NCBI GenBank assembly: GCA_001885315.1
Contig: MLPZ01000011.1
Coordinates: forward strand, 1 to 64,000
Direction of reading: 5' to 3'
DNA length: 64,000 nucleotides
From: Treponema sp. CETP13
Lineage (GTDB): Bacteria; Spirochaetota; Spirochaetia; Treponematales; Treponemataceae
The translations under genes were made by a program, and so were the position numbers. Below, in pieces: positions 1-64,000 of the stretch; the stretch's first letter is position 1; every line of letters begins with the position of its first letter. Below the pieces are notes generated by a model. The model searched no databases. It had not been told where the DNA came from and worked only from the letters and a program-made list of their open reading frames with translations.

Positions 1-270
1 CAGTTACCTCACCAACTAGCTAATGGACCGCGGGCCAATCTTTCAGCGGAGCCTTAGCTCCTTTCCTCTCTTACCTCTAACGCAAGAGAACTTATTCGGT
101 ATTATCTACTGTTTCCAGCAGCTATCCCCAACTAAAAGGCATGTCACCCACGTGTTACTCACCAGTCCGCCACTCTCATACAGAAGCAAGCTCCTGTAAT
201 CCCGTTCGACTTGCATGCTTAAGACGCGCCGCCAGCGTTCGTTCTGAGCCAGGATCAAACTCTCCATAAT
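1..270 (-). rRNA. rrs: 16S ribosomal RNA, 5' portion (partial)
   Basis: Reading the minus strand, the universal 27F primer site lies at 263-244. By alignment to E. coli numbering the mature 5' end falls near 270, and the window ends near E. coli position 270. The sequence just after the primer site (ACGAACGCTGGCGGCGCGTC) is typical of spirochaetes. Only the first quarter of the gene is present; the rest lies to the left of the window. It is preceded by a structured leader with a boxA-like element and an AT-rich promoter region. Confidence 0.97.
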
Positions 271-280
271 GTATTCATAA

Positions 281-623
281 GACCCGAAGGTCCAATGATT
301 TCTTTGGTTAGTTTGTCCCTTCAATTTTTATGTTAAAGGAACTCGCAACTCAATACTCTTATATAGTAGATACTATATCGTCATAATATTAAACTGCGAA
401 AATGTTAGCTTTTAAAAGCTAACCGGGTTGTGAATGATACATCATTCACTGTGTTCATTTATTCGTTTCGCTCGACTGATAAATCAGTCTTTCGAACCTG
501 TTTGCACTTTGTCAGAATTTTTTACCTAAGTAAAAAATTCCATTATCTTTCCTTCCCTATTTATTTTTCAAAGAACTTGAAGAAAAAAAACAAGTTTTTT
601 TCTCAACAAAAGCAAGCTTTTGT
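281..623 (-). other. 16S rRNA leader: array of short perfect dyads
   Basis: The transcribed spacer upstream of 16S holds a series of unrelated short perfect inverted repeats. In transcription order: 623-606 (8-bp arms, 2-nt loop), 540-515 (11-bp arms, 4-nt loop), 489-474 (7-bp arms), 449-430 (9-bp arms), 423-404 (10-bp arms, no spacer), 378-361 (8-bp arms) and 292-281 (GACC stem closed by a UUCG tetraloop, right before the 16S 5' end). No ORF here looks real. The role is inferred: folding or processing of pre-16S RNA, or protein-binding dyads in DNA. Confidence 0.8.
565..576 (-). promoter_or_regulatory. boxA antitermination element of the rRNA leader
   Basis: The minus strand reads GTTCTTTGAAAA, matching the core of the Bacillus-type rRNA boxA (TGTTCTTTGAAAAC as I recall it). 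BoxA RNA is bound by NusB and S10 (NusE) to protect untranslated rRNA transcripts from termination. It lies downstream of both candidate promoters and about 300 bases upstream of 16S. A related element lies in the tuf operon leader at 63903-63914. Confidence 0.72.
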
Positions 624-624
624 C

Positions 625-747
625 ATTATAGTTTTACTCTTTACAAGTAAGTTTTTTGTTACTCAACCTTAGCGGCGAGTGAAATGAGAGTATCATATTT
701 TAACTTATTTAGTCAAGTATTTAATCTCAATTTTTTTTATTTTTTTT
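625..747 (-). promoter_or_regulatory. rRNA promoter region with A-tract UP element
   Basis: On the minus strand, A-tracts at about 745-728 (UP-element-like) precede TTGACT at 716-711. After 16 bases comes GATACT at 694-689, or after 18 bases TACTCT at 692-687 with an upstream TG. A second candidate is a perfect TATAAT at 630-625, whose -35 is poor. Tandem promoters are common for rRNA operons. The exact start is not decided by the sequence. Confidence 0.55.
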
Positions 748-889
748 CTGAGCTTTAAGAAGCTTTTCAAAAAAACTATACTGTTTGTCACCGTTTGCGA
801 TTTATTTCAACCGTTGTATCAGCGACGTTTGATTAATATACATGATACGACTAAACACGTCAATACTCAAAACGCCTTTTTTTCAAAAA

Positions 890-936
890 AAACTAAAAAA
901 AAACTGTTGCAAAAGCTTTTCGCTTTCACAACAGTT
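890..936 (-). terminator. rho-independent terminator of gdhA
   Basis: The minus strand forms an 8-bp stem (AACTGTTG with CAACAGTT, arms 936-929 and 909-902) with additional inner pairing, followed directly by a run of nine T residues. It begins 11 bases after the gdhA stop codon. Confidence 0.9.
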
Positions 937-946
937 CGTTACAAAA

Positions 947-2293
947 CTATACAAGCCCCTGTGCAATCATTGCTTCCGAAACTTTTAAGAATCCTGCAAT
1001 ATTAGCACCAGCTACATAATTTCCTTCAAGACCATACTCTTTTGCCGCAGCATAAGAATTGTCATGGATATCTTTCATAATACCTTTAAGTTTTGCATCA
1101 ACTTCTTCAGATGCCCAAGAAAGACGTTCAGAATTTTGGCTCATTTCCAAACCTGATGTTGCAACTCCTCCGGCATTAGAGGCTTTTCCAGGTGCAAATA
1201 ATACACCTGCATTTAAAAATGCTTTTGTTGCTTCCAAAGTAGATGGCATATTTGCTCCTTCTGCTACCAACTGCACACCATTTTTAATCAATGCATTAGC
1301 ATCCTTTTCGTCAAGTTCGTTTTGAGTTGCACATGGGAAAGCACAATTAACTTTAACAGACCATGGTCGAGCATTTGCGGTATATTTTGCAGAAGGAAAC
1401 TTTTTTGCATATTCAGAGATTCTTCCCCGACGAACTTGTTTAAGTTCTTTAACCCAATCAAGTTTTTCTTGTGTAATTCCATCTGGATCATAAATAAATC
1501 CAGCAGAATCAGACATTGTTACAGGTTTTGCTCCTAACTGAATAAGTTTTTCAACTGCATACTGAGCAACATTTCCACTCCCTGACACAGCGCAAACTTT
1601 ACCACAAAAAGTATCACCTTTAACAGCAAGCATATTAGAAGCAAAATAGATAAGTCCATACCCTGTAGCCTCTGTGCGAATTAGAGACCCACCAAAAGAA
1701 AGACCTTTACCAGTAAGAATACCGGTAAACTCATTGCGTATACGTTTGTATTGTCCAAACATATAGGCAACTTCACGACCACCAACACCTTTGTCTCCTG
1801 CAGGAACATCAGTATCTGCACCTATATGACGTTGTAATTCCGTCATAAAAGATTGGCAAAAACGCATAACTTCTGCATCACTTTTCCCATGTGGATCAAA
1901 GTCTGAACCACCCTTACCGCCACCCATAGGAAGTGTTGTCAGACTGTTTTTAAATGTCTGCTCAAATCCTAAAAATTTAAGAACACTAAGGTTAACTTCT
2001 GGTGAAAAACGAATTCCACCTTTGTAAGGACCAATAGCAGAATTAAACTGGACTCGAAATCCACGATTAATCTGAATTTTTCCTTTGTCATCAGTCCATG
2101 GAACCCTGAACATAATTATACGTTCAGGTTCCGTAATTCGCTCTAAAATAGACTGTTTTTCAAATTCAGGTTTTTTGTCAAATACTGGTTCTAGAGATTC
2201 AAAAACCTCTTGAACTGCCTGTAGGAATTCAGGCTCATTTGCATTTTTAGCCTTTACTTCTGCAAAAACACGTTTTACATATGCGTTTTTCAT
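947..2293 (-). CDS. gdhA: NADP-type glutamate dehydrogenase
   Basis: This 448-residue protein has the usual length of the hexameric bacterial enzyme that reductively aminates 2-oxoglutarate to glutamate in the cytosol. The glycine-rich PMGGGKGGSDFDPHG segment carries the catalytic lysine region. It is followed by the DTDVPAGDKGVG substrate-domain motif and a Rossmann-type dinucleotide fold at VSGSGNVAQYA. The start is supported by a GGGAG ribosome-binding site nine bases upstream. It has its own terminator and appears monocistronic. NADP specificity is inferred from family similarity, not from a diagnostic residue. It is probably the main ammonium-assimilation step here; no glutamine synthetase or GOGAT gene lies in the window. 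Confidence 0.95.
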   Translation of the reverse strand: MKNAYVKRVFAEVKAKNANEPEFLQAVQEVFESLEPVFDKKPEFEKQSILERITEPERIIMFRVPWTDDKGKIQINRGFRVQFNSAIGPYKGGIRFSPEVNLSVLKFLGFEQTFKNSLTTLPMGGGKGGSDFDPHGKSDAEVMRFCQSFMTELQRHIGADTDVPAGDKGVGGREVAYMFGQYKRIRNEFTGILTGKGLSFGGSLIRTEATGYGLIYFASNMLAVKGDTFCGKVCAVSGSGNVAQYAVEKLIQLGAKPVTMSDSAGFIYDPDGITQEKLDWVKELKQVRRGRISEYAKKFPSAKYTANARPWSVKVNCAFPCATQNELDEKDANALIKNGVQLVAEGANMPSTLEATKAFLNAGVLFAPGKASNAGGVATSGLEMSQNSERLSWASEEVDAKLKGIMKDIHDNSYAAAKEYGLEGNYVAGANIAGFLKVSEAMIAQGLV

Positions 2294-2388
2294 TAAGATT
2301 CTCCCGAGAAAATTTAGTTTTACTGCAGAAAGTTTACCACAAACACATAATTATGCACAATAGCTGTATATTTATTAACTATTTCGTC

Positions 2389-2422
2389 CAAAAAAAAACA
2401 CAGCCATTAAGACTGTGTTTTC
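2389..2422 (-). terminator. rho-independent terminator of hpf
   Basis: On the minus strand an 8-bp stem (AAACACAG with CTGTGTTT, arms 2420-2413 and 2403-2396) is followed by an uninterrupted T run. It lies just downstream of the hpf stop codon. Confidence 0.85.
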
Positions 2423-2449
2423 AAAACTTCTTATGTACAATTAATTCTT

Positions 2450-2743
2450 TTATTTACCTTTTTCTTGAATCTTATCTTTTTCTTTTTTTATTTTATGATC
2501 TATCACATCAATAATCTTATTTACGCCTGCTGCAAACTCATAGTTTTCTTCAGTAACATGCGCTTGGAGTCCCCAACGAAAATTGACTAAAATTTCAAAC
2601 TTATATTTTTTATCTTCAGTCACCTTAAAAGTTAAGCTAACTATCAACTCATCAGCATACATAAGTCGCTGAAGTTTTTTATCAATTAGAGCTTGCTGAT
2701 CCTTATCAAGATCGAATCCAACTGCATTTACTTTTATGTCCAT
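2450..2743 (-). CDS. hpf: ribosome hibernation promoting factor, short form
   Basis: The 97-residue protein covers one S30AE/YfiA-like domain and lacks the C-terminal dimerisation domain of long HPF. It starts MDIKVNAVGFDLD and has a lysine- and glutamate-rich C-terminus. Proteins of this family bind the 30S decoding centre and silence ribosomes in stationary phase. A strong AGGAGG site eight bases upstream fixes the start. It follows rpoN on the same strand, as in the rpoN-hpf-ptsN cluster of proteobacteria, but has its own promoter and terminator. The ptsN-like gene lies about 13 kb away at 16094. Confidence 0.88.
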   Translation of the reverse strand: MDIKVNAVGFDLDKDQQALIDKKLQRLMYADELIVSLTFKVTEDKKYKFEILVNFRWGLQAHVTEENYEFAAGVNKIIDVIDHKIKKEKDKIQEKGK

Positions 2744-2772
2744 ATATTAAACCTCCTAAAGGATACAAAATT

Positions 2773-2801
2773 GTTATAGCATTGCTAAAAAGCTCTGTCA
2801 T
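2773..2801 (-). promoter_or_regulatory. sigma70-type promoter of hpf
   Basis: The minus strand has ATGACA (2801-2796), a 17-base spacer and TATAAC (2778-2773). The start site would be about 20 bases before the hpf ATG, leaving room for the strong ribosome-binding site. Confidence 0.65.
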
Positions 2802-2890
2802 ATATTAGTAGTATAATACGGAATTTTAGATAATGCAAATTAAAACAACGCTCTAACATAATGTTTATCTTCTGGATATTTCATTTTCAA

Positions 2891-4381
2891 TTACCTATTA
2901 TAAGAAGAGTCGATATTTAACTTCCCCCTATACTTAGATACTGTACGTCGAGCAACTTTTATCCCTTTACGTGCTAATATATCCGAAATCTTTTGATCAG
3001 AAAGAGTTTTCGTAGCACCACTTCTCTCATGCTTTTCAATTATATTTTTTATTTCATACAATACAGAATCACGAGAAACAATTGCCGTTGCCTTTTCTCT
3101 CGAATCAACCTTTTGTATTGAATAGGTAGAGTCAGCAATCTCAGACAAAGCAGTCCCCAATTTATGCTTCTTGGTTGTTTGTATTGCACCTGTAAAAAGT
3201 GATTTGAGTTCTATTAACCCCCACTCACATTGCACATATTTATCATTTGAGATTCTAGAAACAGTAGATTCATCTACTTTACACTTTTCTGCAATATCAG
3301 CCATTCTAAGAGGATGTAGATGCCCTGGACCTTTTTTAAAATACTCACTTTGATAATACACTAAAGTTGTAATGATTTTATGTAACGCTTGTTTTCGTTG
3401 TTCAAGAGCTTCAATAAAAATATTTGCTTTATTGACAAATTCTGATGCGAATTTTTTTCTTTGAACTTCGGATTCAGTTTTTGCTCGAGGAGCTTTTAAC
3501 AAATCTTCATACAATGAGGAAACTTCAATTTCAGGTAAGTTTCCATGTAAAAAATCTATAATTAAAGAAGCTTCCCCCACCTCTTCTGCATTTTGCAATT
3601 TTATAATAGCTTCTGGTTCAATATACCGATTTATAGCATTAGTTGTCACAGAATAAGAAGAAGAGGGATACGGATGTAACGTTCGAATAAATTCTTTAAC
3701 TCTTTCTATTTCTGCAAGGGTACAATCAACTCCATCTTTAGAAAGTATTTTATAAATAGTTGAAGGCCTCTTTGGAATTAAAGAAAAATAATCTGATAAT
3801 ATGACAAAAACTAATGGAGGGACCACCTCTTCTGATTCAGAAGCAAACTGTTCTTCTAATTTTATCTTAGATTGTTCTAAAAGCGTTTGTTGGAGATCTT
3901 TACATGCAGTTCCTGGAGGGTCTAAACGTCGAACAATATATAACATCTTTTCCATAAGTGTAAAATCATCATCGACATTTAAAAGCGTTTCTGGATCCTC
4001 TACATTGTACCCATGGCCATCAATATTATGAATAATTTGATATCCAACTCGATATTCATTTTCATCAAGTTTCAATAAATCAAGTTGCGATTGTAGATGA
4101 GTTTGCAATGTTTCTTCTGGGACAGGAACACTTTCTAAAAAAGATTGATATTCATCACTGCGAGTAGCACTACCATAATGTTGACTCATTTTTATCGATG
4201 AAGGCTCGATAGTGGCATGCCTTGTTATTTCTAAGGCTGGATTTTTTTCTACTTCTTCATAAATACGTTTTGTAAGAGCATCAGAGGGCAACGACATTAG
4301 ATTTGCAGACAAAATTATCTGAGGAGACAACTTCATTTGCTGTTTCATTGATTGTGATTGCACAAAACCCATTTCGGGCAT
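2891..4381 (-). CDS. rpoN: RNA polymerase sigma-54 factor
   Basis: This 496-residue protein has the three sigma-54 regions: a glutamine-rich region I near the N-terminus (QSQSMKQQMKLSPQ), an acidic middle and core-binding part, and a C-terminal RpoN box ARRTVSKYRGKLNI that reads the -24 element. The start is set by AGGAGG six bases upstream of the ATG at 4381; an earlier in-frame ATG at 4405 lies before that site and is rejected. It directs activator-dependent transcription. Possible partners in the window are the activator at 32604-33731 and the PtsN-like IIA at 16094-16540. I saw no clear GG-N10-GC sigma-54 promoter in the intergenic regions read. Confidence 0.95.
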   Translation of the reverse strand: MPEMGFVQSQSMKQQMKLSPQIILSANLMSLPSDALTKRIYEEVEKNPALEITRHATIEPSSIKMSQHYGSATRSDEYQSFLESVPVPEETLQTHLQSQLDLLKLDENEYRVGYQIIHNIDGHGYNVEDPETLLNVDDDFTLMEKMLYIVRRLDPPGTACKDLQQTLLEQSKIKLEEQFASESEEVVPPLVFVILSDYFSLIPKRPSTIYKILSKDGVDCTLAEIERVKEFIRTLHPYPSSSYSVTTNAINRYIEPEAIIKLQNAEEVGEASLIIDFLHGNLPEIEVSSLYEDLLKAPRAKTESEVQRKKFASEFVNKANIFIEALEQRKQALHKIITTLVYYQSEYFKKGPGHLHPLRMADIAEKCKVDESTVSRISNDKYVQCEWGLIELKSLFTGAIQTTKKHKLGTALSEIADSTYSIQKVDSREKATAIVSRDSVLYEIKNIIEKHERSGATKTLSDQKISDILARKGIKVARRTVSKYRGKLNIDSSYNR

Positions 4382-4438
4382 AAAATTCCTCCTATAAAAA
4401 GTCACTATTTTTTTAAGATACTAAAGACCTTACAAAAA

Positions 4439-4470
4439 GTATAGCATACATCATACTGTTTCGGTATAAT
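4439..4470. promoter_or_regulatory. divergent promoters of rpoN and the DUF1015 gene
   Basis: The minus strand has an extended -10 (TGC-TATACT, hexamer at 4444-4439) for rpoN. The plus strand has a perfect TATAAT at 4465-4470, ending seven bases before the ATG at 4478. No good -35 box is visible for the latter. The plus-strand geometry predicts an mRNA with almost no leader. Confidence 0.55.
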
Positions 4471-4477
4471 CTAACTC

Positions 4478-5803
4478 ATGGATACTATTAATAAATACGG
4501 ATTGCAAACCCCAAAGATTCTGTTACCTAAAGACAATGGAATGCTCACAAAATGGCCAGTTGTAGCTTGTGATCAATACACACAAGAAAAAGCATATTGG
4601 GAAAAAGTTAGTAACTTTGTAGGAAACGCCCCTTCTACTTTGAACCTTATATTACCTGAAGTTTACCTTGAAGACGGAAACAAAGAAGAAAGAATTGCAA
4701 AAATACGAAATACTATGAGCAAATACTTGCAAGAAAATGTTTTCAAAACACCACTTTCTGCAATGATATATTTAGAAAGGCAAACAGAATACGGACGAAC
4801 ACGAAAAGGCATTATAACATGCATAGATCTTGAAACATACGAATGGAAGCCTTTTTCTCACGCTCTTATAAGAGCAACAGAAGCCACGATTGTAGACAGA
4901 ATTCCTCCTCGCATGAAAATTAGGCAAGGGGCACTTCTTGAAAGCCCTCATATTATGCTACTTGTCAATGATTCAGAAAAAAAACTTATTGAAAAAACAG
5001 GAGAACTTGCTAAAAAAGAGAACAAGCAGCTTTATGATATTTCTTTAATGATGAACGCAGGAAAAATCTCTGGATGGGAAATTAGCCCAGAAGATAGTGA
5101 TATACAAACAAATATTACAACAGCTCTTAATTCTATAAAGAATGAAAATACCGATGACACAGGAGCTCCTTTTATGTTTGCTGTCGGAGATGGCAATCAC
5201 TCACTTGCAACAGCAAAAGCCGTCTGGGACGAATATAAAACAAAAGAAAAAATTACTGATCATCCCGCACGTTATGCTCTGGTCGAAATAGTTAACATCT
5301 ACGACGAGGGGCTTACATTTGAACCAATACATCGTGTCTTGTATGATATAGATAAAACAGGTTTAATTTCTTTTTTGCAAACACAACTAAGCTCAACTAC
5401 TACGATTAAGCGTATAGAATGTACTTCTGAGGAAAAGCTTGAAAAAAAAGTAAAAGAATCGATTGGCTCTTTTGGTTTCGTCTACAAAGATGAAAAAAAT
5501 ATTAGTCATTATACTTTACTTGAAACATCTATCTCAGATTTAATTGTAAGCCATGTTCAACCGTTAATTGATGATTTTTTAAAAACGCAACCTAGCTCTT
5601 CTATAATTGATTATATTCATGGAAGTAACGAAGTTTTTAGATTAGGTAAAAATAAAAATGCTATTACTATTTTATTACCACCTATTGCAAAACAAAGTTT
5701 TTTTAAAACAATAAGTCATTCTGGCCCTCTTCCTCGAAAAAGTTTTTCCATGGGAGAAGCTAGTGAAAAGAGATTTTACATGGAGAGTCGTAAATTATTT
5801 TAA
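4478..5803 (+). CDS. DUF1015 family protein
   Basis: The 441-residue protein matches the DUF1015 family by length and by the hallmark segment FAVGDGNHSLATAKAVWDEY near residue 240; family members carry a DGxHRYxTA-like motif there. The biochemical function is not established. In many anaerobes the family is linked to serA and serC, and those genes lie about 7 kb downstream in this window. No Shine-Dalgarno sequence precedes the ATG. Instead a TATAAT box ends seven bases upstream, so the transcript is probably leaderless or nearly so. It is transcribed divergently from rpoN. Confidence 0.82.
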   Translation: MDTINKYGLQTPKILLPKDNGMLTKWPVVACDQYTQEKAYWEKVSNFVGNAPSTLNLILPEVYLEDGNKEERIAKIRNTMSKYLQENVFKTPLSAMIYLERQTEYGRTRKGIITCIDLETYEWKPFSHALIRATEATIVDRIPPRMKIRQGALLESPHIMLLVNDSEKKLIEKTGELAKKENKQLYDISLMMNAGKISGWEISPEDSDIQTNITTALNSIKNENTDDTGAPFMFAVGDGNHSLATAKAVWDEYKTKEKITDHPARYALVEIVNIYDEGLTFEPIHRVLYDIDKTGLISFLQTQLSSTTTIKRIECTSEEKLEKKVKESIGSFGFVYKDEKNISHYTLLETSISDLIVSHVQPLIDDFLKTQPSSSIIDYIHGSNEVFRLGKNKNAITILLPPIAKQSFFKTISHSGPLPRKSFSMGEASEKRFYMESRKLF

Positions 5804-5833
5804 TTTAAAGTTTAAATAAGTTTGTCGTGTGTA

Positions 5834-5862
5834 TTGCCTTTCGCTATATTTTTTGCTATAGT
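5834..5862 (+). promoter_or_regulatory. promoter of tRNA-Leu
   Basis: TTGCCT (5834-5839), 17 bases, then TATAGT (5857-5862), with TG one base before the -10. The predicted start is about five bases before the mature tRNA 5' end, so the precursor would have a very short leader. Confidence 0.7.
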
Positions 5863-5873
5863 AATTATCACTT

Positions 5874-5956
5874 GCCGGCGTGGTGGAATGGTAGACACGA
5901 CAGATTCAAAATCTGTTGCACGCAAGTGTGTAAGGGTTCAAGTCCCTTGGCCGGTA
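5874..5956 (+). tRNA. tRNA-Leu (anticodon CAA)
   Basis: A cloverleaf with a long variable arm, as expected for leucine tRNA. The anticodon stem ACAGA/TCTGT closes a loop with CAA at 5907-5909, which reads UUG codons. The T arm is AAGGG-TTCAAGT-CCCTT. The discriminator base is A, and the 3' CCA is not encoded. The acceptor stem has G1-U72 as in E. coli tRNA-Leu, but position 7-66 appears as a G-G mismatch. It stands alone between the DUF1015 gene and xth. Confidence 0.95.
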
Positions 5957-5969
5957 CAATCTTATTAAA

Positions 5970-5998
5970 TATACAAAAAAAGTTTTTTCTGCTATAAT
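5970..5998 (+). promoter_or_regulatory. leaderless-type promoter of xth
   Basis: TATACA (5970-5975), a 17-base spacer and a perfect extended -10 TGC-TATAAT (hexamer 5993-5998). Exactly six bases separate the hexamer from the ATG at 6005, so the predicted +1 is the A of the start codon. Confidence 0.7.
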
Positions 5999-6004
5999 AG
6001 TTTT

Positions 6005-6796
6005 ATGTCAAAGATTATTTCATGGAACGTAAATGGAATTCGAGCTGTAGAAAAAAAAGGTATAGCTCCATTACTTTTTAATCTGAATGCAGATATCATT
6101 TGTATTCAAGAAACAAAAGCAAACCCCAAACAGCTATCAGAAACGCTTACACAACCAGGTAAAAACGGGGAAGATTTCCCTCTATATAATTCATATTGGG
6201 CAGCTGCAGAAAAAGCAGGCTATTCAGGAACTGCAATTTATTCAAAAAAAGAGCCTGATAATATAGAAAAAATGGACATAGCAAAATTTGACAATGAAGG
6301 CCGTGTCCTTGCTGCAACCTTTGGCTCAACAGTTGTTATTTCGGCCTATTTTCCTAATAGTCAGCACGAAGGCAAACGATTGTCGTATAAACTTGACTTT
6401 TGCAATGCAATGCTTGATTTTTGCAATTCGTTTGTTTCTCAAGGAAAAAACATTGTTCTTTGCGGTGATTACAATATTGCTCATACACCAATAGACTTGG
6501 CAAACCCAAAAACAAATACAAACAATCCAGGTTATTTACCTGAAGAGCGTGAGTTCATGACTCATTTTTTAAATAATGGCTATATCGATACTTTCCGAGC
6601 TTTTTGCAAAGAGCCTAATAATTATACTTGGTGGAGTTATAGATTTCATGCTCGAGAAAAAAATATTGGATGGCGTATTGATTATCAATGCGTTAACAAG
6701 GATTTTATGTCAGAAGTACATGAATCAAAAATTCTTTCAGATTTTTTAGGTAGTGACCACTGTCCTATCGAAATTACCCTTAAAACAGATTTATAA
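6005..6796 (+). CDS. xth: exodeoxyribonuclease III / AP endonuclease
   Basis: A 263-residue protein of the Mg2+-dependent exonuclease-endonuclease-phosphatase fold. Family motifs are in order: SWNVNGIRA at the N-terminus, CIQETKA with the metal-binding Glu, GDYNIAHTPIDLANPK, and the C-terminal GSDHCPIEI with the catalytic Asp-His pair. The length is usual for ExoIII. It cleaves abasic sites and removes 3' blocks in base-excision repair. There is no ribosome-binding site; the -10 box sits so that transcription should begin on the ATG itself. The rhomboid gene follows after three bases and is probably cotranscribed. Confidence 0.95.
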   Translation: MSKIISWNVNGIRAVEKKGIAPLLFNLNADIICIQETKANPKQLSETLTQPGKNGEDFPLYNSYWAAAEKAGYSGTAIYSKKEPDNIEKMDIAKFDNEGRVLAATFGSTVVISAYFPNSQHEGKRLSYKLDFCNAMLDFCNSFVSQGKNIVLCGDYNIAHTPIDLANPKTNTNNPGYLPEEREFMTHFLNNGYIDTFRAFCKEPNNYTWWSYRFHAREKNIGWRIDYQCVNKDFMSEVHESKILSDFLGSDHCPIEITLKTDL

Positions 6797-6799
6797 ACC

Positions 6800-7525
6800 A
6801 TGTCAGCACAGAAAAAAAAGAAACTTAAAATAACATATAACGCCCCCGTTACACTTACTTTTTCAATAATTTGTACACTAATTTTATTACTAGATGGATT
6901 ACTTGGACATCACCTTATAGGAGCCTTTTTTTGCGCTCCAGGATGCCCTTCAAGTGCATATGCATTTGACCCACATAATGTTTTAGATTATTTTAGACTT
7001 TTTACTCATGTATTAGGACACGAGAACTGGACACATCTTCTAAGCAATCTTTCTTTTATTTTACTTTTAGGACCTCTACTCGAAGATCGATACAGTTCTG
7101 GATTGCTTATACTTATGATGCTTACAACTGCATTTGTAACAGGTATTATAAATGCAGCTTTTATACCTGCTGCCCTAATGGGAGCTAGTGGAATTGCATT
7201 CATGATGATTTTGCTTGCAAGCTTTAACACTATTGACAAGCATACAGTCCCTCTTACATTCATTTTAATACTTGTCTTATTTTTAGGAAGAGAAATTATT
7301 GCAAGCACTACAGTCGATAATGTCGCAAACTGGGCTCATGTAATTGGTGGAGTTATTGGTTCTATATTTGGATTTTTAGCACAGCCTGCAAAAAGAAAAA
7401 GAACGCAAAAAACTGCCAACCAATCAAAAAAAACATCAACTAAAAGTAATTCAAAAAGTAACAATTCAAATTCAAAAAAAGAATACGATGATGCGACTTT
7501 AGTTGGTGACCCAACATTATTCTAA
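6800..7525 (+). CDS. rhomboid family intramembrane serine protease
   Basis: The 241-residue protein has about six hydrophobic segments. Rhomboid signatures are present: HENWTHLLSN near residue 74, the catalytic serine in GASG (Ser130) and the catalytic histidine in NWAHVIGG (His180). It would cleave transmembrane substrates in the inner membrane; the substrate is unknown. After the last helix there is a soluble lysine- and serine-rich tail of about 45 residues. The gene starts three bases after the xth stop without a clear ribosome-binding site, suggesting translational coupling. Its last bases overlap the convergent exchanger gene by four. Confidence 0.88.
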   Translation: MSAQKKKKLKITYNAPVTLTFSIICTLILLLDGLLGHHLIGAFFCAPGCPSSAYAFDPHNVLDYFRLFTHVLGHENWTHLLSNLSFILLLGPLLEDRYSSGLLILMMLTTAFVTGIINAAFIPAALMGASGIAFMMILLASFNTIDKHTVPLTFILILVLFLGREIIASTTVDNVANWAHVIGGVIGSIFGFLAQPAKRKRTQKTANQSKKTSTKSNSKSNNSNSKKEYDDATLVGDPTLF

Positions 7526-8571
7526 TGTAACATATAACTTAAAACAGTTACTGCAACATATGCACCCAAAAGCACTAATCCAACAGGACGCTTTAGAGTA
7601 TCTTTCGAAAACAGGACAGAACCTTTAAATACAAAAAGCACAAAGAGCATGGCAGGAAACAAAAGCTTAAAAAATGATACTTGTACATGTAACCCCTGAG
7701 GCGTAACAGAGGCTGCAGCCCCAACGACAAAAAGAACATTTAAAATATCAGCTCCCATAACGTTTCCGATAGCTAAATCTCCATGACCTTTTCGTGTAGA
7801 AGCAATTGCTGTTGTTAATTCCGGAAGAGAGGTACCAAAAGCTACCAATGTAGCTGCAATAATGTTCTCTGGAATTCCTCCCCGTAACGCTGTTTCTTGA
7901 ACAGCTGGAATAAGTATTTTTGATGAAATGATAATAAGAAAAATACCAAAAATTAGTTTAAGTAAAATTATAACCGTTGCTTCATTCTCTTTGACAATTA
8001 CGGCTGCTTCATCCATACCTGCTTTTGAACCCATAGAACGAGCACTTTGTATCGTACGAACAATATAAAAAAGTAAAATAGCTAGAAAAATCCAACCCAT
8101 AAACTGAGGAATAACACTGCCATACGTAAATACTCTTAGTCCATGACCAAAAATGAAACTTGTAAGGACAAGCAAAACCCCAGAACCAAGCTGAACCCAA
8201 CCTTGTCGATTAATGACTTCTTTTTTGAATGGAAGAGGTTTTATAAGAGCTGCAATGCCAAGAATAAGCCCTGTATCACAGATAATAGATCCAACAGCAT
8301 TACCCATAGCCAAACCGGGAGCCCCTTTTAATGCACTCATTACAGAAACAGTTGCTTCAGGTAACGTTGTTCCAAGGCTAACTATAGTAGCCCCAATAAT
8401 CATTTTGGGAACACCCCATCGTTCAGAAAGTAGCACGGCTTCATCAACAAGAATATCAGCCCCCTTAGAAAGCACCCCAAGAGAAACTGCAATAATGGCC
8501 ACAAGCAGTATTACACCAAAAAACCCAGACGGGAGCACATTAATTATATCATTCATCAAATTATCAATCAT
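7522..8571 (-). CDS. calcium/sodium antiporter, CaCA superfamily (YrbG-like)
   Basis: This inner-membrane protein of about 349 residues has two copies of the exchanger alpha repeat: ATIVSLGTTLPEATVS in the N-terminal half and ATLVAFGTSLPELTTA in the C-terminal half, each followed by a GNxxGxxI/D motif. The family exchanges Ca2+ for Na+ or H+. The ORF can be read up to 8643, but that part is encoded by a 30-base tandem repeat and contains the promoter, so I place the start at the ATG at 8571 (8556 is also possible). No ribosome-binding site is visible. The predicted +1 is about three bases before the ATG. Confidence 0.85.
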   Translation of the reverse strand: MIDNLMNDIINVLPSGFFGVILLVAIIAVSLGVLSKGADILVDEAVLLSERWGVPKMIIGATIVSLGTTLPEATVSVMSALKGAPGLAMGNAVGSIICDTGLILGIAALIKPLPFKKEVINRQGWVQLGSGVLLVLTSFIFGHGLRVFTYGSVIPQFMGWIFLAILLFYIVRTIQSARSMGSKAGMDEAAVIVKENEATVIILLKLIFGIFLIIISSKILIPAVQETALRGGIPENIIAATLVAFGTSLPELTTAIASTRKGHGDLAIGNVMGADILNVLFVVGAAASVTPQGLHVQVSFFKLLFPAMLFVLFVFKGSVLFSKDTLKRPVGLVLLGAYVAVTVLSYMLH

Positions 8572-8580
8572 AATGAATGT

Positions 8581-8609
8581 AGTATAACAAGTAAAACCTG
8601 ATATTTCAA
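8581..8609 (-). promoter_or_regulatory. promoter of the exchanger gene, partly within a tandem repeat
   Basis: The minus strand reads TTGAAA (8609-8604), exactly 17 bases, then TATACT (8586-8581). The -35 and the spacer are made by the first unit of the 30-base direct repeat. The +1 would lie at about 8574, three bases from the ATG. Confidence 0.68.
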
Positions 8610-8656
8610 TCAAATAACAAGTAAAACCTGATATTTCAATCAAATACCAAGTAAAG
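8586..8656. repeat. 30-base tandem direct repeat, 2.3 copies
   Basis: Two identical 30-base units (8586-8615 and 8616-8645) are followed by a degenerate partial third copy. They fill the whole gap between the feoB stop and the exchanger promoter. Each unit carries a TTGAAA -35 box on the minus strand, but only the unit nearest the gene is followed by a good -10. Because 30 is divisible by three, the repeat also extends the reading frame, which explains a false N-terminal extension with two copies of EISGFTCY. Confidence 0.95.
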
Positions 8657-8661
8657 GGAAA

Positions 8662-10701
8662 CTAACCTAATAACCAATGAGCAGGAAAAGAAATTAAAAA
8701 TGCCATAATCCATGCTATAACTGTTTCAAAAATAACCGCTTCAAAGGCTCCACGATGACCAATTTCTTGGCGCATAACAGAAAACGTTGCAACACAAGGC
8801 ATATAAAGTAATATAAACACCAAAAAAGGAATCGAACTAGCCGAAGTAAGAACAGTCATAAGGGCCGCTGAAAGAGCAGAACCTGAAGCCCCAAACAACA
8901 CAGCAAGAGTACTTACAACAGTCTCTTTTGCTGCAATACCTGTTATAAGGGCAGTAGACAAACGCCAATCATCAAAGCCAAGTGGTCTAAATATTGGTGA
9001 AATAAATGAACCAATAAAGGCAAGAATACTGTTTGAGGTATCTTTTACAAGATTCAGACGAATATCAAAATTACGTAAAAACCATATAACAATTGTAGCC
9101 CAAAAAATCACCGTAAAGGCTTTTTGTAAAAAATCCCATGCTTTTTCACGAATATGCAAAAACATTGTTTTAGCTGTGGGTAATCGATATGAAGGTAATT
9201 CCATTACAAAAGGAACCGGTTTCCCTTTAAAAATAGTAACTTTCAAAAATAAGGCTGCCAAAATAGAAACAAAAATACCAAAAACATACAAAAAAATCAT
9301 CACGAGCGCTGCTCGTCGCGGGAAAAAGGTTATCGAAAGTAATGAATACACTGGCAATTTTGCACTACAACTCATAAAAGGGGTAATAAAAATAGTCATT
9401 TTCCTATCTCGACGACTAGAAATAGTACGAGTAGCTAGAATCGCAGGAACAGAACAACCAAATCCAATTAACATTGGAACAATGGATTTACCAGAAAGCC
9501 CTATTTTTCTCAATGTAGAATCCATCACAAAAGCAACACGAGCCATGTATCCTGAATCTTCTAATACAGATAAGAAGAAAAATAATACCAGAATCGTTGG
9601 TAAAAAAGAAAGAACACTACCAACTCCCGCACAAACTCCATCTATCAAAAGGGAATGTATAACAGGATTTATTCCATACAAAATTAAGGCTTTATCAATA
9701 CCACTAACTATAAAATCTATGAAAAAACCAAACCAATTACTTAAGAACGCCCCAAAAACATTAAATGTAAGCCAAAAAACAATAGCCATAATGGAAAAAA
9801 ACACAGGAATACCTAAATATTCATGTGTAAACAACTTATCAAGCTTTACAGACAGCTCTTGTCCTTTTGTGCCCGATACAGTATGTACCGTATTTTCAGT
9901 AATTTTCTCGATATATGCATAGCGCATATCAGCAATTGCACTTTCACAATCAACATTCAATTCTTGTTCTAGTTCATCTTTTATATGATAAATAATTTCT
10001 AATTCATTTTCATTTAATTCAAGCTGCTTAGCAATTATTGCATCACCTTCGATTAATTTTGATGCAGCAAATCGTGCTGGAAAATCTTTTAGAGCTGCAT
10101 TTGCTTCTACAACATGAGCGAGCGAGTGAATTGCACGATGAACAGAACCCGTGCAAAAATCTATTTTTTTTGGTTTTTCATGCTGTAATGCAATATCCAT
10201 AACACGATTTGCAAGTTCAGATATTCCAGAACCTTTATTTGCCGCAATGGGAACAGCTTGAAGTTCGATAGCCTTAGAAAAGGCTTCTATATCAATTGAA
10301 TTTCCTGCAGCCAAAACTTCATCCATCATGTTTAAAGCTAAAACCATTGGTAATTGCATTTCCATAAGCTGTAATGTAAGGTACAAGTTTCTTTGAATAT
10401 TTGTCGCATCAATAATGTTAATTATTGCATCTGGTTTATCATGAATTAAAAAATCACGTGTAACACATTCTTCTGTAGTATAAGGGGAAAGCGAATAAAT
10501 CCCCGGCAAATCTACCAACTCAACTTCATAGCCATGATTATCTGCAGGATGAATATATTGATGTTTTACCATCCCTGTCTTTCGCTCTACTGTAACACCT
10601 GGAAAATTCCCAACATGTTGATTATTACCGGTTAATTGATTAAAAAGAGTTGTTTTTCCGGCATTCTGATTTCCAATAAGTGCAATAGTAATTTTATTCA
10701 T
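8662..10701 (-). CDS. feoB: ferrous iron transport protein B
   Basis: A 679-residue inner-membrane Fe2+ transporter. The N-terminal G domain has GNQNAGKTTLFNQLTG (G1), DLPGIYSL (G3) and NMMDE (G4). A helical spacer follows, then two Gate-type membrane halves with the Cys-containing segments IGFGCSVPAI and SCSAKLPVY. FeoB imports Fe2+ under anoxic or iron-poor conditions. Its ATG overlaps the end of feoA by eight bases (ATGAATAA), indicating translational coupling. No terminator is visible after the stop at 8662, so some transcripts may read into the exchanger gene. Confidence 0.96.
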   Translation of the reverse strand: MNKITIALIGNQNAGKTTLFNQLTGNNQHVGNFPGVTVERKTGMVKHQYIHPADNHGYEVELVDLPGIYSLSPYTTEECVTRDFLIHDKPDAIINIIDATNIQRNLYLTLQLMEMQLPMVLALNMMDEVLAAGNSIDIEAFSKAIELQAVPIAANKGSGISELANRVMDIALQHEKPKKIDFCTGSVHRAIHSLAHVVEANAALKDFPARFAASKLIEGDAIIAKQLELNENELEIIYHIKDELEQELNVDCESAIADMRYAYIEKITENTVHTVSGTKGQELSVKLDKLFTHEYLGIPVFFSIMAIVFWLTFNVFGAFLSNWFGFFIDFIVSGIDKALILYGINPVIHSLLIDGVCAGVGSVLSFLPTILVLFFFLSVLEDSGYMARVAFVMDSTLRKIGLSGKSIVPMLIGFGCSVPAILATRTISSRRDRKMTIFITPFMSCSAKLPVYSLLSITFFPRRAALVMIFLYVFGIFVSILAALFLKVTIFKGKPVPFVMELPSYRLPTAKTMFLHIREKAWDFLQKAFTVIFWATIVIWFLRNFDIRLNLVKDTSNSILAFIGSFISPIFRPLGFDDWRLSTALITGIAAKETVVSTLAVLFGASGSALSAALMTVLTSASSIPFLVFILLYMPCVATFSVMRQEIGHRGAFEAVIFETVIAWIMAFLISFPAHWLLG

Positions 10702-11113
10702 TGTTTTCTCGGGGCTCTTCGCGATTCACAGCAGTACGAACTCCACGATGAAAACCTATTCCATGCCGGAACCCAAGCCCACGTCTGGAACCAAACCTTT
10801 TTTGCCTTCCAAGCTGCTTGCCTTTCTGATTTCTATTTGCACACATTGCCTTGCAAGTTTTACAAGATCCATTGCATGGAATCCATACTGACTCATCTAA
10901 TATTTGTATTTTTTCTGCTTCTTCACGTCGAAGAGTCAATTCATATCGTCGTATACATAATTCTATAGGATCTCCCAAAGGAGCAACCTTTCTAACCAAT
11001 ATTGGGGTTCCAGGTGTTAACCCCATATCTAGCAAGTGTCTTCGTAAAGCACCTGACCCTCCAACAGCCGAAATTCTGCCTTTTTGACCTGGTTTTAGAC
11101 TCGCTAGATTCAT
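10694..11113 (-). CDS. feoA: FeoA domain protein with Cys-rich and Arg/Gly-rich tail
   Basis: The first 75 residues form a FeoA (SH3-like) domain with LKPGQKGRISAVGG and LLDMGLTPGTPI. FeoA proteins assist FeoB in Fe2+ uptake on the cytoplasmic side. The 139-residue product is nearly twice the usual FeoA length: after the domain comes CNGSCKTCKAMC (four Cys in C-x3-C-x2-C-x3-C) and a basic Arg/Gly-rich stretch. GGAGGG just upstream supports the ATG at 11113; the longer frame to 11146 is rejected. It is the first gene of feoAB. The tail might replace a FeoC-type Fe-S or metal-sensing protein, which is inference. Confidence 0.9.
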   Translation of the reverse strand: MNLASLKPGQKGRISAVGGSGALRRHLLDMGLTPGTPILVRKVAPLGDPIELCIRRYELTLRREEAEKIQILDESVWIPCNGSCKTCKAMCANRNQKGKQLGRQKRFGSRRGLGFRHGIGFHRGVRTAVNREEPRENNE

Positions 11114-11145
11114 GCATCCCTCCGAAATAAAATATGTTATATTCA

Positions 11146-11180
11146 ACTAATATATTAGTCATTTCAGAAATTTAAGTCAA
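11146..11180 (-). promoter_or_regulatory. feoAB promoter with overlapping operator-like dyad
   Basis: The minus strand has TTGACT (11180-11175), 17 bases, TAATAT (11157-11152). A perfect 14-bp palindrome ACTAATATATTAGT (11146-11159) covers the -10. A metal-dependent repressor (Fur or DtxR/TroR type) is the likely ligand given the iron-transport genes; the regulator itself is not in the window. Confidence 0.7.
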
Positions 11181-11203
11181 GCAAATTCAAATAATAATTT
11201 TTC

Positions 11204-11261
11204 TTGACATCTCAAAACTAATACTGTATTATCTTTATATATTACTGTGAAAAAAATCACA
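11204..11261 (+). promoter_or_regulatory. rex-serC-serA promoter and Rex-type operator
   Basis: TTGACA (11204-11209), 17 bases, TATTAT (11227-11232) is an almost consensus promoter. Just downstream, TGTGA-A6-TCACA (11246-11261) matches the Rex operator TTGTGAA-N4-TTCACAA in both half-sites. Its place at about +7 to +22 suits repression of the gene that follows, which encodes Rex, so autoregulation is likely. Confidence 0.85.
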
Positions 11262-11299
11262 ATATTATGCAAAGATTTGCAATAGAGAAAAGAAGGCTT

Positions 11300-11935
11300 A
11301 TGAAACCAATCCCTGAACCAACACGAAAAAGATTAATTCGTCTAGCACAACTTCTTTCCCAACAAAAGTTTAAACCATTAGATGAAACTCAAAATGAATT
11401 ACCTAAAACCATTACAAGTTTACGTATTCAGAAACTCACAGGATGGTCAAATGCAACAATTAGAAAAGATATTTCATATATGAATGTAAAATGCGGAGCA
11501 TCAAACGGTTATAAAATAGAAGAATTACACAGAGCAATTACAACTAAGCTAGGATTACAAATAGATGGTGATAAAAAACGATGTTGTATTGTTGGATTAG
11601 GAAAAATAGGCCAAGCACTGCTGGAATATGCAGGATTTGAAAATTCAAATTTTGAACTTGTGGCAGGATTTGATTCTAACGTAAATCGCACAGAAATTTT
11701 AACAGCCCCGTTTCCACTTTATACAACCTCATATATGAAAAGTGTTATTAAAGAACAGAACATAGAATACGCTATTCTTTCTGCACCAGAAAAAGAAGCC
11801 ACTGCTCTAGCAATTAAGCTTTCTGAAGCAGGAATAAAAGGAATTGTAAATTATACAAATGCATTAATTTCAGTTCCTCCAGGCATACCAGTCAAAAATG
11901 TAAGTATTATTAGCGCATTACAGAATCTTCTGTAA
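11300..11935 (+). CDS. rex: redox-sensing transcriptional repressor Rex
   Basis: A 211-residue protein. The N-terminal winged helix contains LTGWSNATIRKDISYM, close to the Rex recognition-helix signature. It is followed by an NAD(H)-binding Rossmann domain with CCIVGLGKIGQALLEY. Rex senses the NADH/NAD+ ratio and leaves DNA when NADH is high. The ATG at 11300 is preferred over 11267 because AGAAGG lies just before it and the length then fits the family. A Rex-type palindrome sits between the promoter and the gene. The gene is 27 bases from serC and on the same strand. Confidence 0.93.
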   Translation: MKPIPEPTRKRLIRLAQLLSQQKFKPLDETQNELPKTITSLRIQKLTGWSNATIRKDISYMNVKCGASNGYKIEELHRAITTKLGLQIDGDKKRCCIVGLGKIGQALLEYAGFENSNFELVAGFDSNVNRTEILTAPFPLYTTSYMKSVIKEQNIEYAILSAPEKEATALAIKLSEAGIKGIVNYTNALISVPPGIPVKNVSIISALQNLL

Positions 11936-11962
11936 TCACAATAAAAAAATAGGAGTTTTATT

Positions 11963-13066
11963 ATGGCAAGAGTAGTTAATTTTGCAGCAGGTCCTTCATG
12001 TTTACCCGAAGAAGTCTTAAAACAAGCTGCCAAAGAAATGTTGGATTGCAATGGATCCGGAATGGGAGTGAATGAAATGAGCCATCGTTCATCAACATTC
12101 CAAAAGATTTTCGATGAAACAGAAGCTCTCGTACGCGAGCTTATGAATGTTCCTGATAATTATAAAGTGTTATTTTTGCAAGGAGGTGCAAGTACCCAAT
12201 TTGCAATGATTCCACTTAATTTAGGAATAAAATATAACAAAGCTGCCTATGTTGATACTGGAACATGGTCAACAAAAGCAATTAAAGAAGCTAAACGATT
12301 TATAACAGTAGATACAATAGCAAGTTCAGCAGACAAAGGTTATAGCTATATTCCTAAAAATGTAGTATTTCAAGGTGACTATGATTATGCCCATATTACA
12401 CTTAATAACACCATAAAAGGTTCTCATTGGGAATACATTCCTGAAACAAACGGGATTCCTCTTGTTGCAGATATTTCAAGCTGCATTTTATCAGAGCCTC
12501 TAGATGTATCTAAATTTGGGGTTCTTTATGCTGGAGCTCAAAAAAACTTAGCACCTGCTGGTGTCACCCTAGTTATTATTCGCGAGGACCTTATTACCGA
12601 CAAGCCTCTTGATAAAACACCTCTTATGCTTACATATAAAACACATAGTGATAAAGGTTCTATGTTTAATACACCTCCTTGCTGGAATATCTACATGATG
12701 AATTTAAACCTTAAATGGATAAAAAAACTTGGTGGTGCAGAAGGTATGGCAAAACGTAATCACGAAAAGGCTGATCTTTTATACAATTATCTAGATAAAA
12801 GTGATTACTACTATGCAACGGTAGAAAAAGGTAGCCGCTCATTAATGAATGTGCCTTTTCTTACATACGAAAAAGATGAGGAAAAAGCAAAAAAAATAAA
12901 CAAATTATTTGTTTTGGGAGCTGAAAAAGAAGATATGTATAATTTGGCAGGACATCGAAGCGTTGGAGGAATGAGAGCATCTATCTACAATGCAATGGAT
13001 ATTAAAGGTGTTCAAAAACTGGTTAAATACATGGAAAAATTTGCTCAAGAAAATTTACGCAAATAA
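11963..13066 (+). CDS. serC: phosphoserine aminotransferase
   Basis: A 367-residue class V PLP-dependent aminotransferase that converts 3-phosphohydroxypyruvate and glutamate to phosphoserine. It starts with VVNFAAGPSCLPEEVL, contains LFLQGGASTQFAMIP near residue 70 and the PLP lysine in YAGAQKNLAPAG, and ends in the SVGGMRASIYNAM segment typical of SerC. The ribosome-binding site is AGGAG. It is cotranscribed between rex and serA, with short gaps. Phosphoserine phosphatase is not in the window. Confidence 0.96.
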   Translation: MARVVNFAAGPSCLPEEVLKQAAKEMLDCNGSGMGVNEMSHRSSTFQKIFDETEALVRELMNVPDNYKVLFLQGGASTQFAMIPLNLGIKYNKAAYVDTGTWSTKAIKEAKRFITVDTIASSADKGYSYIPKNVVFQGDYDYAHITLNNTIKGSHWEYIPETNGIPLVADISSCILSEPLDVSKFGVLYAGAQKNLAPAGVTLVIIREDLITDKPLDKTPLMLTYKTHSDKGSMFNTPPCWNIYMMNLNLKWIKKLGGAEGMAKRNHEKADLLYNYLDKSDYYYATVEKGSRSLMNVPFLTYEKDEEKAKKINKLFVLGAEKEDMYNLAGHRSVGGMRASIYNAMDIKGVQKLVKYMEKFAQENLRK

Positions 13067-13078
13067 AGGAAGTAAAAT

Positions 13079-14269
13079 ATGTATAAAATTCAAACTTTAA
13101 ATAAAATCTCTCCGATAGGATTAGCTGATTTTCCACGAGAAACATATGAGGTCGCTTCAGAGTTTCAAACACCAGATGCAATCTTACTTCGCTCGTTTAA
13201 AATGCACGATATGTTAATTCCAGAAACAGTAAAAGCTATTGGTCGTGCAGGAGCTGGAACAAATAACATTCCAATAGATAAAATGAGCGAAAAAGGAATT
13301 CCTGTTTTTAATACTCCTGGAGCAAATGCAAATGCTGTAAAAGAATTGGTACTCTGTGCGCTTCTTATGTCAAACCGTCCTATTGTCAAAGCAACAGAAT
13401 GGACAAAATCATTAATTGGAAAAGGGGATGAAATTCCAGCCCTTTGTGAAAAAGGGAAAAGTCAATTTAAAGGCCCAGAACTAAAAGGTAAAACACTCGG
13501 TGTAATTGGACTTGGTGCAATTGGTGCTCAAGTTGCTAATGCAGCAAGTGCTCTTAAAATGAATGTAATAGGCTATGATCCTTTTATTTCTGTTGATGCC
13601 GCCTGGTCCTTAAGTCGCAAAATTAAAAAAGAAACTAGCTTAGAAACATTACTTTCTAAAGTAGATTACATTACGATTCATGTACCACAAACCTCAGAAA
13701 CGAAAGGCCTTATCAATGCAGAACGCATTAAAGTAATGAAAAAAGGCATTCGTATTATAAACTTTGCTCGGGGTGGCCTTGTTGTTAACGCCGATATTAT
13801 CGAAGGTCTTAACAGCGGAATAATAGCTTCATTTATTACAGATTTTAGTGATGAAGATCTTTTAAAAACTGACAATGTTGTTTGCCTACCTCATATTGGG
13901 GCTTCAACTCCAGAAGCAGAAGATAACTGTGCTAAAATGGCTGTAAAAGAACTACGTGACTTTTTAGAAACAGGCGCAATCGAAAACTCTGTAAATTTCC
14001 CTCGTTGCACAATAGATTCCCCTCTCCCTAAAAACGGGACTCGTTTATGCATTTCTAACAAAAACGTTCCAAACATGGTAAGTCAAATAACATCGGAACT
14101 CGCTGGTAGGAATCAAAATATTTCTGGAATGATTAACAAAAACAGAAATGATTTAGCTTATAATATTATTGACATAGATGGAAAAGTAAAACCCGAAACC
14201 ATTAAAGAACTTCAAGGTATTAAAGAAGTAATAAATGTTCGTGCTATTTATGACAATGAAAAAGACTAA
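13079..14269 (+). CDS. serA: D-3-phosphoglycerate dehydrogenase
   Basis: A 396-residue NAD-dependent enzyme for the first committed step of serine synthesis. It has the NAD-binding LGVIGLGAIGAQVA, the catalytic Arg in NFARGGLVVN and the catalytic His in CLPHIGASTPEAED. A C-terminal ACT domain of about 70 residues (from SNKNVPNMVSQI) implies feedback by serine or another ligand. GGAAG precedes the ATG. As the last gene of rex-serC-serA it consumes NAD+, which gives a rationale for redox control by Rex. Confidence 0.95.
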   Translation: MYKIQTLNKISPIGLADFPRETYEVASEFQTPDAILLRSFKMHDMLIPETVKAIGRAGAGTNNIPIDKMSEKGIPVFNTPGANANAVKELVLCALLMSNRPIVKATEWTKSLIGKGDEIPALCEKGKSQFKGPELKGKTLGVIGLGAIGAQVANAASALKMNVIGYDPFISVDAAWSLSRKIKKETSLETLLSKVDYITIHVPQTSETKGLINAERIKVMKKGIRIINFARGGLVVNADIIEGLNSGIIASFITDFSDEDLLKTDNVVCLPHIGASTPEAEDNCAKMAVKELRDFLETGAIENSVNFPRCTIDSPLPKNGTRLCISNKNVPNMVSQITSELAGRNQNISGMINKNRNDLAYNIIDIDGKVKPETIKELQGIKEVINVRAIYDNEKD

Positions 14270-14278
14270 AGTCTCTTA

Positions 14279-14371
14279 GCATAAGGTGTATTACAAACAC
14301 ACCTTATGCTTTGTAAAAAACAACACGATTTGCGAAAAAATGCATACATTTCTAAACAAATCGTGTTTTTT
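14279..14371 (+). terminator. tandem hairpins after serA
   Basis: First an 11-bp perfect stem (14279-14289 with 14299-14309) without a strong T tail. Then a second 11-bp stem (14322-14332 with 14356-14366) followed by TTTTT. The second is the better rho-independent terminator of rex-serC-serA. Confidence 0.8.
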
Positions 14372-14445
14372 CGTTTAGTATCCCTTGCGTTAATTATTAT
14401 TTTATGGCATACTCGCCCCGAAAATTATCACAGGGAGAATGTTTT

Positions 14446-15300
14446 ATGAGCATACTAAAATGGAAAAATCTTAATTTGTTAAGAAATTTTCCAGGATCAA
14501 TTTCATTTGCTCTCTTTTTTATTGTCACATCATTATGTATAAGCTTTTATTTACCAGAAGAGACCCAAAAAGAAGACTTAATTAAAGCCCCAGAAGTAAC
14601 TACCACAAATCCTACGTTTACAACAAATGCGAAACTCCAAGAAGTTAGTTTTAAAAATTACAATAAGACTCTAGTAACAAATAATATTAATAGTAAATTA
14701 GCAGCTACAAAAAAACTAACAAAGGAATCATTAAATAATCAAGTATTACTTGTTTCTAAACAAGATGACTTAGGGCTTTTGTACTATAGACAGTTATCTT
14801 CACGTACAGAAGTAATTTCGTTTTATAGTAAGATTACTAATAACCGAGAGACAGCAATGGCTATTTTAGAATATGCCAATAAATATAATATTCCTGTCTC
14901 ACTAGCATTTGCCTTAGCATATTGTGAAAGTAATTATAACATACATGCAATCAACCGCAACACAAACAGTTCAATAGACAGAGGTTTATTTCAACTAAAT
15001 AGCAAATCTTTTCCGTATTTAGAAGAAGCTGATTTTTTTGATCCTTTTGTAAGTGCAAAACAAGGATTATCATTTCTACGATTTTGTTTAAACACAGCAG
15101 GTAATGAGATAGGAGCTCTGGCTATGTATAATGCAGGCCCAAACAGTGTAAGAGCAAACAGAACTCCTCAACAAACCTTAAACCATATTGCAAATATAAC
15201 TTCATATCAAAAAGGATTAGAAGAACTCTTCTCGAAAGAAATTCTAGCGTATAATGAACTACAAACACAACCTCTTATTGCTATGAATATTAATAAGTAA
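14446..15300 (+). CDS. lytic transglycosylase (SLT domain) with N-terminal membrane anchor
   Basis: The 284-residue protein has a hydrophobic segment at about residues 17-34 (signal anchor), a low-complexity linker and a C-terminal SLT/lysozyme-like domain from about residue 135. The catalytic Glu is in LAYCESNYN, followed by RGLFQLN and AMYNAGPNSVR. Such enzymes cleave peptidoglycan glycan strands in the periplasm; a role in envelope growth or flagellar passage is possible but not shown. An AGGGAGA site supports the ATG at 14446 rather than 14404. Its 3' end overlaps the convergent gene by 11 bases. Confidence 0.88.
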   Translation: MSILKWKNLNLLRNFPGSISFALFFIVTSLCISFYLPEETQKEDLIKAPEVTTTNPTFTTNAKLQEVSFKNYNKTLVTNNINSKLAATKKLTKESLNNQVLLVSKQDDLGLLYYRQLSSRTEVISFYSKITNNRETAMAILEYANKYNIPVSLAFALAYCESNYNIHAINRNTNSSIDRGLFQLNSKSFPYLEEADFFDPFVSAKQGLSFLRFCLNTAGNEIGALAMYNAGPNSVRANRTPQQTLNHIANITSYQKGLEELFSKEILAYNELQTQPLIAMNINK

Positions 15301-16003
15301 GCATTACTTGATTATTTTCTAAAAAAATACTTGCAAGGACTGCCGCTTTTTTTTCATCATTTTTTTTTGCGGCGTCATATAATTCTGCTGTTTCAGCAAT
15401 AAAATAGTATTGCAAATGTTTTTTATGTAATAAATGCATAAAACGAGAAGTAAGTTCAGATAATTGATTAGATGAAACTTGGGTATTCATTAATTTATCG
15501 TAGCAAAGAGGGAGAGAAAATCCTATTACATTTTCGCAATCTTTTATGCGACGAGCAGTATGATTCATTGCTTCTGAAAAGAGTTGTGCATAGTAAAAAC
15601 CTGCAAACTCTCCATCTATCATCTTATCTGCAGGATATGTATTTGATCCCCAAAAAGGCTTATCTTCAACACTTATCATGGGGACAAGATAAACTAAGAG
15701 GCCTATTTTCTCAGCTAATTTTATAAAATCGCGCAACTTAGCTAGATATGCTTCGTTAAACTTACCTTCTTCTGGCTCTACAACATTCCAATAAATAATC
15801 CAACGAATTAGGGAACAACCACGTTTCTTTATATCTTCAAAAGTAGACTCAGGGTCGGCTTCATCCAGTGAACAATAATATAGTGGTCTTGACGTATCTT
15901 CTGGTAATGAATTATCTAAAGTAAAGCCACGGATATTTATAAGCTCACCGTTTTGATTACAAATTTGCTTATCTTTTATTAGAATGGCTGGTTCGATTTT
16001 CAT
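15290..16003 (-). CDS. GH5-like TIM-barrel protein, probably non-catalytic
   Basis: The 237-residue protein begins like a clan GH-A glycosidase: a NQNGELINIRGFTLDN strand, then GCSLIRWIIYWNVVEPEEGKF and a helix followed by GLLVYLVPM. In GH5 enzymes a strand of the type VIGxxxxNEP carries the acid/base Glu; here the corresponding VIGFSLPLCYD lacks it, and the protein ends before the nucleophile strand. It is shorter than typical GH5 (300 or more). It may be a decayed enzyme or a binding protein. AAAGGA precedes the start; no signal peptide is visible. Confidence 0.6.
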   Translation of the reverse strand: MKIEPAILIKDKQICNQNGELINIRGFTLDNSLPEDTSRPLYYCSLDEADPESTFEDIKKRGCSLIRWIIYWNVVEPEEGKFNEAYLAKLRDFIKLAEKIGLLVYLVPMISVEDKPFWGSNTYPADKMIDGEFAGFYYAQLFSEAMNHTARRIKDCENVIGFSLPLCYDKLMNTQVSSNQLSELTSRFMHLLHKKHLQYYFIAETAELYDAAKKNDEKKAAVLASIFLENNQVMLTY

Positions 16004-16035
16004 AAAGAAATCCTTTTAATATACTAATATGAAAT

Positions 16036-16077
16036 AAAAAAAAAGGTCACTATAGTCTATAGACCAAGCGACCTTCT
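16036..16077 (-). terminator. rho-independent terminator of the PTS IIA gene
   Basis: The minus strand forms an AAGGTC/GACCTT stem with a long loop (arms 16075-16070 and 16048-16043) followed by nine T residues. Confidence 0.8.
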
Positions 16078-16093
16078 ATATCGAATTTTTGAC

Positions 16094-16540
16094 TTATTCA
16101 GTTAAAATTCTAATAACTTCAGCCTTATCTGTAGTTTTCAATATTTCTTGTCGCTTTTCTGCACTCTTAAATAAAAGGCTTACTTCAGCTAGAAATTGTA
16201 AATGAGGCCCTGTTTTATTAACAGGAGAAAGCGTCATAATAAAGATACGACATGGTTCTTGATCAAGCGAATCAAAATCAACAGGATTATCCGAAATACC
16301 TATACATGCAACTAAATCATCTACAGTATCAGTTTTTCCATGAGGAATAGCTATACCATGTTTCATACCGGTCGACATTTTGCGCTCTCTATCAAGAACA
16401 CATTCTCTTGCAGCGTCTTTATCTGTAACTTTACCTGCTGCAATGAGGAGTTCCAGCATTTCGTCAATAATTTCTTCTTTGTTTGTTCCCTTCAAATGAA
16501 GGTTTACTGTATCAGTAGTTAAAACGGTTCGTAAGTTCAT
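16094..16540 (-). CDS. PTS IIA component, fructose/nitrogen-regulatory type (PtsN-like)
   Basis: A single-domain 148-residue EIIA of the fructose/mannitol family. The phosphoryl-accepting histidine is His67 in HGIAIPHGKTD. No IIB or IIC domain is present here, so a regulatory PtsN-type role is more likely than sugar transport. In proteobacteria such a gene sits by rpoN and hpf; here those genes are 12-14 kb away. TTGACT-N17-TACACT (16575-16547) ends exactly six bases before the ATG and there is no Shine-Dalgarno sequence, so the mRNA should be leaderless. It is divergent from the next gene. Confidence 0.88.
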   Translation of the reverse strand: MNLRTVLTTDTVNLHLKGTNKEEIIDEMLELLIAAGKVTDKDAARECVLDRERKMSTGMKHGIAIPHGKTDTVDDLVACIGISDNPVDFDSLDQEPCRIFIMTLSPVNKTGPHLQFLAEVSLLFKSAEKRQEILKTTDKAEVIRILTE

Positions 16541-16546
16541 GGTTAC

Positions 16547-16625
16547 AGTGTAGTTCTAGTTATTGTAAAAGTCAAGCAAAAAACTTTATGATTTTCTCAA
16601 TTTTTTATTAAAAATATGGTACACT
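16547..16625. promoter_or_regulatory. divergent pair of leaderless-type promoters
   Basis: Minus strand: TTGACT (16575-16570), 17 bases, TACACT (16552-16547), six bases, ATG at 16540. Plus strand: extended -10 TGG-TACACT (hexamer 16620-16625), six bases, ATG at 16632, with no good -35. Both predicted +1 positions fall on the A of the start codon, and both genes lack a Shine-Dalgarno sequence. Confidence 0.72.
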
Positions 16626-16631
16626 ATATTT

Positions 16632-17036
16632 ATGAGTACAATAGATAAATTTCAGGCAGATACTTTACGCATAATAAAACATGATAGAGCCGATAATAAT
16701 GGGAATTATAGTGGATTAAGAGCTTCTAAAGCTGTGGCTAATTATTTTGAAAAAAAAACAGAAGGTCTAGCCTCCTTACCACAATCTATTACTAATTTTT
16801 GGTTAAAAAAATATATAGAAACATCTTCTAATATTGAGCAAGAGCCAACAGAAAAAAATGTTTATTGGCTTGTAAAAGTCTTAGCACTTTTACAAGGAGA
16901 ATTTGAACCCGACATGGATTTTTCTAAAGCAGATTGGAAAGAACTTGCAACCATGACCAATTATGAAGCAGAAGATCTCCCTCTGGAAATACTTTCAGAT
17001 TTAATGGGTGAGTTTACTTCTCGGAAAATTATTTGA
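16632..17036 (+). CDS. conserved-looking protein of unknown function, 134 residues
   Basis: I do not recognise this family. The protein is soluble and mostly helical in appearance, moderately acidic toward the C-terminus, and has no signal peptide, membrane segment or cysteine cluster. It is likely real: an extended -10 box sits six bases before the ATG, and the radical SAM gene begins nine bases after its stop with its ribosome-binding site overlapping the junction. The coupling suggests a role next to that enzyme, but nothing in the sequence shows which. Confidence 0.75.
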   Translation: MSTIDKFQADTLRIIKHDRADNNGNYSGLRASKAVANYFEKKTEGLASLPQSITNFWLKKYIETSSNIEQEPTEKNVYWLVKVLALLQGEFEPDMDFSKADWKELATMTNYEAEDLPLEILSDLMGEFTSRKII

Positions 17037-17044
17037 GGTGACCA

Positions 17045-18088
17045 GTGAATTATTCACAATATGAAAATTGTAAGGTATGCCCTAGATACTGTGGAGTAAA
17101 CCGTAATTTATCTAAGACAGGATTTTGTAAAGAAACAAGTGATTTACGTGTTGCATCAAGCTGCTTACATTTAGGAGAAGAACCTCCTATAACTGGAGAA
17201 CATGGAAGTGGTACTATTTTTATTTCTGGATGCAATTTGCATTGCGCATTTTGCCAGAACTATCAAATTTCACAAAAAAACATGGGATCCATTGTCACAC
17301 CAGACGACTTTGCAACTATGTGCATAAAACTTGCAGACAAAGGCGCAGAAAATATTAATATAGTCACTGGTAGCCATGCAATTCCTTCTATCGCAGATGG
17401 ATTAGAAAAAGCAAAAAAACGAGGTTTATCTATTCCTGTTTGTTGGAATACAAGCTCGTATGAAACCATAGAGTCTATTAACATGCTAGACGGACTTGTA
17501 GATATTTGGCTTCCAGATATAAAAACACTAAATCCTATTATGGCCGATTCTGTTTTTGCAGCTCCTGATTATCCAAAAGTAGTAAAAAAATCTATTAGAC
17601 GGATGTTAGAACTTGCACCACTTGTATTCGAAGAAAAAAATAGTATTACGCCAGCAGGAGCCGAAACTCAGAAAATGCTTTCTGGAGTAATTATACGTCA
17701 TTTAGTATTGCCCGGTCGCTTAGACGATACACGCCTTGTTTTAGACTGGTTAAAAAAACACGCTGATACCAAAGCCTGTATTTCACTTATGAGTCAATAC
17801 ACTCCAGTCAAACCAGAAAGAACTAAAGAATCAGACGCTAGTTATGCCTTTACAAAAGCAGAGTTAGAAAGAAATTCAACAGCTTTGGCTTCTTTTCAAA
17901 ATAGACTTATAAATAAAACAGAGTTTTCAGAAATTATAAATTTAATACATACATACGATTTTAATTACCTTTTTTATCAAGAACTCGAAGAAAATACAGA
18001 ATGGCTTCCAGATTTTACAAAATCACAACCATTTAGTAACAACTTGGCAAAACCTGTTTGGCATTGGAAAACGGGTTTTAATGTATAA
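17045..18088 (+). CDS. radical SAM protein, PflX/COG1313-like
   Basis: A 347-residue protein with an N-terminal cysteine-containing segment (NCKVCPRYCGVN) and the radical SAM cluster CNLHCAFC (C-x3-C-x2-C). It resembles the family often named pyruvate formate-lyase activating enzyme PflX; the true substrate of that family is uncertain. The start codon is GTG at 17045 with GAGGTG upstream. It is translationally close to the unknown gene before it. There is no formate-lyase gene in the window. Confidence 0.85.
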   Translation: MNYSQYENCKVCPRYCGVNRNLSKTGFCKETSDLRVASSCLHLGEEPPITGEHGSGTIFISGCNLHCAFCQNYQISQKNMGSIVTPDDFATMCIKLADKGAENINIVTGSHAIPSIADGLEKAKKRGLSIPVCWNTSSYETIESINMLDGLVDIWLPDIKTLNPIMADSVFAAPDYPKVVKKSIRRMLELAPLVFEEKNSITPAGAETQKMLSGVIIRHLVLPGRLDDTRLVLDWLKKHADTKACISLMSQYTPVKPERTKESDASYAFTKAELERNSTALASFQNRLINKTEFSEIINLIHTYDFNYLFYQELEENTEWLPDFTKSQPFSNNLAKPVWHWKTGFNV

Positions 18089-18130
18089 AAAATGATCTTT
18101 GTAAAAAAGCATTTAAAAAAGTAATTTTGT

Positions 18131-18172
18131 TTTACAAAACATAAAATTAGGCTTATAATGTAAACCGGTTTA
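18131..18172 (+). promoter_or_regulatory. malQ promoter with LacI-family-type operator
   Basis: TTTACA (18131-18136), 17 bases, TATAAT (18154-18159). Directly downstream is a perfect 12-bp palindrome TAAACCGGTTTA (18161-18172) with the central CG and AAAC/GTTT arms typical of LacI-family operators. Its position across +1 fits repression in the absence of maltodextrin; the repressor gene is not in the window. Confidence 0.8.
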
Positions 18173-18201
18173 GTAAAAAAACTATTAGGGAGATTTATTT
18201 T

Positions 18202-20187
18202 ATGAAAAAAATGACAGGAACAGCAATTCCTCTTTCCGCTTTAAGAACAAAAAACAGTCTCGGATGTGGAGAATATCTTGACTTAATACAATTTGCAGAT
18301 TTTTGTAAAGAAACAAATTTACAAATTATTCAATTGTTGCCAATTAATGATACTGGAACATCAAGCTCTCCGTACAACGCTCTTACTGCCTTCGCTTTGC
18401 ATCCATTATATATAAGTATTAAAAAATTACCAGAAACGAAAAACAACGACATGGTAAAAAAAGAACTTACACGACTTCAAAAAAAACACAACGAAAAAAA
18501 AAGATTTGATTACACAATTCTTCGTGCCGACAAACTTTCTTTATTGCACAAAATATTTACTGAACAGAACGAGTTAATAGAAAAAGATTTAAATTTAACA
18601 AAGTTTATAGAATCAAATAAAAACTGGCTTCCTTCCTATTGTGTATATATGGTTTTAAAAGAAAAAAACAAAGAAGCTTCATGGAAAGAATGGAAAACAA
18701 ACCGAGTAGTTACGAAAACAACAATAAGTAAACGATGGGAAAACAAAAAATTAAAATCAAAACATTTATTTTTTGCGTGGATTCAATTACGTGCACATGA
18801 ACAATTATTAAAAGCTACTAAATACATAAAAAAACAAGGTCTCTCATTAAAAGGCGATATTCCAATTCTAATGAATGAAGATTCTGTAGATGCATGGGCA
18901 TTCCCACAATATTTTAATACCACTTTGCGTGCTGGATCCCCTGCAGATGGTATGAATCCAGAAGGACAAAACTGGGGATTCCCTACGTATAATTGGGAAA
19001 ATCTAGCAAAAGACAAATACAGTTGGTGGATAAATCGACTAAAACAGGCAGAACTTTATTATGATATATATAGAATAGATCATGTCCTCGGTTTTTTTAG
19101 AATATGGAGTATTCCAGAAGGCGATTGTTCAGCCCTAAATGGATGGCCACAACCTTTTAAAGGTATTTCGCGAGATGAATTACATGCAATGGGATATAAC
19201 GATGACCGGATTCGTTGGTTGTCAAAACCACATGTTCCAACAAATGCAATTGAATCTGTAAATAACAATGATTATTTGGCAACACATGGTGAATTGCGAA
19301 AAATCATGGACCGCATTGGAAACGAAGAACTATGGCTTTTTAACGATACAATTAAGTGTGACCAAGATATATGGGATAGAGAAGATATTCCACTCCCTAT
19401 TCGGCAAAAACTTGTCGAATTTTGGCGAAACAGAATGCTTGTTCAACCTGCTAAAGACACTTTTTATCCACAGTGGACATTTAAGAACTCTACTGCATGG
19501 GAATCTCTAAGTTGGGAAGAAAAACAATCGTTTGAAAATCTTGTAAACAAAAATGCTTATGAACAAGAAGGGATGTGGGCAAATCAGGCTAAGACTCTTT
19601 TAGGAGTTTTAAATAAAAATACTAAAATGATAGCATGTGCCGAAGATTTGGGCTCTATGCCTGATTGCGTTCCACAAACACTGCAAGAACTTGGTATTCT
19701 TGGACTAAGGGTAATTAGATGGAATCGTAAATGGAATATTGAAGGACAACCCTATTTTAATTTTGATGAATACCCTGAATTAAGTGTTGCAACAACATCT
19801 GTACACGATTCATCAACCCTACGACTTTGGTGGATATCAGAACCAGACGCAAAAGATTTCTATTACCAGTTCCCACCGTCACAAATAACTGGTTTACAAT
19901 ACGATGCTTCTAAGATTCGACCTGGTATTTATAATCCAGAAACCGCAAAATATTTATTAACTGCTATTGCTCAGGCTAAATCAGCATTTTGTATCCATCC
20001 TCTACAAGATTTCTTAGCCCTTGTAGAAACCTATTCTGATGCCAACCCAAAGGATGAATGTGTAAATGTCCCTGGAAGTGTAACAGATTTTAATTGGACA
20101 TATCGTTTACCAATAAAGATTGAAGATCTAATTACAGACAAACAACTTTGCAACGCAATTAAAAACATATGTAATTGCCATCGATAA
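18202..20187 (+). CDS. malQ: 4-alpha-glucanotransferase (amylomaltase, GH77)
   Basis: A 661-residue cytosolic enzyme that transfers alpha-1,4-glucan segments between maltodextrins. GH77 features include the N-terminal AIPLSALRTKNSLGCGE, the nucleophile Asp in YRIDHVLGFFRIW, the acid/base Glu in CAEDLGSMPDCV and the third acidic residue in SVHDSSTLRLWW. It is longer than bacterial MalQ of the short type (about 500), with an inserted lysine-rich region at about 80-210. GGGAG precedes the ATG. It lies upstream of a GH13 enzyme on the same strand behind a LacI-type operator. Confidence 0.93.
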   Translation: MKKMTGTAIPLSALRTKNSLGCGEYLDLIQFADFCKETNLQIIQLLPINDTGTSSSPYNALTAFALHPLYISIKKLPETKNNDMVKKELTRLQKKHNEKKRFDYTILRADKLSLLHKIFTEQNELIEKDLNLTKFIESNKNWLPSYCVYMVLKEKNKEASWKEWKTNRVVTKTTISKRWENKKLKSKHLFFAWIQLRAHEQLLKATKYIKKQGLSLKGDIPILMNEDSVDAWAFPQYFNTTLRAGSPADGMNPEGQNWGFPTYNWENLAKDKYSWWINRLKQAELYYDIYRIDHVLGFFRIWSIPEGDCSALNGWPQPFKGISRDELHAMGYNDDRIRWLSKPHVPTNAIESVNNNDYLATHGELRKIMDRIGNEELWLFNDTIKCDQDIWDREDIPLPIRQKLVEFWRNRMLVQPAKDTFYPQWTFKNSTAWESLSWEEKQSFENLVNKNAYEQEGMWANQAKTLLGVLNKNTKMIACAEDLGSMPDCVPQTLQELGILGLRVIRWNRKWNIEGQPYFNFDEYPELSVATTSVHDSSTLRLWWISEPDAKDFYYQFPPSQITGLQYDASKIRPGIYNPETAKYLLTAIAQAKSAFCIHPLQDFLALVETYSDANPKDECVNVPGSVTDFNWTYRLPIKIEDLITDKQLCNAIKNICNCHR

Positions 20188-20210
20188 TTACATTTTTACG
20201 TTCTAAATAC

Positions 20211-20259
20211 AGGAGCCTCTATTGATCTATTGCCCCCAAAAGAGCAAAAGCAGGCTCCT
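20211..20259 (+). repeat. inverted repeat between malQ and the GH13 gene
   Basis: Perfect 8-bp arms AGGAGCCT (20211-20218) and AGGCTCCT (20252-20259) are separated by 33 bases. There is no T run on either side, so it does not look like a standard terminator. The 3' arm contains an SD-complementary CTCCT and the 5' arm an SD-like AGGAG. Confidence 0.6.
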
Positions 20260-20332
20260 CTCGTAAATAAATTTCTGTTTAGATTTAATAAACCGTGGTA
20301 CAATGAATATAACATATTTTAAAGGAGAGATA

Positions 20333-23300
20333 ATGAAGTATATGCATGAGATTTCTACCATTGGGATAAATTCCTCCCGGCCAAAACAATTAATGGAATT
20401 TCATATATCTCGAAAAATACGAGATGAATATAATTTCGATAAAGAACTTTTTGCAACAGATGGAAATGTTATTTTTACAAATTTTACAAATGTACGAAAA
20501 CTCACTCAACTGTTGAATAATAATATCGACCCGGTTCTACATCCAGAGCGATTTCTTAAAGCAGGACAACTTAATGCAATGGGTCTTATTGATGAAATTT
20601 TTCACATTGTTTGTAGCATGTATAGAAAAGAGAAACAACAAGATGCCTTTAAAAACGCATTAGCACATATAGAAAAGATAGTAGGTAAAGACAAAGTATC
20701 TACGATGCTTTTGGATTTTACAAAAGAATTCCCTCCTAAAGCCGTTTACCAAGCTACTATTACTGAAGAAGAGTATTTAGCTAAATCTAAAAAAAATATT
20801 TCTAATAAAGTAAGTACACTCGAGGAGATAATTTTATTACATTTAGCAAATGAAAACCCAGCACTAAAACCGTTTTTATTTCTTTTTAGCGATTCTAATC
20901 TAGCTAAAAATAAAACATGGGAAAAAACCTGGAAAGAAATTAAACTGTTTTTTGAAAAACAACCCGTCTTTGGTCCTAAAAACAATCCACTTATTACGAT
21001 GCTAAAAGAGCCTGTTATTGCAAGCCCTAATAGCTTAAAAGGGCAGCTCGACTATATTCGCAAATATTGGGGAAATTTTCTTGGAGAATGGCTTAAACGA
21101 TTGCTTTCAGGAATAGACATGATTTCAGAAGAAGATAAACCTGGTTGGAACGGTAATTTTTCAGGACCGCCACCAATGGATCCTTATAAATATGACTCTC
21201 TCATGAATGAATATGAGCGTTACAGTCCAGACAAAGATTGGATGCCTCAAGTTATACTTATGGCAAAAACAGTTCTTGTTTGGCTCGATCAATTAACAAA
21301 AAAATACGGAACAGAAATAACTAGACTTGATCAAATTCCAGATGAAGAACTTGATCATCTTGCTCAAGCTGGATTTACCGGTTTGTGGTTAATTGGTCTT
21401 TGGGAACGTTCGTATGCAAGTAAACGTATTAAACAAAAATGTGGAAATACCGAAGCTGCTGCAAGTGCTTATAGTTTGTATGATTATGAAATTGCTGCAA
21501 ATATTGGAGGGTGGCCTGCCCTCGAAAATCTTCGAACTCGCCTATGGTTCCGAGGAATACGTTTAGCATCTGATATGGTTCCAAACCATACAGGATTAGA
21601 TGCAAAATGGATCATAAATAAACCACAATTGTTTATACAAACTTCGACATGCCCATTTCCAACGTATAATTTCAATAATGAAAATTTATCTCAAGATCCA
21701 CGCATTAGTATCTATCTAGAAGATCATTATTATTCTAAAGATGATTGCGCCGTCGTATTTAAACGAGTAGACAATAGAAACGGAGATACGCGATACATTT
21801 ATCATGGAAATGACGGTACAGGAATGCCTTGGAATGACACGGCTCAAATTGATTTCTTAAACCCAGAAGCACGTGAAGAAGTTATTCAAGAAATTTTACA
21901 CGTTGCACGCAACTTTCCTATTATTCGATTTGATGCAGCAATGGTACTAGCAAAAAAACATATTCGTCGTTTATGGTACCCAGAACCAGGACAAGGTGGT
22001 GATATCGCTAGCCGTTCTGAGTATGCTATATCTCGAGATGATTTCGAGAAAGCCATTCCTCAAGAATTTTGGCGCGAAGTAGTCGATAGAGTTGCAAAAG
22101 AAGTTCCTGATACCTTACTTTTAGCCGAAGCTTTTTGGATGATGGAAGGATATTTTGTAAGAACACTTGGTATGCATCGTGTGTATAATTCAGCTTTCAT
22201 GAATATGTTAATGAAAGAAGAAAACGACAAATACCGAGCTACAATAAAGAATACTATAGAATTTGATCCTCAAATTTTAAAACGGTATGTTAACTTTATG
22301 AATAATCCTGATGAAGATACCGCGGTTGCTCAATTTGGAAAAGGCGATAAATATTTTGGCGTTTGTACTCTTATGGTTACAATGCCTGGATTACCAATGT
22401 TTGGACATGGACAACTCGAAGGATTCACTGAAAAATATGGAATGGAGTTCACAAAAGCCTATAAAGACGAACAAGAAGATTATGGACTGATAGAACAACA
22501 TAAACGAGTAATTTTCCCATTAATGCGAAAAAGATATTTATTTTCTGGTGTTGATAATTTCTTTTTATATGACTTTTGGTGTGACGGATATGTAAATGAG
22601 AACGTTTTTTCGTATTCAAACTGTTGTGGTCTTGAAAAAGCTCTTATTTTTTATAATAACAAATATGACCAAACTCATGGTTGGATAAAACAAAGCTGTT
22701 CCTACATTGTTAAAGATAATGACGGCAATTCTCACATGGAAAGCAAAAGTTTAGGAGAAGCCCTTAAACTACAAAATAATTCTAATAATTATTGTATTTT
22801 CCAAGAACAAAAAAGTAGTAAATGGTTTATTCGCAATTGTGCAGAAATATACGAAAAAGGTATGTTTGCTTCCCTTAATGGATTTGAATACCAAGTTCTT
22901 TGGAATATTACAGAAGTAAGTGATGATGGAACAGGTATGTACAGTGAACTATGCAAATCTCTTGAAGGAAAAGGGGTTCCAGATATTGATGTAGCTTTAA
23001 AAGAAATTTTCTTAAAAGACCTTTATAAAACGCTTGAAGATTTCGCTAATAAAGATTTTTTTACACACATCGCTGAACTTTGTGAACCTGAAAGATTTAA
23101 AACTACACAAAAAGATAAAAAACACAAAACAAAAACACTCACAGCTTCTCTAAAAGAAATAGAAGCTCCTGCACTTGCCTATTTTGCTATGTTCGAATTA
23201 TTTTTACAAGGCAACTATGGTTCTTCTACAATAATAGATAGTTCAAAAACAGGGACAAAAGCAACCGCAGAAAAAACATGGTCTCATTTTAAGAATTTAA

Positions 23301-23926
23301 TAAGACGCCTTGTAAAATTGTTTGAAAACGGAAGAAATAATACTGGATCTGCAATTGAAATGAGATTATATAAATGGATGAAAACTATTCCTAATATTTC
23401 AGAAATGGTTACAAGCACAATTATGTTATACTCTCTGCGCGATACCATTGGAGAAAAAGCAACTGCTGCAGACACAGCAAAACTAGTTAACTTATGGTGT
23501 TTAAATCGTAAAATACGTGATATTCTTGTAAGTTACGGGTATCCTTCAAAAGATATGTACGAAACGTTTAAAATTGTGCAAGCTGCCGCTTTATTCTGCG
23601 ATGAAAAATTAAAAGAAAAGAATTTTAAACATTCAGCTTATGTTTTAATTTCTTCATTACTATCAGATGAAAATGCTCCATTAGTAATGGGCGTAAACAA
23701 TTATGATAATACTTTGTGGTTTAATAAAGAGAAATCCGATTTTGCTTTTAATACAGCACTCTTATTGTATGTAATATTTACTATAAAACCTGCTGAATAT
23801 CCGAAATTAGAAGCTTTCATTAAATTTCTGGAAGATGAACGAGAAAAGTCATTTTTTAAAGCTGAAGTATTTTTAGAGAATCTTAAAGAAAAACCAACCT
23901 CGAAAAAGGCTGGCTTGAAGAACTAA
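20333..23926 (+). CDS. large GH13 alpha-amylase-family enzyme
   Basis: A 1197-residue protein. After a helical N-terminal region of about 290 residues the GH13 barrel has region I DMVPNHTG, region II IRFDAAMVLAK with the nucleophile Asp, region III LLAEAFWMMEG with the acid/base Glu, and region IV FMNNPDEDTA, where the usual NHD is NPDED. A long C-terminal helical region follows. No signal peptide is seen, so it probably acts on glycogen or maltodextrin in the cytosol with MalQ. AAAGGAGA supports the start at 20333, not 20303. Exact specificity (amylase, debranching or transfer) is not decided. Confidence 0.85.
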   Translation: MKYMHEISTIGINSSRPKQLMEFHISRKIRDEYNFDKELFATDGNVIFTNFTNVRKLTQLLNNNIDPVLHPERFLKAGQLNAMGLIDEIFHIVCSMYRKEKQQDAFKNALAHIEKIVGKDKVSTMLLDFTKEFPPKAVYQATITEEEYLAKSKKNISNKVSTLEEIILLHLANENPALKPFLFLFSDSNLAKNKTWEKTWKEIKLFFEKQPVFGPKNNPLITMLKEPVIASPNSLKGQLDYIRKYWGNFLGEWLKRLLSGIDMISEEDKPGWNGNFSGPPPMDPYKYDSLMNEYERYSPDKDWMPQVILMAKTVLVWLDQLTKKYGTEITRLDQIPDEELDHLAQAGFTGLWLIGLWERSYASKRIKQKCGNTEAAASAYSLYDYEIAANIGGWPALENLRTRLWFRGIRLASDMVPNHTGLDAKWIINKPQLFIQTSTCPFPTYNFNNENLSQDPRISIYLEDHYYSKDDCAVVFKRVDNRNGDTRYIYHGNDGTGMPWNDTAQIDFLNPEAREEVIQEILHVARNFPIIRFDAAMVLAKKHIRRLWYPEPGQGGDIASRSEYAISRDDFEKAIPQEFWREVVDRVAKEVPDTLLLAEAFWMMEGYFVRTLGMHRVYNSAFMNMLMKEENDKYRATIKNTIEFDPQILKRYVNFMNNPDEDTAVAQFGKGDKYFGVCTLMVTMPGLPMFGHGQLEGFTEKYGMEFTKAYKDEQEDYGLIEQHKRVIFPLMRKRYLFSGVDNFFLYDFWCDGYVNENVFSYSNCCGLEKALIFYNNKYDQTHGWIKQSCSYIVKDNDGNSHMESKSLGEALKLQNNSNNYCIFQEQKSSKWFIRNCAEIYEKGMFASLNGFEYQVLWNITEVSDDGTGMYSELCKSLEGKGVPDIDVALKEIFLKDLYKTLEDFANKDFFTHIAELCEPERFKTTQKDKKHKTKTLTASLKEIEAPALAYFAMFELFLQGNYGSSTIIDSSKTGTKATAEKTWSHFKNLIRRLVKLFENGRNNTGSAIEMRLYKWMKTIPNISEMVTSTIMLYSLRDTIGEKATAADTAKLVNLWCLNRKIRDILVSYGYPSKDMYETFKIVQAAALFCDEKLKEKNFKHSAYVLISSLLSDENAPLVMGVNNYDNTLWFNKEKSDFAFNTALLLYVIFTIKPAEYPKLEAFIKFLEDEREKSFFKAEVFLENLKEKPTSKKAGLKN
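23891..23923 (-). terminator. terminator of thrC inside the GH13 3' end
   Basis: The minus strand has a 9-bp stem with two G-T pairs (23916-23908 with 23899-23891) followed by T-rich sequence. It lies within the last codons of the convergent GH13 gene. Confidence 0.6.
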
Positions 23927-25230
23927 TTTAATTCTTTTAATATTAGCTCGATCGATTTTCGGTCGGGCTTTATTTTTTTTACCGGTTTCACAGGAACATA
24001 TATATCTTTTATTCTATCTGGCATACTCGGAGATTCTCCACAAGCGTGCCTAATTTCATCACAATGCAAAGAAGGATGATCTGCTGCAACAAGTACTACG
24101 GTTGACTCTTCATCTTCCTCCATTTGAATTCTTTTTTTTGCTGCCGCATACGCTCGTGAAGTAGCTAAATCTGCAAACTCACCATATTTCATAAAAAGTT
24201 CTTTGCAAGCCTCTTGTGCTTCATCATTTGTTACATTCACAGGGAACACTAAACCTTTCATCACTGGGGCACTTGTTGCAAATATTTCTTCTAATCGTTC
24301 GATATTTGACGGATTAACAGGGTCAGAAGCACCCCTGTCTTTTAACGGAACTAAAGAATCTAAAACAAAACAAGTTCCATCAGCAGCAAGCGTTAAAGAA
24401 GGAGAACTGTTTGTAATAAAGCCATTAACAGGTAAGGAAAATTTCCAGCTATAGAGCCCCGCAACTAAATTTCCAAAATTATTTTCATTTAATGCATAGT
24501 AAATGTCTCCCCAAACTTTTTTTCTTAATCTGGAAAAGGCATACATGTAAAAGAACGAATGTGATAATAAACGACCAATATTTACTGTGTTTGCTAGTGT
24601 CAGGTTATACTTTTCCATTAGTTCGGGAGTCCGATAAACATCACCTATAAGAGAAGCAATAGTTTTTCTATCTGCTTGTACTTCTACTGGATAAATATTA
24701 CCACCATTCCAAACACAATCAGATTCATTAAAACCTCGCATAGTCCCTGGTTCAAAAAATAAGACAGCTTTTATATGTTTTTTACCTCTACAGGCTTGAA
24801 CAATACTCGCCCCAGTCTCTCCATTAGTAACGGCTAAAACAACAGCAGTTTTTTCTTGATACCACAATATATGTTCAATTGAATTGGTCAGATAACTAAG
24901 CCCAAAATCTTTATGTGTTCCTGTTGGACCATGAAAAAGTTCTAACTCATATAATGAATCATCAAGTTGTTTTAACTCAGGACTAAAAGGAAAAGAACGA
25001 GTTGCAATGGCTTCAGAAATTAGTGGGCTAAATTCTTCTTTCATCAGTGCGGAAGTCAAAGCACCTGCTATTGATTGAAAAGAGGTACTCTCATCCATGT
25101 AATTTATCCAAGGTCGCAAATCTTCAGAGTACGCGGGAACATACATTCCCCCATCTTTAGGCAAACAATGAAGTATCGCTTGAGAAAATGATACCGTATC
25201 TTTACCATTTCGAGTGCTTGTAAACTGCAT
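23923..25230 (-). CDS. thrC: threonine synthase
   Basis: A 435-residue PLP enzyme that turns O-phosphohomoserine into threonine. The N-terminal MQFTSTRNGKDTVSFSQAI and FHGPTGTHKDFG (PLP lysine at about Lys107) are family hallmarks; NGETGASIVQACRG follows. AGGAGG five bases upstream sets the ATG at 25230. It is preceded by a good promoter and converges on the GH13 gene with a four-base overlap of stop regions. Other threonine genes (thrA, thrB) are not nearby. Confidence 0.94.
   Translation of the reverse strand: MQFTSTRNGKDTVSFSQAILHCLPKDGGMYVPAYSEDLRPWINYMDESTSFQSIAGALTSALMKEEFSPLISEAIATRSFPFSPELKQLDDSLYELELFHGPTGTHKDFGLSYLTNSIEHILWYQEKTAVVLAVTNGETGASIVQACRGKKHIKAVLFFEPGTMRGFNESDCVWNGGNIYPVEVQADRKTIASLIGDVYRTPELMEKYNLTLANTVNIGRLLSHSFFYMYAFSRLRKKVWGDIYYALNENNFGNLVAGLYSWKFSLPVNGFITNSSPSLTLAADGTCFVLDSLVPLKDRGASDPVNPSNIERLEEIFATSAPVMKGLVFPVNVTNDEAQEACKELFMKYGEFADLATSRAYAAAKKRIQMEEDEESTVVLVAADHPSLHCDEIRHACGESPSMPDRIKDIYVPVKPVKKIKPDRKSIELILKELN
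23945..23980 (+). terminator. terminator of malQ-GH13 inside the thrC 3' end
   Basis: The plus strand has a 10-bp stem with G-T pairs (23945-23954 with 23960-23969), a 5-nt loop and an 11-base T-rich tail (23970-23980). It is located in the last 60 bases of thrC coding sequence. Confidence 0.82.
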
Positions 25231-25288
25231 AACCACCTCCTATGAAACTCACAAATACGCGAGAGTCAGCTAAAACAGTATTTATCAT

Positions 25289-25317
25289 ACTATACTACAT
25301 ACAGCAACAGATGTCAT
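25289..25317 (-). promoter_or_regulatory. thrC promoter
   Basis: On the minus strand ATGACA (25317-25312), 17 bases, TATAGT (25294-25289). The leader to the thrC ATG is about 50 bases and contains AGGAGG. Confidence 0.65.
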
Positions 25318-25336
25318 GTAAAGAGAGTTTTTTATC

Positions 25337-25365
25337 TTGCTAATACATATAAAATGTCGTATTCT
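25337..25365 (+). promoter_or_regulatory. leaderless-type promoter of pepT
   Basis: TTGCTA (25337-25342), 17 bases, TATTCT (25360-25365), exactly six bases, then ATG at 25372. This decides between two possible starts: the upstream ATG at 25354 would lie in the promoter spacer. Confidence 0.65.
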
Positions 25366-25371
25366 AAGATT

Positions 25372-26628
25372 ATGAATACTTATCAATCAACAATCAAAGA
25401 TACATTAAAAAATCGTTTCCTTGGATATGTCAAAACTTGGACAACCAGTGATTTAGAAAAAGCAGACAATGGAATAATGCCATCAACGCAAACTCAAACA
25501 GAATTTGCTAAAAAATTAGCTCAAGAATTACAAGATATTGGAATTAAAGATGTCACCGTAACAAAATATTCATATGTTTGTGCTCGCATTCCTTGTTCTA
25601 TAGGAGCAGAAACCGTTCCATCAGTTGGATTTCTTGCTCACATGGACACAGCTATGGATGTTTCGGGTAAAAATGTAAAACCAAATATCGTAGAAAAATA
25701 TCAGGGGCAAAAAATAACACTCAAAGAAGGAGTAGTGTTAGATCCTAAAACTGATAAATACCTTGCAGAAGCAACTGGTGAAACATTGATTACAACAGAC
25801 GGGACAACTCTTCTAGGAGCCGATGACAAAGCTGGTATAGCTGAGATAATTACTGCAGTAGAATTTATATTAAAAAATAAACTTCCTCATGGACAAATCG
25901 AATTGCTTTTTAGTCCTGATGAAGAAACAGGGCATGGAATGGATAAAGTTCCATTAGATTGGATTGAATCAAAACAATGCTATACACTTGATGGTGGCCA
26001 TATAGGGGAATTAGAAGTTGAATGTTTTTCTGCTTGGAAAAGTGACATTTCTTTTACCGGTATTTCGATTCATACAGGCTCTGCTCGACCAAAATTAGTT
26101 AATGCAGTAACCATGTGTTCAGAATTTTTAAATTTACTTCCTAAAAACGAAGCTCCTGAAACAACTGATGGTTATCAAGGATTTTATGCTCCTCTTAATG
26201 TAAGTGGCCATATCGAAGAAGCAACCTGCACCGTTCTTTTAAGAGATTTTACAAATACAGGGATAGAAGAAAAAAAACAAACAATCGATATACTTGCACG
26301 TGCAATTGAATGTAAATACAAAGGAAGTAAAGTTACCGTAAAACACACTCAACAGTATCTAAACATGAAAGAAGAACTCGATAAAGTTCCTGCCGTTCAA
26401 GAAGCTCTCACAGCAGCAACGAAGGCAATCGGTATACAACCTACATATCTACCCATCCGTGGTGGTACAGACGGCTCACGACTTACAGAAATGGGAATTC
26501 CTACACCTAACATTTTTACCGGTGGTCACAACTATCATTCCCGTCAAGAATGGGCATCATTAGAACAAATGTGTGCAGCTTCACAAATTGTAGTAGAGCT
26601 AGTAAAAATTTGGAGCTTAGCAAATTAA
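25372..26628 (+). CDS. pepT: peptidase T (tripeptide aminopeptidase)
   Basis: A 418-residue M20 metallopeptidase. Zinc-site motifs are GFLAHMDTAMD, LLGADDKAG and FSPDEETGHG, with the C-terminal TGGHNYHSRQEWA. It removes N-terminal residues from tripeptides in the cytosol. I place the start at 25372 (MNTYQSTIKD), because the -10 box ends six bases before it and the N-terminus then aligns with family members; no Shine-Dalgarno is present. murA follows 22 bases later with its own ribosome-binding site. Confidence 0.93.
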   Translation: MNTYQSTIKDTLKNRFLGYVKTWTTSDLEKADNGIMPSTQTQTEFAKKLAQELQDIGIKDVTVTKYSYVCARIPCSIGAETVPSVGFLAHMDTAMDVSGKNVKPNIVEKYQGQKITLKEGVVLDPKTDKYLAEATGETLITTDGTTLLGADDKAGIAEIITAVEFILKNKLPHGQIELLFSPDEETGHGMDKVPLDWIESKQCYTLDGGHIGELEVECFSAWKSDISFTGISIHTGSARPKLVNAVTMCSEFLNLLPKNEAPETTDGYQGFYAPLNVSGHIEEATCTVLLRDFTNTGIEEKKQTIDILARAIECKYKGSKVTVKHTQQYLNMKEELDKVPAVQEALTAATKAIGIQPTYLPIRGGTDGSRLTEMGIPTPNIFTGGHNYHSRQEWASLEQMCAASQIVVELVKIWSLAN

Positions 26629-26650
26629 TTTTTTGAGAACGGAGATTTAA

Positions 26651-27934
26651 ATGGTCGAATATCATATTGAAGGTGGATTTCCAATAAACGGAACAGTGGA
26701 AGCAAGTGGTAACAAGAATGCTGCTCTTCCTTGTATAGCAGCGTGTTTATTAACAGAAGAACCAATAGTATTACGTCGTATACCAGAAATTCAAGATACA
26801 AAAGTAATGTTTGAAATCCTTCAAGCACTTGGTGTTAGCGTAAAATCAACTGGGGAACATGAATGGAAAATTCAAGCTAAAGCTCCTATTTCATCTGAAA
26901 TTCCTCCAGAATTATCAAAACTTATTCGTGCTTCAATTTTATTTGCAGGTCCTCTGGTTGCTAGAACAGGGAAAGCAACCTTACCTCCTCCAGGCGGAGA
27001 TGTAATTGGTCGACGTCGACTCGATACCCATTTTTTAGCACTTACAGAACTGGGTGTAAGAGTAGAGACAAACGGACAATTTAGTTTTATTGCAAATAAA
27101 CTTGTTGGGACAGAGATTTTTTTAGACGAAGCCTCTGTAACAGCAACTGAGAACGCTGTGATGGCAGCTGTTCTTGCAGAAGGAATTACTGAGATAACAA
27201 ATGCCGCTTGTGAGCCACATGTTCAAGACTTATGCAATATGTTAAATGATATGGGAGCAAATATTACAGGCATTGGCTCTAATATACTTACAATTGAAGG
27301 GAGTCCAAAACTCCATGGATGCGAATTTGAAATAGGTCCTGATTTTATGGAAATAGGATCTTATATTGGACTCGCAGCAGCATCACAAGGCAGTATAACA
27401 ATAACAAATATTCACCCTAAAGATTTACTACCTATAAAGCTTTCCTTTGGGAAACTGGGAATACATTGGAAATTCTTTCAAGACACCCTCACAGTCCCTG
27501 TAGAACAAAGTATGCAAGTAAATACGGACCTTGGAGGCATGATTCCTAAAATTGATGATGCTCCTTGGCCAGGATTCCCAGCAGATTTGACTAGTATTAT
27601 GACTGTAGTTGCAACACAAGTAAAAGGCACCGTTCTTATTCATGAAAAAATGTTCGAGAGTAGAATGTTTTTTGTAGACAAACTTATTAGCATGGGAGCT
27701 CGAATTACACTTTGTGATCCTCATAGAGCTGTTGTATCCGGACCTTGCATGTTACATGGTGACGAAGAACTATCTTCTCCTGATGTACGTGCTGGTATGG
27801 CAATAGTTATCGCAGCAATATGTGCACGCGGGAATAGCATTATACGAAACGTATACCAAGTAGAAAGAGGTTATGAAAATTTAACCACAAAATTACAATC
27901 TCTTGGGGTGCACATTAAACGTGTTGAAAATTAA
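26651..27934 (+). CDS. murA: UDP-N-acetylglucosamine 1-carboxyvinyltransferase, Asp117 variant
   Basis: A 427-residue enzyme for the first committed step of peptidoglycan synthesis. Lys22 in GNKNAALP and the Asp in WPGFPADL match catalytic residues. At the mobile loop the usual Cys (E. coli Cys115) is Asp117 in LPPPGGDVIGRRRLD. The Cys is the residue alkylated by fosfomycin; Asp variants, known from mycobacteria, chlamydiae and Borrelia, are active and resistant. GGAGAT precedes the ATG. It probably shares a transcript with pepT. Confidence 0.95.
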   Translation: MVEYHIEGGFPINGTVEASGNKNAALPCIAACLLTEEPIVLRRIPEIQDTKVMFEILQALGVSVKSTGEHEWKIQAKAPISSEIPPELSKLIRASILFAGPLVARTGKATLPPPGGDVIGRRRLDTHFLALTELGVRVETNGQFSFIANKLVGTEIFLDEASVTATENAVMAAVLAEGITEITNAACEPHVQDLCNMLNDMGANITGIGSNILTIEGSPKLHGCEFEIGPDFMEIGSYIGLAAASQGSITITNIHPKDLLPIKLSFGKLGIHWKFFQDTLTVPVEQSMQVNTDLGGMIPKIDDAPWPGFPADLTSIMTVVATQVKGTVLIHEKMFESRMFFVDKLISMGARITLCDPHRAVVSGPCMLHGDEELSSPDVRAGMAIVIAAICARGNSIIRNVYQVERGYENLTTKLQSLGVHIKRVEN

Positions 27935-27948
27935 TTTATACTAAAAGA

Positions 27949-29820
27949 TTAATCTTCATCCTCTATTTTTGTGTCCTCATAGTAATTTTCACCATGAAGC
28001 CCTAGAAATCTAAAACCTGCTAGACACACGGCTAAAACTACGATAACCACTATTAAAAAAAGAGATCCCAAACCAAGCTTATTATAAAGTAAAAAATATA
28101 ATATAGATAATCCATAAAATAAAAACTCTAATACAATTCTAGACAGTACTATTGCAATCGGGAAAATAAAGATCCAACTAAATTTAAATAATTCTCCAAA
28201 CCTTAAACGATAATTCCAACCTAAAATTGCACTTATAACAAAAAGAAATAGTATAACAAAAGGGTAACATAACCGAGACAGCATCTCAGTCCCAAAAACT
28301 GCATTTGAAAATCCATATTCCTCTGCCTTATTTGAAAAAGGAACAAGATCAAACAAAGACATCACTTTTGCACCAGCAGAAGCACTACAAGCAGAATTAA
28401 ACCTTTTTAAAGAAATAGGTAATACTAGAAATTGGCGTTCCGTTTTAGGAACCCCTTCTGCAAATTCATAAACAGGATTTGATTGTATATTAACATTATC
28501 TTGCGATACCGAATTTAATAAAATAACAGGAACAATTTCATCAGAAGAAAGCCCTTCAAAACTAATATCGCCTGAAAAAGAAGCAATTGAAGCTCCTTTT
28601 AATTTTGCAAAAGGAACACGACATTTCATCTCCATCTTATTTTCTTTTGAATATGAAATAATATTAAGTCCACGTAAGTATTGAATTACATCACCAGTAT
28701 TCTTAACTACAGAAATTCCTCTAATATAAAGAAGCCATTTGCCCCCATCAGCACGTGGAATTGTAAAATATACATTGCGTGCAACTTCAAAATGCTTTAC
28801 AAAAGCTGTTTCTTCAAAAAAGAAATATTGTTCTTTAAGCATTTTTTTTGCAATCTCACCATATTTTTTTACATCAGGATCTACAGGATACTTTTTTTGC
28901 AAATTATGAAACGTATAATATGCTTTAAGGACATCATGATTAATAATAGCATCATATCCTATTCGTTTTTGTGCAAAAAGAGACTCACTTTCGGGATCTA
29001 AGTTTGATGAACTTTCGGCCAACATATTCCATGCTTTTGATGCTAGTTGTAACATTTCAGGTCTATTTGGATTTCCCTGATCAGAAATAGATGCTGCTAA
29101 AGTTGCATTATAATGAGCTCCAAAATAATCTTTATTTTCATACGCTGCACGGGCTGCATTTAACAAATCTATCGCAGTTTTACCAGTAGGAATAATTGAT
29201 TCATACTTATGAGATAATTTATCCAATTCTCTAGATTCATTATATTCCTGTTGGGCTAACATGTTAGTAAATTGAAGGTTGTTTATTTCAAGTTTTTCCC
29301 CAAAATCTTTAGCTATCTGACTATGCTCTTTATCATTTCCTGCTATAGTCAGTGCTGTATTATTATAAAAATACGCATCTGAAAATTGTTGTCGATCAAG
29401 ACAGTTTTGAGCCATATTTTGATACCAATCAAAATCAGTTGCTAAATTTTTCAACTGATTTTGATTGGTAGACACAAACGGAACAACAATTTCTGCTATA
29501 CTAAAACAAATAATAGCCCCTACTAAGGAAATTCGTAATACTCCCTTAAAATTTTTCATTAAAACAGGTGAAAAACGAAGAACATTCTTTGTATCAAACG
29601 AAGCGAAAGCTCTTGAAAAACCAAGTACAACACCAGAAAGTAAAATTGACGGAAACCACTCTAATGCAAGTGATAGCCCCGAAAGCATTCGATAAATAGG
29701 TTTTGAACTTTCAAACACATATGGAATTTTGCAAGTAAAAATGCCAATTAAAAAAGTTATAAGAAAAAATAGTATAGTATGCACTAATGCAATAAAAGAG
29801 ACTTTTGAAGTTGTTTTCAT
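27949..29820 (-). CDS. membrane protein with LptG/LptF-like topology and helical periplasmic insert
   Basis: The 623-residue protein has three membrane segments at the N-terminus (about 8-30, 50-70, 92-115), a soluble region of about 390 residues and three more at the C-terminus (about 510-535, 548-575, 585-610). The third helix ends in EIVVPFVSTNQNQLK, like the EYLVPxAN sequence of LptF/LptG permeases. The soluble part holds TPR-like helices (ALTIAGNDKEH..., NAARAAYENKDYFGAHYNATLAA) before a beta-rich stretch. The function is not recognised with certainty; a divergent lipid-export permease is inference. The ATG overlaps the upstream gene by four bases. Confidence 0.7.
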   Translation of the reverse strand: MKTTSKVSFIALVHTILFFLITFLIGIFTCKIPYVFESSKPIYRMLSGLSLALEWFPSILLSGVVLGFSRAFASFDTKNVLRFSPVLMKNFKGVLRISLVGAIICFSIAEIVVPFVSTNQNQLKNLATDFDWYQNMAQNCLDRQQFSDAYFYNNTALTIAGNDKEHSQIAKDFGEKLEINNLQFTNMLAQQEYNESRELDKLSHKYESIIPTGKTAIDLLNAARAAYENKDYFGAHYNATLAASISDQGNPNRPEMLQLASKAWNMLAESSSNLDPESESLFAQKRIGYDAIINHDVLKAYYTFHNLQKKYPVDPDVKKYGEIAKKMLKEQYFFFEETAFVKHFEVARNVYFTIPRADGGKWLLYIRGISVVKNTGDVIQYLRGLNIISYSKENKMEMKCRVPFAKLKGASIASFSGDISFEGLSSDEIVPVILLNSVSQDNVNIQSNPVYEFAEGVPKTERQFLVLPISLKRFNSACSASAGAKVMSLFDLVPFSNKAEEYGFSNAVFGTEMLSRLCYPFVILFLFVISAILGWNYRLRFGELFKFSWIFIFPIAIVLSRIVLEFLFYGLSILYFLLYNKLGLGSLFLIVVIVVLAVCLAGFRFLGLHGENYYEDTKIEDED

Positions 29821-30758
29821 TCTTCAACTCCCAATTTCGCAATTTTATATCTCTTTACGCTACTAATTATACCAATTAAAATTGCTAAAACAATATAAAT
29901 AAATGGATTAATAAAAGGTTTAAATGAATCTGGTAACGACATATAATTGAAAAAACTAAGAATAAAAGAATGAATTTTTGTATCTGTATACATTTGAACT
30001 TGTAATGCAAAAAAGAAAGCGTAAAAGCCACAAACAACAATAAAATCAACCATACGCCACCTTGAAGTACCAACAATCATCCATAATGAAAACAAACAAA
30101 GCCCTAAACTTGCAAAAGAAACCCATGCAATTTTACCTGAAAAAACAGCATTTCGCGCTAAAAAATAAAAAGAAACACACACTGAAATAAATTTTTGAAT
30201 ATAGAAGGGATACCCGACTGTTTTTTCTACTAAAGGATCTGCAAACATTTTTCTAGGAATAACCTCATCAGGATTTTCCACAAGTTCCTTACCATTAAAA
30301 GCATTTTTATAAATAGATAAAGTTCTGTAAGTTCCATCTTCATTTGCTTGTAAGTAATACTTTGGAATATCATCTTTCATTCGAAATATGTTAGTAGATA
30401 ATTGAATAGACGAAATATCACTTGAATTTAATAGTATATGAGGAGTTTTTGCTAAAGATATTGGTAAAATAATTAACCAGGAAAGCAAGAAAAAAAATAA
30501 AGCTATAAAAAAACTAAGAACAGACGTATCGTTAGCTTTTATAGCCGACAACAACAGAAATAGTAAAGCCAAAATACATGCAAAAGGTAAAACAAGTAAA
30601 CAACCATTTTTGAAATAATATAACGAAAACACAGAAATTGTTTTCCCAGCTACCGTTTCCATACAAGTTTTAATAAGCATATATCCAAATGCTATTGCAA
30701 TAGTACTTATAAAAAGCGAAACAAAATATACTGCTATTAAATGGATGGCTTTTTTCAT
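29817..30758 (-). CDS. membrane protein, possible partner with LptF-like topology
   Basis: The 313-residue protein again shows three N-terminal membrane segments (about 8-30, 50-70, 80-103), a soluble loop of about 80 residues and three C-terminal segments (about 180-200, 210-265, 285-303). It has the same plan as the 623-residue partner but lacks the helical insert. No enzyme motif is visible. TTGTTT-N17-TACTCT lies six bases before the ATG and there is no Shine-Dalgarno sequence, so the pair is likely expressed from a leaderless mRNA. It may form a heterodimer with the next gene product. Confidence 0.7.
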   Translation of the reverse strand: MKKAIHLIAVYFVSLFISTIAIAFGYMLIKTCMETVAGKTISVFSLYYFKNGCLLVLPFACILALLFLLLSAIKANDTSVLSFFIALFFFLLSWLIILPISLAKTPHILLNSSDISSIQLSTNIFRMKDDIPKYYLQANEDGTYRTLSIYKNAFNGKELVENPDEVIPRKMFADPLVEKTVGYPFYIQKFISVCVSFYFLARNAVFSGKIAWVSFASLGLCLFSLWMIVGTSRWRMVDFIVVCGFYAFFFALQVQMYTDTKIHSFILSFFNYMSLPDSFKPFINPFIYIVLAILIGIISSVKRYKIAKLGVEE

Positions 30759-30764
30759 ACTAAA

Positions 30765-30793
30765 AGAGTATCACGAAAATTGAACAAAAACAA
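30765..30793 (-). promoter_or_regulatory. leaderless-type promoter of the membrane protein pair
   Basis: On the minus strand TTGTTT (30793-30788), 17 bases, extended -10 TGA-TACTCT (hexamer 30770-30765), six bases, ATG at 30758. Confidence 0.6.
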
Positions 30794-31064
30794 CTATAGA
30801 AAATATAAAACCAAATTAACATATTATCCACAAGTTTTGCACCACTTATAAAATACAAAATAGAGATTTATTAAAAAATAGATAGATATGTTACAAGTTT
30901 TCCCTTATGCCAAAAATATAATACAAACCTATAATTACTTACTATACATATAATTATAATTTTTTATTTTTTTACCCAAATACCCCTTGACAGCAGTAAC
31001 TGCTTTCTACTTAAGTATTTGTATTTTTTTTGATTTCTCCCCAAAGTTCTGCACAAGTTATCAA
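30794..31064. other. AT-rich intergenic region with DnaA-box-like sites
   Basis: No credible gene is visible. It contains a consensus DnaA box TTATCCACA (30824-30832) and a near match TTATCAACA (31058-31066), plus a TTGACA at about 30988. The ORFs that can be drawn here run into the terminator and gene on the other strand. Its function, if any, is not clear. Confidence 0.5.
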
Positions 31065-31115
31065 CAAAAAAAAAGAGGTTGTGCAACCTCACATAAAATG
31101 CAAGAACAACCTCTT
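31065..31115 (-). terminator. rho-independent terminator of the STAS gene
   Basis: The minus strand has a 10-bp stem AAGAGGTTGT/ACAACCTCTT (31115-31106 with 31082-31073) followed by a T run. A shorter alternative stem can form inside the 3' arm and loop. Confidence 0.85.
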
Positions 31116-31135
31116 TCTCTTAGTATGATTTTACA

Positions 31136-31690
31136 TTACCCAAGGAAAACCTTTCCTTGTTCATTAATAGCCAAAATCGTTTTACATTCAGAACAACGAA
31201 AACGACCAGCTTTTGGCGCTTTGAGTCGTTTTGAACACACCGGACAAGAAAAAATCTTAGGGAAAACACTAGTATGAGTTGTAACAGATTCTTTTTTAAA
31301 GAATCCAATAGCTTCTTTTGTAGAATCCTTAATATTAAAAAACTGTGAAAAACCTAACAGTTGAAATACTTCATATACTTTAGGTTGTATTTCTAGTAAA
31401 ACAACATCTCCACCCTTTGGTTTTACCATTTTTAAAAAAGCAGTAAAAGAACCTATACCGGTAGAAGAAACATATGTTAATGCAGAACAATTAAATATTA
31501 AATTTTTATATCCAGCATCAACAGCTTTCGTAACCTTTTTCTGAAAAAAGCTTGAATTATATGTGTCAATGTATCCAGTAAGATATAAAACAATACAATG
31601 TTCTACATCTTCTACACTCTCTAGATTTATTTTTAAACTGTCATCTTTATCTTCTGCAAATCCAGGAATTAAATTATTATTAATACTCAT
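31136..31690 (-). CDS. STAS domain protein with C-terminal zinc ribbon
   Basis: The 184-residue protein has a STAS (anti-sigma-factor antagonist) domain at about residues 10-125, with CSALTYVSSTGIGSF carrying the usual phosphorylatable serine pattern. The C-terminal zinc ribbon has CPVC and CSEC pairs. Such proteins take part in partner-switching signalling; the cognate kinase is not nearby. GGAG four bases upstream supports the ATG at 31690. The zinc ribbon is an unusual addition that could bind nucleic acid or protein. Confidence 0.82.
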   Translation of the reverse strand: MSINNNLIPGFAEDKDDSLKINLESVEDVEHCIVLYLTGYIDTYNSSFFQKKVTKAVDAGYKNLIFNCSALTYVSSTGIGSFTAFLKMVKPKGGDVVLLEIQPKVYEVFQLLGFSQFFNIKDSTKEAIGFFKKESVTTHTSVFPKIFSCPVCSKRLKAPKAGRFRCSECKTILAINEQGKVFLG

Positions 31691-31857
31691 ATTACTCCAC
31701 CTACGACAACCGTTTCTCAACTTTTTTATATAAAAGTCACATTTTATTTTATACTAAAAGCATAAGCACTGTCAAACAAGTAAATTCTTTTTCTGAATAA
31801 TACTCTTTATATAGTCTAACACACTTTTAACATTTATCATCTATTTTATATACAATT

Positions 31858-31886
31858 TTGACATTTAATTTAAAAAAAGTTATATT
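31858..31886 (+). promoter_or_regulatory. leaderless-type promoter of the SpoU methyltransferase gene
   Basis: Consensus TTGACA (31858-31863), exactly 17 bases, TATATT (31881-31886), six bases, ATG at 31893. This is the clearest example of the class in the window. Confidence 0.82.
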
Positions 31887-31892
31887 GCAAGA

Positions 31893-32630
31893 ATGAATTT
31901 GTCTCAAATTGTTATTGTTCTTTGCCATCCTGACTCAAGCCAAAACATTGGATCCATTTGTCGAGCAATGCTTAATATGGGAATTACCCAGCTTCGTATT
32001 ATCGGAGATAAAACAGACTACGATTCTAAAGAGATTCGTAAACTTTCTATTCACGCTTACCAACTCTGGTTAGAAGCAAAATTTTTCCCTTCACTACAAA
32101 AAGCAACTAATGATTGTGTTTTAACAGCAGGAACAACACGACGAAAAGGGAAAAACAGGAAACCTTGGTTTCTGTATCCAGAAGAATTTTCAGAAAAAAT
32201 AAATACTATTTCCCAGGGAAACATTGCTATTATTTTTGGAAACGAAAGAACAGGTCTCACCGACGAAGAATTAGATCTTTGTACTTTAGGAGTTACTATC
32301 CCTTCAAGTCCTGAATTTAGCTCACTAAATTTATCCCATGCTGTCCAAATAATTACCTATTCCATTTTTACAAAAGCGACTCGCCAATCCCCAGGATATA
32401 AGCCTGTTACGTTAGAAAGAACAAATAAAGCTGTCCAAACTATAAACAATAATCTTGAAGAAATAAATTTCTTCAAATTATCAGGACAACAAAAAATGCA
32501 GCGCTATTGGACATCTATTATATCTCGGGCTTCATTATCAGAAAGTGAACTATCCTACTTAGAACAAATATTTACTAAAATTGCTGGTAAATACAAAAAA
32601 AAATTACACAAAACTAAAATCAGTAGATAA
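31893..32630 (+). CDS. SpoU/TrmH-family RNA 2'-O-methyltransferase (TrmJ-like)
   Basis: A 245-residue SPOUT enzyme. The three knot motifs are visible: NIGSICRAM, IIFGNERTGLTDEEL and IPSSPEFSSLNLSHAVQI. The closest match I recognise is TrmJ, which methylates the ribose at tRNA position 32, but an rRNA target cannot be excluded. The gene has no Shine-Dalgarno; its mRNA should start at the ATG. The 3' end overlaps the convergent activator gene by 27 bases. Confidence 0.85.
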   Translation: MNLSQIVIVLCHPDSSQNIGSICRAMLNMGITQLRIIGDKTDYDSKEIRKLSIHAYQLWLEAKFFPSLQKATNDCVLTAGTTRRKGKNRKPWFLYPEEFSEKINTISQGNIAIIFGNERTGLTDEELDLCTLGVTIPSSPEFSSLNLSHAVQIITYSIFTKATRQSPGYKPVTLERTNKAVQTINNNLEEINFFKLSGQQKMQRYWTSIISRASLSESELSYLEQIFTKIAGKYKKKLHKTKISR

Positions 32631-33731
32631 AATACACTTTTCTTCACTTTTTAAACTAGCACAATGCAATATTTTTTTTAGCTCTCTGACATTTCCTTTC
32701 CAATTATAATCCATAAGTTTTTTCATTGCCTCTACAGAAAAAGTTTTTTTAATACCTAATATTTTAGATAAATTAATTATTAACAAGGGTATATCTTCTT
32801 TATGTTCTCTTAATGGAGGAATCTCTATTACATATCCCGCAATACGATATAAAAAATCTTGTCGCATAATATCTGTATTATGAAGTTCTTCTTTTGTTAA
32901 ATTTGTTGCACTGATTAAACGAACATTGGTTCTTCTTTCCCTAGTTTCTCCTACTCGGCTAAATTTCCCTTCTTCCAAAACACGTAACATTTTAGCTTGC
33001 ATTTCAAGCGGAATAGTCCCTATTTCATCTAAGAACAATGTTCCACCGTTTACTTTTTCAAACAAACCTGGTTTTTCTATAGCTCCAGTAAAAGCCCCAT
33101 AAGAGGAACCAAATAATTCTGATTCACATAAACTTGGAGCAAATCTAGCCATATTTGCTTGAATAAAGGTTGTGTTATTTTGAACAGAAATTTTTTGTAA
33201 AATTTGTGCACAGAGTGTTTTTCCACTACCAGTTTCACCTAATAAAAGCACTGGAGCATTAGATTTTCGGAGACGAAACAACTGTTGTTTTATTTCGACA
33301 ATCTTTTTAGACATTCCAACAAATGCTTGAAATTCCGGTGGTAACAAAACATCAGGTTGACTTTTAAACTGAATATTCGATTTTATACCTTGTGTTAATT
33401 TATTATGTATTGAATTTGCGGATTCCGAAAAATATATAACACCTGCAAATCCCCAACACATACATATTTTTTCTATCTTTTCGGATTTTTTCGGGCAACA
33501 TAAAAAAATTAATGGTTCGTTAAAGTGTCGTTTTAATACTTCAAGAGAAAAAGCAAATTTCTTTTTTGCATAATTTTCTATGTCTAATATTAAAAAATCA
33601 ACCCTTCTATATTTATTTTTTCTAACTTGAATCCAATCTGCACAAGAGTAAACTTGATATCCTACAGTTCGGATTTTTTTGCACATCATAGCTAGTTTTG
33701 AACTTTCGGAAATTATAACAATATTTTTCAT
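32604..33731 (-). CDS. sigma-54-dependent activator lacking a DNA-binding domain
   Basis: A 375-residue protein. An N-terminal receiver-like domain (1-115) keeps an Asp at 50 (FLILDIE) but lacks the acidic pair and conserved Lys. The AAA+ domain has Walker A GETGSGKT (165-172), the sigma-54 contact loop GAFTGA (212-217), Walker B GGTLFLDE and a GNVREL sensor II region. The protein ends about 25 residues later with no Fis-type helix-turn-helix. It may activate RpoN holoenzyme from solution, as FlgR of Helicobacter does. GAGGAT precedes the ATG. Last gene of ctpA-rsmE-wecG/tagA-activator. Confidence 0.88.
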   Translation of the reverse strand: MKNIVIISESSKLAMMCKKIRTVGYQVYSCADWIQVRKNKYRRVDFLILDIENYAKKKFAFSLEVLKRHFNEPLIFLCCPKKSEKIEKICMCWGFAGVIYFSESANSIHNKLTQGIKSNIQFKSQPDVLLPPEFQAFVGMSKKIVEIKQQLFRLRKSNAPVLLLGETGSGKTLCAQILQKISVQNNTTFIQANMARFAPSLCESELFGSSYGAFTGAIEKPGLFEKVNGGTLFLDEIGTIPLEMQAKMLRVLEEGKFSRVGETRERRTNVRLISATNLTKEELHNTDIMRQDFLYRIAGYVIEIPPLREHKEDIPLLIINLSKILGIKKTFSVEAMKKLMDYNWKGNVRELKKILHCASLKSEEKCILSTDFSFV

Positions 33732-33762
33732 AAAATCCTCTATCCTAAAAATATGTTAGTCA

Positions 33763-34503
33763 CTAATGTCTTCTAAAGATTTTATATACTATTAACATTA
33801 ATAAATATGAAATATACGGAAATACAAGAAATACCCTTAACGGATTATGAAGTATTTCTACCCATTTTTCATTTCCTCGATCAAATGTTTTTTTTGAAAC
33901 TTTTTGACTACGTTTAGAAAAAATATCTAAAGATTTTTTATAATATACAAAAATACTTGAGCCAAAATTATTGCGTCTCTCATATGCCCATTTTATACCG
34001 CCGTGTATTCCATCACCTAAAAGCACCATAGAGGGATTTGCTTTAAAAATAGCAGAAAGAATATCTTTTTCAACAGCCTTTGGATAGTAACCAACATATC
34101 GGCCTACAATATGAAGCCCCGGAAAAGTAGCATGCAAATTTCTTTCGGCTTCCATAAGGCTTCCCTTATGGCCTCCTAACAAATATAAGGATCGATACCT
34201 AGTTTCTAGACTAGTGAATAGAGAGACTACAGTTGAAAACGGGTTATAACGTACCGGTTCAGTTTTTTTTAAAAAACGAGCTCCAAATAAAATACTCTTA
34301 GAAATGGGCAAAACAAGAGATGCACTTTCTAAACATTTTAAATATTCTGGATTACGTCGAGCTTTTAATAAATCCCAAATAGATAAAAATACTATTTGTT
34401 TAGTCCCAGGCTCATTAAGTAACGAGAACAATTTTTTTTCAACACATTCAGGTTTAATGACATCAACAGGAACTTTTAAAACATTAATTCTTTCTATTTC
34501 CAT
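33763..34503 (-). CDS. WecG/TagA/CpsF family glycosyltransferase (GT26)
   Basis: The 246-residue protein matches the GT26 family: VDVIKPE near the N-terminus, a central LYLLGGHKGSLMEAERNL, HIVGRYVGYYP and a VLLGDGIHGGIKWAYERR segment. The family transfers ManNAc or ManNAcA to lipid-linked GlcNAc in surface-polymer synthesis at the inner membrane. The C-terminus has a hydrophobic stretch (FLVFPYISYLLMLIVY). The ATG overlaps the end of rsmE by ten bases. The acceptor polymer in this organism is unknown. Confidence 0.85.
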   Translation of the reverse strand: MEIERINVLKVPVDVIKPECVEKKLFSLLNEPGTKQIVFLSIWDLLKARRNPEYLKCLESASLVLPISKSILFGARFLKKTEPVRYNPFSTVVSLFTSLETRYRSLYLLGGHKGSLMEAERNLHATFPGLHIVGRYVGYYPKAVEKDILSAIFKANPSMVLLGDGIHGGIKWAYERRNNFGSSIFVYYKKSLDIFSKRSQKVSKKTFDRGNEKWVEILHNPLRVFLVFPYISYLLMLIVYKIFRRH

Positions 34504-35360
34504 GATTCAAACTCCATACTCAAAAACTGCAAAACTGAAATTCCATACAAAGAAGCCGTTTCTGCTCTTAATATATTTGTATTAAAATGTATTTTTTCAA
34601 ATCCAAAAGATGTAAGTTTCCTTAATTCTTCTGCATCGATTCCACCTTCACACCCAACTGCCAGTGCCAGTTTTTTAGGTTTTACTGTTATTTTACTAAA
34701 CAAACTCGTTTGTATTTCTGGATCTTCATGCAATATAAATGAATAACAATTGTTTGTTAAATCTGGTTTATTAGTATTATATACATCTTTAGAACATTCA
34801 CAACATTTTTTTCTCCAAACTTCTAAAGATTGTTCAAGCGTTTGAGGTTCCAAAATCTGAGTTGCAACAGAAGACCCACTTTGTTGTAAAGCTTCTTTTA
34901 CTATGCGATTCCATCTTACAGAACGATCTTTTTCTGCCGAAACAGGGGAATATTCCCCTTTTATTGGTACAATATAAGCGACTCCACATTCTACAGCTTG
35001 TCTAATTATCACATCCATCTTCTGAGGACGTGTCATAAACTGAAACAACCAATATTCACAGCCACCTATCTTAGTAGAGGCTATATCTTCATCGTTAGAA
35101 AGTAATTGTTTACTTTGTAACAAAGTTGCAGAAATTCCTCTTTCTATTGATTTAGACGACCCCTCCACCAATTTTAATTCAACATATTTTTTGGTAAAAC
35201 CTACAGCTTGCATAGATACAAGAGAACCATTAGGAATTCGAACATCAAGAATATCTCCTCTTTTTAAGCGGAGAACTTGCTGTAAATACCTGCAATCTTT
35301 ATCAAAAACACGTATAATTCCTCGTTTATCTGGCATCTTTGCACTTACAAGTTGGCGCAT
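34494..35360 (-). CDS. rsmE: 16S rRNA m3U1498 methyltransferase
   Basis: A 288-residue SPOUT enzyme. The N-terminal PUA-like domain (HVLRL-like YLQQVLRLKRGDILDV) is followed by the knot domain with LAVGCEGGIDAEEL and LRAETASLYGISVLQ, in the positions of the usual GPEGG and LRTETA motifs. The C for P change is conservative for a knot. It is longer than typical RsmE (about 240) because of an insert of about 35 residues at 175-215. It lies ten bases after ctpA and overlaps the glycosyltransferase gene. Confidence 0.88.
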   Translation of the reverse strand: MRQLVSAKMPDKRGIIRVFDKDCRYLQQVLRLKRGDILDVRIPNGSLVSMQAVGFTKKYVELKLVEGSSKSIERGISATLLQSKQLLSNDEDIASTKIGGCEYWLFQFMTRPQKMDVIIRQAVECGVAYIVPIKGEYSPVSAEKDRSVRWNRIVKEALQQSGSSVATQILEPQTLEQSLEVWRKKCCECSKDVYNTNKPDLTNNCYSFILHEDPEIQTSLFSKITVKPKKLALAVGCEGGIDAEELRKLTSFGFEKIHFNTNILRAETASLYGISVLQFLSMEFESWK

Positions 35361-35369
35361 TTTCTATTC

Positions 35370-36875
35370 CTATTCTTTTTTTGCTAAATTAGAATCTTCT
35401 TCTTGTAAAGCAGCCTCGTTTTGCATTGTTAAAACTGTTTTTACATTTTCTAATTCTGTAGCGTAATTAGGATTATCAAAAATAGGTAGCACACCTTGCA
35501 GTTGTACATCAAAATCAAAATCATACGTCATACTACCACGAGTTCTCATAACTTCTAACCTTATTATACGACGCAATAAACGAGCGTCTAAATTATATGT
35601 GCTTTTTAATGTTGCTGCATATTCACTAATGTCTTCTTCATTCATATCAGGATGATCTTCTACATATTGCTCAATTACATCATCATTTATTAAAGCTACA
35701 TATGCTTCTTCTTCATCTTCAGTTAAGGTTGGAAACGATATTTTATAGTCAGGAATAATACCTGTTTTATCTATATTTGCATCACTTGGAGTATAATAGC
35801 GTGCCATTGTTACTTTAATGCCATCTTCATTTAACAGCGGGAAAACCTGCTGGACAGAACCTTTCCCGTATGAAGTCTCACCAGCAAGAAATGCACGTCT
35901 ATGATCTTTTAAACAACCAGATAGAATCTCTGATGCACTAGCCGAACCACTATTTATAAGCACCACTATTGGAATATCTGCTGGCATGGTTGTATTTGAA
36001 GGTTTTGCACTGTATACAGAATTTTCAAACTTGAGTCGACTTTTAGTAGAAACTATTGTCCCTGAGTCTATAAATTTATCCGCAATAGCAGTGACACTTG
36101 AAATAAGCCCTCCTGGATTATTTCGTAAGTCAATAATTAATGAATCATAATCTTGCGTTTTAAAATAATCGAGTGCTTCTTGCACACGCGTTGCCGTTTT
36201 TGTAGAAAACTCGATAATATTTAAATAACCCGTTTTTCGTGGACTTTCTTTAAGCATTGCATATTTAACAGTCGGATTTTCTATCATTTCACGAGTAAGT
36301 GTTACTGTGAACACCATATTTTTTCCCCGTTTTATTTGTACAACAACATCTGTTCCTGGAGTACCCCGTAGCATATCAAGAACTTCTTCCATAGAAAGTT
36401 CAGGAGTTGCCGTACCATCAATTTCAGTAATAAAATCACCCGGTTGAATACCAGCTTTCCAACCCGGTGAATCTTCAATAGGGGCTTTTACTTCAACAAA
36501 AGAAGGTTTTTCTGGAGTAGAAACTGTTGGTTTAACTATAGATAAGCCAACCCCTCCAAATTCACCTTCCGTTGTATCGGTTAAATCTCGTAAATAGCTT
36601 TTATTTAAATATAAAGAATAAGGATCATCAAAAGCCTCCATCATACCTTTTAGGGCACCTTCATAAAGAATTTCTGGAGGGACCTCATCTACATAGTTCT
36701 TAAGAACAAAATCATATACAGAATTCATCAATTCCATGTAGTGGATAATTTCATCATCTTTTTCAGAATCGGAAGACTCAGGAGTTTGCGCAAATCCGGA
36801 AGGAATAAATATAATTATACAAGCAAAAACACACGCAAATATAGTCGAAAATAGTTTGTTACATTTTAAATTCAT
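35370..36875 (-). CDS. ctpA: carboxy-terminal processing peptidase (S41)
   Basis: A 501-residue periplasmic serine protease. It has a signal peptide (MNLKCNKLF then a hydrophobic run ending GFA-Q near 29), a PDZ domain at about 105-185, the SLIIDLRNNPGGL strand, the nucleophile region SGSASASE (about 310-316) and Lys338 in YGKGSVQ. It trims C-termini of exported proteins. A longer frame to 36971 lacks a signal peptide and is rejected. TTGACA-N16-TAAAAT ends seven bases before the ATG, so the AAAGGG seen there may be promoter discriminator rather than a ribosome-binding site. First gene of a four-gene operon. Confidence 0.94.
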   Translation of the reverse strand: MNLKCNKLFSTIFACVFACIIIFIPSGFAQTPESSDSEKDDEIIHYMELMNSVYDFVLKNYVDEVPPEILYEGALKGMMEAFDDPYSLYLNKSYLRDLTDTTEGEFGGVGLSIVKPTVSTPEKPSFVEVKAPIEDSPGWKAGIQPGDFITEIDGTATPELSMEEVLDMLRGTPGTDVVVQIKRGKNMVFTVTLTREMIENPTVKYAMLKESPRKTGYLNIIEFSTKTATRVQEALDYFKTQDYDSLIIDLRNNPGGLISSVTAIADKFIDSGTIVSTKSRLKFENSVYSAKPSNTTMPADIPIVVLINSGSASASEILSGCLKDHRRAFLAGETSYGKGSVQQVFPLLNEDGIKVTMARYYTPSDANIDKTGIIPDYKISFPTLTEDEEEAYVALINDDVIEQYVEDHPDMNEEDISEYAATLKSTYNLDARLLRRIIRLEVMRTRGSMTYDFDFDVQLQGVLPIFDNPNYATELENVKTVLTMQNEAALQEEDSNLAKKE

Positions 36876-36882
36876 ACCCTTT

Positions 36883-36910
36883 ATTTTACGATAGAGTAAA
36901 TATTTGTCAA
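36883..36910 (-). promoter_or_regulatory. ctpA promoter
   Basis: On the minus strand consensus TTGACA (36910-36905), 16 bases, TAAAAT (36888-36883), then seven bases to the ATG at 36875. It predicts a leader of zero or one base. Confidence 0.68.
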
Positions 36911-36916
36911 CAACCC

Positions 36917-36945
36917 TTGACCCTTTATGAACACTAACATACACT
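36917..36945 (+). promoter_or_regulatory. promoter of the small membrane protein gene
   Basis: TTGACC (36917-36922), 17 bases, TACACT (36940-36945), seven bases, ATG at 36953. No Shine-Dalgarno is present. It is divergent from and adjacent to the ctpA promoter. Confidence 0.68.
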
Positions 36946-36952
36946 TTATGGC

Positions 36953-37417
36953 ATGCTAGAGCAAAAAACAAATCACAAATTTATATATTTTATACTATTT
37001 TTATACGAACTACTCCAAACCTTTTTTATTGCAACTTCTCGACCTCAATCCATAATTACCGTACTTCCTTTATCATGGTATAGTTCAATGCCACTTTTAT
37101 TTATTACTTTTATACTTATTTTTAATATGTATTTTAATACAAAAGAGGCTGAATTTTGTTTGTTTTTATATCGTCTAATAAAATTTGCAATGCTTATAGG
37201 ATTTGTAGCATATTTACATAAACTTTTAACATATATTTCACAAAATCCAGATTTTAGAAGACAGTCAACAATAACCTCTATTGTATGTATATCGCTTTTT
37301 TTTATAATTAATGTTATAATTATTGTGTTTCTATCAATTAAAGAACACAAAGATAACACAGAAAAAACTAATAATGTACAAGTGAATAGAGAGAAAGAGG
37401 ACGTAGAATGCAAATAA
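36953..37417 (+). CDS. small integral membrane protein of unknown function
   Basis: I do not recognise this 154-residue protein. It shows four hydrophobic segments (about 9-28, 46-63, 70-90, 104-127) and a charged C-terminal tail rich in Lys, Glu and Asn that should be cytoplasmic. Its end overlaps the start of the ATPase gene by ten bases, so the two are translationally coupled. A membrane anchor or partner for that ATPase is a reasonable inference. The mRNA start is predicted at or one base before the ATG. Confidence 0.72.
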   Translation: MLEQKTNHKFIYFILFLYELLQTFFIATSRPQSIITVLPLSWYSSMPLLFITFILIFNMYFNTKEAEFCLFLYRLIKFAMLIGFVAYLHKLLTYISQNPDFRRQSTITSIVCISLFFIINVIIIVFLSIKEHKDNTEKTNNVQVNREKEDVECK

Positions 37418-38541
37418 TTCCAGTTGCAAGTGGTAAAGGTGGGGTAGGAAAAAGTTTGTTATCTGCAAATATAGCAATAACACTCGGTAAGTATGGCAAA
37501 GATGTAATCCTAGCAGACCTTGATTTAGGAGCCTCGAACCTACATCTTGCTATTGGACAACAAGCCCCAAAAAAAGGAATTGGTACATACCTTTCTGGGC
37601 AGTCTGAATTTAAAGATATTATTCTTCCTACAGATTATCGCAATGTTCGCTTTATAGCCGGAGACGCTGAAATTCCAGGCTTAACATCTCTAAAATTAAA
37701 AGAAAAACAAGATTTAATTCATAATTTACAGAGCTGTGATGCCGATTTTTTAATCATCGATTTAGGAGCTGGAACGCATACTACAATTCTTGATATGTTT
37801 TTGTTATCACCTCGAGGAATTCTTGTAACAGCCCCTGCTGTAACTGCAACTTTAAACGGATACCTCTTCTTAAAAAGTGCAGTTTTTCGATTAATGAATA
37901 ACTCTTTTCCTAAAGAATCAGGAGGCTATAAATACCTAGAAAATTTACGAAAACAAGCAAATTCTTTACAAAGATTATATATACCCAAACTTACAGAAAC
38001 ACTACAACAAATAGATCCAGAGCATACAAATCTATTTAGAAAACGAATGAAACAGTTTAAACCTCGATTAATTCTAAATATGATAGAAAATCCTGACGAA
38101 GCTTCAAAAGCACAAAAAATACGACATTCATGTACAGAATATCTTGGAATTGAAATGGAACATTTAGGAGTTGTATATCGTGACCCAATGCAAGATATTG
38201 CATTAGCTTCACGTCTTCCAATCACAATATACAAACCTCAATCTATTTTATCCCAAGCTGTCTTTCGTATTACTGATAAGCTAATTGAAGATGGAGAAAT
38301 GCAATTTGATGAAGATGGGTTACCATTGGACAGTTTTAAAGTTATAGAAAACGAAGCCATCGAAGACTACGAATCTAAAATGTCATATATTCAAGACCTA
38401 ATTGGAAGCGGAGCAATTACAACTTCAGAATTAGCAGACACAATCAAAGCTCAGTACTACGAAATTACTCAATTAAAAAAAGAAAACTTGTTATTAAAAT
38501 CAAAAATAGTAAATGCTGCTAATCAAGGGTATAAGCTATAA
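37408..38541 (+). CDS. MinD/ParA-like ATPase with C-terminal extension
   Basis: A 377-residue deviant-Walker P-loop ATPase: KGGVGKS at 10-16, ADLDLGASNLHLAIG at about 36-50 and LIIDLGAGTH at about 111-120. After the ATPase core, an insert of about 70 helical residues (YKYLENLRKQANSLQRL...) and a C-terminal coiled-coil-like tail (ITQLKKENLLLKSKI) distinguish it from MinD. Family members position cell structures such as divisome, flagella or plasmids. FlhG-like is possible, but no flagellar gene is adjacent. It is coupled to the small membrane protein gene. Confidence 0.82.
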   Translation: MQIIPVASGKGGVGKSLLSANIAITLGKYGKDVILADLDLGASNLHLAIGQQAPKKGIGTYLSGQSEFKDIILPTDYRNVRFIAGDAEIPGLTSLKLKEKQDLIHNLQSCDADFLIIDLGAGTHTTILDMFLLSPRGILVTAPAVTATLNGYLFLKSAVFRLMNNSFPKESGGYKYLENLRKQANSLQRLYIPKLTETLQQIDPEHTNLFRKRMKQFKPRLILNMIENPDEASKAQKIRHSCTEYLGIEMEHLGVVYRDPMQDIALASRLPITIYKPQSILSQAVFRITDKLIEDGEMQFDEDGLPLDSFKVIENEAIEDYESKMSYIQDLIGSGAITTSELADTIKAQYYEITQLKKENLLLKSKIVNAANQGYKL

Positions 38542-38584
38542 TGAATTCTACTTTTCTTATTATTTTTTTAACTTAGGAGAACAC

Positions 38585-39565
38585 ATGCCTCTTTATATGA
38601 ACTATCCATCTTGGATACATCCTGAAATTTTCCCAACTGTTCCTTTTCTAAGTATGATTCGTTGGTACGGATTAATGTATGTTTTTGCTTTTGGAACTGC
38701 TATATTAGTTTTCAAGCAACTTCTTAAAGAAGGCGCTTTGGATACTCCACAACAAAAAGCAACAGAAGATGATGTATTTAGTTTTTTTTCTTTTGGAATA
38801 ATTTTTCTCCTTATTGGAGCAAGAGTTATGTCTACTCTTGTGTACGACACAAGTGGACTATATAGACATAAACCATGGTTAATTTTTTGGCCATTTAATA
38901 CACAAGGTCAATTCACAGGTTTAGCAGGAATGTCCTACCACGGAGGATTCATTGGTGGCTTTGTAGGAATGCTTATCTGGTGTTTAATTCACAAACGAAA
39001 TATTTTGCAGTGGGTTGATGCAATGGGAGTCGCTATTCCATTAGGATATACATTTGGTCGTATTGGTAATTTCTTAAACGGGGAACTATATGGTCGTGTT
39101 ACAACTGCCCCATGGGGAATCATTTTCCCAAATGCAGAAAAGTTTCCATATAATTTTGATTGGGTACAAGATATTATGAATCAACTAAATATTACAGCTT
39201 CTTCAAGTACAGTTTTAGTAAACCTTCCTCGACACCCAAGTCAACTATATGAAGCTCTTTTTGAAGGGCTCTTCTTATTTATCGTTATGTGGAACTTAAG
39301 AAAGCACAAACCTTTTAACGGCTTTCTAACAGGCATGTACACAATTGGATATGGTTTTGTTCGATTTATTATTGAATATTTTCGAGAACCAGATGCAGAT
39401 ATTGGTTTCCGGGTTATTCACGATTCAGATGCCCCAATCTATTTAAATCAATCGCTCCTCAATTTAAGTACAGGTCAGATTTTTTGCTTGTGTATGATAG
39501 TTGCTGGTGCTGGAATAATCATAAGTTGTGCAATAGTTAATAAAAAGAAAAAAGCAATACTATAA
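38585..39565 (+). CDS. lgt: prolipoprotein diacylglyceryl transferase
   Basis: A 326-residue inner-membrane enzyme that attaches diacylglycerol to the lipobox Cys of lipoproteins. It has several membrane helices, the segment YHGGFIGGFVG and the Lgt signature GRIGNFLNGELYGRVT, followed by RHPSQLYEALFEG and FRFIIEYFREPD. TAGGAG nine bases upstream fixes the ATG at 38585 rather than 38513. It follows the ATPase gene by 43 bases. The substrate-binding lipoprotein at 47445 is one likely client. Confidence 0.95.
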   Translation: MPLYMNYPSWIHPEIFPTVPFLSMIRWYGLMYVFAFGTAILVFKQLLKEGALDTPQQKATEDDVFSFFSFGIIFLLIGARVMSTLVYDTSGLYRHKPWLIFWPFNTQGQFTGLAGMSYHGGFIGGFVGMLIWCLIHKRNILQWVDAMGVAIPLGYTFGRIGNFLNGELYGRVTTAPWGIIFPNAEKFPYNFDWVQDIMNQLNITASSSTVLVNLPRHPSQLYEALFEGLFLFIVMWNLRKHKPFNGFLTGMYTIGYGFVRFIIEYFREPDADIGFRVIHDSDAPIYLNQSLLNLSTGQIFCLCMIVAGAGIIISCAIVNKKKKAIL

Positions 39566-39581
39566 AACATATTACCGATAT

Positions 39582-39622
39582 AAAAAGGCTCTTCATCACA
39601 CAAATCGATGAAGAGCCTTTCA
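39582..39622. terminator. bidirectional terminator between lgt and tkt
   Basis: A 14-bp perfect stem AAAGGCTCTTCATC (39584-39597) with GATGAAGAGCCTTT (39607-39620) and a 9-nt loop. The T tail is five long on the minus strand (tkt side) and three on the plus strand. Confidence 0.88.
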
Positions 39623-39642
39623 TATTTAACTATTATTGCTAG

Positions 39643-41592
39643 TTATAACAACTTTGCAAATTCTTTAGCTGTGTAGTGTAAAGTTTCTGCAACTACAGAT
39701 CCAGGTGCACTTAGACCAAACTGATCTATACAGAATAAATCTTTATCACTAGAAACAAAACCTTCCCAACCCATTCGAGTACCAGCCTCTGCAACTACTT
39801 TGCGACCAGAACCCAAAAGAGTAGTTTTTAGTTCATCAGGTTGACTACGGAAGAGTTCTCGGTCAATAACAGAAACAACACGAACATTTTTGTCTGAAAA
39901 TTTTGTAGCTTCCAGAGCTAACGAAACTTCAGAACCCGTAGCTAACACTGTAACATCCGGATTATCAGTTCCTTTTTTTACAATATAAGCACCACATTTA
40001 ATAGTATTCTTCCAATCAGGATCATCTTTTTCGTACACGGTAATTCCTTGACGTGTAAGTGAAAGACATACAGGATGATCAGTACTTTCCATAGCAAGCT
40101 GCCAAGCCGCTACAGTCTCTTGTGCATCACCCGGTCGTAGAACTTGTACGTTTGGAATTGCACGCAATGCAGACACCGTCTCTATAGGCTGATGCGTTGG
40201 ACCATCTTCTCCAATAAATATTGAATCGTGCGTAAGAATAAAAATAAGTGGTAAATTCTGTAAAGCACTTAATCTAAGCGCAGGGCGTAAGTAATCAGCA
40301 AAAACCATAAATGTTGCAACAAAAGGACGCAACCCACCATGAAGTGCAATACCATTACCAATAGCAGTCATTGCAAATTCACGAATACCAAAGCGAATAT
40401 ATCGCCCAGAAGGATTTTCAGGAGTGAAATCTTCTGCATTTAAATTTGTATTATTAGGACCTTGAAGATCAGCCGATCCACCAACCAAGTTCTCATACAT
40501 ATCGCCTAAAGCACTAATAGTTTTACCACTAGCAACTCGAGTAGCCAATGTATCACCAACATTGAACTCAGGCATTTTTGTAGTTCCCGTTTCTTCTCCA
40601 TCCCAATATGCATCCCATTCTTTTGCAAGCTCTGGATTTTCTTTTGACCATTCAACAAATTCTGCGTCCCAATCACTTTGAGCTTTAGCAAAAGATGCTT
40701 TTTTATTTTCAAAATAGGAATACGCTGAAGGATCAACATAGAAATCTTCATTTTCAGGGACTCCTAATGCTTTACGAGTTGCAATAATTCCTTCCTTACC
40801 CAATGGAGCACCATGCGCCTTAGAAGTACCAGCAGCAGGCGAATATTTTCCAATAATAGAATCTAAAATAATTAAAGATGGCCTGTCATCAGCCTTAGCT
40901 TCTTCAACTAATTTTGCAATATTCTCCATATCATACATTGAACCTTCTAAAACATGCCAACCATACGATTCGTATCTTTTTTTGACATCTTCTTTAAAAG
41001 TACAAGCTGTACCACCATCAATAGTTATGTTATTACAATCATAGAATGCTATTAATTTGCCAAGTTTATGAGTCCCAGCAAAACTAGAAGCCTCAGAAGA
41101 AACTCCTTCCATTAAGCACCCTTCTCCGACCAAAGTATACGTATAATGATTAATAATAGTATTTTTTTTAGTATTAAATTTGGCTGCTAGCATTTTCTCG
41201 GCTACTGCCATACCAACTGCCATAGCAATACCTTGTCCTAAAGGACCTGTTGTTGCTTCTACACCATCAGTCATGCCATATTCTGGATGACCTGGACAAA
41301 CAGAACCAACTTGTCTAAAATTTTTTATATCATTTAGTGTGATGTTATATCCTGCAAGATGCAAAATAGAATAAAGAAACATTGAACCATGACCAGCACT
41401 TAAAACAAAACGGTCTCTATCCTTCCAATTTGAATCAGATGGATTATGTTTTAGAATCTCCCCATAAAGAACAGCTGCTAATTCAGCAGCGCCTAAAGGA
41501 AGCCCTGGATGCCCAGAATTTGCAGCTTGTATTGCATCGATCGATAAAGTTCGTATCGAGGTTGCCACACTACTAAGAGATTTAATATTCAT
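39643..41592 (-). CDS. tkt: transketolase
   Basis: A 649-residue thiamine-diphosphate enzyme of the pentose phosphate pathway, transferring two-carbon units between sugar phosphates. It has the N-terminal ANSGHPGLPLGAA, the ThDP-binding VGEGCLMEG motif near residue 155, the pyrimidine-domain DSIFIGEDGPTHQP and IRFGIREFAM. AGGAG seven bases upstream supports the start. It is bounded by the lgt/tkt terminator and appears to be transcribed alone. The length is normal. Confidence 0.96.
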   Translation of the reverse strand: MNIKSLSSVATSIRTLSIDAIQAANSGHPGLPLGAAELAAVLYGEILKHNPSDSNWKDRDRFVLSAGHGSMFLYSILHLAGYNITLNDIKNFRQVGSVCPGHPEYGMTDGVEATTGPLGQGIAMAVGMAVAEKMLAAKFNTKKNTIINHYTYTLVGEGCLMEGVSSEASSFAGTHKLGKLIAFYDCNNITIDGGTACTFKEDVKKRYESYGWHVLEGSMYDMENIAKLVEEAKADDRPSLIILDSIIGKYSPAAGTSKAHGAPLGKEGIIATRKALGVPENEDFYVDPSAYSYFENKKASFAKAQSDWDAEFVEWSKENPELAKEWDAYWDGEETGTTKMPEFNVGDTLATRVASGKTISALGDMYENLVGGSADLQGPNNTNLNAEDFTPENPSGRYIRFGIREFAMTAIGNGIALHGGLRPFVATFMVFADYLRPALRLSALQNLPLIFILTHDSIFIGEDGPTHQPIETVSALRAIPNVQVLRPGDAQETVAAWQLAMESTDHPVCLSLTRQGITVYEKDDPDWKNTIKCGAYIVKKGTDNPDVTVLATGSEVSLALEATKFSDKNVRVVSVIDRELFRSQPDELKTTLLGSGRKVVAEAGTRMGWEGFVSSDKDLFCIDQFGLSAPGSVVAETLHYTAKEFAKLL

Positions 41593-41664
41593 AATTACTC
41601 CTATATATATTTTACTAACTTTTTAGTGGTTTCACTATACCTTGCTCGAGCACGCTTGTAAATA

Positions 41665-43137
41665 CTATAGTAATTTAAAACAATCATAATGATACATTTT
41701 TATTGTCTCTCTTATCTCAACGTTTATTTCGTCATACCGAGAGTCTATGCCCTCCAAAGAAAGAGAAATAGGAACAAGATCCTCTGAATCTAAATTTTTC
41801 TGTTGAACAAGTATTTCAATTAATTGATTTACATGCAAGATTAATTGCCTGAAAATTATTAATGATTGATTATTAAATAATTTAAGTGGAACCTTGCTCA
41901 CTTTTAAATCACTTAATAAAGATATTAATTTAAAAAAAACAGTTAAAGCTTTATTTCGTATATTGCCTACTTTATAATCTGTAAAATAGTTATATATATT
42001 GCTCTCATTACCATATTTTTTTAATATATATGCTAAAAAATAATTTTTCTCTTTTTCCCCTATTGCCCAATTATCTGGATAGATACGTGTTAAAACACCA
42101 AGAAGTGTATCTTCCTTATTATATAAAGAATCTAAAATACAAGCTTGCAAAACATAATAAGACAAAGGAATACCGATTTCTGGATACAATGTATTTTTTG
42201 TAATGGGTTCAAAAAAGTCACACCAATCTAAAAATAGAGGGCAACCTAAACTACTCAATATAATTCGAGATTCTATCCCATACGGTGCAATTACGAAAGA
42301 ACTTGTTGTAGCTAAAAAATCTTCGACCGAACCACAAAAATCTATTGTATAATTTTGTGCAAACACAAAAAAAGCATAAGCAAGTTGTTCCTCTATACTT
42401 GAACACATACCATAACTATGCATACTCTCTAAAAGACATTTTTCAAATCTTCTATTCCAAATATCTCTTTCATAATCTAATTTTGTAATCTTTAAAGCAT
42501 TTTTGGATAGATTTTTTTGTACTTTAATAGTAATAAACCCCAAATTCCAATCTACAACTTCTAAAATAAGGCGATCACTATTAGTAAATCTCCATTCTTT
42601 GTACAAGTTTTGCAAATCAAGTACTGTAATAGAAACTGAATCTGGAATCTCAAACCCTTTTTCTGCAAAATTTTTTTCATCATTTGCAGTATCATATGAA
42701 ATAATCTGAGATACATATTCCTCACCATATAAAGTATAAGCAGGAATAATTTTTGATTTTGGAAGTGTCACAATCTTTTTTTGAACTACCTTACCGTTTA
42801 CAAAAAATTCAAGTCGATCTGGAATTTGGTTAGGATCTGTAAACGGCATAGTTCTATGTCCTGGAATTAAAATTCCAGCTTCGATTTCATAAGCAAAGGG
42901 TTTTATCGAAAATTTTTTATTCGTAAAAAGCCCAGCTCTAGAAATGAATAACCCATTATCAAGTTTAAAAACCATTGGATTAGTACTTACATAATCAAAT
43001 AAGATTTTTTTCTCTAAACTGCAATCATTTTGAGCAAAAAAATCTTTAAGCGTCTCCATCGAAAAAACCTCTGGATACGTTCGTATAAATTTTTGAAAAA
43101 TATGTTCAACTAAACTTTCATTAATTACTGTTATCAT
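41665..43137 (-). CDS. protein of unknown function, 490 residues
   Basis: I do not recognise the family. The protein is soluble, rich in Leu, Phe, Tyr and Ile, with a helical N-terminal domain (about 1-75) that could be winged-helix-like, a beta-rich middle and a helical C-terminal half. There are no signal peptide, metal cluster or nucleotide motifs. It has normal codon use for the region and stands between tkt and the CBS-ACT gene. The start codon lies within a perfect 12-bp inverted repeat and has no Shine-Dalgarno sequence. Confidence 0.75.
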   Translation of the reverse strand: MITVINESLVEHIFQKFIRTYPEVFSMETLKDFFAQNDCSLEKKILFDYVSTNPMVFKLDNGLFISRAGLFTNKKFSIKPFAYEIEAGILIPGHRTMPFTDPNQIPDRLEFFVNGKVVQKKIVTLPKSKIIPAYTLYGEEYVSQIISYDTANDEKNFAEKGFEIPDSVSITVLDLQNLYKEWRFTNSDRLILEVVDWNLGFITIKVQKNLSKNALKITKLDYERDIWNRRFEKCLLESMHSYGMCSSIEEQLAYAFFVFAQNYTIDFCGSVEDFLATTSSFVIAPYGIESRIILSSLGCPLFLDWCDFFEPITKNTLYPEIGIPLSYYVLQACILDSLYNKEDTLLGVLTRIYPDNWAIGEKEKNYFLAYILKKYGNESNIYNYFTDYKVGNIRNKALTVFFKLISLLSDLKVSKVPLKLFNNQSLIIFRQLILHVNQLIEILVQQKNLDSEDLVPISLSLEGIDSRYDEINVEIRETIKMYHYDCFKLL

Positions 43138-43156
43138 TATGTCTATAATGATAACA
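43129..43156. repeat. perfect inverted repeat over the start codon of the 490-residue protein gene
   Basis: Arms TGTTATCATTAT (43129-43140) and ATAATGATAACA (43145-43156) with a 4-base spacer. The start codon at 43137-43135 is in the downstream arm (minus strand). It could be an operator or an RNA hairpin that hides the start. A TATAAT-like sequence overlaps the upstream arm. Confidence 0.8.
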
Positions 43157-43187
43157 CATTTTTTTTAAACTACAGATTTTATAAAAT

Positions 43188-43826
43188 TTACCGAATGTCT
43201 TCCAATTTTGTACAAGTTAATTTTACTGCTTTTTCGACATCTTCTAAAGAAATTCCTGTAATCTTACAAGTAACACGTCGTTTTGTTGAATCGTCTGACT
43301 CGAAGGTTCCCAAAGAAACTATATTTCCCCCCATTTCAGCTATCTGAGCTGATAAACGAGCTATTTGTCCTGGTTTCTCTTCTAACAATGCAGTTACACG
43401 AACTCCTTCATGCCGAGCACCAAACATATCAATAAATACATGAAACAAATCTTTTACTGTAACAATACCAACAAGCAAATCACCCTTCATAACTGGTAAA
43501 CAGCCAACACCTTCATCAGCCATAATACGAGCTGCTTCTTCGACAACTTCTGTTTCTTTTACTGTATGTACTTTTTTAGTCATGATTTTTTCTGCTTTGA
43601 GTTTAGAAAGTAAATAGCTAACCTCATAAACATCTAACGATGTTGCAGAAGATGGCGCTGCAGAATCGAGATCTTTTTTTGTAATAATCCCAACAAGCCT
43701 ATCATTATTATCTAAAACAGGTAACTTCCCGACTTTCTCTTTTTTCATAAGAGCACTTACTTCGTTAACAAAAGTATTTGGATGAACATACAAAGGATTT
43801 CTTTTCATTACATTAGCAATAATCAT
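43188..43826 (-). CDS. CBS-pair and ACT domain protein (AcuB-like)
   Basis: The 212-residue protein has two CBS domains (first about 5-60, second about 78-135, with KIMTKKVHTVKET and GVGCLPVMKGDLLVGIVTVKDL) and a C-terminal ACT domain (about 142-212, VRVTALLEEKPGQIARLSAQI). CBS pairs bind adenine nucleotides and ACT domains bind amino acids, so it is likely a sensor. AGGAGG precedes the ATG, which lies one base after the livF stop region. As the last gene of the liv operon it may monitor branched-chain amino acids; this is inference. Confidence 0.85.
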   Translation of the reverse strand: MIIANVMKRNPLYVHPNTFVNEVSALMKKEKVGKLPVLDNNDRLVGIITKKDLDSAAPSSATSLDVYEVSYLLSKLKAEKIMTKKVHTVKETEVVEEAARIMADEGVGCLPVMKGDLLVGIVTVKDLFHVFIDMFGARHEGVRVTALLEEKPGQIARLSAQIAEMGGNIVSLGTFESDDSTKRRVTCKITGISLEDVEKAVKLTCTKLEDIR

Positions 43827-43827
43827 T

Positions 43828-44544
43828 TTAGCCTCCTAAATAAGCTTTTTTTATAGCAGGATCTGAAGCAATTTTTTTTGCTTCACCACTCTTTATAATA
43901 AACCCTGTTTCTAGTATATAACCATGATCAGCAATTTTTAAAGCTTTAAATGCATTTTGTTCTACAAGCAAAATTGTTGTACCTTGTTTATTTATTTTTT
44001 GAATTATGGCAAATATTTCATCTACTAGGATAGGTGCAAGTCCCATAGAAGGTTCATCTAGTAATAATAGATCTGGTTTAGACATTAAAGCCCTCCCCAT
44101 TGCAAGCATTTGTTGTTCACCACCAGACAGCGTCCCTGCCAATTGTTTTGATCTTTCTTTTAATCGCGGGAACAATTCAAACACCCATTCATAATCAGAA
44201 CGTACATTTTCTTTATCTTTTCGGGTATAAGCCCCCATCTCTAAATTTTCCATTACAGACATATTGGAAAAAACTCTACGTCCTTCGGGAACATGAACTA
44301 GACCAGACTTTACAATAGTATCTGGTTTAGAATTAGTAATATCTTCACCTTTAAATATAACCTTTCCACTGGATTTTTTTATTATATTTGAAATTGAATG
44401 AAGCGTGGTTGTTTTCCCAGCCCCGTTTGAACCAATAAGAGTTATAATTTCACCTTTGTTTACATCAAACGAAATTCCTTGAAGAGCCTTTATTGCACCA
44501 TAGGAAACTGTTAAATCTTCCACATGTAACATTGAATTAGACAT
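43828..44544 (-). CDS. livF: branched-chain amino acid ABC transporter ATP-binding protein LivF
   Basis: A 238-residue ABC ATPase: Walker A GSNGAGKTT, signature LSGGEQQMLAMGRAL, Walker B LLLLDEPSMGLAP and a switch histidine-type region near LLVEQNA. The short form and GLVHVPEGRRVFSNMSVMENLEMGA are characteristic of LivF. GAGGAGG six bases upstream fixes the ATG at 44544; the frame continues to 44562 only through a TTG. The ATG overlaps the livG stop by eight bases. Confidence 0.93.
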   Translation of the reverse strand: MSNSMLHVEDLTVSYGAIKALQGISFDVNKGEIITLIGSNGAGKTTTLHSISNIIKKSSGKVIFKGEDITNSKPDTIVKSGLVHVPEGRRVFSNMSVMENLEMGAYTRKDKENVRSDYEWVFELFPRLKERSKQLAGTLSGGEQQMLAMGRALMSKPDLLLLDEPSMGLAPILVDEIFAIIQKINKQGTTILLVEQNAFKALKIADHGYILETGFIIKSGEAKKIASDPAIKKAYLGG

Positions 44545-45340
44545 CTGTAGCCTCCTCACCAAGATACGCTTTTATAACCTCTGGATTTTTCTGAATCTCA
44601 TCAGGAATCCCTTCTGCTATAATTCTACCATAATTAAGTACAATAAGTCGTTCACAAATACCCATAACAAGATGCATATCATGTTCTATCAATAAAATTG
44701 TTACATTAAATTTCTTTCTAATCATAGCAATTAATTTCATTAATTCATCTGTTTCTTGAGGATTCATTCCTGCAGCTGGTTCATCAAGCAAGAGCAATTG
44801 AGGTTTCGAAGCAAGCGCTCGACAAATTTCTAATTTTCTCTGTTGTCCATACGGCAAGTTTGCTGCTTTTTCATGAATTTTATCTTCCATCCCGAAAATT
44901 GATAGCAAGTCTTCAACCTTTTCTGTCATCCGCGCCTCATCTCGCCTAAAAGCTGGAGTTCTAAGTAAGACATCCCATGGATGTATTTTTCTATCAGAAT
45001 GCAACGCAATACGAATATTGTCTTCTACAGACAATTTTGAAAACAAACGAATATTTTGAAAAGTTCTTGAAATTCCTATCAAATTTAATTTTGCAGGAGT
45101 TTTCTTACCTATTTTTTGTACATGATCTTTCTTATCCCAATAATCTATCTCTCCATCTGTTGGACAATAAACACCAGAAAGCATATTAAATACAGTTGTT
45201 TTACCAGCACCATTTGGACCAATAAGGCCAACTAATTCACCTTGGTGAATTTTACAATTAAAATTATCAACAGCTTTTAATCCACCAAAAACAATGGAAA
45301 GATCACAAGCTTGAAGAACAACTTTTTTTTCATTATTCAT
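44537..45340 (-). CDS. livG: branched-chain amino acid ABC transporter ATP-binding protein LivG
   Basis: A 267-residue ABC ATPase: Walker A GPNGAGKTT, the LivG-type ISRTFQNIRLFSKLSVEDNI, signature LPYGQQRKLEICRAL and Walker B LLLLDEPAAGMNP. It pairs with LivF to power uptake. GGGGAGG precedes the ATG at 45340, and the eight-base overlap with the livM end (ATGAATAA) is the same arrangement as feoA/feoB. The longer frame to 45355 is rejected. Confidence 0.93.
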   Translation of the reverse strand: MNNEKKVVLQACDLSIVFGGLKAVDNFNCKIHQGELVGLIGPNGAGKTTVFNMLSGVYCPTDGEIDYWDKKDHVQKIGKKTPAKLNLIGISRTFQNIRLFSKLSVEDNIRIALHSDRKIHPWDVLLRTPAFRRDEARMTEKVEDLLSIFGMEDKIHEKAANLPYGQQRKLEICRALASKPQLLLLDEPAAGMNPQETDELMKLIAMIRKKFNVTILLIEHDMHLVMGICERLIVLNYGRIIAEGIPDEIQKNPEVIKAYLGEEATDV

Positions 45341-46397
45341 TGCTATCCTCCCCACTATTTACATTTGCTGTTTTTGCATTTTTTGAAAAAAAAGATTTAA
45401 TAAATGTTGGTATATTTTTGAAGAATCCAGGAATTCCATCCCACAATTTTACAAAAGATAATTCTCGTTCCCCTAAAAGACCTTGAGGTCTAAACAACAT
45501 AACTAATATTAAGATTAATGGATAGATTACCATTCTAAAATCTTTTAAGAATCGTAATATTTCTTGTAAATAGGTTAAAACAAACGCTGCAAGTACGGCA
45601 CCAGTCATAGAACCCATACCACCTAAAACAACATAGATTAAATCATAAATACTATAAATCCATCCTGACATTTCTGGTTTTATAAAGCCAATAAAAGGGG
45701 CGTATAAAGCACCACCAATACCACCTACAAAAGCAGCGATGACAAATCCAATCATTTTATATTTAAAAACCCCAATTCCACTTGAATTGGCAGCTATTTC
45801 ATCCTCTCTGACAGCAAGAATTGCTCGTCCATATGTTGACTTTTGCCAGTTATGCCATAAAACAATTATAAGAGTTAGCACTCCCACTATAATAAAATAA
45901 GATAAGGCTGGAGAAGCACTCATCATAATGGCTCCAAGTGAAGTAAAGCGTTTTCCGTTTGCTCCACCTGTTAAACCTTTAAAATTTACTAATAAAACAC
46001 GAATAATCTCACCAAATCCAAGAGTAACAATTGCTAAATAATCACCAGAAAGTTGTAATGTCGGATATCCTATTAAAAAGCCAAAAAAAGCTGCAACAAA
46101 ACCAGCTAAAAGGATACTTACAGGCATAGGAATACCAACCGTCTCTGTCAAAATAATACACGCATATGCGCCAATTGCCATAAATCCTGCTTGACCTAGA
46201 GATAGTTGACCAGTAATTCCACAAACAATATTTACTGAAATTGCCATAATAGCATTAATCCCTCCTAGAGAGATTATTTGTGCCGTATAAGCATCTATTA
46301 TTCCATTTTTAACTAATATTCCAGGAACACAAACAATTACTACTGCAAAGCAAAAAGGAATTAACATATTTCGAAAAGTTCTATTCATTTTCATCAT
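45333..46397 (-). CDS. livM: branched-chain amino acid ABC transporter permease LivM
   Basis: A 354-residue permease with about nine hydrophobic segments. LivM features include CGITGQLSLGQAGFMAIGAYA and the cytoplasmic loop STYGRAILAVREDEIAANSSGI that contacts the ATPases, then LYAPFIGFIKPEMS. A hydrophilic C-terminal tail of about 40 residues follows. GGCGGT lies before the ATG. It sits nine bases after livH. Confidence 0.92.
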   Translation of the reverse strand: MMKMNRTFRNMLIPFCFAVVIVCVPGILVKNGIIDAYTAQIISLGGINAIMAISVNIVCGITGQLSLGQAGFMAIGAYACIILTETVGIPMPVSILLAGFVAAFFGFLIGYPTLQLSGDYLAIVTLGFGEIIRVLLVNFKGLTGGANGKRFTSLGAIMMSASPALSYFIIVGVLTLIIVLWHNWQKSTYGRAILAVREDEIAANSSGIGVFKYKMIGFVIAAFVGGIGGALYAPFIGFIKPEMSGWIYSIYDLIYVVLGGMGSMTGAVLAAFVLTYLQEILRFLKDFRMVIYPLILILVMLFRPQGLLGERELSFVKLWDGIPGFFKNIPTFIKSFFSKNAKTANVNSGEDSNE

Positions 46398-46405
46398 TGT
46401 ACCGC

Positions 46406-47305
46406 CTAAACTTTTTCGTTAATTTTTTTGCCCATAATCCCTGTTGGTTTAAAAAGCAAAATAACAATTAAAATTGAAAACGAAATTGCATCAGCAAACT
46501 GTGATGACAAATATCCTTTAGTCATAGTCTCTGCAACACCAAGTATATAACCACCAATCATAGCACCAGGGATTGAACCGATTCCACCTAAAACAGCGGC
46601 AACAAATGCCTTCAATCCAGGCATCATACCCATTAGCGGATCTATTTGAGGATAAGATGAAGCATAAAGAACGCCACCAACTCCTGCCAAAACAGCACCT
46701 ATACCAAACGTAAACGCTATTGTCTTATCTACAGAAATTCCCATAAGTGAAGCCGCATTCATATCAAATGATACAGCACGCATAGCTTTCCCTATTTTAG
46801 AATGATTAACAATAAGATTTAACCCAACCATACAAACAATAGAAGTCAACAAAACTATTAACTGAATATTTGTGATTGAGAAAAATCCTAAATTAATACT
46901 TACCGTATTAATTACAGGGAATTGTTTTGGATTTGGTCCAATAAATGGAAGAACACGAGCTCCATTTTCCAAAATCAAAGAAACACCAATTGCAGTAATT
47001 AATGAGTTAATACGAGGTGCCCCTCGAAGTGGTTTGTATGCAAAACGTTCCATTAAAAGAGCTACAACAATACAGAATAAAATTGCTACAACAAAAGCAA
47101 CAAGCATTGCAACTAGATTTGTCCCAAACGAAGATAAAATAAAATAAGCTGCATAAGCGCCAACCATTAGTAAATCACCGTGAGCAAAGTTAAGTAACAA
47201 AACGATTCCGTAAACCATGGTATATCCTAAAGCTATTAGAGCATAAATACTTCCTAGCGATAATCCATTAATTATCTGTTGTATAAAAATACTTCCGTTT
47301 TCCAC
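46406..47305 (-). CDS. livH: branched-chain amino acid ABC transporter permease LivH
   Basis: A 299-residue permease with about eight membrane segments. It has QQIINGLSLGSIYALIALGYTMVYGI at the N-terminus (the LivH hallmark region) and SKIGKAMRAVSFDMNAASLMGI, the ATPase-contact loop. The start is GTG at 47305 with AAGGAGGG upstream. It follows livK after a terminator-like hairpin, which probably lowers transport-gene expression relative to the binding protein. Confidence 0.93.
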   Translation of the reverse strand: MENGSIFIQQIINGLSLGSIYALIALGYTMVYGIVLLLNFAHGDLLMVGAYAAYFILSSFGTNLVAMLVAFVVAILFCIVVALLMERFAYKPLRGAPRINSLITAIGVSLILENGARVLPFIGPNPKQFPVINTVSINLGFFSITNIQLIVLLTSIVCMVGLNLIVNHSKIGKAMRAVSFDMNAASLMGISVDKTIAFTFGIGAVLAGVGGVLYASSYPQIDPLMGMMPGLKAFVAAVLGGIGSIPGAMIGGYILGVAETMTKGYLSSQFADAISFSILIVILLFKPTGIMGKKINEKV

Positions 47306-47392
47306 AAGCCCTCCTTACTATATTTATTATTTAAAACTTAATTAAAAAATTAACCTATTATAGCATTTATTCTTATATCGTACAGTAGTAGA

Positions 47393-47428
47393 TAAAAAAA
47401 AAGCTTCACAAAATGTGAAGCTTTTTAC
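47393..47428 (-). terminator. partial terminator between livK and livH
   Basis: The minus strand has a stem AAAAAGCTTCACA/TGTGAAGCTTTTT (47426-47414 with 47410-47398) with a 3-nt loop and a T run. It lies between livK and livHMGF, with no separate strong promoter seen after it, so read-through is assumed. Confidence 0.78.
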
Positions 47429-47444
47429 AAAAAATAGATATTTT

Positions 47445-48602
47445 TTATGGATTTACAGTAGAGTTATAAACAGGTTTTAAAGAATCCCCATCTTTAACAA
47501 TCTGCATCATTACTGCTGATTTAACAGGATTTCTGTTTTCGTCAAAAGTAAAATGTCCAGTTACATAATCTGCATCAGTATCTTTTAAAGCATCTCGTAC
47601 AGCTGTTGCATCGGCAGAACCTGCAGCTTCGATAGAATCTTTTAGCATATAAACACAGTCATAAGAAAGTGCTGCAAAGGAAACTGGAGTTGTTCCAAAC
47701 TTCTCTTTATATGCTGCAACAAATTCAATAACTTTTGGGTCTGTCGAATCTGCAGCATAATGATTTGAATAATAACCATTAAGAACTTCATCACCAGCAT
47801 GTTCTTCTATTCCACCCCATCCGTCAGCACCAATAGCAGCAACTGTAATTCCTTGTGCTCGAAGTTGTTTTGCTATAAGAGCAACTGTTTGATAATAATC
47901 TGGAAGATAAACTACATCAGGATTAGATTGTTTAATCTTAGTAATTTGAGCGTTAAAATCTTTGTCACCAGTTGCATAACTTTCTGTTGCAACAACTTGT
48001 CCACCAGCTGCTTCAAAAGCTGAAGTAAAGTTTTCTTTTAAACCTAATGAATAATCATTTTGAACATCGTAAAGAATAGCAGCTTTCTTTTTGTTAAGAT
48101 TTTCTGCAGCAAATTTACCACCAACAGTTCCTTGAAAAGGATCTATAAAGCATGCTCTAAAAATGTAATTACCAGCTTCTGTAATATTTGTTTGTGTTGC
48201 TGCAGGAGCAAACAAAAGAACTTTTTGAGCTTGTGCAAGAGAAGTAATAGCAGCAGTACAGCCAGAAGTTAAAGATCCTACTATAATATCTACACCATCT
48301 TTTACTGTTAATTTTTTATAAACACTTACAGTTTTCTCTGGAGCACCTTCATCATCTTCAGCAAATAATTCAACTTGTTTTCCCATTATACCACCATTAG
48401 CATTAATTTCATCAATTGCTAATTCGATACCATTACGAGCTTCCAAGCCATAAACAGCAACAGCACCAGTATATGGTCCGATTGCTCCAATTTTAATAGT
48501 GTCAGCTTCCTCAGTTGTATCTTTTTTAGAACAAGATACTGTAGTAAATAACAATGCCAATACACTTACTACTACAAAAATTCTTGAAAATAATTTTCTC
48601 AT
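47445..48602 (-). CDS. livK: branched-chain amino acid ABC transporter substrate-binding lipoprotein
   Basis: A 385-residue type I periplasmic binding protein. The signal peptide ends in a lipobox-like TTVSC with Cys24; spirochaetal lipoboxes are often relaxed. The mature protein starts after a charged linker with TIKIGAIGPYTGAVAVYGLEA and has the LivK-type ELAIDEINANGGIMGK. Lgt (38585) would lipidate it. AGGAG precedes the ATG. Ligand specificity (Leu, Ile, Val or another amino acid) cannot be read from the sequence. Confidence 0.92.
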   Translation of the reverse strand: MRKLFSRIFVVVSVLALLFTTVSCSKKDTTEEADTIKIGAIGPYTGAVAVYGLEARNGIELAIDEINANGGIMGKQVELFAEDDEGAPEKTVSVYKKLTVKDGVDIIVGSLTSGCTAAITSLAQAQKVLLFAPAATQTNITEAGNYIFRACFIDPFQGTVGGKFAAENLNKKKAAILYDVQNDYSLGLKENFTSAFEAAGGQVVATESYATGDKDFNAQITKIKQSNPDVVYLPDYYQTVALIAKQLRAQGITVAAIGADGWGGIEEHAGDEVLNGYYSNHYAADSTDPKVIEFVAAYKEKFGTTPVSFAALSYDCVYMLKDSIEAAGSADATAVRDALKDTDADYVTGHFTFDENRNPVKSAVMMQIVKDGDSLKPVYNSTVNP

Positions 48603-48636
48603 TATAAATATTCCTCCATAAGAATAATTTAAAAAA

Positions 48637-48665
48637 ATTATAAGAACAATTTTCCTTTATGTCTA
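48637..48665 (-). promoter_or_regulatory. livK promoter
   Basis: On the minus strand TAGACA (48665-48660), 17 bases, TATAAT (48642-48637). The leader is about 28 bases and includes the livK ribosome-binding site. Confidence 0.7.
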
Positions 48666-48769
48666 TAGTTAAAGAGCTATACTTTACTTTTAATATATAT
48701 TTTTAAGCAATACTGTAGCTAAAAAAACATCTAATTTGTCCAAATATTGCAAAAAATATGCAAAAATTC

Positions 48770-48826
48770 AATTTAAAAAAAAATAAAGCTACCCAGCCTC
48801 GATATAATCGTTCGTGGGCAGCTTAA
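48770..48826 (-). terminator. terminator of the tuf-S10-spc-alpha operon
   Basis: The minus strand has a 10-bp stem AAGCTGCCCA/TGGGTAGCTT (48824-48815 with 48795-48786, one G-T pair), a loop with a short inner stem, then TTATTTTTTTTT. It is the only clear terminator seen downstream of the ribosomal genes. Confidence 0.9.
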
Positions 48827-48849
48827 AATCAGTTTTTGTTAAAATAAAA

Positions 48850-49062
48850 TTATTCAGCTGATTCTTTTGCTGTTTCTGTTGCTACTGTAGCTTTTTTTGC
48901 ATTGTTTAATGCAGCATTGCATTTTTTGCAAACATTTACTTTTTTTCCATCAATTTCTACTTCATATAAAGCTTTGATGTTTTTTGTCTCACAACGAGCG
49001 CAAGTTCCGCGTCCATAATGAGGTAAATCTCTAATACCTTTTCCGCGATGGGCTTTTGACAT
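48850..49062 (-). CDS. small zinc-ribbon protein encoded at the end of the ribosomal operon
   Basis: A 70-residue basic protein with a zinc ribbon made by Cys21/Cys24 and Cys45/Cys48 and an Ala/Lys/Glu tail. The N-terminal KAHRGKGIRDLPHYGRG is Arg/Gly/His-rich, as in rRNA-binding proteins. I know no standard ribosomal protein with this sequence. GGAG precedes the ATG, nine bases after rplQ, and the operon terminator follows. The position and basic character suggest a ribosome-associated role, possibly limited to spirochaetes; that is inference. Confidence 0.85.
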   Translation of the reverse strand: MSKAHRGKGIRDLPHYGRGTCARCETKNIKALYEVEIDGKKVNVCKKCNAALNNAKKATVATETAKESAE

Positions 49063-49071
49063 AAAAAACTC

Positions 49072-49545
49072 CTATTTATCAGCTTCTGCTTTTTTGGCAT
49101 CCGCTTTTTCAGCTTTTGGAGCTGATTTTTTAGCGGTAGGTTTCTTAGCTGCAGTATCTTTTTTTGCCGGTGTTTCATCACTAGGTAATTTATAATCTAC
49201 AAGCTCAAGAATTGCCATATCTGCAGAATCACCTTGGCGAAACCCGAGTTTTAAAACACGTGTATAGCCACCATTACGTTCTGCCATTCTAGGTCCAATT
49301 TCAGTAAAAAGTTTTGCTAAAATTGCTTTATCCTGAATATATTTTGCAGCTTGTCGACGGTTATGTACCGAATCAACCTTACTGCGGGTAATAAGCTTTT
49401 CTGCAGCCTTACGTACTTCTTTAGCCTTAGCTTTTGTAGTCGTAATTCTTTCATATCTGAAAAGCGATGTAACCATATTGCGTGACATTGCACGACGATG
49501 TGCTGTTGTCCGCGAAAGGGCATTAAAACCTGATCTATGATTCAT
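49072..49545 (-). CDS. rplQ: 50S ribosomal protein L17
   Basis: A 157-residue protein. The first 118 residues match L17 ([19 protein letters not shown], then [27 protein letters not shown]). A low-complexity Lys/Ala/Pro tail of about 38 residues extends beyond the usual length and is probably disordered. The start lies inside the last codons of rpoA, with AAGGAAG upstream, so translation is coupled. L17 binds 23S rRNA near the exit tunnel. Confidence 0.96.
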
Positions 49546-50590
49546 TTGATTCTTCCTTCTGCGTGGTAATATTTACAGCATTTTTCAAATGACTGTAGTC
49601 TGTCATTCCAAGATTTAAATTCCATTCAAGGAGTTTTTCTTTTATTTCTAACAGACTTTTTTTACCAAAGTTTCTTGTTTTAGCAATATCTTCTTCTGTT
49701 TTTTTAGTTAACTGCCCAATTGTGCGAATGTTCGCATTTTTAAGACAATTAGAAGAACGAACAGAAAGTTCTAATTCCTCAACAGGAGTACTAAGAAGTT
49801 GACGAATTCTTTCATCACCCTCATTTAGACTATCATCCATGTCAACATCACTATCGTTAAAGTTTACAAAAATTGAAAAATGATCTTTAGCAATTTTTGC
49901 AGCTTCAACAAGCGCATCATCAGGACTTATACTACCATCAGTCCAAACTTCAATAATAAGTTTGTCATAATCATTTCGCTGTCCAACCCTACAAGGTTCA
50001 ATAGAATATTTTACCTTAGGGATAGGTGTAAAAATAGCATCCATTGGAATTGTACCAACAACTTCAATATAATGCTCATTTACTTCAGCAGGTACATATC
50101 CCCGTCCAAGATCAACTTGAACTTCGAATTCTAAGTGTGCTGCTTCCATCATTGTAAAAACATGCATATCTTTTGTCATTACTGACAATTGATCTCCACG
50201 GTCAAACATATCACTTGTAACTTTACCGGGACCTTTAAATTCAAATAGGAATGTATCCTGTTCAACATCATCGGGAAGCCGCAAGCGAATCTGTTTCATA
50301 CTATTCAAAACTTCTAATGCATCTTCAACTACATTCGGAATAGATTCGAATTCACTTGAGATAACATGAGGTACTTCGTCAGCATCATAGGATGTAATAC
50401 GTACAGATGTAATTGCATATCCTTGAATAGAAGATAACAAAACTCTTCGTAAAGTATTGCCAACAGTTGTACCAAAACCTGGCTCAAATGGATAAGCTGT
50501 AAACTTTCCATAATTTGGGCTAGTTTCTATATGCTCAAACGTAATCCCTTTGGGTTTCTTAAATCCTTTAAGCAGATTTTTGCGGGCCAT
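49535..50590 (-). CDS. rpoA: DNA-directed RNA polymerase subunit alpha
   Basis: A 351-residue subunit. The N-terminal assembly domain has [20 protein letters not shown]. The C-terminal domain has [23 protein letters not shown] and the helix-hairpin-helix [12 protein letters not shown] that binds UP elements, consistent with the A-tract before the rRNA promoter. AAGGAG sets the ATG at 50590; the longer frame to 50644 would run into a leader hairpin. It is slightly longer than usual because of an acidic linker ([14 protein letters not shown]). Confidence 0.96.
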
Positions 50591-50597
50591 CCAGACT

Positions 50598-50697
50598 CCT
50601 TTATAAAAGGTTAGCTCTTTCGAGCTGTCCATTGTAATTTTCAAAGCATTTACACCGAATACAAGTGAGATAGTCTCAACTTAACCGGTGCTTTGAA
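50598..50697 (-). promoter_or_regulatory. structured leader of rpoA in the place of rpsD
   Basis: In transcription order there is a long stem TTCAAAGCA/TGCTTTGAA (50697-50689 with 50648-50640) containing an inner hairpin; then AGCTC-GAAA-GAGCT (50626-50613), a stem closed by a GNRA tetraloop; then CCTTT-TAT-AAAGG (50610-50598), whose 3' arm includes the rpoA Shine-Dalgarno. In many bacteria rpsD occupies this position. Translational control of rpoA is inferred. Confidence 0.65.
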
Positions 50698-50728
50698 CCA
50701 TGTGAAAATTTGTTATAACAAATTTTTC

Positions 50729-51109
50729 CTACATTCGACGTGTTTTTCGTGGTCGACAACCATTGTGAGGAATTGGTGTTACATCAGAAATTGATCTAAC
50801 ATTTAATCCCATTGTTCCTAAAGAACGAATAGCTGCTTCCCGTCCTATTCCAGGACCTTTAACGAAAACATGTACATCACGTAAACCATAACTTTGAGCT
50901 TTTTGTACAGCAAGCTCTGCTACAGATTGAGCGGCAAATGGAGTTGATTTTTTAGCTCCACGAAAGCCCAGCCCACCAGATGATGCCCATGAAAGAGCAT
51001 TCCCTTTAAGATCTGTAATAGTTATGATTGTATTATTGAACGTTGCTTGAATATAAACGTTACCTTCGTAAACGCTTTTCTTCTCTTTACGTTTCTTAAC
51101 AGTTGCCAT
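50729..51109 (-). CDS. rpsK: 30S ribosomal protein S11
   Basis: A 126-residue protein of usual length. It contains [21 protein letters not shown] and [17 protein letters not shown], and ends [10 protein letters not shown] with the RPRKxRR motif of S11. It forms part of the 30S platform near the Shine-Dalgarno helix. It follows rpsM by 15 bases and is separated from rpoA by a structured gap of 138 bases. Confidence 0.97.
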
Positions 51110-51124
51110 AATTAGCTCCTCCGC

Positions 51125-51490
51125 TTATTTCTTTTTACCTGCAACGGTTTTTTTCTTACCTTTGCGAGTTCGAGCATTTGTAGATGTACGCTGTCCACGT
51201 ACAGGCAAACCTTTTCTATGTCGGAGACCACGATAGCAACCAATATCCATTAAACGTTTGATATTTAGACCAATCTCACTTCTGAGACGACCTTCTACTT
51301 TAAAGTCACTGTCTATTATGGAACGAAGACTTCCTATTTCCTCTTCTGTCAAATCGTTCATCATTCTATTAGGTTCGACTTTAGATTTTGTGCAAATATC
51401 ATTTGCAGCAGAACGACCGATACCATAAATATACGTCAATGCAATGTTGACATGTTTGTTAGGGAGATCAACTCCCGCAATTCGAGCCAT
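51125..51490 (-). CDS. rpsM: 30S ribosomal protein S13
   Basis: A 121-residue protein. It starts [25 protein letters not shown] and has the H2TH region and the C-terminal [22 protein letters not shown], both typical of S13. AAGGAG six bases upstream fixes the ATG at 51490; the frame to 51535 runs into rpmJ and is rejected. S13 sits in the 30S head and contacts the P-site tRNA. Confidence 0.97.
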
Positions 51491-51500
51491 CAGTTTCTCC

Positions 51501-51614
51501 TTAGCCTTGTCGTTGCTTATGCTTTGGGTTTTCACAAATGACGCGAACTACTCCGTGACGTTTGATAACCTTACATTTGTCGCAAATCGGCTTTACGCTG
51601 GTTCGTACTTTCAT
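51501..51614 (-). CDS. rpmJ: 50S ribosomal protein L36
   Basis: A short gene of 37 codons. The translation begins [20 protein letters not shown] and ends in NPKHKQRQG. The C-x2-C ... C-x4-H pattern binds one zinc, so it is the Zn-containing C+ form. CCGGAGGGATT precedes the ATG. It lies between secY and rpsM, the usual place in the spc/alpha junction. Confidence 0.96.
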
Positions 51615-51647
51615 TGTAATCCCTCCGGGATATTCAAAGTGTTAGAC

Positions 51648-51684
51648 ACCGAATTATAGCACATCGTAATGATGACAATTCGGT
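51648..51684 (-). promoter_or_regulatory. hairpin and extended -10 element between secY and rpmJ
   Basis: ACCGAATT (51648-51655) pairs with AATTCGGT (51677-51684), with a small inner stem. The minus strand also reads TGC-TATAAT (hexamer about 51659-51654) inside the right arm, an extended -10 promoter that could add transcription of rpmJ-rpsM-rpsK-rpoA-rplQ. Whether it acts as promoter, processing hairpin or both is undecided. Confidence 0.5.
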
Positions 51685-51737
51685 ATCCTCCTATTAAACA
51701 CTATTTTACAAACTTATTCTATAGCTTACACAAAAAA

Positions 51738-53057
51738 TTACAAATTGCGTGAGCGTAGACGACCTTTCTTAACAATTCCATCTTGATGATGCATTTTAAG
51801 AAGAGCCTCTACTTGACTCATAGTATCTAAATCAACACCAACCATAATCAAAAGTGAAGTTCCACCCATCAACATAGATATTGATTGAGGGAATCCAAAT
51901 AGATTCTGAATTATCGTAGGTATAATTGCAATTACTGCAAGATACAATGAACCTGGTAATATAAGCCTGTTCAATAGTTTTGTTAAATATTCTTCAGTCT
52001 TATCCGTTCTGATCCCAGGAATTGACCCGCCGTTTTCACGGACATTTTTTGCAATTTCAATAGGGTTAAGAGTAACCTGAGTATAAAAATAAGCAAAAAA
52101 TATAATCAAAAGAATATAGAAAAAGTTATACCAAAATCCCGTAGGGGTGAGAAATACAGCAAGTTTGCTTAACCAACGTACGTTGGAAGCCATACTATTT
52201 GCAAATTGTAACGGGAAAGTTAAAAACGATGATGCAAAAATTATCGGTATAACTCCTGAAGGATTAATTTTAAATGGAATGTAGGTGCTTTGTCCACCAT
52301 ACATTTTTCGGCCTATTATACGTTTTGCATAATGTACCGGAATTTTACGCTGTCCTTGTTGTTCATAAACAACAAGAGCAATTATTCCAATAAACATTAT
52401 TAAAACAACAATTACAAACACAACATTGATATCACCTGATCTAACTAATCGGATAAGCTCCCATATAGCAGCTGGTAGTCTACAGACAATACCAGCAAAA
52501 ATCAGGATTGAGATACCGTTTCCGATACCCTTAGAAGTAATTTGTTCTCCAAGCCATACTGTCGCCATAGTTCCAGTAGTAACTGTAAGTATAGCAATTA
52601 AACGGAATATAATTCCATTTTCTATTATTATAGCATTAGGAATACTATAAGCATAAACTGTAACAGCATAAGATTGAATAAGACAAACAACTATCGTACC
52701 AACTCGTGTCCATGTTTGGACTCTTTTTTGACCTCCATCCTCTTGCGCTATTCGTTTAAGAGTAGGAAATATTATAAGAGCAAGTTGCATAATAATTTGC
52801 ATTGAAATGTATGGCATTACACCTAACATTAGAATTGAAAAATTTGAGAACGCGCCACCGGCAAAAAAGTCCATATAATCTACGAACGCATTTCCCTGTG
52901 TCATCGAATCAAAATAAGATGTCAGTGCTTCAGGATTAATTCCCGGAATCGGAATAACCGATCCCAAACGAACTATTGCGAGGATAAGCAAAGTAAACGT
53001 TAGTCGCTCACGCAACTCTTTTACTTTAAACATATTAGAAATTGGATTATTTGCCAT
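51738..53057 (-). CDS. secY: preprotein translocase subunit SecY
   Basis: A 439-residue ten-helix channel protein of the Sec translocon. It begins with FKVKELRERLTFTLLILAIVRLGSVIPIPGIN, contains KGIGNGISILIFAGI and the cytoplasmic loop RKIPVHYAKRIIGRKMYGGQ, and ends in QVEALLKMHHQDGIVKKGRLR. The length is usual. It follows rplO in the spc cluster; adenylate kinase and map, often next in other bacteria, are absent. Confidence 0.97.
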   Translation of the reverse strand: MANNPISNMFKVKELRERLTFTLLILAIVRLGSVIPIPGINPEALTSYFDSMTQGNAFVDYMDFFAGGAFSNFSILMLGVMPYISMQIIMQLALIIFPTLKRIAQEDGGQKRVQTWTRVGTIVVCLIQSYAVTVYAYSIPNAIIIENGIIFRLIAILTVTTGTMATVWLGEQITSKGIGNGISILIFAGIVCRLPAAIWELIRLVRSGDINVVFVIVVLIMFIGIIALVVYEQQGQRKIPVHYAKRIIGRKMYGGQSTYIPFKINPSGVIPIIFASSFLTFPLQFANSMASNVRWLSKLAVFLTPTGFWYNFFYILLIIFFAYFYTQVTLNPIEIAKNVRENGGSIPGIRTDKTEEYLTKLLNRLILPGSLYLAVIAIIPTIIQNLFGFPQSISMLMGGTSLLIMVGVDLDTMSQVEALLKMHHQDGIVKKGRLRSRNL

Positions 53058-53078
53058 TTTTTTAATTCCCCACGTCCT

Positions 53079-53534
53079 TTATTCTTCTGATTTGACAACT
53101 ACAGAGCCGCCAACTTTTTCAATTTTAGCTTTAGCAGAAGCTGATACTTTAGCAACATCAACAGTGACCTTTTTTGTAAGCTCACCATCTCCAAGGACTT
53201 TTACCAACATTCCACTTTTTTTAACTAAACCTTTTGCAAGCAAAGATTCTTCATTTACTGTTTCACCAGCAGCATATTTTGATTCAATATCACGAATATT
53301 AATAACTTCATATTCTTTTTTAAAGTGATAGTTAGAAAAACCTTTACGAGCGATTCTTCGATATAAAGGCATCTGTCCACCTTCAAAACCTACATAGGTT
53401 TTTCCACCTGAACGGGACTGTTGTCCTTTATTACCTTTACCTGAAGTTTTACCATGACCAGAGGAAGAACCACGGCCAACGATTGTTTTCTTTTTATTTG
53501 CACCTTCTGGTGCGTTAAGAATTAATTCTGCCAT
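53079..53534 (-). CDS. rplO: 50S ribosomal protein L15
   Basis: A 151-residue protein. The N-terminal Gly-rich extension GRGSSSGHGKTSGKGNKGQQ and GFEGGQMPLYRRI are L15 hallmarks. L15 organises 23S rRNA in the large-subunit core and joins late in assembly. The start codon overlaps the rpmD stop by one base (TAATG), so translation is coupled. Confidence 0.97.
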   Translation of the reverse strand: MAELILNAPEGANKKKTIVGRGSSSGHGKTSGKGNKGQQSRSGGKTYVGFEGGQMPLYRRIARKGFSNYHFKKEYEVINIRDIESKYAAGETVNEESLLAKGLVKKSGMLVKVLGDGELTKKVTVDVAKVSASAKAKIEKVGGSVVVKSEE

Positions 53535-53731
53535 TAGTTCAGCTCCTCAACTTTAACCATGTGAGCTACGTTTGCAACCATACCAAGAACTGCAGGTGTT
53601 GCATCATGCTCTACACTAGAGTCAATCTTTTTGAGCCCTAAACAACGTACAGTGGCACGTTTGTTAGGTTTTTGTCCAATCGTACTCTTTTTAAGAGTAA
53701 TCTTGATTTTCTTTGTCTTAGCTTTCGCCAT
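53534..53731 (-). CDS. rpmD: 50S ribosomal protein L30
   Basis: A 65-residue protein with the L30 signature KKSTIGQKPNKRATVRCLGL and the C-terminal VRHMVKVEE-like segment VAHMVKVEELN. It has the usual bacterial short form, starting MAKAKTKKIKITL. It lies three bases after rpsE. Some spirochaetes and many intracellular bacteria have lost L30, so its presence is informative. Confidence 0.96.
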   Translation of the reverse strand: MAKAKTKKIKITLKKSTIGQKPNKRATVRCLGLKKIDSSVEHDATPAVLGMVANVAHMVKVEELN

Positions 53732-53734
53732 CTG

Positions 53735-54241
53735 TTAACCCCACAATTCGTTCAGAGTTTTACCTCTGTTTTTTGCTACCGTAGGTGCATCCATAAGGTT
53801 ACCTAAAGCTTCAAAAGTTGCTCGGACAACGTTTACAGATGTGTTAGATCCTAAAGATTTAGACATAATGTCTGTAAACCCAGCAGCTTCGAGAACTGCA
53901 CGTACAGCGCCACCAGCGATAATACCAGTACCTGAACAAGCAGGTTTTAATAAAACAGAAGAACCTTTATATACAGCTTGAATCTCATGAGGTAAAGTAC
54001 CATGTTTTATTGGTACTGTTTTCAAATTGCGTTTAGCTTTATCAATGCTCTTTCTGATTGCTTCAGATACATCATTTGCTTTACCAAATCCGAACCCAAC
54101 TCTACCTTTTCCATCACCAACAACAGTCAAAGCAGAAAATGAAAAACGGCGTCCACCTTTTACGACTTTTGAAGTACGATTAAGTTTAACCAATTTTTCA
54201 GCAAATTCTTTGGGCTCTCTATCGTGTCTTTTGCGTTCCAT
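53735..54241 (-). CDS. rpsE: 30S ribosomal protein S5
   Basis: A 168-residue protein with the double-stranded RNA-binding type N-domain ([20 protein letters not shown]) and [20 protein letters not shown]. The C-terminal [24 protein letters not shown] is typical. It contributes to decoding accuracy with S4. The conserved GGRRF region where spectinomycin-resistance changes occur appears wild-type in form. Confidence 0.97.
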
Positions 54242-54249
54242 TGAGTCTC

Positions 54250-54612
54250 CTAGAATATGATGCCGGCACTACGAGTACCAGCTGCAAGAGCTGCCACTAC
54301 ACCATGGTAGAGATAGCCATTACGGTCGAAAACTACAGTTGTAATTTTCTTTTCTTTAAGACGGGCACCCAAAGCTTCACCAAGTTTCGTAGCACCTTCG
54401 ACATTTGGTTTTAAGCCTACAAATTCTTTTTCCAAAGTGGAAATAGAAACAAGTGTTTTCCCTGCATCGTCGTCAATAACTTGAACAGACAAATTCTTAT
54501 TACTACGTGTCACAGTCATACGGGGACGGGTAGCATTTCCATGCAGGTGTTTGCGGATATGAACCTTTCTCTTAAGCCGCTTTCTGTCTTTTTCATTAAG
54601 TTTTTTAAACAT
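54250..54612 (-). CDS. rplR: 50S ribosomal protein L18
   Basis: A 120-residue protein: basic N-terminus [16 protein letters not shown], then [20 protein letters not shown] and the C-terminal [27 protein letters not shown]18 binds 5S rRNA with L5. It is in the usual rplF-rplR-rpsE order, with 12 bases to rplF. Confidence 0.97.
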
Positions 54613-54624
54613 ACAAACCTACCC

Positions 54625-55164
54625 TTATTTAACCCCGGATTTACCGACTTTCCGTTTAATTGTCTCAGTTTCGTATCGCACACCCTTACCTTTATAAGGT
54701 TCAGGTTTTCTAAGCTTACGAATCTGAGCCGCATATTCACCTACACGCTGTTTATCAATACCGGCAATAGTTATTTTACCTTGATTGTCAGCAGTAACAG
54801 TTAATCCTTCTGGAATAACAGCAACGTAGTCGGAAGAATATCCAAGATTCAAGACAAGTAAATTACCTTGAACCTCAGCACGATAACCAACACCATTAAT
54901 AATGAGGCTTTTTGAAAAACCAGTTGAAACACCGATTACCATATTGTTAATTAAACTTCTATATAAACCATGGGCAGCACTTGCAGCCTTAGATTCATTA
55001 GAAGGACTAACTAAAACTTCATTATCTTTTACTTCAATTTTTACAAGATTACTATAATCTTGTGTAAGTTTACCTTTAGGTCCTTCAACAGTAATTACAG
55101 AAGGAGCTATTGATACCTTGACACCTGCAAGTACAGGAACAGGAACTTTACCAATTCTTGACAT
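54625..55164 (-). CDS. rplF: 50S ribosomal protein L6
   Basis: A 179-residue protein with two related alpha/beta domains. It starts [19 protein letters not shown] and has the C-terminal signature [22 protein letters not shown]. It lies at the base of the stalk near the sarcin-ricin loop. Spacing to rpsH is nine bases. Confidence 0.97.
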
Positions 55165-55173
55165 AAATTCCTC

Positions 55174-55575
55174 CTACCAGACTTTACAAAGTATTTCACC
55201 GCCAACCATTAAATCTCTAGCCTTACGACCGGTTGTTACACCTTGAGAAGTTGAAACGATAACAGTACCATACCCGTTATAAACACGTGGCATGTCTTTA
55301 TAGCTAGAGTAAACACGACGACCTGGTGTAGAAACCTTTTCGATTCCATGCATAACAGGTGCATTTACTTCATCATATTTAAGGAAAACACGAATAATTG
55401 ATTTATCATTTTCGTCATTTACCTTTTTGAAGTTCTTTATATAACCTTCAATTTTCAGAATTTTCACGATTTCCAGTTTTAGTTTGGAAGTAGGAACGTC
55501 AACCTTTTCGTGGCGGGCAATAGCCGCATTCCGAACCTTTGTAAGCATATCTGCGATAGGATCTGAAACGCTCAT
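55174..55575 (-). CDS. rpsH: 30S ribosomal protein S8
   Basis: A 133-residue protein: N-terminal [13 protein letters not shown], the middle [20 protein letters not shown], and the C-terminal [16 protein letters not shown] with the family GxxT/S-DxxARxxxxGGEIL-like end. S8 is an early 30S assembly protein and in E. coli the spc-operon repressor that binds near rplE; no obvious S8-site mimic was found here. Confidence 0.97.
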
Positions 55576-55588
55576 TCTTAACTCCTAA

Positions 55589-55774
55589 CTACCAACTGGA
55601 TTTTGTAACGCCTGGAATCAGGCCTTCACTAGCATATTTACGAAAACAAACACGACACATTTTGTATTTGCTTAAATATCCACGGGGACGACCGCAAACC
55701 TCACAGCGATTCACTTTACGTGTGCTGTATTTAGGTGTACGTTTCGCTTTAATAATCATTGATTTTTTAGCCAT
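55589..55774 (-). CDS. rpsN: 30S ribosomal protein S14, type Z
   Basis: The 61-residue zinc-binding form of S14. [20 protein letters not shown] gives the C-x2-C-x12-C-x2-C zinc site. It replaces the longer zinc-free S14. It is located between rplE and rpsH as in other bacteria with the spc arrangement. Confidence 0.97.
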
Positions 55775-55785
55775 GATATCCTCTT

Positions 55786-56337
55786 TTACTTCCTGAAGGG
55801 CATTCCGAACTTAGAAAGTAAAACACGAGCATCATTATCAGTTTTTGCACTTGTAACAATGTTTACATTCATACCTGCAACTTTTTCGATTTTATCAAAA
55901 TCAATTTCAGGGAATATAATTTGTTCTACTATACCAAGGGAATAGTTTCCGCGACCATCAAACCCGTTAGGTTTAATACCACGAAAATCCTTTACACGAG
56001 GTAATGCAACATTTATAAGACGATCCAAAAATTCATACATTCTTGCTCCTCTTAAAGTTACCATTACACCAATTTCATTTCCTTCACGTAGTTTGAAGTT
56101 CGCTATACTCTTTCGAGCCCTTGTTTTCACAGCATGCTGACCTGTAATTGCTGTTAGGTCAGAAACTGCGGCATCAAGAAGTTTCTTGTTTGCGAGTGCT
56201 TCACCCACGCCCATGTTTACCACAATTTTTTTTATTTCTGGTATCTGCATGGCGGATTTATAACCGAGCTCTTTAAAAAGCTCGGGGGCGATAGTGTCTT
56301 TATAGACTTTCTTAAGCCGGGGTACGTAATTATCCAT
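55786..56337 (-). CDS. rplE: 50S ribosomal protein L5
   Basis: A 183-residue protein starting [20 protein letters not shown], with [41 protein letters not shown] and [23 protein letters not shown]. It binds 5S rRNA. The ATG at 56337 overlaps the rplX stop (TAATG); the frame to 56355 lies within rplX and is rejected. Confidence 0.97.
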
Positions 56338-56651
56338 TACAGAGTGTCTCCACATTTACGGCATACACGAATTTTCTTGTCACCGTCAATTTTGTATCCA
56401 ACTTTAGTAGGGCCGCATTTTTTACATACGAGAGCTACATTTGAAATATGCAAAGGAGCTTCAATCTCGGCGATACCACCACGATCTTGCTCACTTTGTT
56501 TTTTCATTGCTTTTTTAGCAAGGTTACAACCAGAAACTATAACACGATCTTTCTTTCGATCTATACTAAGAATGTTTCCACGTTTACCTTTATCTTTTCC
56601 AGCAATGATTTCTACCAAATCGTCCTTACGGATCTTGAATTTTTTTTGCAT
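56337..56651 (-). CDS. rplX: 50S ribosomal protein L24
   Basis: A 104-residue protein: [22 protein letters not shown] is the KOW motif region of L24. The C-terminal [27 protein letters not shown] has two Cys pairs, a zinc-binding arrangement seen in many L24 proteins. L24 starts 50S assembly. It is 11 bases from rplN. Confidence 0.97.
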
Positions 56652-56662
56652 TCCAAATCTCC

Positions 56663-57031
56663 TTATAGAACTTCTGGCGCTAATGATACGATTTTCATAA
56701 AATCGTAATCACGGAGTTCTCGTGCAACTGGTCCAAAAATACGTTTACCTTTTGGAGTATTATTTGCATCAAGGATAACGCAAGCATTATCATCAAAACG
56801 AATATAGGTTCCATCTGGGCGACGATACTCTTTTGCAACGCGCACGATTACAGCCTTTTCGACTGCTCCTTTTTTAATTGTAGAAGTAGGGATTACATCC
56901 TTAACAGCTACCACAACAATATCACCAATACCGGCATAACGACGGTGTGAACCGCCAAGTACTTTAATACACTGAACGCGTTTAGCACCGGAGTTATCAG
57001 CAACATTCATTACAGTTTGCATCTGAATCAT
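56663..57031 (-). CDS. rplN: 50S ribosomal protein L14
   Basis: A 122-residue protein starting [20 protein letters not shown], with the [20 protein letters not shown] signature, [19 protein letters not shown] and [19 protein letters not shown]. It has the exact usual length. It forms an inter-subunit bridge and binds ribosome-silencing factor RsfS in other bacteria. Confidence 0.98.
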
Positions 57032-57045
57032 ACTATTCCTCCTAG

Positions 57046-57318
57046 CTATTTGGCCCGTTCAATAATTTCTGCAACTCGCCAGCATTTATCTTTGCTTAAC
57101 GGACGACATTCAACAATGCGTACTTTATCACCAATATGAGCATCATTTAGTTCATCATGAGCTTTATATTTTTTAGCACTCGTGATGTACTTTTTATAAA
57201 GCTTATGGAGTTTTCTTGTTGAAATTTGAACAACAACGGTTTTATCCATTTTATCACTTGTTACAAATCCAACAAATGTTCGCTTATTAGCTTTTTCCTG
57301 AACTGTCTGTTCTTTCAC
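57046..57318 (-). CDS. rpsQ: 30S ribosomal protein S17
   Basis: A 90-residue OB-fold protein: [20 protein letters not shown], then [32 protein letters not shown]. It binds 16S helices 7 and 11. It lies in the usual rplP-rpmC-rpsQ-rplN order. Confidence 0.97.
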
Positions 57319-57328
57319 GGGTCAGCTC

Positions 57329-57529
57329 CTACTTATCCTGTCCGGCAATTTCTTTTTGTCGAATAAGCGTATTCAGTTGTGCGATTTCTCGACGCATCTG
57401 ACGCTTTTGCATCGGATTATCTACATGTCCGACTACTATTTGGAATCGGAAATCCATATACTTTCTTTTTAGCTCATTCCGTTTAACAACGAGTTCGGAA
57501 TAAGACAATTCTGCATTTTTTTTAGCCAT
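57329..57529 (-). CDS. rpmC: 50S ribosomal protein L29
   Basis: A 66-residue helical hairpin: LSYSELVVKRNELKRKYMDFRFQ, then MQKRQMRREIAQLNTLIRQ. L29 sits by the tunnel exit with L23, where SRP and trigger factor dock. Ten bases separate it from rpsQ. Confidence 0.96.
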   Translation of the reverse strand: MAKKNAELSYSELVVKRNELKRKYMDFRFQIVVGHVDNPMQKRQMRREIAQLNTLIRQKEIAGQDK

Positions 57530-57542
57530 CTTATTTTTCTCC

Positions 57543-57962
57543 CTACTCTACGGAATTACTAAAAGCAACTTTCGTTTTAATTGGAAGTTTACTTCCAGCT
57601 AAACGAACTGCTTCTTCAGCTAATTCGCGATCTACACCGCCAATCTCGAAAAGAATTTGACCAGGTTTAATAACTGCAGCCCAGAACTCTGGAGCACCTT
57701 TACCTTTACCTTGACGTGTGTCTTGAGGTTTTTTGGTAATTGGCTTATCTGGGAAAACACGAATCCAAACCTGACCTTTACGGTTAATCTTACGGTTAAT
57801 AGCAACACGAGCTGCTTCAATTTGTCGTGCGGACAACCAAATTGGCTCAAGTGCTACTAAAGCAACATCACCAAAGTCTATATTACAAGATCTTGTTGCA
57901 TTACCTTTTATTGTACCACGTTGCACCTTTCGATGCATAACTCTTTTAGGACTTAATGGCAT
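57543..57962 (-). CDS. rplP: 50S ribosomal protein L16
   Basis: A 139-residue protein: [20 protein letters not shown], then [20 protein letters not shown] and [25 protein letters not shown]. It positions the A-site tRNA on the large subunit. The arginine in the [10 protein letters not shown] segment, a hydroxylation target in E. coli, is present. Confidence 0.97.
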
Positions 57963-57965
57963 TGC

Positions 57966-58724
57966 TTAACTCCTTTCAGATTTTGCACCGCGAGCGGAAT
58001 GATCGTTACGATTATTATTTCGTTTACCACCACGTTCGGGTCTATCACGACGATTTTTAAGAAGCTTTCCAGCATCTTCTTTTTGTTCGTGACCATAATT
58101 CATTCCATTGTAAATCCATACTTTAACACCGATCTTTCCGAATGTAGTATGAGCTTCAGTGAAACCATAATCAATGTCAGCTCGAAGAGTATGTAAAGGA
58201 ACACGTCCTTCTTTGTGCTCTTCAGCACGAGACATTTCAGCACCGCCTAAACGACCTGATAAATGAATCTTGACACCTTGAGCTCCAGCTTTCATTGCGT
58301 TACCGCATGACTGTTTTAAGGCTTTACGGAATGAACCGCGATTTAAAAGTTGACGTGCAACATTCTGAGCAATTAACTGAGCGTTAACTTCTGGACGTTT
58401 CACCTCTTTAATTTTAATCTGAACCTTTTTAGTCATTGTCTTTTGAATCTGGGAGCCAATCTTTTCAATATTAGCACCTTTTACACCAATGATTACACCA
58501 GGGCGAGCTGTATGAATAACGATTGTTACACGCTGAGGATGTCGAATAATTTCGATTTCAGCAATATCAGCATTTTTGCACTCCGGCAAATCCTGTACCA
58601 TTTTTCTGATGCGCAAATCTTCATGTAGCAAATCTGCATATTCACGAGGACCTGCATACCAGCGTGAAGACCAAGTCTTGTTTATTCCAAGACGTAGTCC
58701 TATAGGATTAACTTTCTGTCCCAC
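57966..58724 (-). CDS. rpsC: 30S ribosomal protein S3
   Basis: A 252-residue protein: [20 protein letters not shown], the KH domain with [17 protein letters not shown], and the C-domain KLHLSGRL-like [19 protein letters not shown]. The C-terminus has a basic disordered tail ([17 protein letters not shown]) about 30 residues longer than in E. coli. S3 lines the mRNA entry channel. Confidence 0.97.
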
Positions 58725-58725
58725 G

Positions 58726-59082
58726 TTATTCCCCCGCCTTTTCTGCTACTACGACAGTTATATGACTCATACGTTTAAGAAGCATATCAGCACGTCCGCG
58801 AGCACGGTACCATACACGTTTTAGTCGTGGACCTTCGTCTACACGAACTTCTTTTACGATTAACATATCTTCATCGAGCTTATTATTAGCATTCAGTGCA
58901 TTAGCAATAGCTGACTTCATAGTAGAACGAATTAGCTTTGCACCTTTTTGTGGCATGTTTTCTAAAACTGCCATTGCCTCTGAACAACCTTTCCTATTAA
59001 CAACCTTCGCTACAGCACGTGTTTTTGAAGGTGATGCAATAAGAAATTTTGTAGTGGCTTTATATCCGGTTTTTTCGGCCAT
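58726..59082 (-). CDS. rplV: 50S ribosomal protein L22
   Basis: A 118-residue protein: [20 protein letters not shown] and [26 protein letters not shown], ending in the [18 protein letters not shown] beta-hairpin region that reaches into the exit tunnel. AGGTGG is near the start; the ATG at 59082 gives better spacing than 59085 or a GTG at 59091. Confidence 0.96.
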
Positions 59083-59091
59083 CATATCCAC

Positions 59092-59373
59092 CTATCTCTT
59101 ACCAGCTTTGTTATCAGAACCAGCATGACCACGGAAATTACGAGTTGGTGAAAATTCACCTAACTTGTGACCAACGAGGTTTTCTGTTACATAAACAGGA
59201 ACCCAAGTTTTCCCGTTATACACAGAAATAGTATTTCCAACCATTTCAGGTATAATAGTCGAGCAGCGGGAATATGTTTTAATCATTTTCCGGTCTGCGG
59301 CCTTGTTCATTTCAATAACCTTTTTATAAAGACTCTTTTCTATAAAAGGGCCTTTTTTAACAGATCTTGACAC
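59092..59373 (-). CDS. rpsS: 30S ribosomal protein S19
   Basis: A 93-residue protein: [29 protein letters not shown]-like [20 protein letters not shown] and [17 protein letters not shown]. It is at the top of the 30S head with S13. The stop overlaps the region before rplV. Confidence 0.98.
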
Positions 59374-59387
59374 AATTGTCTCCTATG

Positions 59388-60218
59388 CTACTTCTTCTTT
59401 CGGCGAGTAACAATAAAATTGTTTGACACCTTTCTCTTAGAACGAGTCTTGTATCCACGACACGGTTGCCCCCAAGGAGTAACAGGATTACGTCCTTTTC
59501 CGGCACCTTCACCACCACCAAGTGGGTGATCAACAGGGTTCATAACCATACCACGAACGGTAGGACGAATTCCTAACCAACGTGAACGGCCAGCTTTACC
59601 AAGTTGTGCATTCATACGATCTTCATTACCAACAGTACCAACCGTAGCATAACATTTCTTATGCACTCGGCGAACCTCAGTTGAAGGAAGACGAATAGTT
59701 ACATAATCACCTTCTTTAGCAGCAACTAGAGCACTTGCTCCAGCTGATCGTACTAACTGTCCACCACGTCCAAGTGTCAATTCGATATTGTGCACAGTAA
59801 ACCCTACTGGAATTACTTCCAAAGGAAGTGCATTTCCAACTTCTGGAGATGCATTCTCGCCAGACAAAATCTTCTGTCCAACTTTAAGTCCTTTTGGAGC
59901 AATAATATAACGTTTTTCACCGTCAGCATAAAAAATCAAAGCAATATTGGCACTTCTATTTGGATCATATTCAATAGATCGAACTGTTCCTGGAATACCA
60001 TGTTTATCACGTTTGAAATCTATCTCACGATACTTTCTTTTATGGCCGCCACCCTGATGTCGAACTGAAATTCGTCCACCAGCGCCTCGACCGCCATGTG
60101 ATTTATGACCTTTAGTTAAACCTTTTTCTGGGTCGTTACCTTTTGTCAAATCATCCCGGCGCAGGTCTATTCGAGCACGTGTACCTGCTGTTACCGGCTT
60201 ATATACTTTAAGAGCCAT
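59388..60218 (-). CDS. rplB: 50S ribosomal protein L2
   Basis: A 276-residue protein of the usual length. [20 protein letters not shown] is the basic N-terminal extension; [21 protein letters not shown] and the C-terminal [20 protein letters not shown] contain the conserved His of L2 near the peptidyl transferase centre. The last segment [18 protein letters not shown] is typical. Confidence 0.98.
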
Positions 60219-60249
60219 TTCGGTTCTCCTTTTCTATTGCGGTCGCAGG

Positions 60250-60534
60250 CTAAACGCCTTCGAACATGCTAATTTTTTCGCCATCCACTAGTTTGACGAT
60301 TGCTTTTTTCCAACTGGAAGTTCTTCCGGAACGATAGCGAACCCGCTTCATTTTTCCTTTTACATTAGTAACAGTACACTTTTTAACTTTTACATCAAAA
60401 AGTTTTCGAACTGCTTCTTTTATATCTGTTTTAGTTGCATCAGGACGTACATTAAAAACGTACTTTCCTTCTTCACGCAATAAAGTCGCTTTCTCTGACA
60501 AAACAGGCTCAATAAGCACATCTTCATGTAACAT
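60250..60534 (-). CDS. rplW: 50S ribosomal protein L23
   Basis: A 94-residue protein: EPVLSEKATLLREEGKYVFNV, ATKTDIKEAVRKLFDVKVKK and KMKRVRYRSGRTSSWKKAIV. L23 is the docking site for trigger factor and SRP at the tunnel exit. It overlaps the rplD stop by one base (TAATG). Confidence 0.97.
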   Translation of the reverse strand: MLHEDVLIEPVLSEKATLLREEGKYVFNVRPDATKTDIKEAVRKLFDVKVKKCTVTNVKGKMKRVRYRSGRTSSWKKAIVKLVDGEKISMFEGV

Positions 60535-61166
60535 TATTTTACCTCCTTTTTATAAAAATCAGAAAGATTTTTTGCAGCGCCTTCAAGCATAATAACTTTT
60601 CGACCATAAAACAAATCATGTGCACGAAGTCTGTTATATGACAAGAAAGATACTTTTGCAAGATTTGCACCAGCACGTCTAATCATAGAATCATCATCTT
60701 TCAAAACAATAACAGTTCGTTCATCTTTAGCAAAATTATTTACAATTTTAACTAAATCTTTTGTCTTACCGCTTTCTACAGTAAAATCTTCAATAATTTT
60801 AAGATTGTCTTCTTGAGCTTTCATACTCAAAATAGACTTCATAGCTAATCTTTTAACTTTTTTAGGTATAGTATAGCTAAAATCTCTTGGTTTTGGTCCA
60901 AATATAACTCCACCGCCTCTTGTTATAGGTGATTTTTTATCACCACGGCGAGCACGACCTGTACCCTTTTGCTTATACGGCTTAGCATTGCTTCCATGTA
61001 CTTCAGAGCGATCTTTTGTACAAGCAGTACCAACACGTTTATTAGCTAATTCATTATTAATGGCATAATAAATAACGTCGTCATTGACCGGAAGCGCAAA
61101 AACGTTGTCATCAAGATCAATTGTCCGTAATTCTTTACCATCGACTGAATAGACTTTCTTTTCCAT
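60534..61166 (-). CDS. rplD: 50S ribosomal protein L4
   Basis: A 210-residue protein. The tunnel loop GSNAKPYKQKGTGRARRGDK and VIFGPKPRDFSYTIPKKVKRLA are L4 hallmarks. In E. coli L4 represses its own operon at the transcription and translation level; no copy of the E. coli S10 leader is evident here. It is 14 bases downstream of rplC. Confidence 0.97.
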   Translation of the reverse strand: MEKKVYSVDGKELRTIDLDDNVFALPVNDDVIYYAINNELANKRVGTACTKDRSEVHGSNAKPYKQKGTGRARRGDKKSPITRGGGVIFGPKPRDFSYTIPKKVKRLAMKSILSMKAQEDNLKIIEDFTVESGKTKDLVKIVNNFAKDERTVIVLKDDDSMIRRAGANLAKVSFLSYNRLRAHDLFYGRKVIMLEGAAKNLSDFYKKEVK

Positions 61167-61180
61167 CTGCCTTCTCCGTC

Positions 61181-61807
61181 CTAGAATTCTTTTTTAGTCG
61201 CAGTCTTGACGATCAGCGTACAGTTTTTCTTCCCAGGCACAGACCCACGAACCATCACAACATTTAACTCAGGATCCACTTTAACAACTTTAAGATTTTG
61301 AACTGTTACACGAGCATTACCCATATGACCAGCCATCTTAATATTTTTAAAGCTTCTTCCAGGTGAAGTACACATACCTGTACCACCAGCTACACGGTGA
61401 AATTTTGAACCATGTCCAGCAGGTCCACCATGGAAACCCCAACGTTTCATTACACCTTGATACCCTCTACCTTTAGAAGTTGCAGTCACGTCAAGATAAC
61501 GAATGCCATTAAACAAATCAACGCCAATTTCATCACCAACAGCAACTTCACCTTCAAAGTTACGGAATTCTTTCAAATTTTTCTTAGGTGTAATACCTTC
61601 CGAGAATTGTCCAGCATACGGCTTAGTAACTTTAGACTCTTTAACATCACCAAGTCCAAGCACAACAGCACTGTAACCAAATTTTTTCTCATCTTTAAGA
61701 GCCACAACCGTGTTAGGTTCGACGTGGATCACGGTTACCGGTGTAAGATTTCCGTCTTCGTCAAAAACCTGGGTCATGCCCACTTTTTTTGCAATCAGAC
61801 CTTTCAT
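61181..61807 (-). CDS. rplC: 50S ribosomal protein L3
   Basis: A 208-residue protein: MKGLIAKKVGMTQVFDEDGN, the GKGYQGVMKRWGF-like segment GRGYQGVMKRWGFHGGPAGH, and MAGHMGNARVTVQNLKVV. It is one of two proteins that nucleate 50S assembly. An unusually GC-rich hairpin precedes it, 61 bases upstream of the ATG. Confidence 0.97.
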   Translation of the reverse strand: MKGLIAKKVGMTQVFDEDGNLTPVTVIHVEPNTVVALKDEKKFGYSAVVLGLGDVKESKVTKPYAGQFSEGITPKKNLKEFRNFEGEVAVGDEIGVDLFNGIRYLDVTATSKGRGYQGVMKRWGFHGGPAGHGSKFHRVAGGTGMCTSPGRSFKNIKMAGHMGNARVTVQNLKVVKVDPELNVVMVRGSVPGKKNCTLIVKTATKKEF

Positions 61808-61867
61808 TCTGATATTCTCCTTAAGAAGAACGTATTAACAATCAAATATTAATACATCTTCAATTAT

Positions 61868-61902
61868 CGGCCGCCATCCCCTGATCCTGGGGACCGGTAC
61901 CG
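61868..61902 (-). promoter_or_regulatory. GC-rich RNA hairpin between rpsJ and rplC
   Basis: The minus strand has a core stem GTCCCC/GGGGAT (61894-61889 with 6181-76 of the same block, i.e. 61881-61876) with a 7-nt loop. Flanking CCG/CGG pairs extend it with small bulges up to palindromes CGGTACCG and CGGCCG. The GC content stands out in an AT-rich region. It has no T tail, so it is not a standard terminator; a ribosomal-protein binding site or processing signal is inferred. Confidence 0.6.
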
Positions 61903-61922
61903 TTTAATAACAATAATAAAAC

Positions 61923-62231
61923 TTATTGTTTAATCTCAACATCTACGCCAGCAGGCAATTCAAGCTTCATCAGTGAATCCATAACATCAGCTGACGGCTC
62001 AATAATATCAATAAGGCGTTTATGTGTACGCATTTCAAACTGCTCACGTGATTTTTTATTAACGTGAGGTGAACGCAATACAGTCACCTTTTCAATTCTT
62101 GTAGGAAGAGGTATAGGTCCTAAAACCTTAGCACCTGCTTTCTGCACTGTCTGCACGATGGCTTTAGCACTCTGATCGATCAACTCTACGTCAAACGCAC
62201 GAAGTCTGACACGAATCTTTTCAGTAGCCAT
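61923..62231 (-). CDS. rpsJ: 30S ribosomal protein S10 (NusE)
   Basis: A 102-residue protein: [64 protein letters not shown] precedes the ATG at 62231; the longer frame to 62285 is rejected because its first residues are encoded by the leader. Besides its ribosomal role, S10 pairs with NusB to bind boxA RNA. The tuf-rpsJ leader itself holds a boxA-like element. Confidence 0.98.
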
Positions 62232-62297
62232 TTTTCCTCCAAAGGAAACAAAGCGGGTTTTCGCAAAGCGCAAACCCGCTCTCATTCTTAATCTAAT

Positions 62298-63488
62298 TTA
62301 TTCGATAACTTCGGTAACCTGACCAGAAGCAATTGTTCGTCCACCCTCTCGGATAGCAAGTTTTAATCCCTGCTCCATAGCTACAGGGTGAATTAATTCT
62401 CCGATGATTTTTGTGTTATCACCAGGCTTAACCATATCTACTCCCTCAGGAAGTTCTACAGTACCTGTAATATCTGTAGTTCTAAAATAAAACTGTGGTC
62501 GATATCCAGTAAAGAATGGACTATGTCGTCCACCTTCATCTTTAGACAATACATAAACCTGCGCAGTAAATTTTGTATGAGGAGTAATTGTTCCTGGATG
62601 AGCCAAAACTTGACCACGAACAACGTCTTTTTTCTCAATACCACGTAGAAGAACACCTACATTATCACCAGCTTCTCCTTGTTCCAATGTTTTTTGGAAC
62701 ATTTCAATACCAGTAACAACAGTTTTTTGAGTTGGTTCAATACCAATAATCTCAACTTCTTCAGACATTTTAACAACACCACGTTCAACACGACCTGTTA
62801 CAACCGTACCACGTCCTGAAATTGTGAAAACATCTTCGATAGGCATTAAGAATGGTTTATCAAGATCACGAACAGGATCATCAAAATAATTATCCATAGT
62901 GTCAAGAAGTTCATCAATACAAGCAGTATCTTCTGAAGAAGCTCCTTCTTGAAGTGCTTTAAAAGCAGAACCTTTAACTATTGGAGTTGCGTCACGATCA
63001 TATCCATATTCTTCAAGAACATCACGTACTTCTTCTTCAACAAGCTCAACAAGTTCTTCATCATCTACTAAATCAATTTTGTTTAAGAAAACGATAACTT
63101 TCTTAACACCAACCTGATTTGCAAGAAGTAAGTGTTCTCTAGTCTGAGGCATTACAGAATCAGGTGCTGAAACTACAAGTATAGCTCCATCCATTTGTGC
63201 TGCACCAGTAATCATGTTTTTAACATAGTCAGCATGACCAGGACAGTCAATATGAGCGTAATGACGCTTAGCTGTCTGATATTCAAGATGACGTGTGTTA
63301 ATTGTAATACCACGTTCTTTTTCTTCAGGAGCGCTATCAATTTCATCATACTTCAGCAATTTATCGCCGAATGCTTTTGCACAGTGTGCTGTGATAGCCG
63401 CTGAAAGAGTTGTTTTACCATGGTCAACGTGACCAATAGTACCAACGTTCATGTGCGGTTTTGTTCTTACGAACTTTTCCTTTGCCAT
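62298..63488 (-). CDS. tuf: elongation factor Tu
   Basis: A 396-residue GTPase that delivers aminoacyl-tRNA. GHVDHGKTT (G1), the [12 protein letters not shown] switch [13 protein letters not shown] (G3) and [11 protein letters not shown] (G4) are all present. The C-terminal domains have the usual [13 protein letters not shown] and [13 protein letters not shown]. It is the first gene of the long ribosomal operon; rpsL, rpsG and fusA, which often precede tuf, are absent. AGGAGG supports the start. Confidence 0.98.
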
Positions 63489-63940
63489 TTGATCCTCCTT
63501 ACCAGATTAAAGGCATACATAAAAAGTTTAATGTGTTTATACTCAAGAATAGCCCCGCCTTCACGAGACAGAACATTCAGTACACACTTTAAAGTGCAAT
63601 AATTGATATGATTAGATATAAGGAAAAGGCAGAAAACAGAACGTTTTCTTTTCGGCTGCACATCTTATTCGTACAGTTTTGGCCGGTTCCACCTATCACC
63701 ATCAACTCTGCATTGATGACTGGTTTGGCATCCCGGAGTCATGAGATTTATTTGTTAAATCTCAGTCAAGAATCCTAAAATGCTACCAATCAATTAAAAA
63801 CGTTAACAACGTTTTTATTACATTCCAGGATTGTAAAAACCTAACAATACGCATGCATTGTTTTTACGGTTTTACCAGTTAATCAGTTCATTAACCCCTT
63901 GACTCTCAAAGAACCCTGAAAAAAACTTCTTTCCAGTGAT
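63489..63940 (-). other. long structured leader of the tuf-ribosomal operon
   Basis: About 450 transcribed bases precede tuf and contain no credible gene. In transcription order there is a boxA-like element and a run of perfect dyads: 63895-63878 (6-bp arms), 63867-63833 (8-bp arms), 63817-63795 (10-bp arms, 3-nt loop), 63764-63742 (9-bp arms, 5-nt loop), 63718-63700 (6-bp arms) and 63596-63585 (12-base palindrome). The layout parallels the 16S leader. Confidence 0.7.
63903..63914 (-). promoter_or_regulatory. boxA-like element in the tuf operon leader
   Basis: The minus strand reads GTTCTTTGAGAG, which shares GTTCTTTGA with the rRNA boxA at 565-576 in this window. It would lie about 25 bases from the predicted transcript start. 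It is a candidate NusB-NusE binding site in an operon that encodes NusE (S10). Confidence 0.6.
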
Positions 63941-63945
63941 TTATA

Positions 63946-63974
63946 TTTATACACTAATATACTTTTTTGTGCAA
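63946..63974 (-). promoter_or_regulatory. promoter of the tuf-S10-spc-alpha operon
   Basis: On the minus strand TTGCAC (63974-63969), exactly 17 bases, TATAAA (63951-63946). The predicted start is near 63939. The bases between there and the window edge are AT-rich, with no gene. Confidence 0.72.
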
Positions 63975-64000
63975 GTGCGTATAATAAAAAATCATAAAAA

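Follow-up and report, generated by a model that had tools for sequence, protein, structure and literature searches.

The ribosomal proteins bS22, bL37 and bL38 are small and lineage-restricted, were missed by annotation, and have been seen in structures. Two of them, bS22 and bL38, are reported for the Borrelia ribosome in the available part of the paper describing its structure (PMC10618245), which does not report the protein described here; its main text, as far as accessible, mentions neither bb0503 nor Treponema. The present protein, of 70 residues, resembles these three in being small, overlooked by annotation and confined to one lineage. It differs in being known from sequence and seen in no solved ribosome, and also in being zinc-binding by motif and absent from a Borrelia-like family of spirochaetes. 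The occurrence of C+ and C- forms is a habit of zinc ribosomal proteins. A literature search on spirochaete ribosomes and lineage-specific ribosomal proteins found no paper on a treponemal ribosome. In the PDB, the closest L17 comes from entry 8fmw, which we take to be the Borrelia ribosome, and therefore no treponemal ribosome seems to have been solved.

The gene and its operon

The window (the whole stretch of DNA analysed, 64,000 nucleotides from Treponema sp. CETP13) carries the gene on the minus strand at 48850..49062, with an ATG start and the translation MSKAHRGKGIRDLPHYGRGTCARCETKNIKALYEVEIDGKKVNVCKKCNAALNNAKKATVATETAKESAE. The protein has a mass of 7.6 kDa, a computed pI of 9.5 and two CxxC pairs, arranged as CxxC-x20-CxxC. 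Its start codon lies 9 nt downstream of the stop codon of rplQ (49072..49545, minus strand; identified as bL17 by Pfam and NCBIfam), and it has its own Shine-Dalgarno sequence, AGGAG, read from the sequence at 49069..49073 (minus strand), which overlaps that stop codon. The basic 70-residue protein with two Cys pairs that the original prediction placed directly after L17 is thus present as described.

Upstream, and on the same strand, the region 49072..63488 holds tuf and the S10-spc-alpha genes, in the order tuf, rpsJ, rplC, rplD, rplW, rplB, rpsS, rplV, rpsC, rplP, rpmC, rpsQ, rplN, rplX, rplE, rpsN, rpsH, rplF, rplR, rpsE, rpmD, rplO, secY, rpmJ, rpsM, rpsK, rpoA and rplQ. These names were read from the ORF translations, with rplQ and rplX also checked by profile. 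There is no rpsD between rpsK and rpoA, unlike in E. coli; the gap there (50645-50728) is only 84 nt.

The operon ends 3' of the 70-residue protein gene at an intrinsic terminator (48775..48824, minus strand), with a 10-bp stem (48786-48824) followed by a T-run (48775-48783). The hairpin has a centroid energy of -17.7 kcal/mol, a minimum of -18.2 kcal/mol and a z-score of -2.77, and only 1 of 200 shuffled controls was as good. A simple hairpin scan missed it because the loop is long; the same scan found another strong hairpin at 47398-47426. The terminator expected behind the gene is therefore real, but the claim that it is the only strong one was too strict.

Codon use places the gene in the top 2.9% of 314 background genes (CAI 0.746). 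With amino-acid composition fixed, the bias has p = 0.055, which is weak and suggestive, and we have rejected it as proof of high expression.

Distribution

A tblastn search of 296 genomes sampled from the phylum matched 81 of them at E <= 0.01; the match in G046 proved to be the tail of uL24. A profile built from 35 diverse members recovers the same remaining 80, with a clean gap between the worst member (2.4e-23) and the best non-member (8e-5). All 80 carriers belong to the class of the window, Spirochaetia, and no convincing relative was found outside it among the 296 genomes. Being a uL24 tail, the locus in G046 (L114) was left out when the family was counted. The presence of relatives in 80 of the 296 genomes, together with a median dN/dS of 0.12 over 614 pairs, which indicates purifying selection, establishes that the ORF is a real gene.

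Within the class, 308 of 394 sampled genomes carry the family at E <= 1e-5. It is single-copy in all the listed genomes except one (G376, which has two); in short, the gene is basic, conserved and almost never duplicated. An exception is a family of small genomes (0.9-1.9 Mb), which we infer to be the Borreliaceae. None of its members listed in either genome sample has a relative, apart from chance-level profile matches in two (E 0.14 and 0.20). This absence counts against a ribosomal protein. The profile searches covered the phylum Spirochaetota; in addition, a scan of contigs from 84,980 species gave 498 confirmed relatives, and the best 80 of these all carry spirochaete names. As far as the 296 phylum and 394 class genomes reach, the possible restriction to spirochaetes raised in the original prediction narrows to a single class. 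A mobile origin was rejected: viral contigs gave 33 pattern matches, not one of them encoding a relative, and plasmids gave a single weak match (E 0.4) that is not one.

Position of the gene in relatives

All 45 genomes of Treponematales that were checked (28 + 17) have the gene directly after rplQ. In the other orders of the class, rplQ is upstream in none of 22 genomes, 21 of them informative, since one locus (L126) has only 230 bases upstream. The original proposal that the gene always follows rplQ therefore holds for Treponematales and fails for the other orders. Of 133 distinct loci, 107 adjoin rplQ, a count that leans towards Treponematales because the best 80 of the 498 loci do. The median gap in these 107 is 14 nt; it is 40 nt or less in 100 of them, and in 8 the genes overlap or touch. 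A terminator lies within 150 nt downstream of the gene in 93 of the 107 loci (3.9 expected), and between rplQ and the gene in only one. In Treponematales, then, the S10-spc-alpha operon has this gene as its last cistron, and the two share a terminator.

Outside Treponematales, rplQ is often directly followed by a terminator-like hairpin, and the gene adjoins unrelated genes, judged by eye from sequence motifs to be Mur-ligase-like, YicC-like and DJ-1/CoaX-like. This non-ribosomal neighbourhood counts against a ribosomal protein. The gene stands alone in these orders and is nevertheless kept, so its conservation does not depend on its place in the operon. A neighbourhood with a DJ-1-like and/or a CoaX-like gene is repeated at three of these loci (L112, L113 and L128).

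Protein sequence and predicted fold

The protein consists of a basic N-terminal arm (residues 1-20), a zinc module CxxC-x20-CxxC (residues 21-48), and a C-terminal helix with a variable tail. Six residues, K3, R6, G7, C21, K30 and K46, do not vary among 108 distinct sequences. Residues 1-10 have the lowest block entropy (0.52 bits) and residues 51-70 the highest, and the core carries a mean net charge of +7.8. The charge and the conserved arm are as expected for a small, basic, single-copy ribosomal protein with a conserved extension. All four Cys are kept in 103 of the 108 sequences, and the other five keep only the first. The T. pallidum form (pI 11.0), like the C- form of the small ribosomal protein bL28, keeps its first Cys in a CxxTG context.

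The predicted model has a mean pLDDT of 73.6, with values of 52 for residues 1-10 and 83-90 for residues 21-60. It places a hairpin at residues 33-44 and a helix from residue 46, giving the order CxxC, β hairpin, CxxC at the helix start. The arm is the most conserved part of the protein but has the lowest pLDDT and is not predicted to fold by itself, as would be expected of a ribosomal protein tail inserted into rRNA.

Foldseek gave no match to the model at E <= 0.001 (best E 0.35), and the best Z in a second structural comparison was 3.7, with weak similarity to generic treble-clef fingers. These fingers (GATA, FYVE, LIM, ClpX ZBD) share with the model the CxxC, hairpin and CxxC at the helix start, but all the matches are weak (Z <= 3.7, Foldseek E >= 0.35). 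Some low-ranking matches are to ribosomal and pre-60S chains. Since the GATA, FYVE, LIM and ribosomal entries are tied, no conclusion is drawn from the fold matches or from families missing among them.

Comparison with known families and with uL24

The protein scores below the cut-off of every Pfam and NCBIfam model, which eliminates an enzyme or other known family at that threshold. A PDB sequence search gave no significant match, and by sequence no relative has a solved structure. The statement that the protein matches no standard ribosomal protein therefore stands against both the curated families and the solved chains. bL28 (PF00830) was considered and rejected: hhalign gives it 0.2%, the genome has a genuine bL28 elsewhere (G000:C17), and PF00830 is absent both from the Pfam matches of the window protein and from the 25 families listed for the 35 members.

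There is a weak resemblance to the tail of uL24. Both have CxxC-(about 17-20)-CxxC and a hairpin whose final strand is KKxRxC[KR]xC-like, and both occur in C+ and C- forms. The 70-residue protein differs in having no KOW domain, a longer spacing and a different N-terminal arm. Pfam L24 weakly matches 7 of the 35 members (best E 0.027). Membership of uL24 (PF17136) was rejected, at 14.9 bits against a cut-off of 27 and over the tail region only. With hhalign, comparison with uL24 from 30 loci gave 60.6% over 30 columns, with E 8.3e-5 for one pair; the controls gave 11.3% (uS14), 0.2% (bL28) and 0.3% (reversed uL24). Ten out-of-family profile matches were read, and three are uL24 tails (G001, G067 and G074), the others among the ten being unrelated zinc proteins or unassigned; G046 supplies a fourth uL24 tail. 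The zinc hairpin of the protein thus appears weakly similar to the uL24 tail.

The uL24 zinc site has been lost in several spirochaete lineages (loci L223, L257, L260, L262 and L263). All five genomes with a Cys-poor form of the 70-residue protein (G056, G246, G275, G287 and G292) have a zinc-free uL24. Three further lineages (G006, G250 and G256) have a zinc-free uL24 and a C+ form of the protein. The zinc site is retained in the remaining 32 distinct uL24 tails compared, that of the window's own uL24 (rplX, 56337-56651) among them. This pattern suggests a shared relaxation of zinc binding in the two proteins, on the basis of about three independent losses. The coupling would be one-way, because three lineages lost the uL24 site while the 70-residue protein kept its own.

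Published expression and abundance

At one locus, which we take to be that of T. pallidum Nichols, the order is L17 (at 218199), the gene (at 218717), then DnaK at about 219.9 kb. At another, presumably T. denticola ATCC 35405, the gene overlaps the end of rplQ. In the available part of a T. pallidum proteome paper, L17 is TP0213 and DnaK is TP0216 (PMC5015957); the gene between them is therefore TP0214. In the same part of that paper, TP0214 is an uncharacterised 7 kDa protein that stands first among the 50 most abundant by spectral counting, with an NSAF of 19.6 (L34 13.1, L17 9.4). A deeper proteome, also available in part, finds that TPANIC_0214 is not highly abundant (PMC10600179), which counts against a ribosomal protein. 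Production at the level of ribosomal proteins, as originally proposed, is thus supported by one of these partly available sources and not by the other.

In the accessible part of an RNA-seq comparison of rabbit and culture, TPANIC_0214 has a log2 change of 1.28; the authors' operon is 0188-0213, all 27 genes of which rise, those given ranging from 1.05 to 1.43 (PMC8525777). As far as this source extends, the value for TPANIC_0214 therefore falls within the range of the ribosomal operon. For T. denticola with P. intermedia, the array data in the part consulted of PMC3914990 give 2.22 for TDE0793, the conserved hypothetical after rplQ, 2.40 for rpoA and 2.20 for rplQ, with trends only in three other columns. 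Co-transcription with the ribosomal operon is supported by these data and by the anatomy of operon and terminator. The gene is encoded and expressed with ribosomal proteins in Treponematales, and not in the other orders.

Possible function

On the basis of these observations, we propose, with a probability of about 0.6, that the protein is a lineage-specific ribosomal protein of the class Spirochaetia, most likely an integral one whose synthesis keeps pace with that of the rest of the ribosomal proteins. The conserved, basic, single-copy gene ends the S10-spc-alpha operon in Treponematales and shares both its terminator and its expression changes. The invariant arm, MSKxHRGxGI, would thread into rRNA; the zinc module (CxxC, β hairpin, CxxC at the helix start) may cap the arm on the ribosome surface; the C-terminal tail, which is variable and rich in Ala and Glu, would face the solvent. 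The site could, as a guess, be near the tunnel side, by bL17 and uL24. The absence of the protein from the Borrelia structure counts against this proposal. A more ambitious version, which we regard as possible but on balance not the better bet, extends to the ribosomes of nearly all Spirochaetia other than the Borrelia-like family: they would contain a zinc ribosomal protein not yet described, with a hairpin derived from the uL24 tail and a gene that the common ancestor of Treponematales recruited to its alpha operon. On this view the protein would be among the most abundant of T. pallidum and missing from every solved ribosome.

The main rival is that the protein is associated with the ribosome and not integral to it, acting either in assembly or in hibernation through binding to pre-ribosomes or idle ribosomes. 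That the gene stands alone outside Treponematales fits such a role, as does its dispensability in some members of the class (86 of 394 genomes without a match), which is often seen with accessory factors, and so does the lack of high TPANIC_0214 abundance in what is available of the deeper proteome. We nevertheless consider it rather unlikely: the gene is transcribed within a structural operon and shares its terminator, TP0214 has the top NSAF in the accessible part of the other proteome, and the strongly conserved arm has the predicted look of a permanent rRNA tail.

The operon link might instead reflect rpoA, the protein being a small zinc-binding part of the transcription machinery, carried on RNA polymerase. 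Here rpoA and rplQ directly precede the gene, TDE0793 changes with rpoA in the data available, and zinc-ribbon transcription families are among the many weak Pfam matches; none of these matches reaches cut-off, however, the N-terminal arm resembles ribosomal protein tails, and loci outside Treponematales have no link to polymerase genes, which makes this reading improbable. TP0214 is also listed as an antimicrobial miniprotein candidate in the available part of a T. pallidum screen (PMC9200625), in keeping with its small size and cationic character, but we think such a function very improbable for a zinc-motif protein conserved in 308 of 394 class genomes, under purifying selection and, in the partly available expression data, co-expressed with ribosomal genes. 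The literature on TP0214 and TDE0793, where available, contains no proposal of a ribosomal role, and the TP0214 gene is not shown in the accessible part of PMC4403809, which deals with hypothetical proteins of T. pallidum.

If it is a ribosomal protein, the ribosomes of syphilis, oral and gut treponemes hold a component absent from the solved Borrelia ribosome, and the Borrelia structure would therefore be an incomplete model for treponemes. A function would then also be assigned to TP0214, which in print is uncharacterised, top in abundance in one partly available study and an antimicrobial candidate. The absence from Borrelia-like genomes, together with the zinc-free forms, would then provide a natural test of the gain and loss of small ribosomal proteins.

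Other features of the window

bL17 (49072-49545) has a Lys/Ala-rich C-terminal extension of ~40 residues. Many relatives of the 70-residue protein have an Ala/Glu/Pro-rich tail, and the neighbouring genes therefore encode opposite tails. Directly downstream, on the same strand, 43828-48602 was read by eye as encoding an ABC transporter for branched-chain amino acids, with its binding protein, two permeases and two ATPases, beyond which is a CBS/ACT-like protein at 43188-43826, also assigned by eye. The left edge of the window (1-270) falls within a minus-strand 16S rRNA gene (5' end, model 1-263), and there is a tRNA at 5874-5956.

Follow-up and report, generated by a model that had tools for sequence, protein, structure and literature searches.

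The established role of NusB and S10 acting together on boxA is loading onto RNA polymerase, with resistance to Rho (reviewed in PMC10931766). Autoregulation of NusE (S10) by means of boxA was predicted in gamma-proteobacteria by Baniulyte et al. in 2017, with a predicted boxA before rpsJ in three genera and two more genera in which rpsJ lies further downstream in the operon (PMC5725501). As an idea, NusE autoregulation through boxA is thus already known (PMC5725501). Within the literature that we examined, the chromosomal boxA elements of mRNA leaders that come with experimental tests are those of suhB and of one Citrobacter koseri gene. Among our own sequences, a gamma-proteobacterial locus (L017, from an Ignatzschineria MAG) carries GCTCTTTAAAA, a boxA of the E. 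coli type, 26 nt before tuf, which is where Baniulyte et al. place such elements.

The window analyzed here is a 64,000-nucleotide stretch of DNA from Treponema sp. CETP13 (contig MLPZ01000011.1), the minus strand of which carries an operon in the order tuf-rpsJ-rplC, followed by further genes. An earlier sequence-only reading of this DNA proposed that the operon leader contains a boxA-like element about 25 bases from the predicted transcription start, that this element matches the boxA of the 16S rRNA leader in the same window over nine bases, and that rpsJ is the second gene. On direct reading, the sequence, coordinates and strand given for GTTCTTTGAGAG are right, rpsJ does follow tuf, and the element lies ~24 nt downstream of a start that is expected near 63938 on the basis of the putative promoter (Table 1). 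That promoter is absent from the list produced by a stricter consensus scan. The rpsG side, directly upstream of it, ends in a terminator-like repeat, GACTCCTTTTGGAGTCTTTTTTT (about 4000-4020 in locus L001), and the tuf leader therefore seems to open a separate transcription unit. This tuf is the sole full copy in its genome; a tuf search of a collection of genome contigs gave matches from distant phyla only. The strong hairpin in the tuf-rpsJ spacer, which has only a weak T run, could be an attenuator, a processing site or a stabilizer.

Table 1. Features of the tuf-rpsJ locus and of the 16S rRNA leader in the window, listed in the direction of transcription
Feature	Positions	Strand	Remarks
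Predicted sigma-70-type promoter TTGCAC-17-TATAAA	63946..63974	minus	sequence read by eye; TTGCAC 63974-63969, 17 nt, TATAAA 63951-63946
5' hairpin directly before boxA (boxB-like position)	63916..63936	minus	predicted
boxA-like element GTTCTTTGAGAG	63903..63914	minus	9-mer GTTCTTTGA at 63914-63906
P1a 5' strand GAGAGTC	63901..63907	minus	overlaps 3' part of boxA
P1 5' strand AGTCAAG	63898..63904	minus	overlaps last two bases of the 12-mer
P1 3' strand CTTGACT	63764..63770	minus	7 pairs
P1a 3' strand GACTCCG	63734..63740	minus	directly before core hairpin
Core hairpin (CC-AA-ACC-AGU..GAUG-GUGAUA-GGU-GG), model R1	63680..63736	minus	
Putative hairpin CTGTAC-GAATAAGAT-GTGCAG after core	63656..63676	minus	place conserved, stem varied in relatives
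Putative 3' stem of leader (GTGTGTA..ATAAACACA)	63532..63587	minus	from alignments
Shine-Dalgarno AGGAGG of tuf	63494..63499	minus	from sequence
tuf (EF-Tu), first operon gene	62298..63488	minus	
Strong hairpin, tuf-rpsJ spacer	62250..62282	minus	sequence varied, in most relatives sampled
rpsJ (S10 / NusE), second gene	61923..62231	minus	
16S rRNA leader boxA AAGTTCTTTGAAAA / GTTCTTTGAAAA, internal reference	565..576	minus	hairpin at 604-579, AGGGAAGG at 558-551

The nine bases common to the tuf-leader and 16S-leader elements of this genome are GTTCTTTGA, identical at every position. For the full 12-mer the sequence-only reading was correct in part: the nine bases are found in rRNA boxA, and the terminal GAGAG, which could supply the 5' strand for a long-range helix within the leader, is not. 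The single 9-mer match by itself is at chance level. Six boxA sites with at most two mismatches occur in the window against 7.3 expected, and the exact 9-mer has 23 copies in the genome compared with 37 for a reversed control word; three of the 23 copies belong to rRNA leaders, with AGGGAAGG after each of them. Predicted openness of the tuf boxA in a nascent window is 0.39, compared with 0.44 for the rest of the leader.

The significance of the element comes instead from its conservation at one position. Of 91 distinct tuf leaders from the family, searched between -540 and -310 relative to the tuf start codon, 59 have exact GTTCTTTGA in the same place. For comparison, 200 permuted 9-mers averaged 0.27 in the same 91 leaders, with 9 as the highest count. 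The conservation among related tuf leaders that the sequence-only reading had put forward as a check is thereby confirmed, as is its placing of a boxA-like element in the leader of the S10 operon. Thirteen genera have the exact word or a close form of it, including the variants GTTCTTTAA, GGTCTTTGA, GATCTTTGA and ATTCTTTAA, and the distance from boxA to the tuf start codon ranges from 340 to 490 nt among leaders. In several genomes of a second family of the order, GTTCTTTGA, GGTCTTTGAAA or GATCTTTGAAA precedes the same core RNA (described below); there, boxA is found in leaders with their own extended 5' region, and several leaders in which the core stands close after rpsG have none. A clear boxA was also not found in genus g6, in most of genus g15 or in the reduced 1.14-Mb genome G019, despite the presence of NusB and the leader core. 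Loss of boxA through loss of NusB was considered and rejected, as NusB is present in all checked genomes that are at least 90% complete, G019 included. Outside the spirochetes, 68 tuf leaders yielded two boxA-like sites, which is about the chance level. Judged by this pattern of sequence conservation, the tuf-leader element appears to be a genuine boxA maintained by selection.

Its surroundings resemble those of the rRNA sites. In most of 70 leaders the tuf boxA follows, at a distance of 0-7 nt, a predicted hairpin that is varied in sequence, with a mean z of -1.92 as opposed to -0.43 in control windows, and the rRNA boxA elements of the same genomes mostly follow a hairpin too. The rRNA leaders of the family (604-551 in the window, L319, L324 and L216-L245) present a hairpin, a boxA variant and then AGGGAAGG within ~20 nt; the 16S covariance search of the genome under study missed a truncated copy. 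As at the rrn 16S leader site, with its boxB, boxA and boxC, the tuf leader thus places a hairpin and boxA near the promoter of a long, untranslated and structured transcript. It differs from the rrn site in leading into an mRNA, in lacking the boxC-like AGGGAAGG, and in a boxA sequence that does not track that of the rRNA. The rRNA boxA differs between genera (GTTCTTTGA, GATATTTGA, GGTCTTTGA, GCTGTTTGA), whereas the tuf element mostly stays GTTCTTTGA where the rRNA boxA varies and is the stricter of the two; in some relatives only TTTGA plus flanks are common to both. The idea that the two elements co-vary was accordingly rejected. By sequence, place and conservation the tuf element is boxA-like, but it does not reproduce the rRNA signal in full.

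The earlier reading did not notice that boxA forms the 5' module of a large RNA that is both conserved and structured. This leader is ~440 nt long, untranslated, conserved in parts, and folds much better than shuffled sequences (z of -5.75 for the whole leader). The core hairpin has the consensus CC-RA-ACC-RRU-YRUC..GAUGRUGAUA-GGU-GG, in which eight of 15 pairs are changed on both sides among relatives. With a covariance model of this core, R1, a single copy is detected in each of 46 of the 48 same-family genomes sampled; two further families of the class have weaker copies, also before tuf, and the core is retained even in G019. Of three still weaker matches in the phylum, the two that we examined do not lie before tuf and were put down to chance. 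Core hairpin loci other than that of the window are L278, L279, L280 and L281, and the first three of these, from the distant family f13, have a second conserved word, GACCTCTGGA, downstream of the core. The window leader has no Rfam match at the gathering score, or indeed up to E 10, and the leaders of seven relatives have none up to E 0.05; the tuf leader RNA is likewise unmentioned in the open-access literature on ribosomal leaders that we examined. The possibility that the core mimics rRNA was dismissed after a search for conserved leader words in four rRNA operons of relatives gave no convincing match.

Two helices adjoin boxA. In P1, AGTCARG directly after boxA pairs with CTTGACT ~130 nt downstream, and four of the seven pairs show double changes. 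In P1a, GAGAGTC, which overlaps boxA at its 3' edge, is able to base-pair with segments resembling GGCTCTT directly before the core, a pairing that in the genome under study is limited to GAGTC with GACTC. The strands of both helices were placed by hand, since the first automatic search for a P1 partner was too loose alone, and were evaluated by comparing pairing energies of own and swapped strands. None of 2,000 permutations was as good as P1. The covariation score of P1a exceeds those of all 500 shuffles, and its swap test is borderline (p 0.05). Because AGTC is common to both helices, P1 and P1a must either compete or form a junction. Conversely, no co-varying partner was found for GTTCTTT, including when the 9-mer was tested against segments before the core, as expected of a protein-binding site.

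We regard it as an even bet that the tuf boxA acts in antitermination, with NusB-S10 loading there so that polymerase stays processive through the untranslated leader. Under this proposal, a loading site of the rRNA type, a hairpin and then boxA, would open the tuf-S10 leader; NusB bound to S10 would recognize boxA as the RNA emerges and would associate with RNA polymerase; and the polymerase would then cross the ~400-nt untranslated and structured leader without transcription being stopped by Rho. It might also pass the hairpin in the tuf-rpsJ spacer as a possible second target. Expression of tuf and the S10 operon would in this way be tied to the machinery of rRNA synthesis and to the same pool of free NusB-S10, while the core RNA downstream could provide a second, separate control by some ligand. 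This genome encodes NusB, which is present in 73 of the 74 genomes searched, and Rho is encoded in all 13 genomes searched. An antitermination role fits best because boxA is promoter-proximal and stands before 400 nt of untranslated RNA, in an arrangement like that of rRNA leaders and with a preceding hairpin, a feature that most rRNA sites in these genomes also have. Arguing against such a role are the missing AGGGAAGG, the independent variation of the tuf and rRNA elements, and the genera that have NusB and the core and no clear boxA. NusB-S10 binding, antitermination and the direction of any feedback are what we infer for this locus.

The main rival of antitermination is repression of tuf-S10, in which excess S10-NusB on boxA would block tuf translation or promote Rho termination by way of a polymerase-bound loop. 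Repression has precedents in a boxA upstream of genes for Nus factors, as with E. coli suhB, and in nutL of phage lambda, which with lambda N works ~200 nt from its gene (PMC5725501), and the products of classical ribosomal-protein operons repress those operons. We nonetheless think it unlikely, given that 340-490 nt and many helices separate boxA from the start codon and that a hairpin followed by boxA close to the promoter is reminiscent of rRNA sites. The two proposals matter for experiment in that, with a long untranslated leader behind an rRNA-like hairpin and boxA, antitermination and repression predict opposite outcomes. A more elaborate scheme draws on the covariation seen in both P1 and P1a and on their common AGTC 3' of boxA: NusB-S10 would compete with P1a for the 3' part of boxA, and binding would select between P1 and P1a and thus set the state of the core. 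P1 and P1a could, however, coexist in a three-way junction, and with both helices placed by hand and P1a borderline in the swap test such a composite switch appears decidedly improbable. Also quite unlikely, if slightly easier to entertain, is an RNA of a new family with two inputs, in which boxA would read free S10 (with NusB) and the core a second ribosomal or translation factor, the two being coupled by mutually exclusive helices with the bases directly after boxA in common. If true, such an RNA would balance EF-Tu and the S10-spc-alpha cluster against the synthesis of rRNA in spirochetes.

Two further explanations question whether the element is a boxA at all. Its conservation could reflect a structural role in the leader or pairing with the tuf Shine-Dalgarno sequence, as might be suggested by the fold of lowest energy for the window leader, in which GGUUCUUU pairs with GGAGGAUC at the Shine-Dalgarno, and by the greater strictness of the element relative to rRNA boxA. 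The pairing was rejected, as it is seen in a single-sequence fold only and shows no coevolution: pairs of boxA and Shine-Dalgarno from the same genome reach -7.99 kcal/mol, no better than the -8.32 kcal/mol obtained when they are swapped between genera. With no co-varying partner for the 9-mer before the core, a hairpin-boxA pattern, and variants that match those of rRNA boxA, we are very doubtful that it serves some purpose other than that of a boxA. Chance resemblance, for which the number of copies of the 9-mer in the genome might be cited, is scarcely credible and for practical purposes is refuted by conservation at one position across genera as measured against permuted words.

Through this boxA, S10 may help control its own operon, and the leader RNA is itself a candidate site for regulation of the sole tuf gene identified in this genome. 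The spirochete boxA resembles those of suhB and of gamma-proteobacterial rpsJ in lying upstream of a Nus-factor gene or its operon (PMC5725501). It differs in that tuf comes first and a structured RNA intervenes. Moreover, the search for the gamma-proteobacterial elements was limited to 50 bp from the start codon, and the boxA of suhB adjoins the Shine-Dalgarno sequence (PMC5725501), unlike that of the tuf leader with its far greater distance. The S10 leader of E. coli, which is regulated by L4, is also a long structured leader of an S10 operon (reviewed in PMC10931766); the spirochete leader is distinguished from it by boxA, by tuf in first place and by the lack of an Rfam match. Structured RNAs occupy the 5' region of rpsJ in the rpsJ motif of Peptostreptococcaceae (PMC11109978) and, as far as it is mentioned in PMC7247131, in the Firmicutes S10 r-leader. 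Both belong to another phylum and stand before rpsJ rather than tuf. New with respect to the open-access literature searched are the occurrence in spirochetes, the ~400-nt distance, tuf as first gene, the rRNA-like hairpin and boxA, and the leader RNA. A deeply conserved boxA before tuf-rpsJ in another phylum constitutes a second case, independent of the gamma-proteobacterial one.
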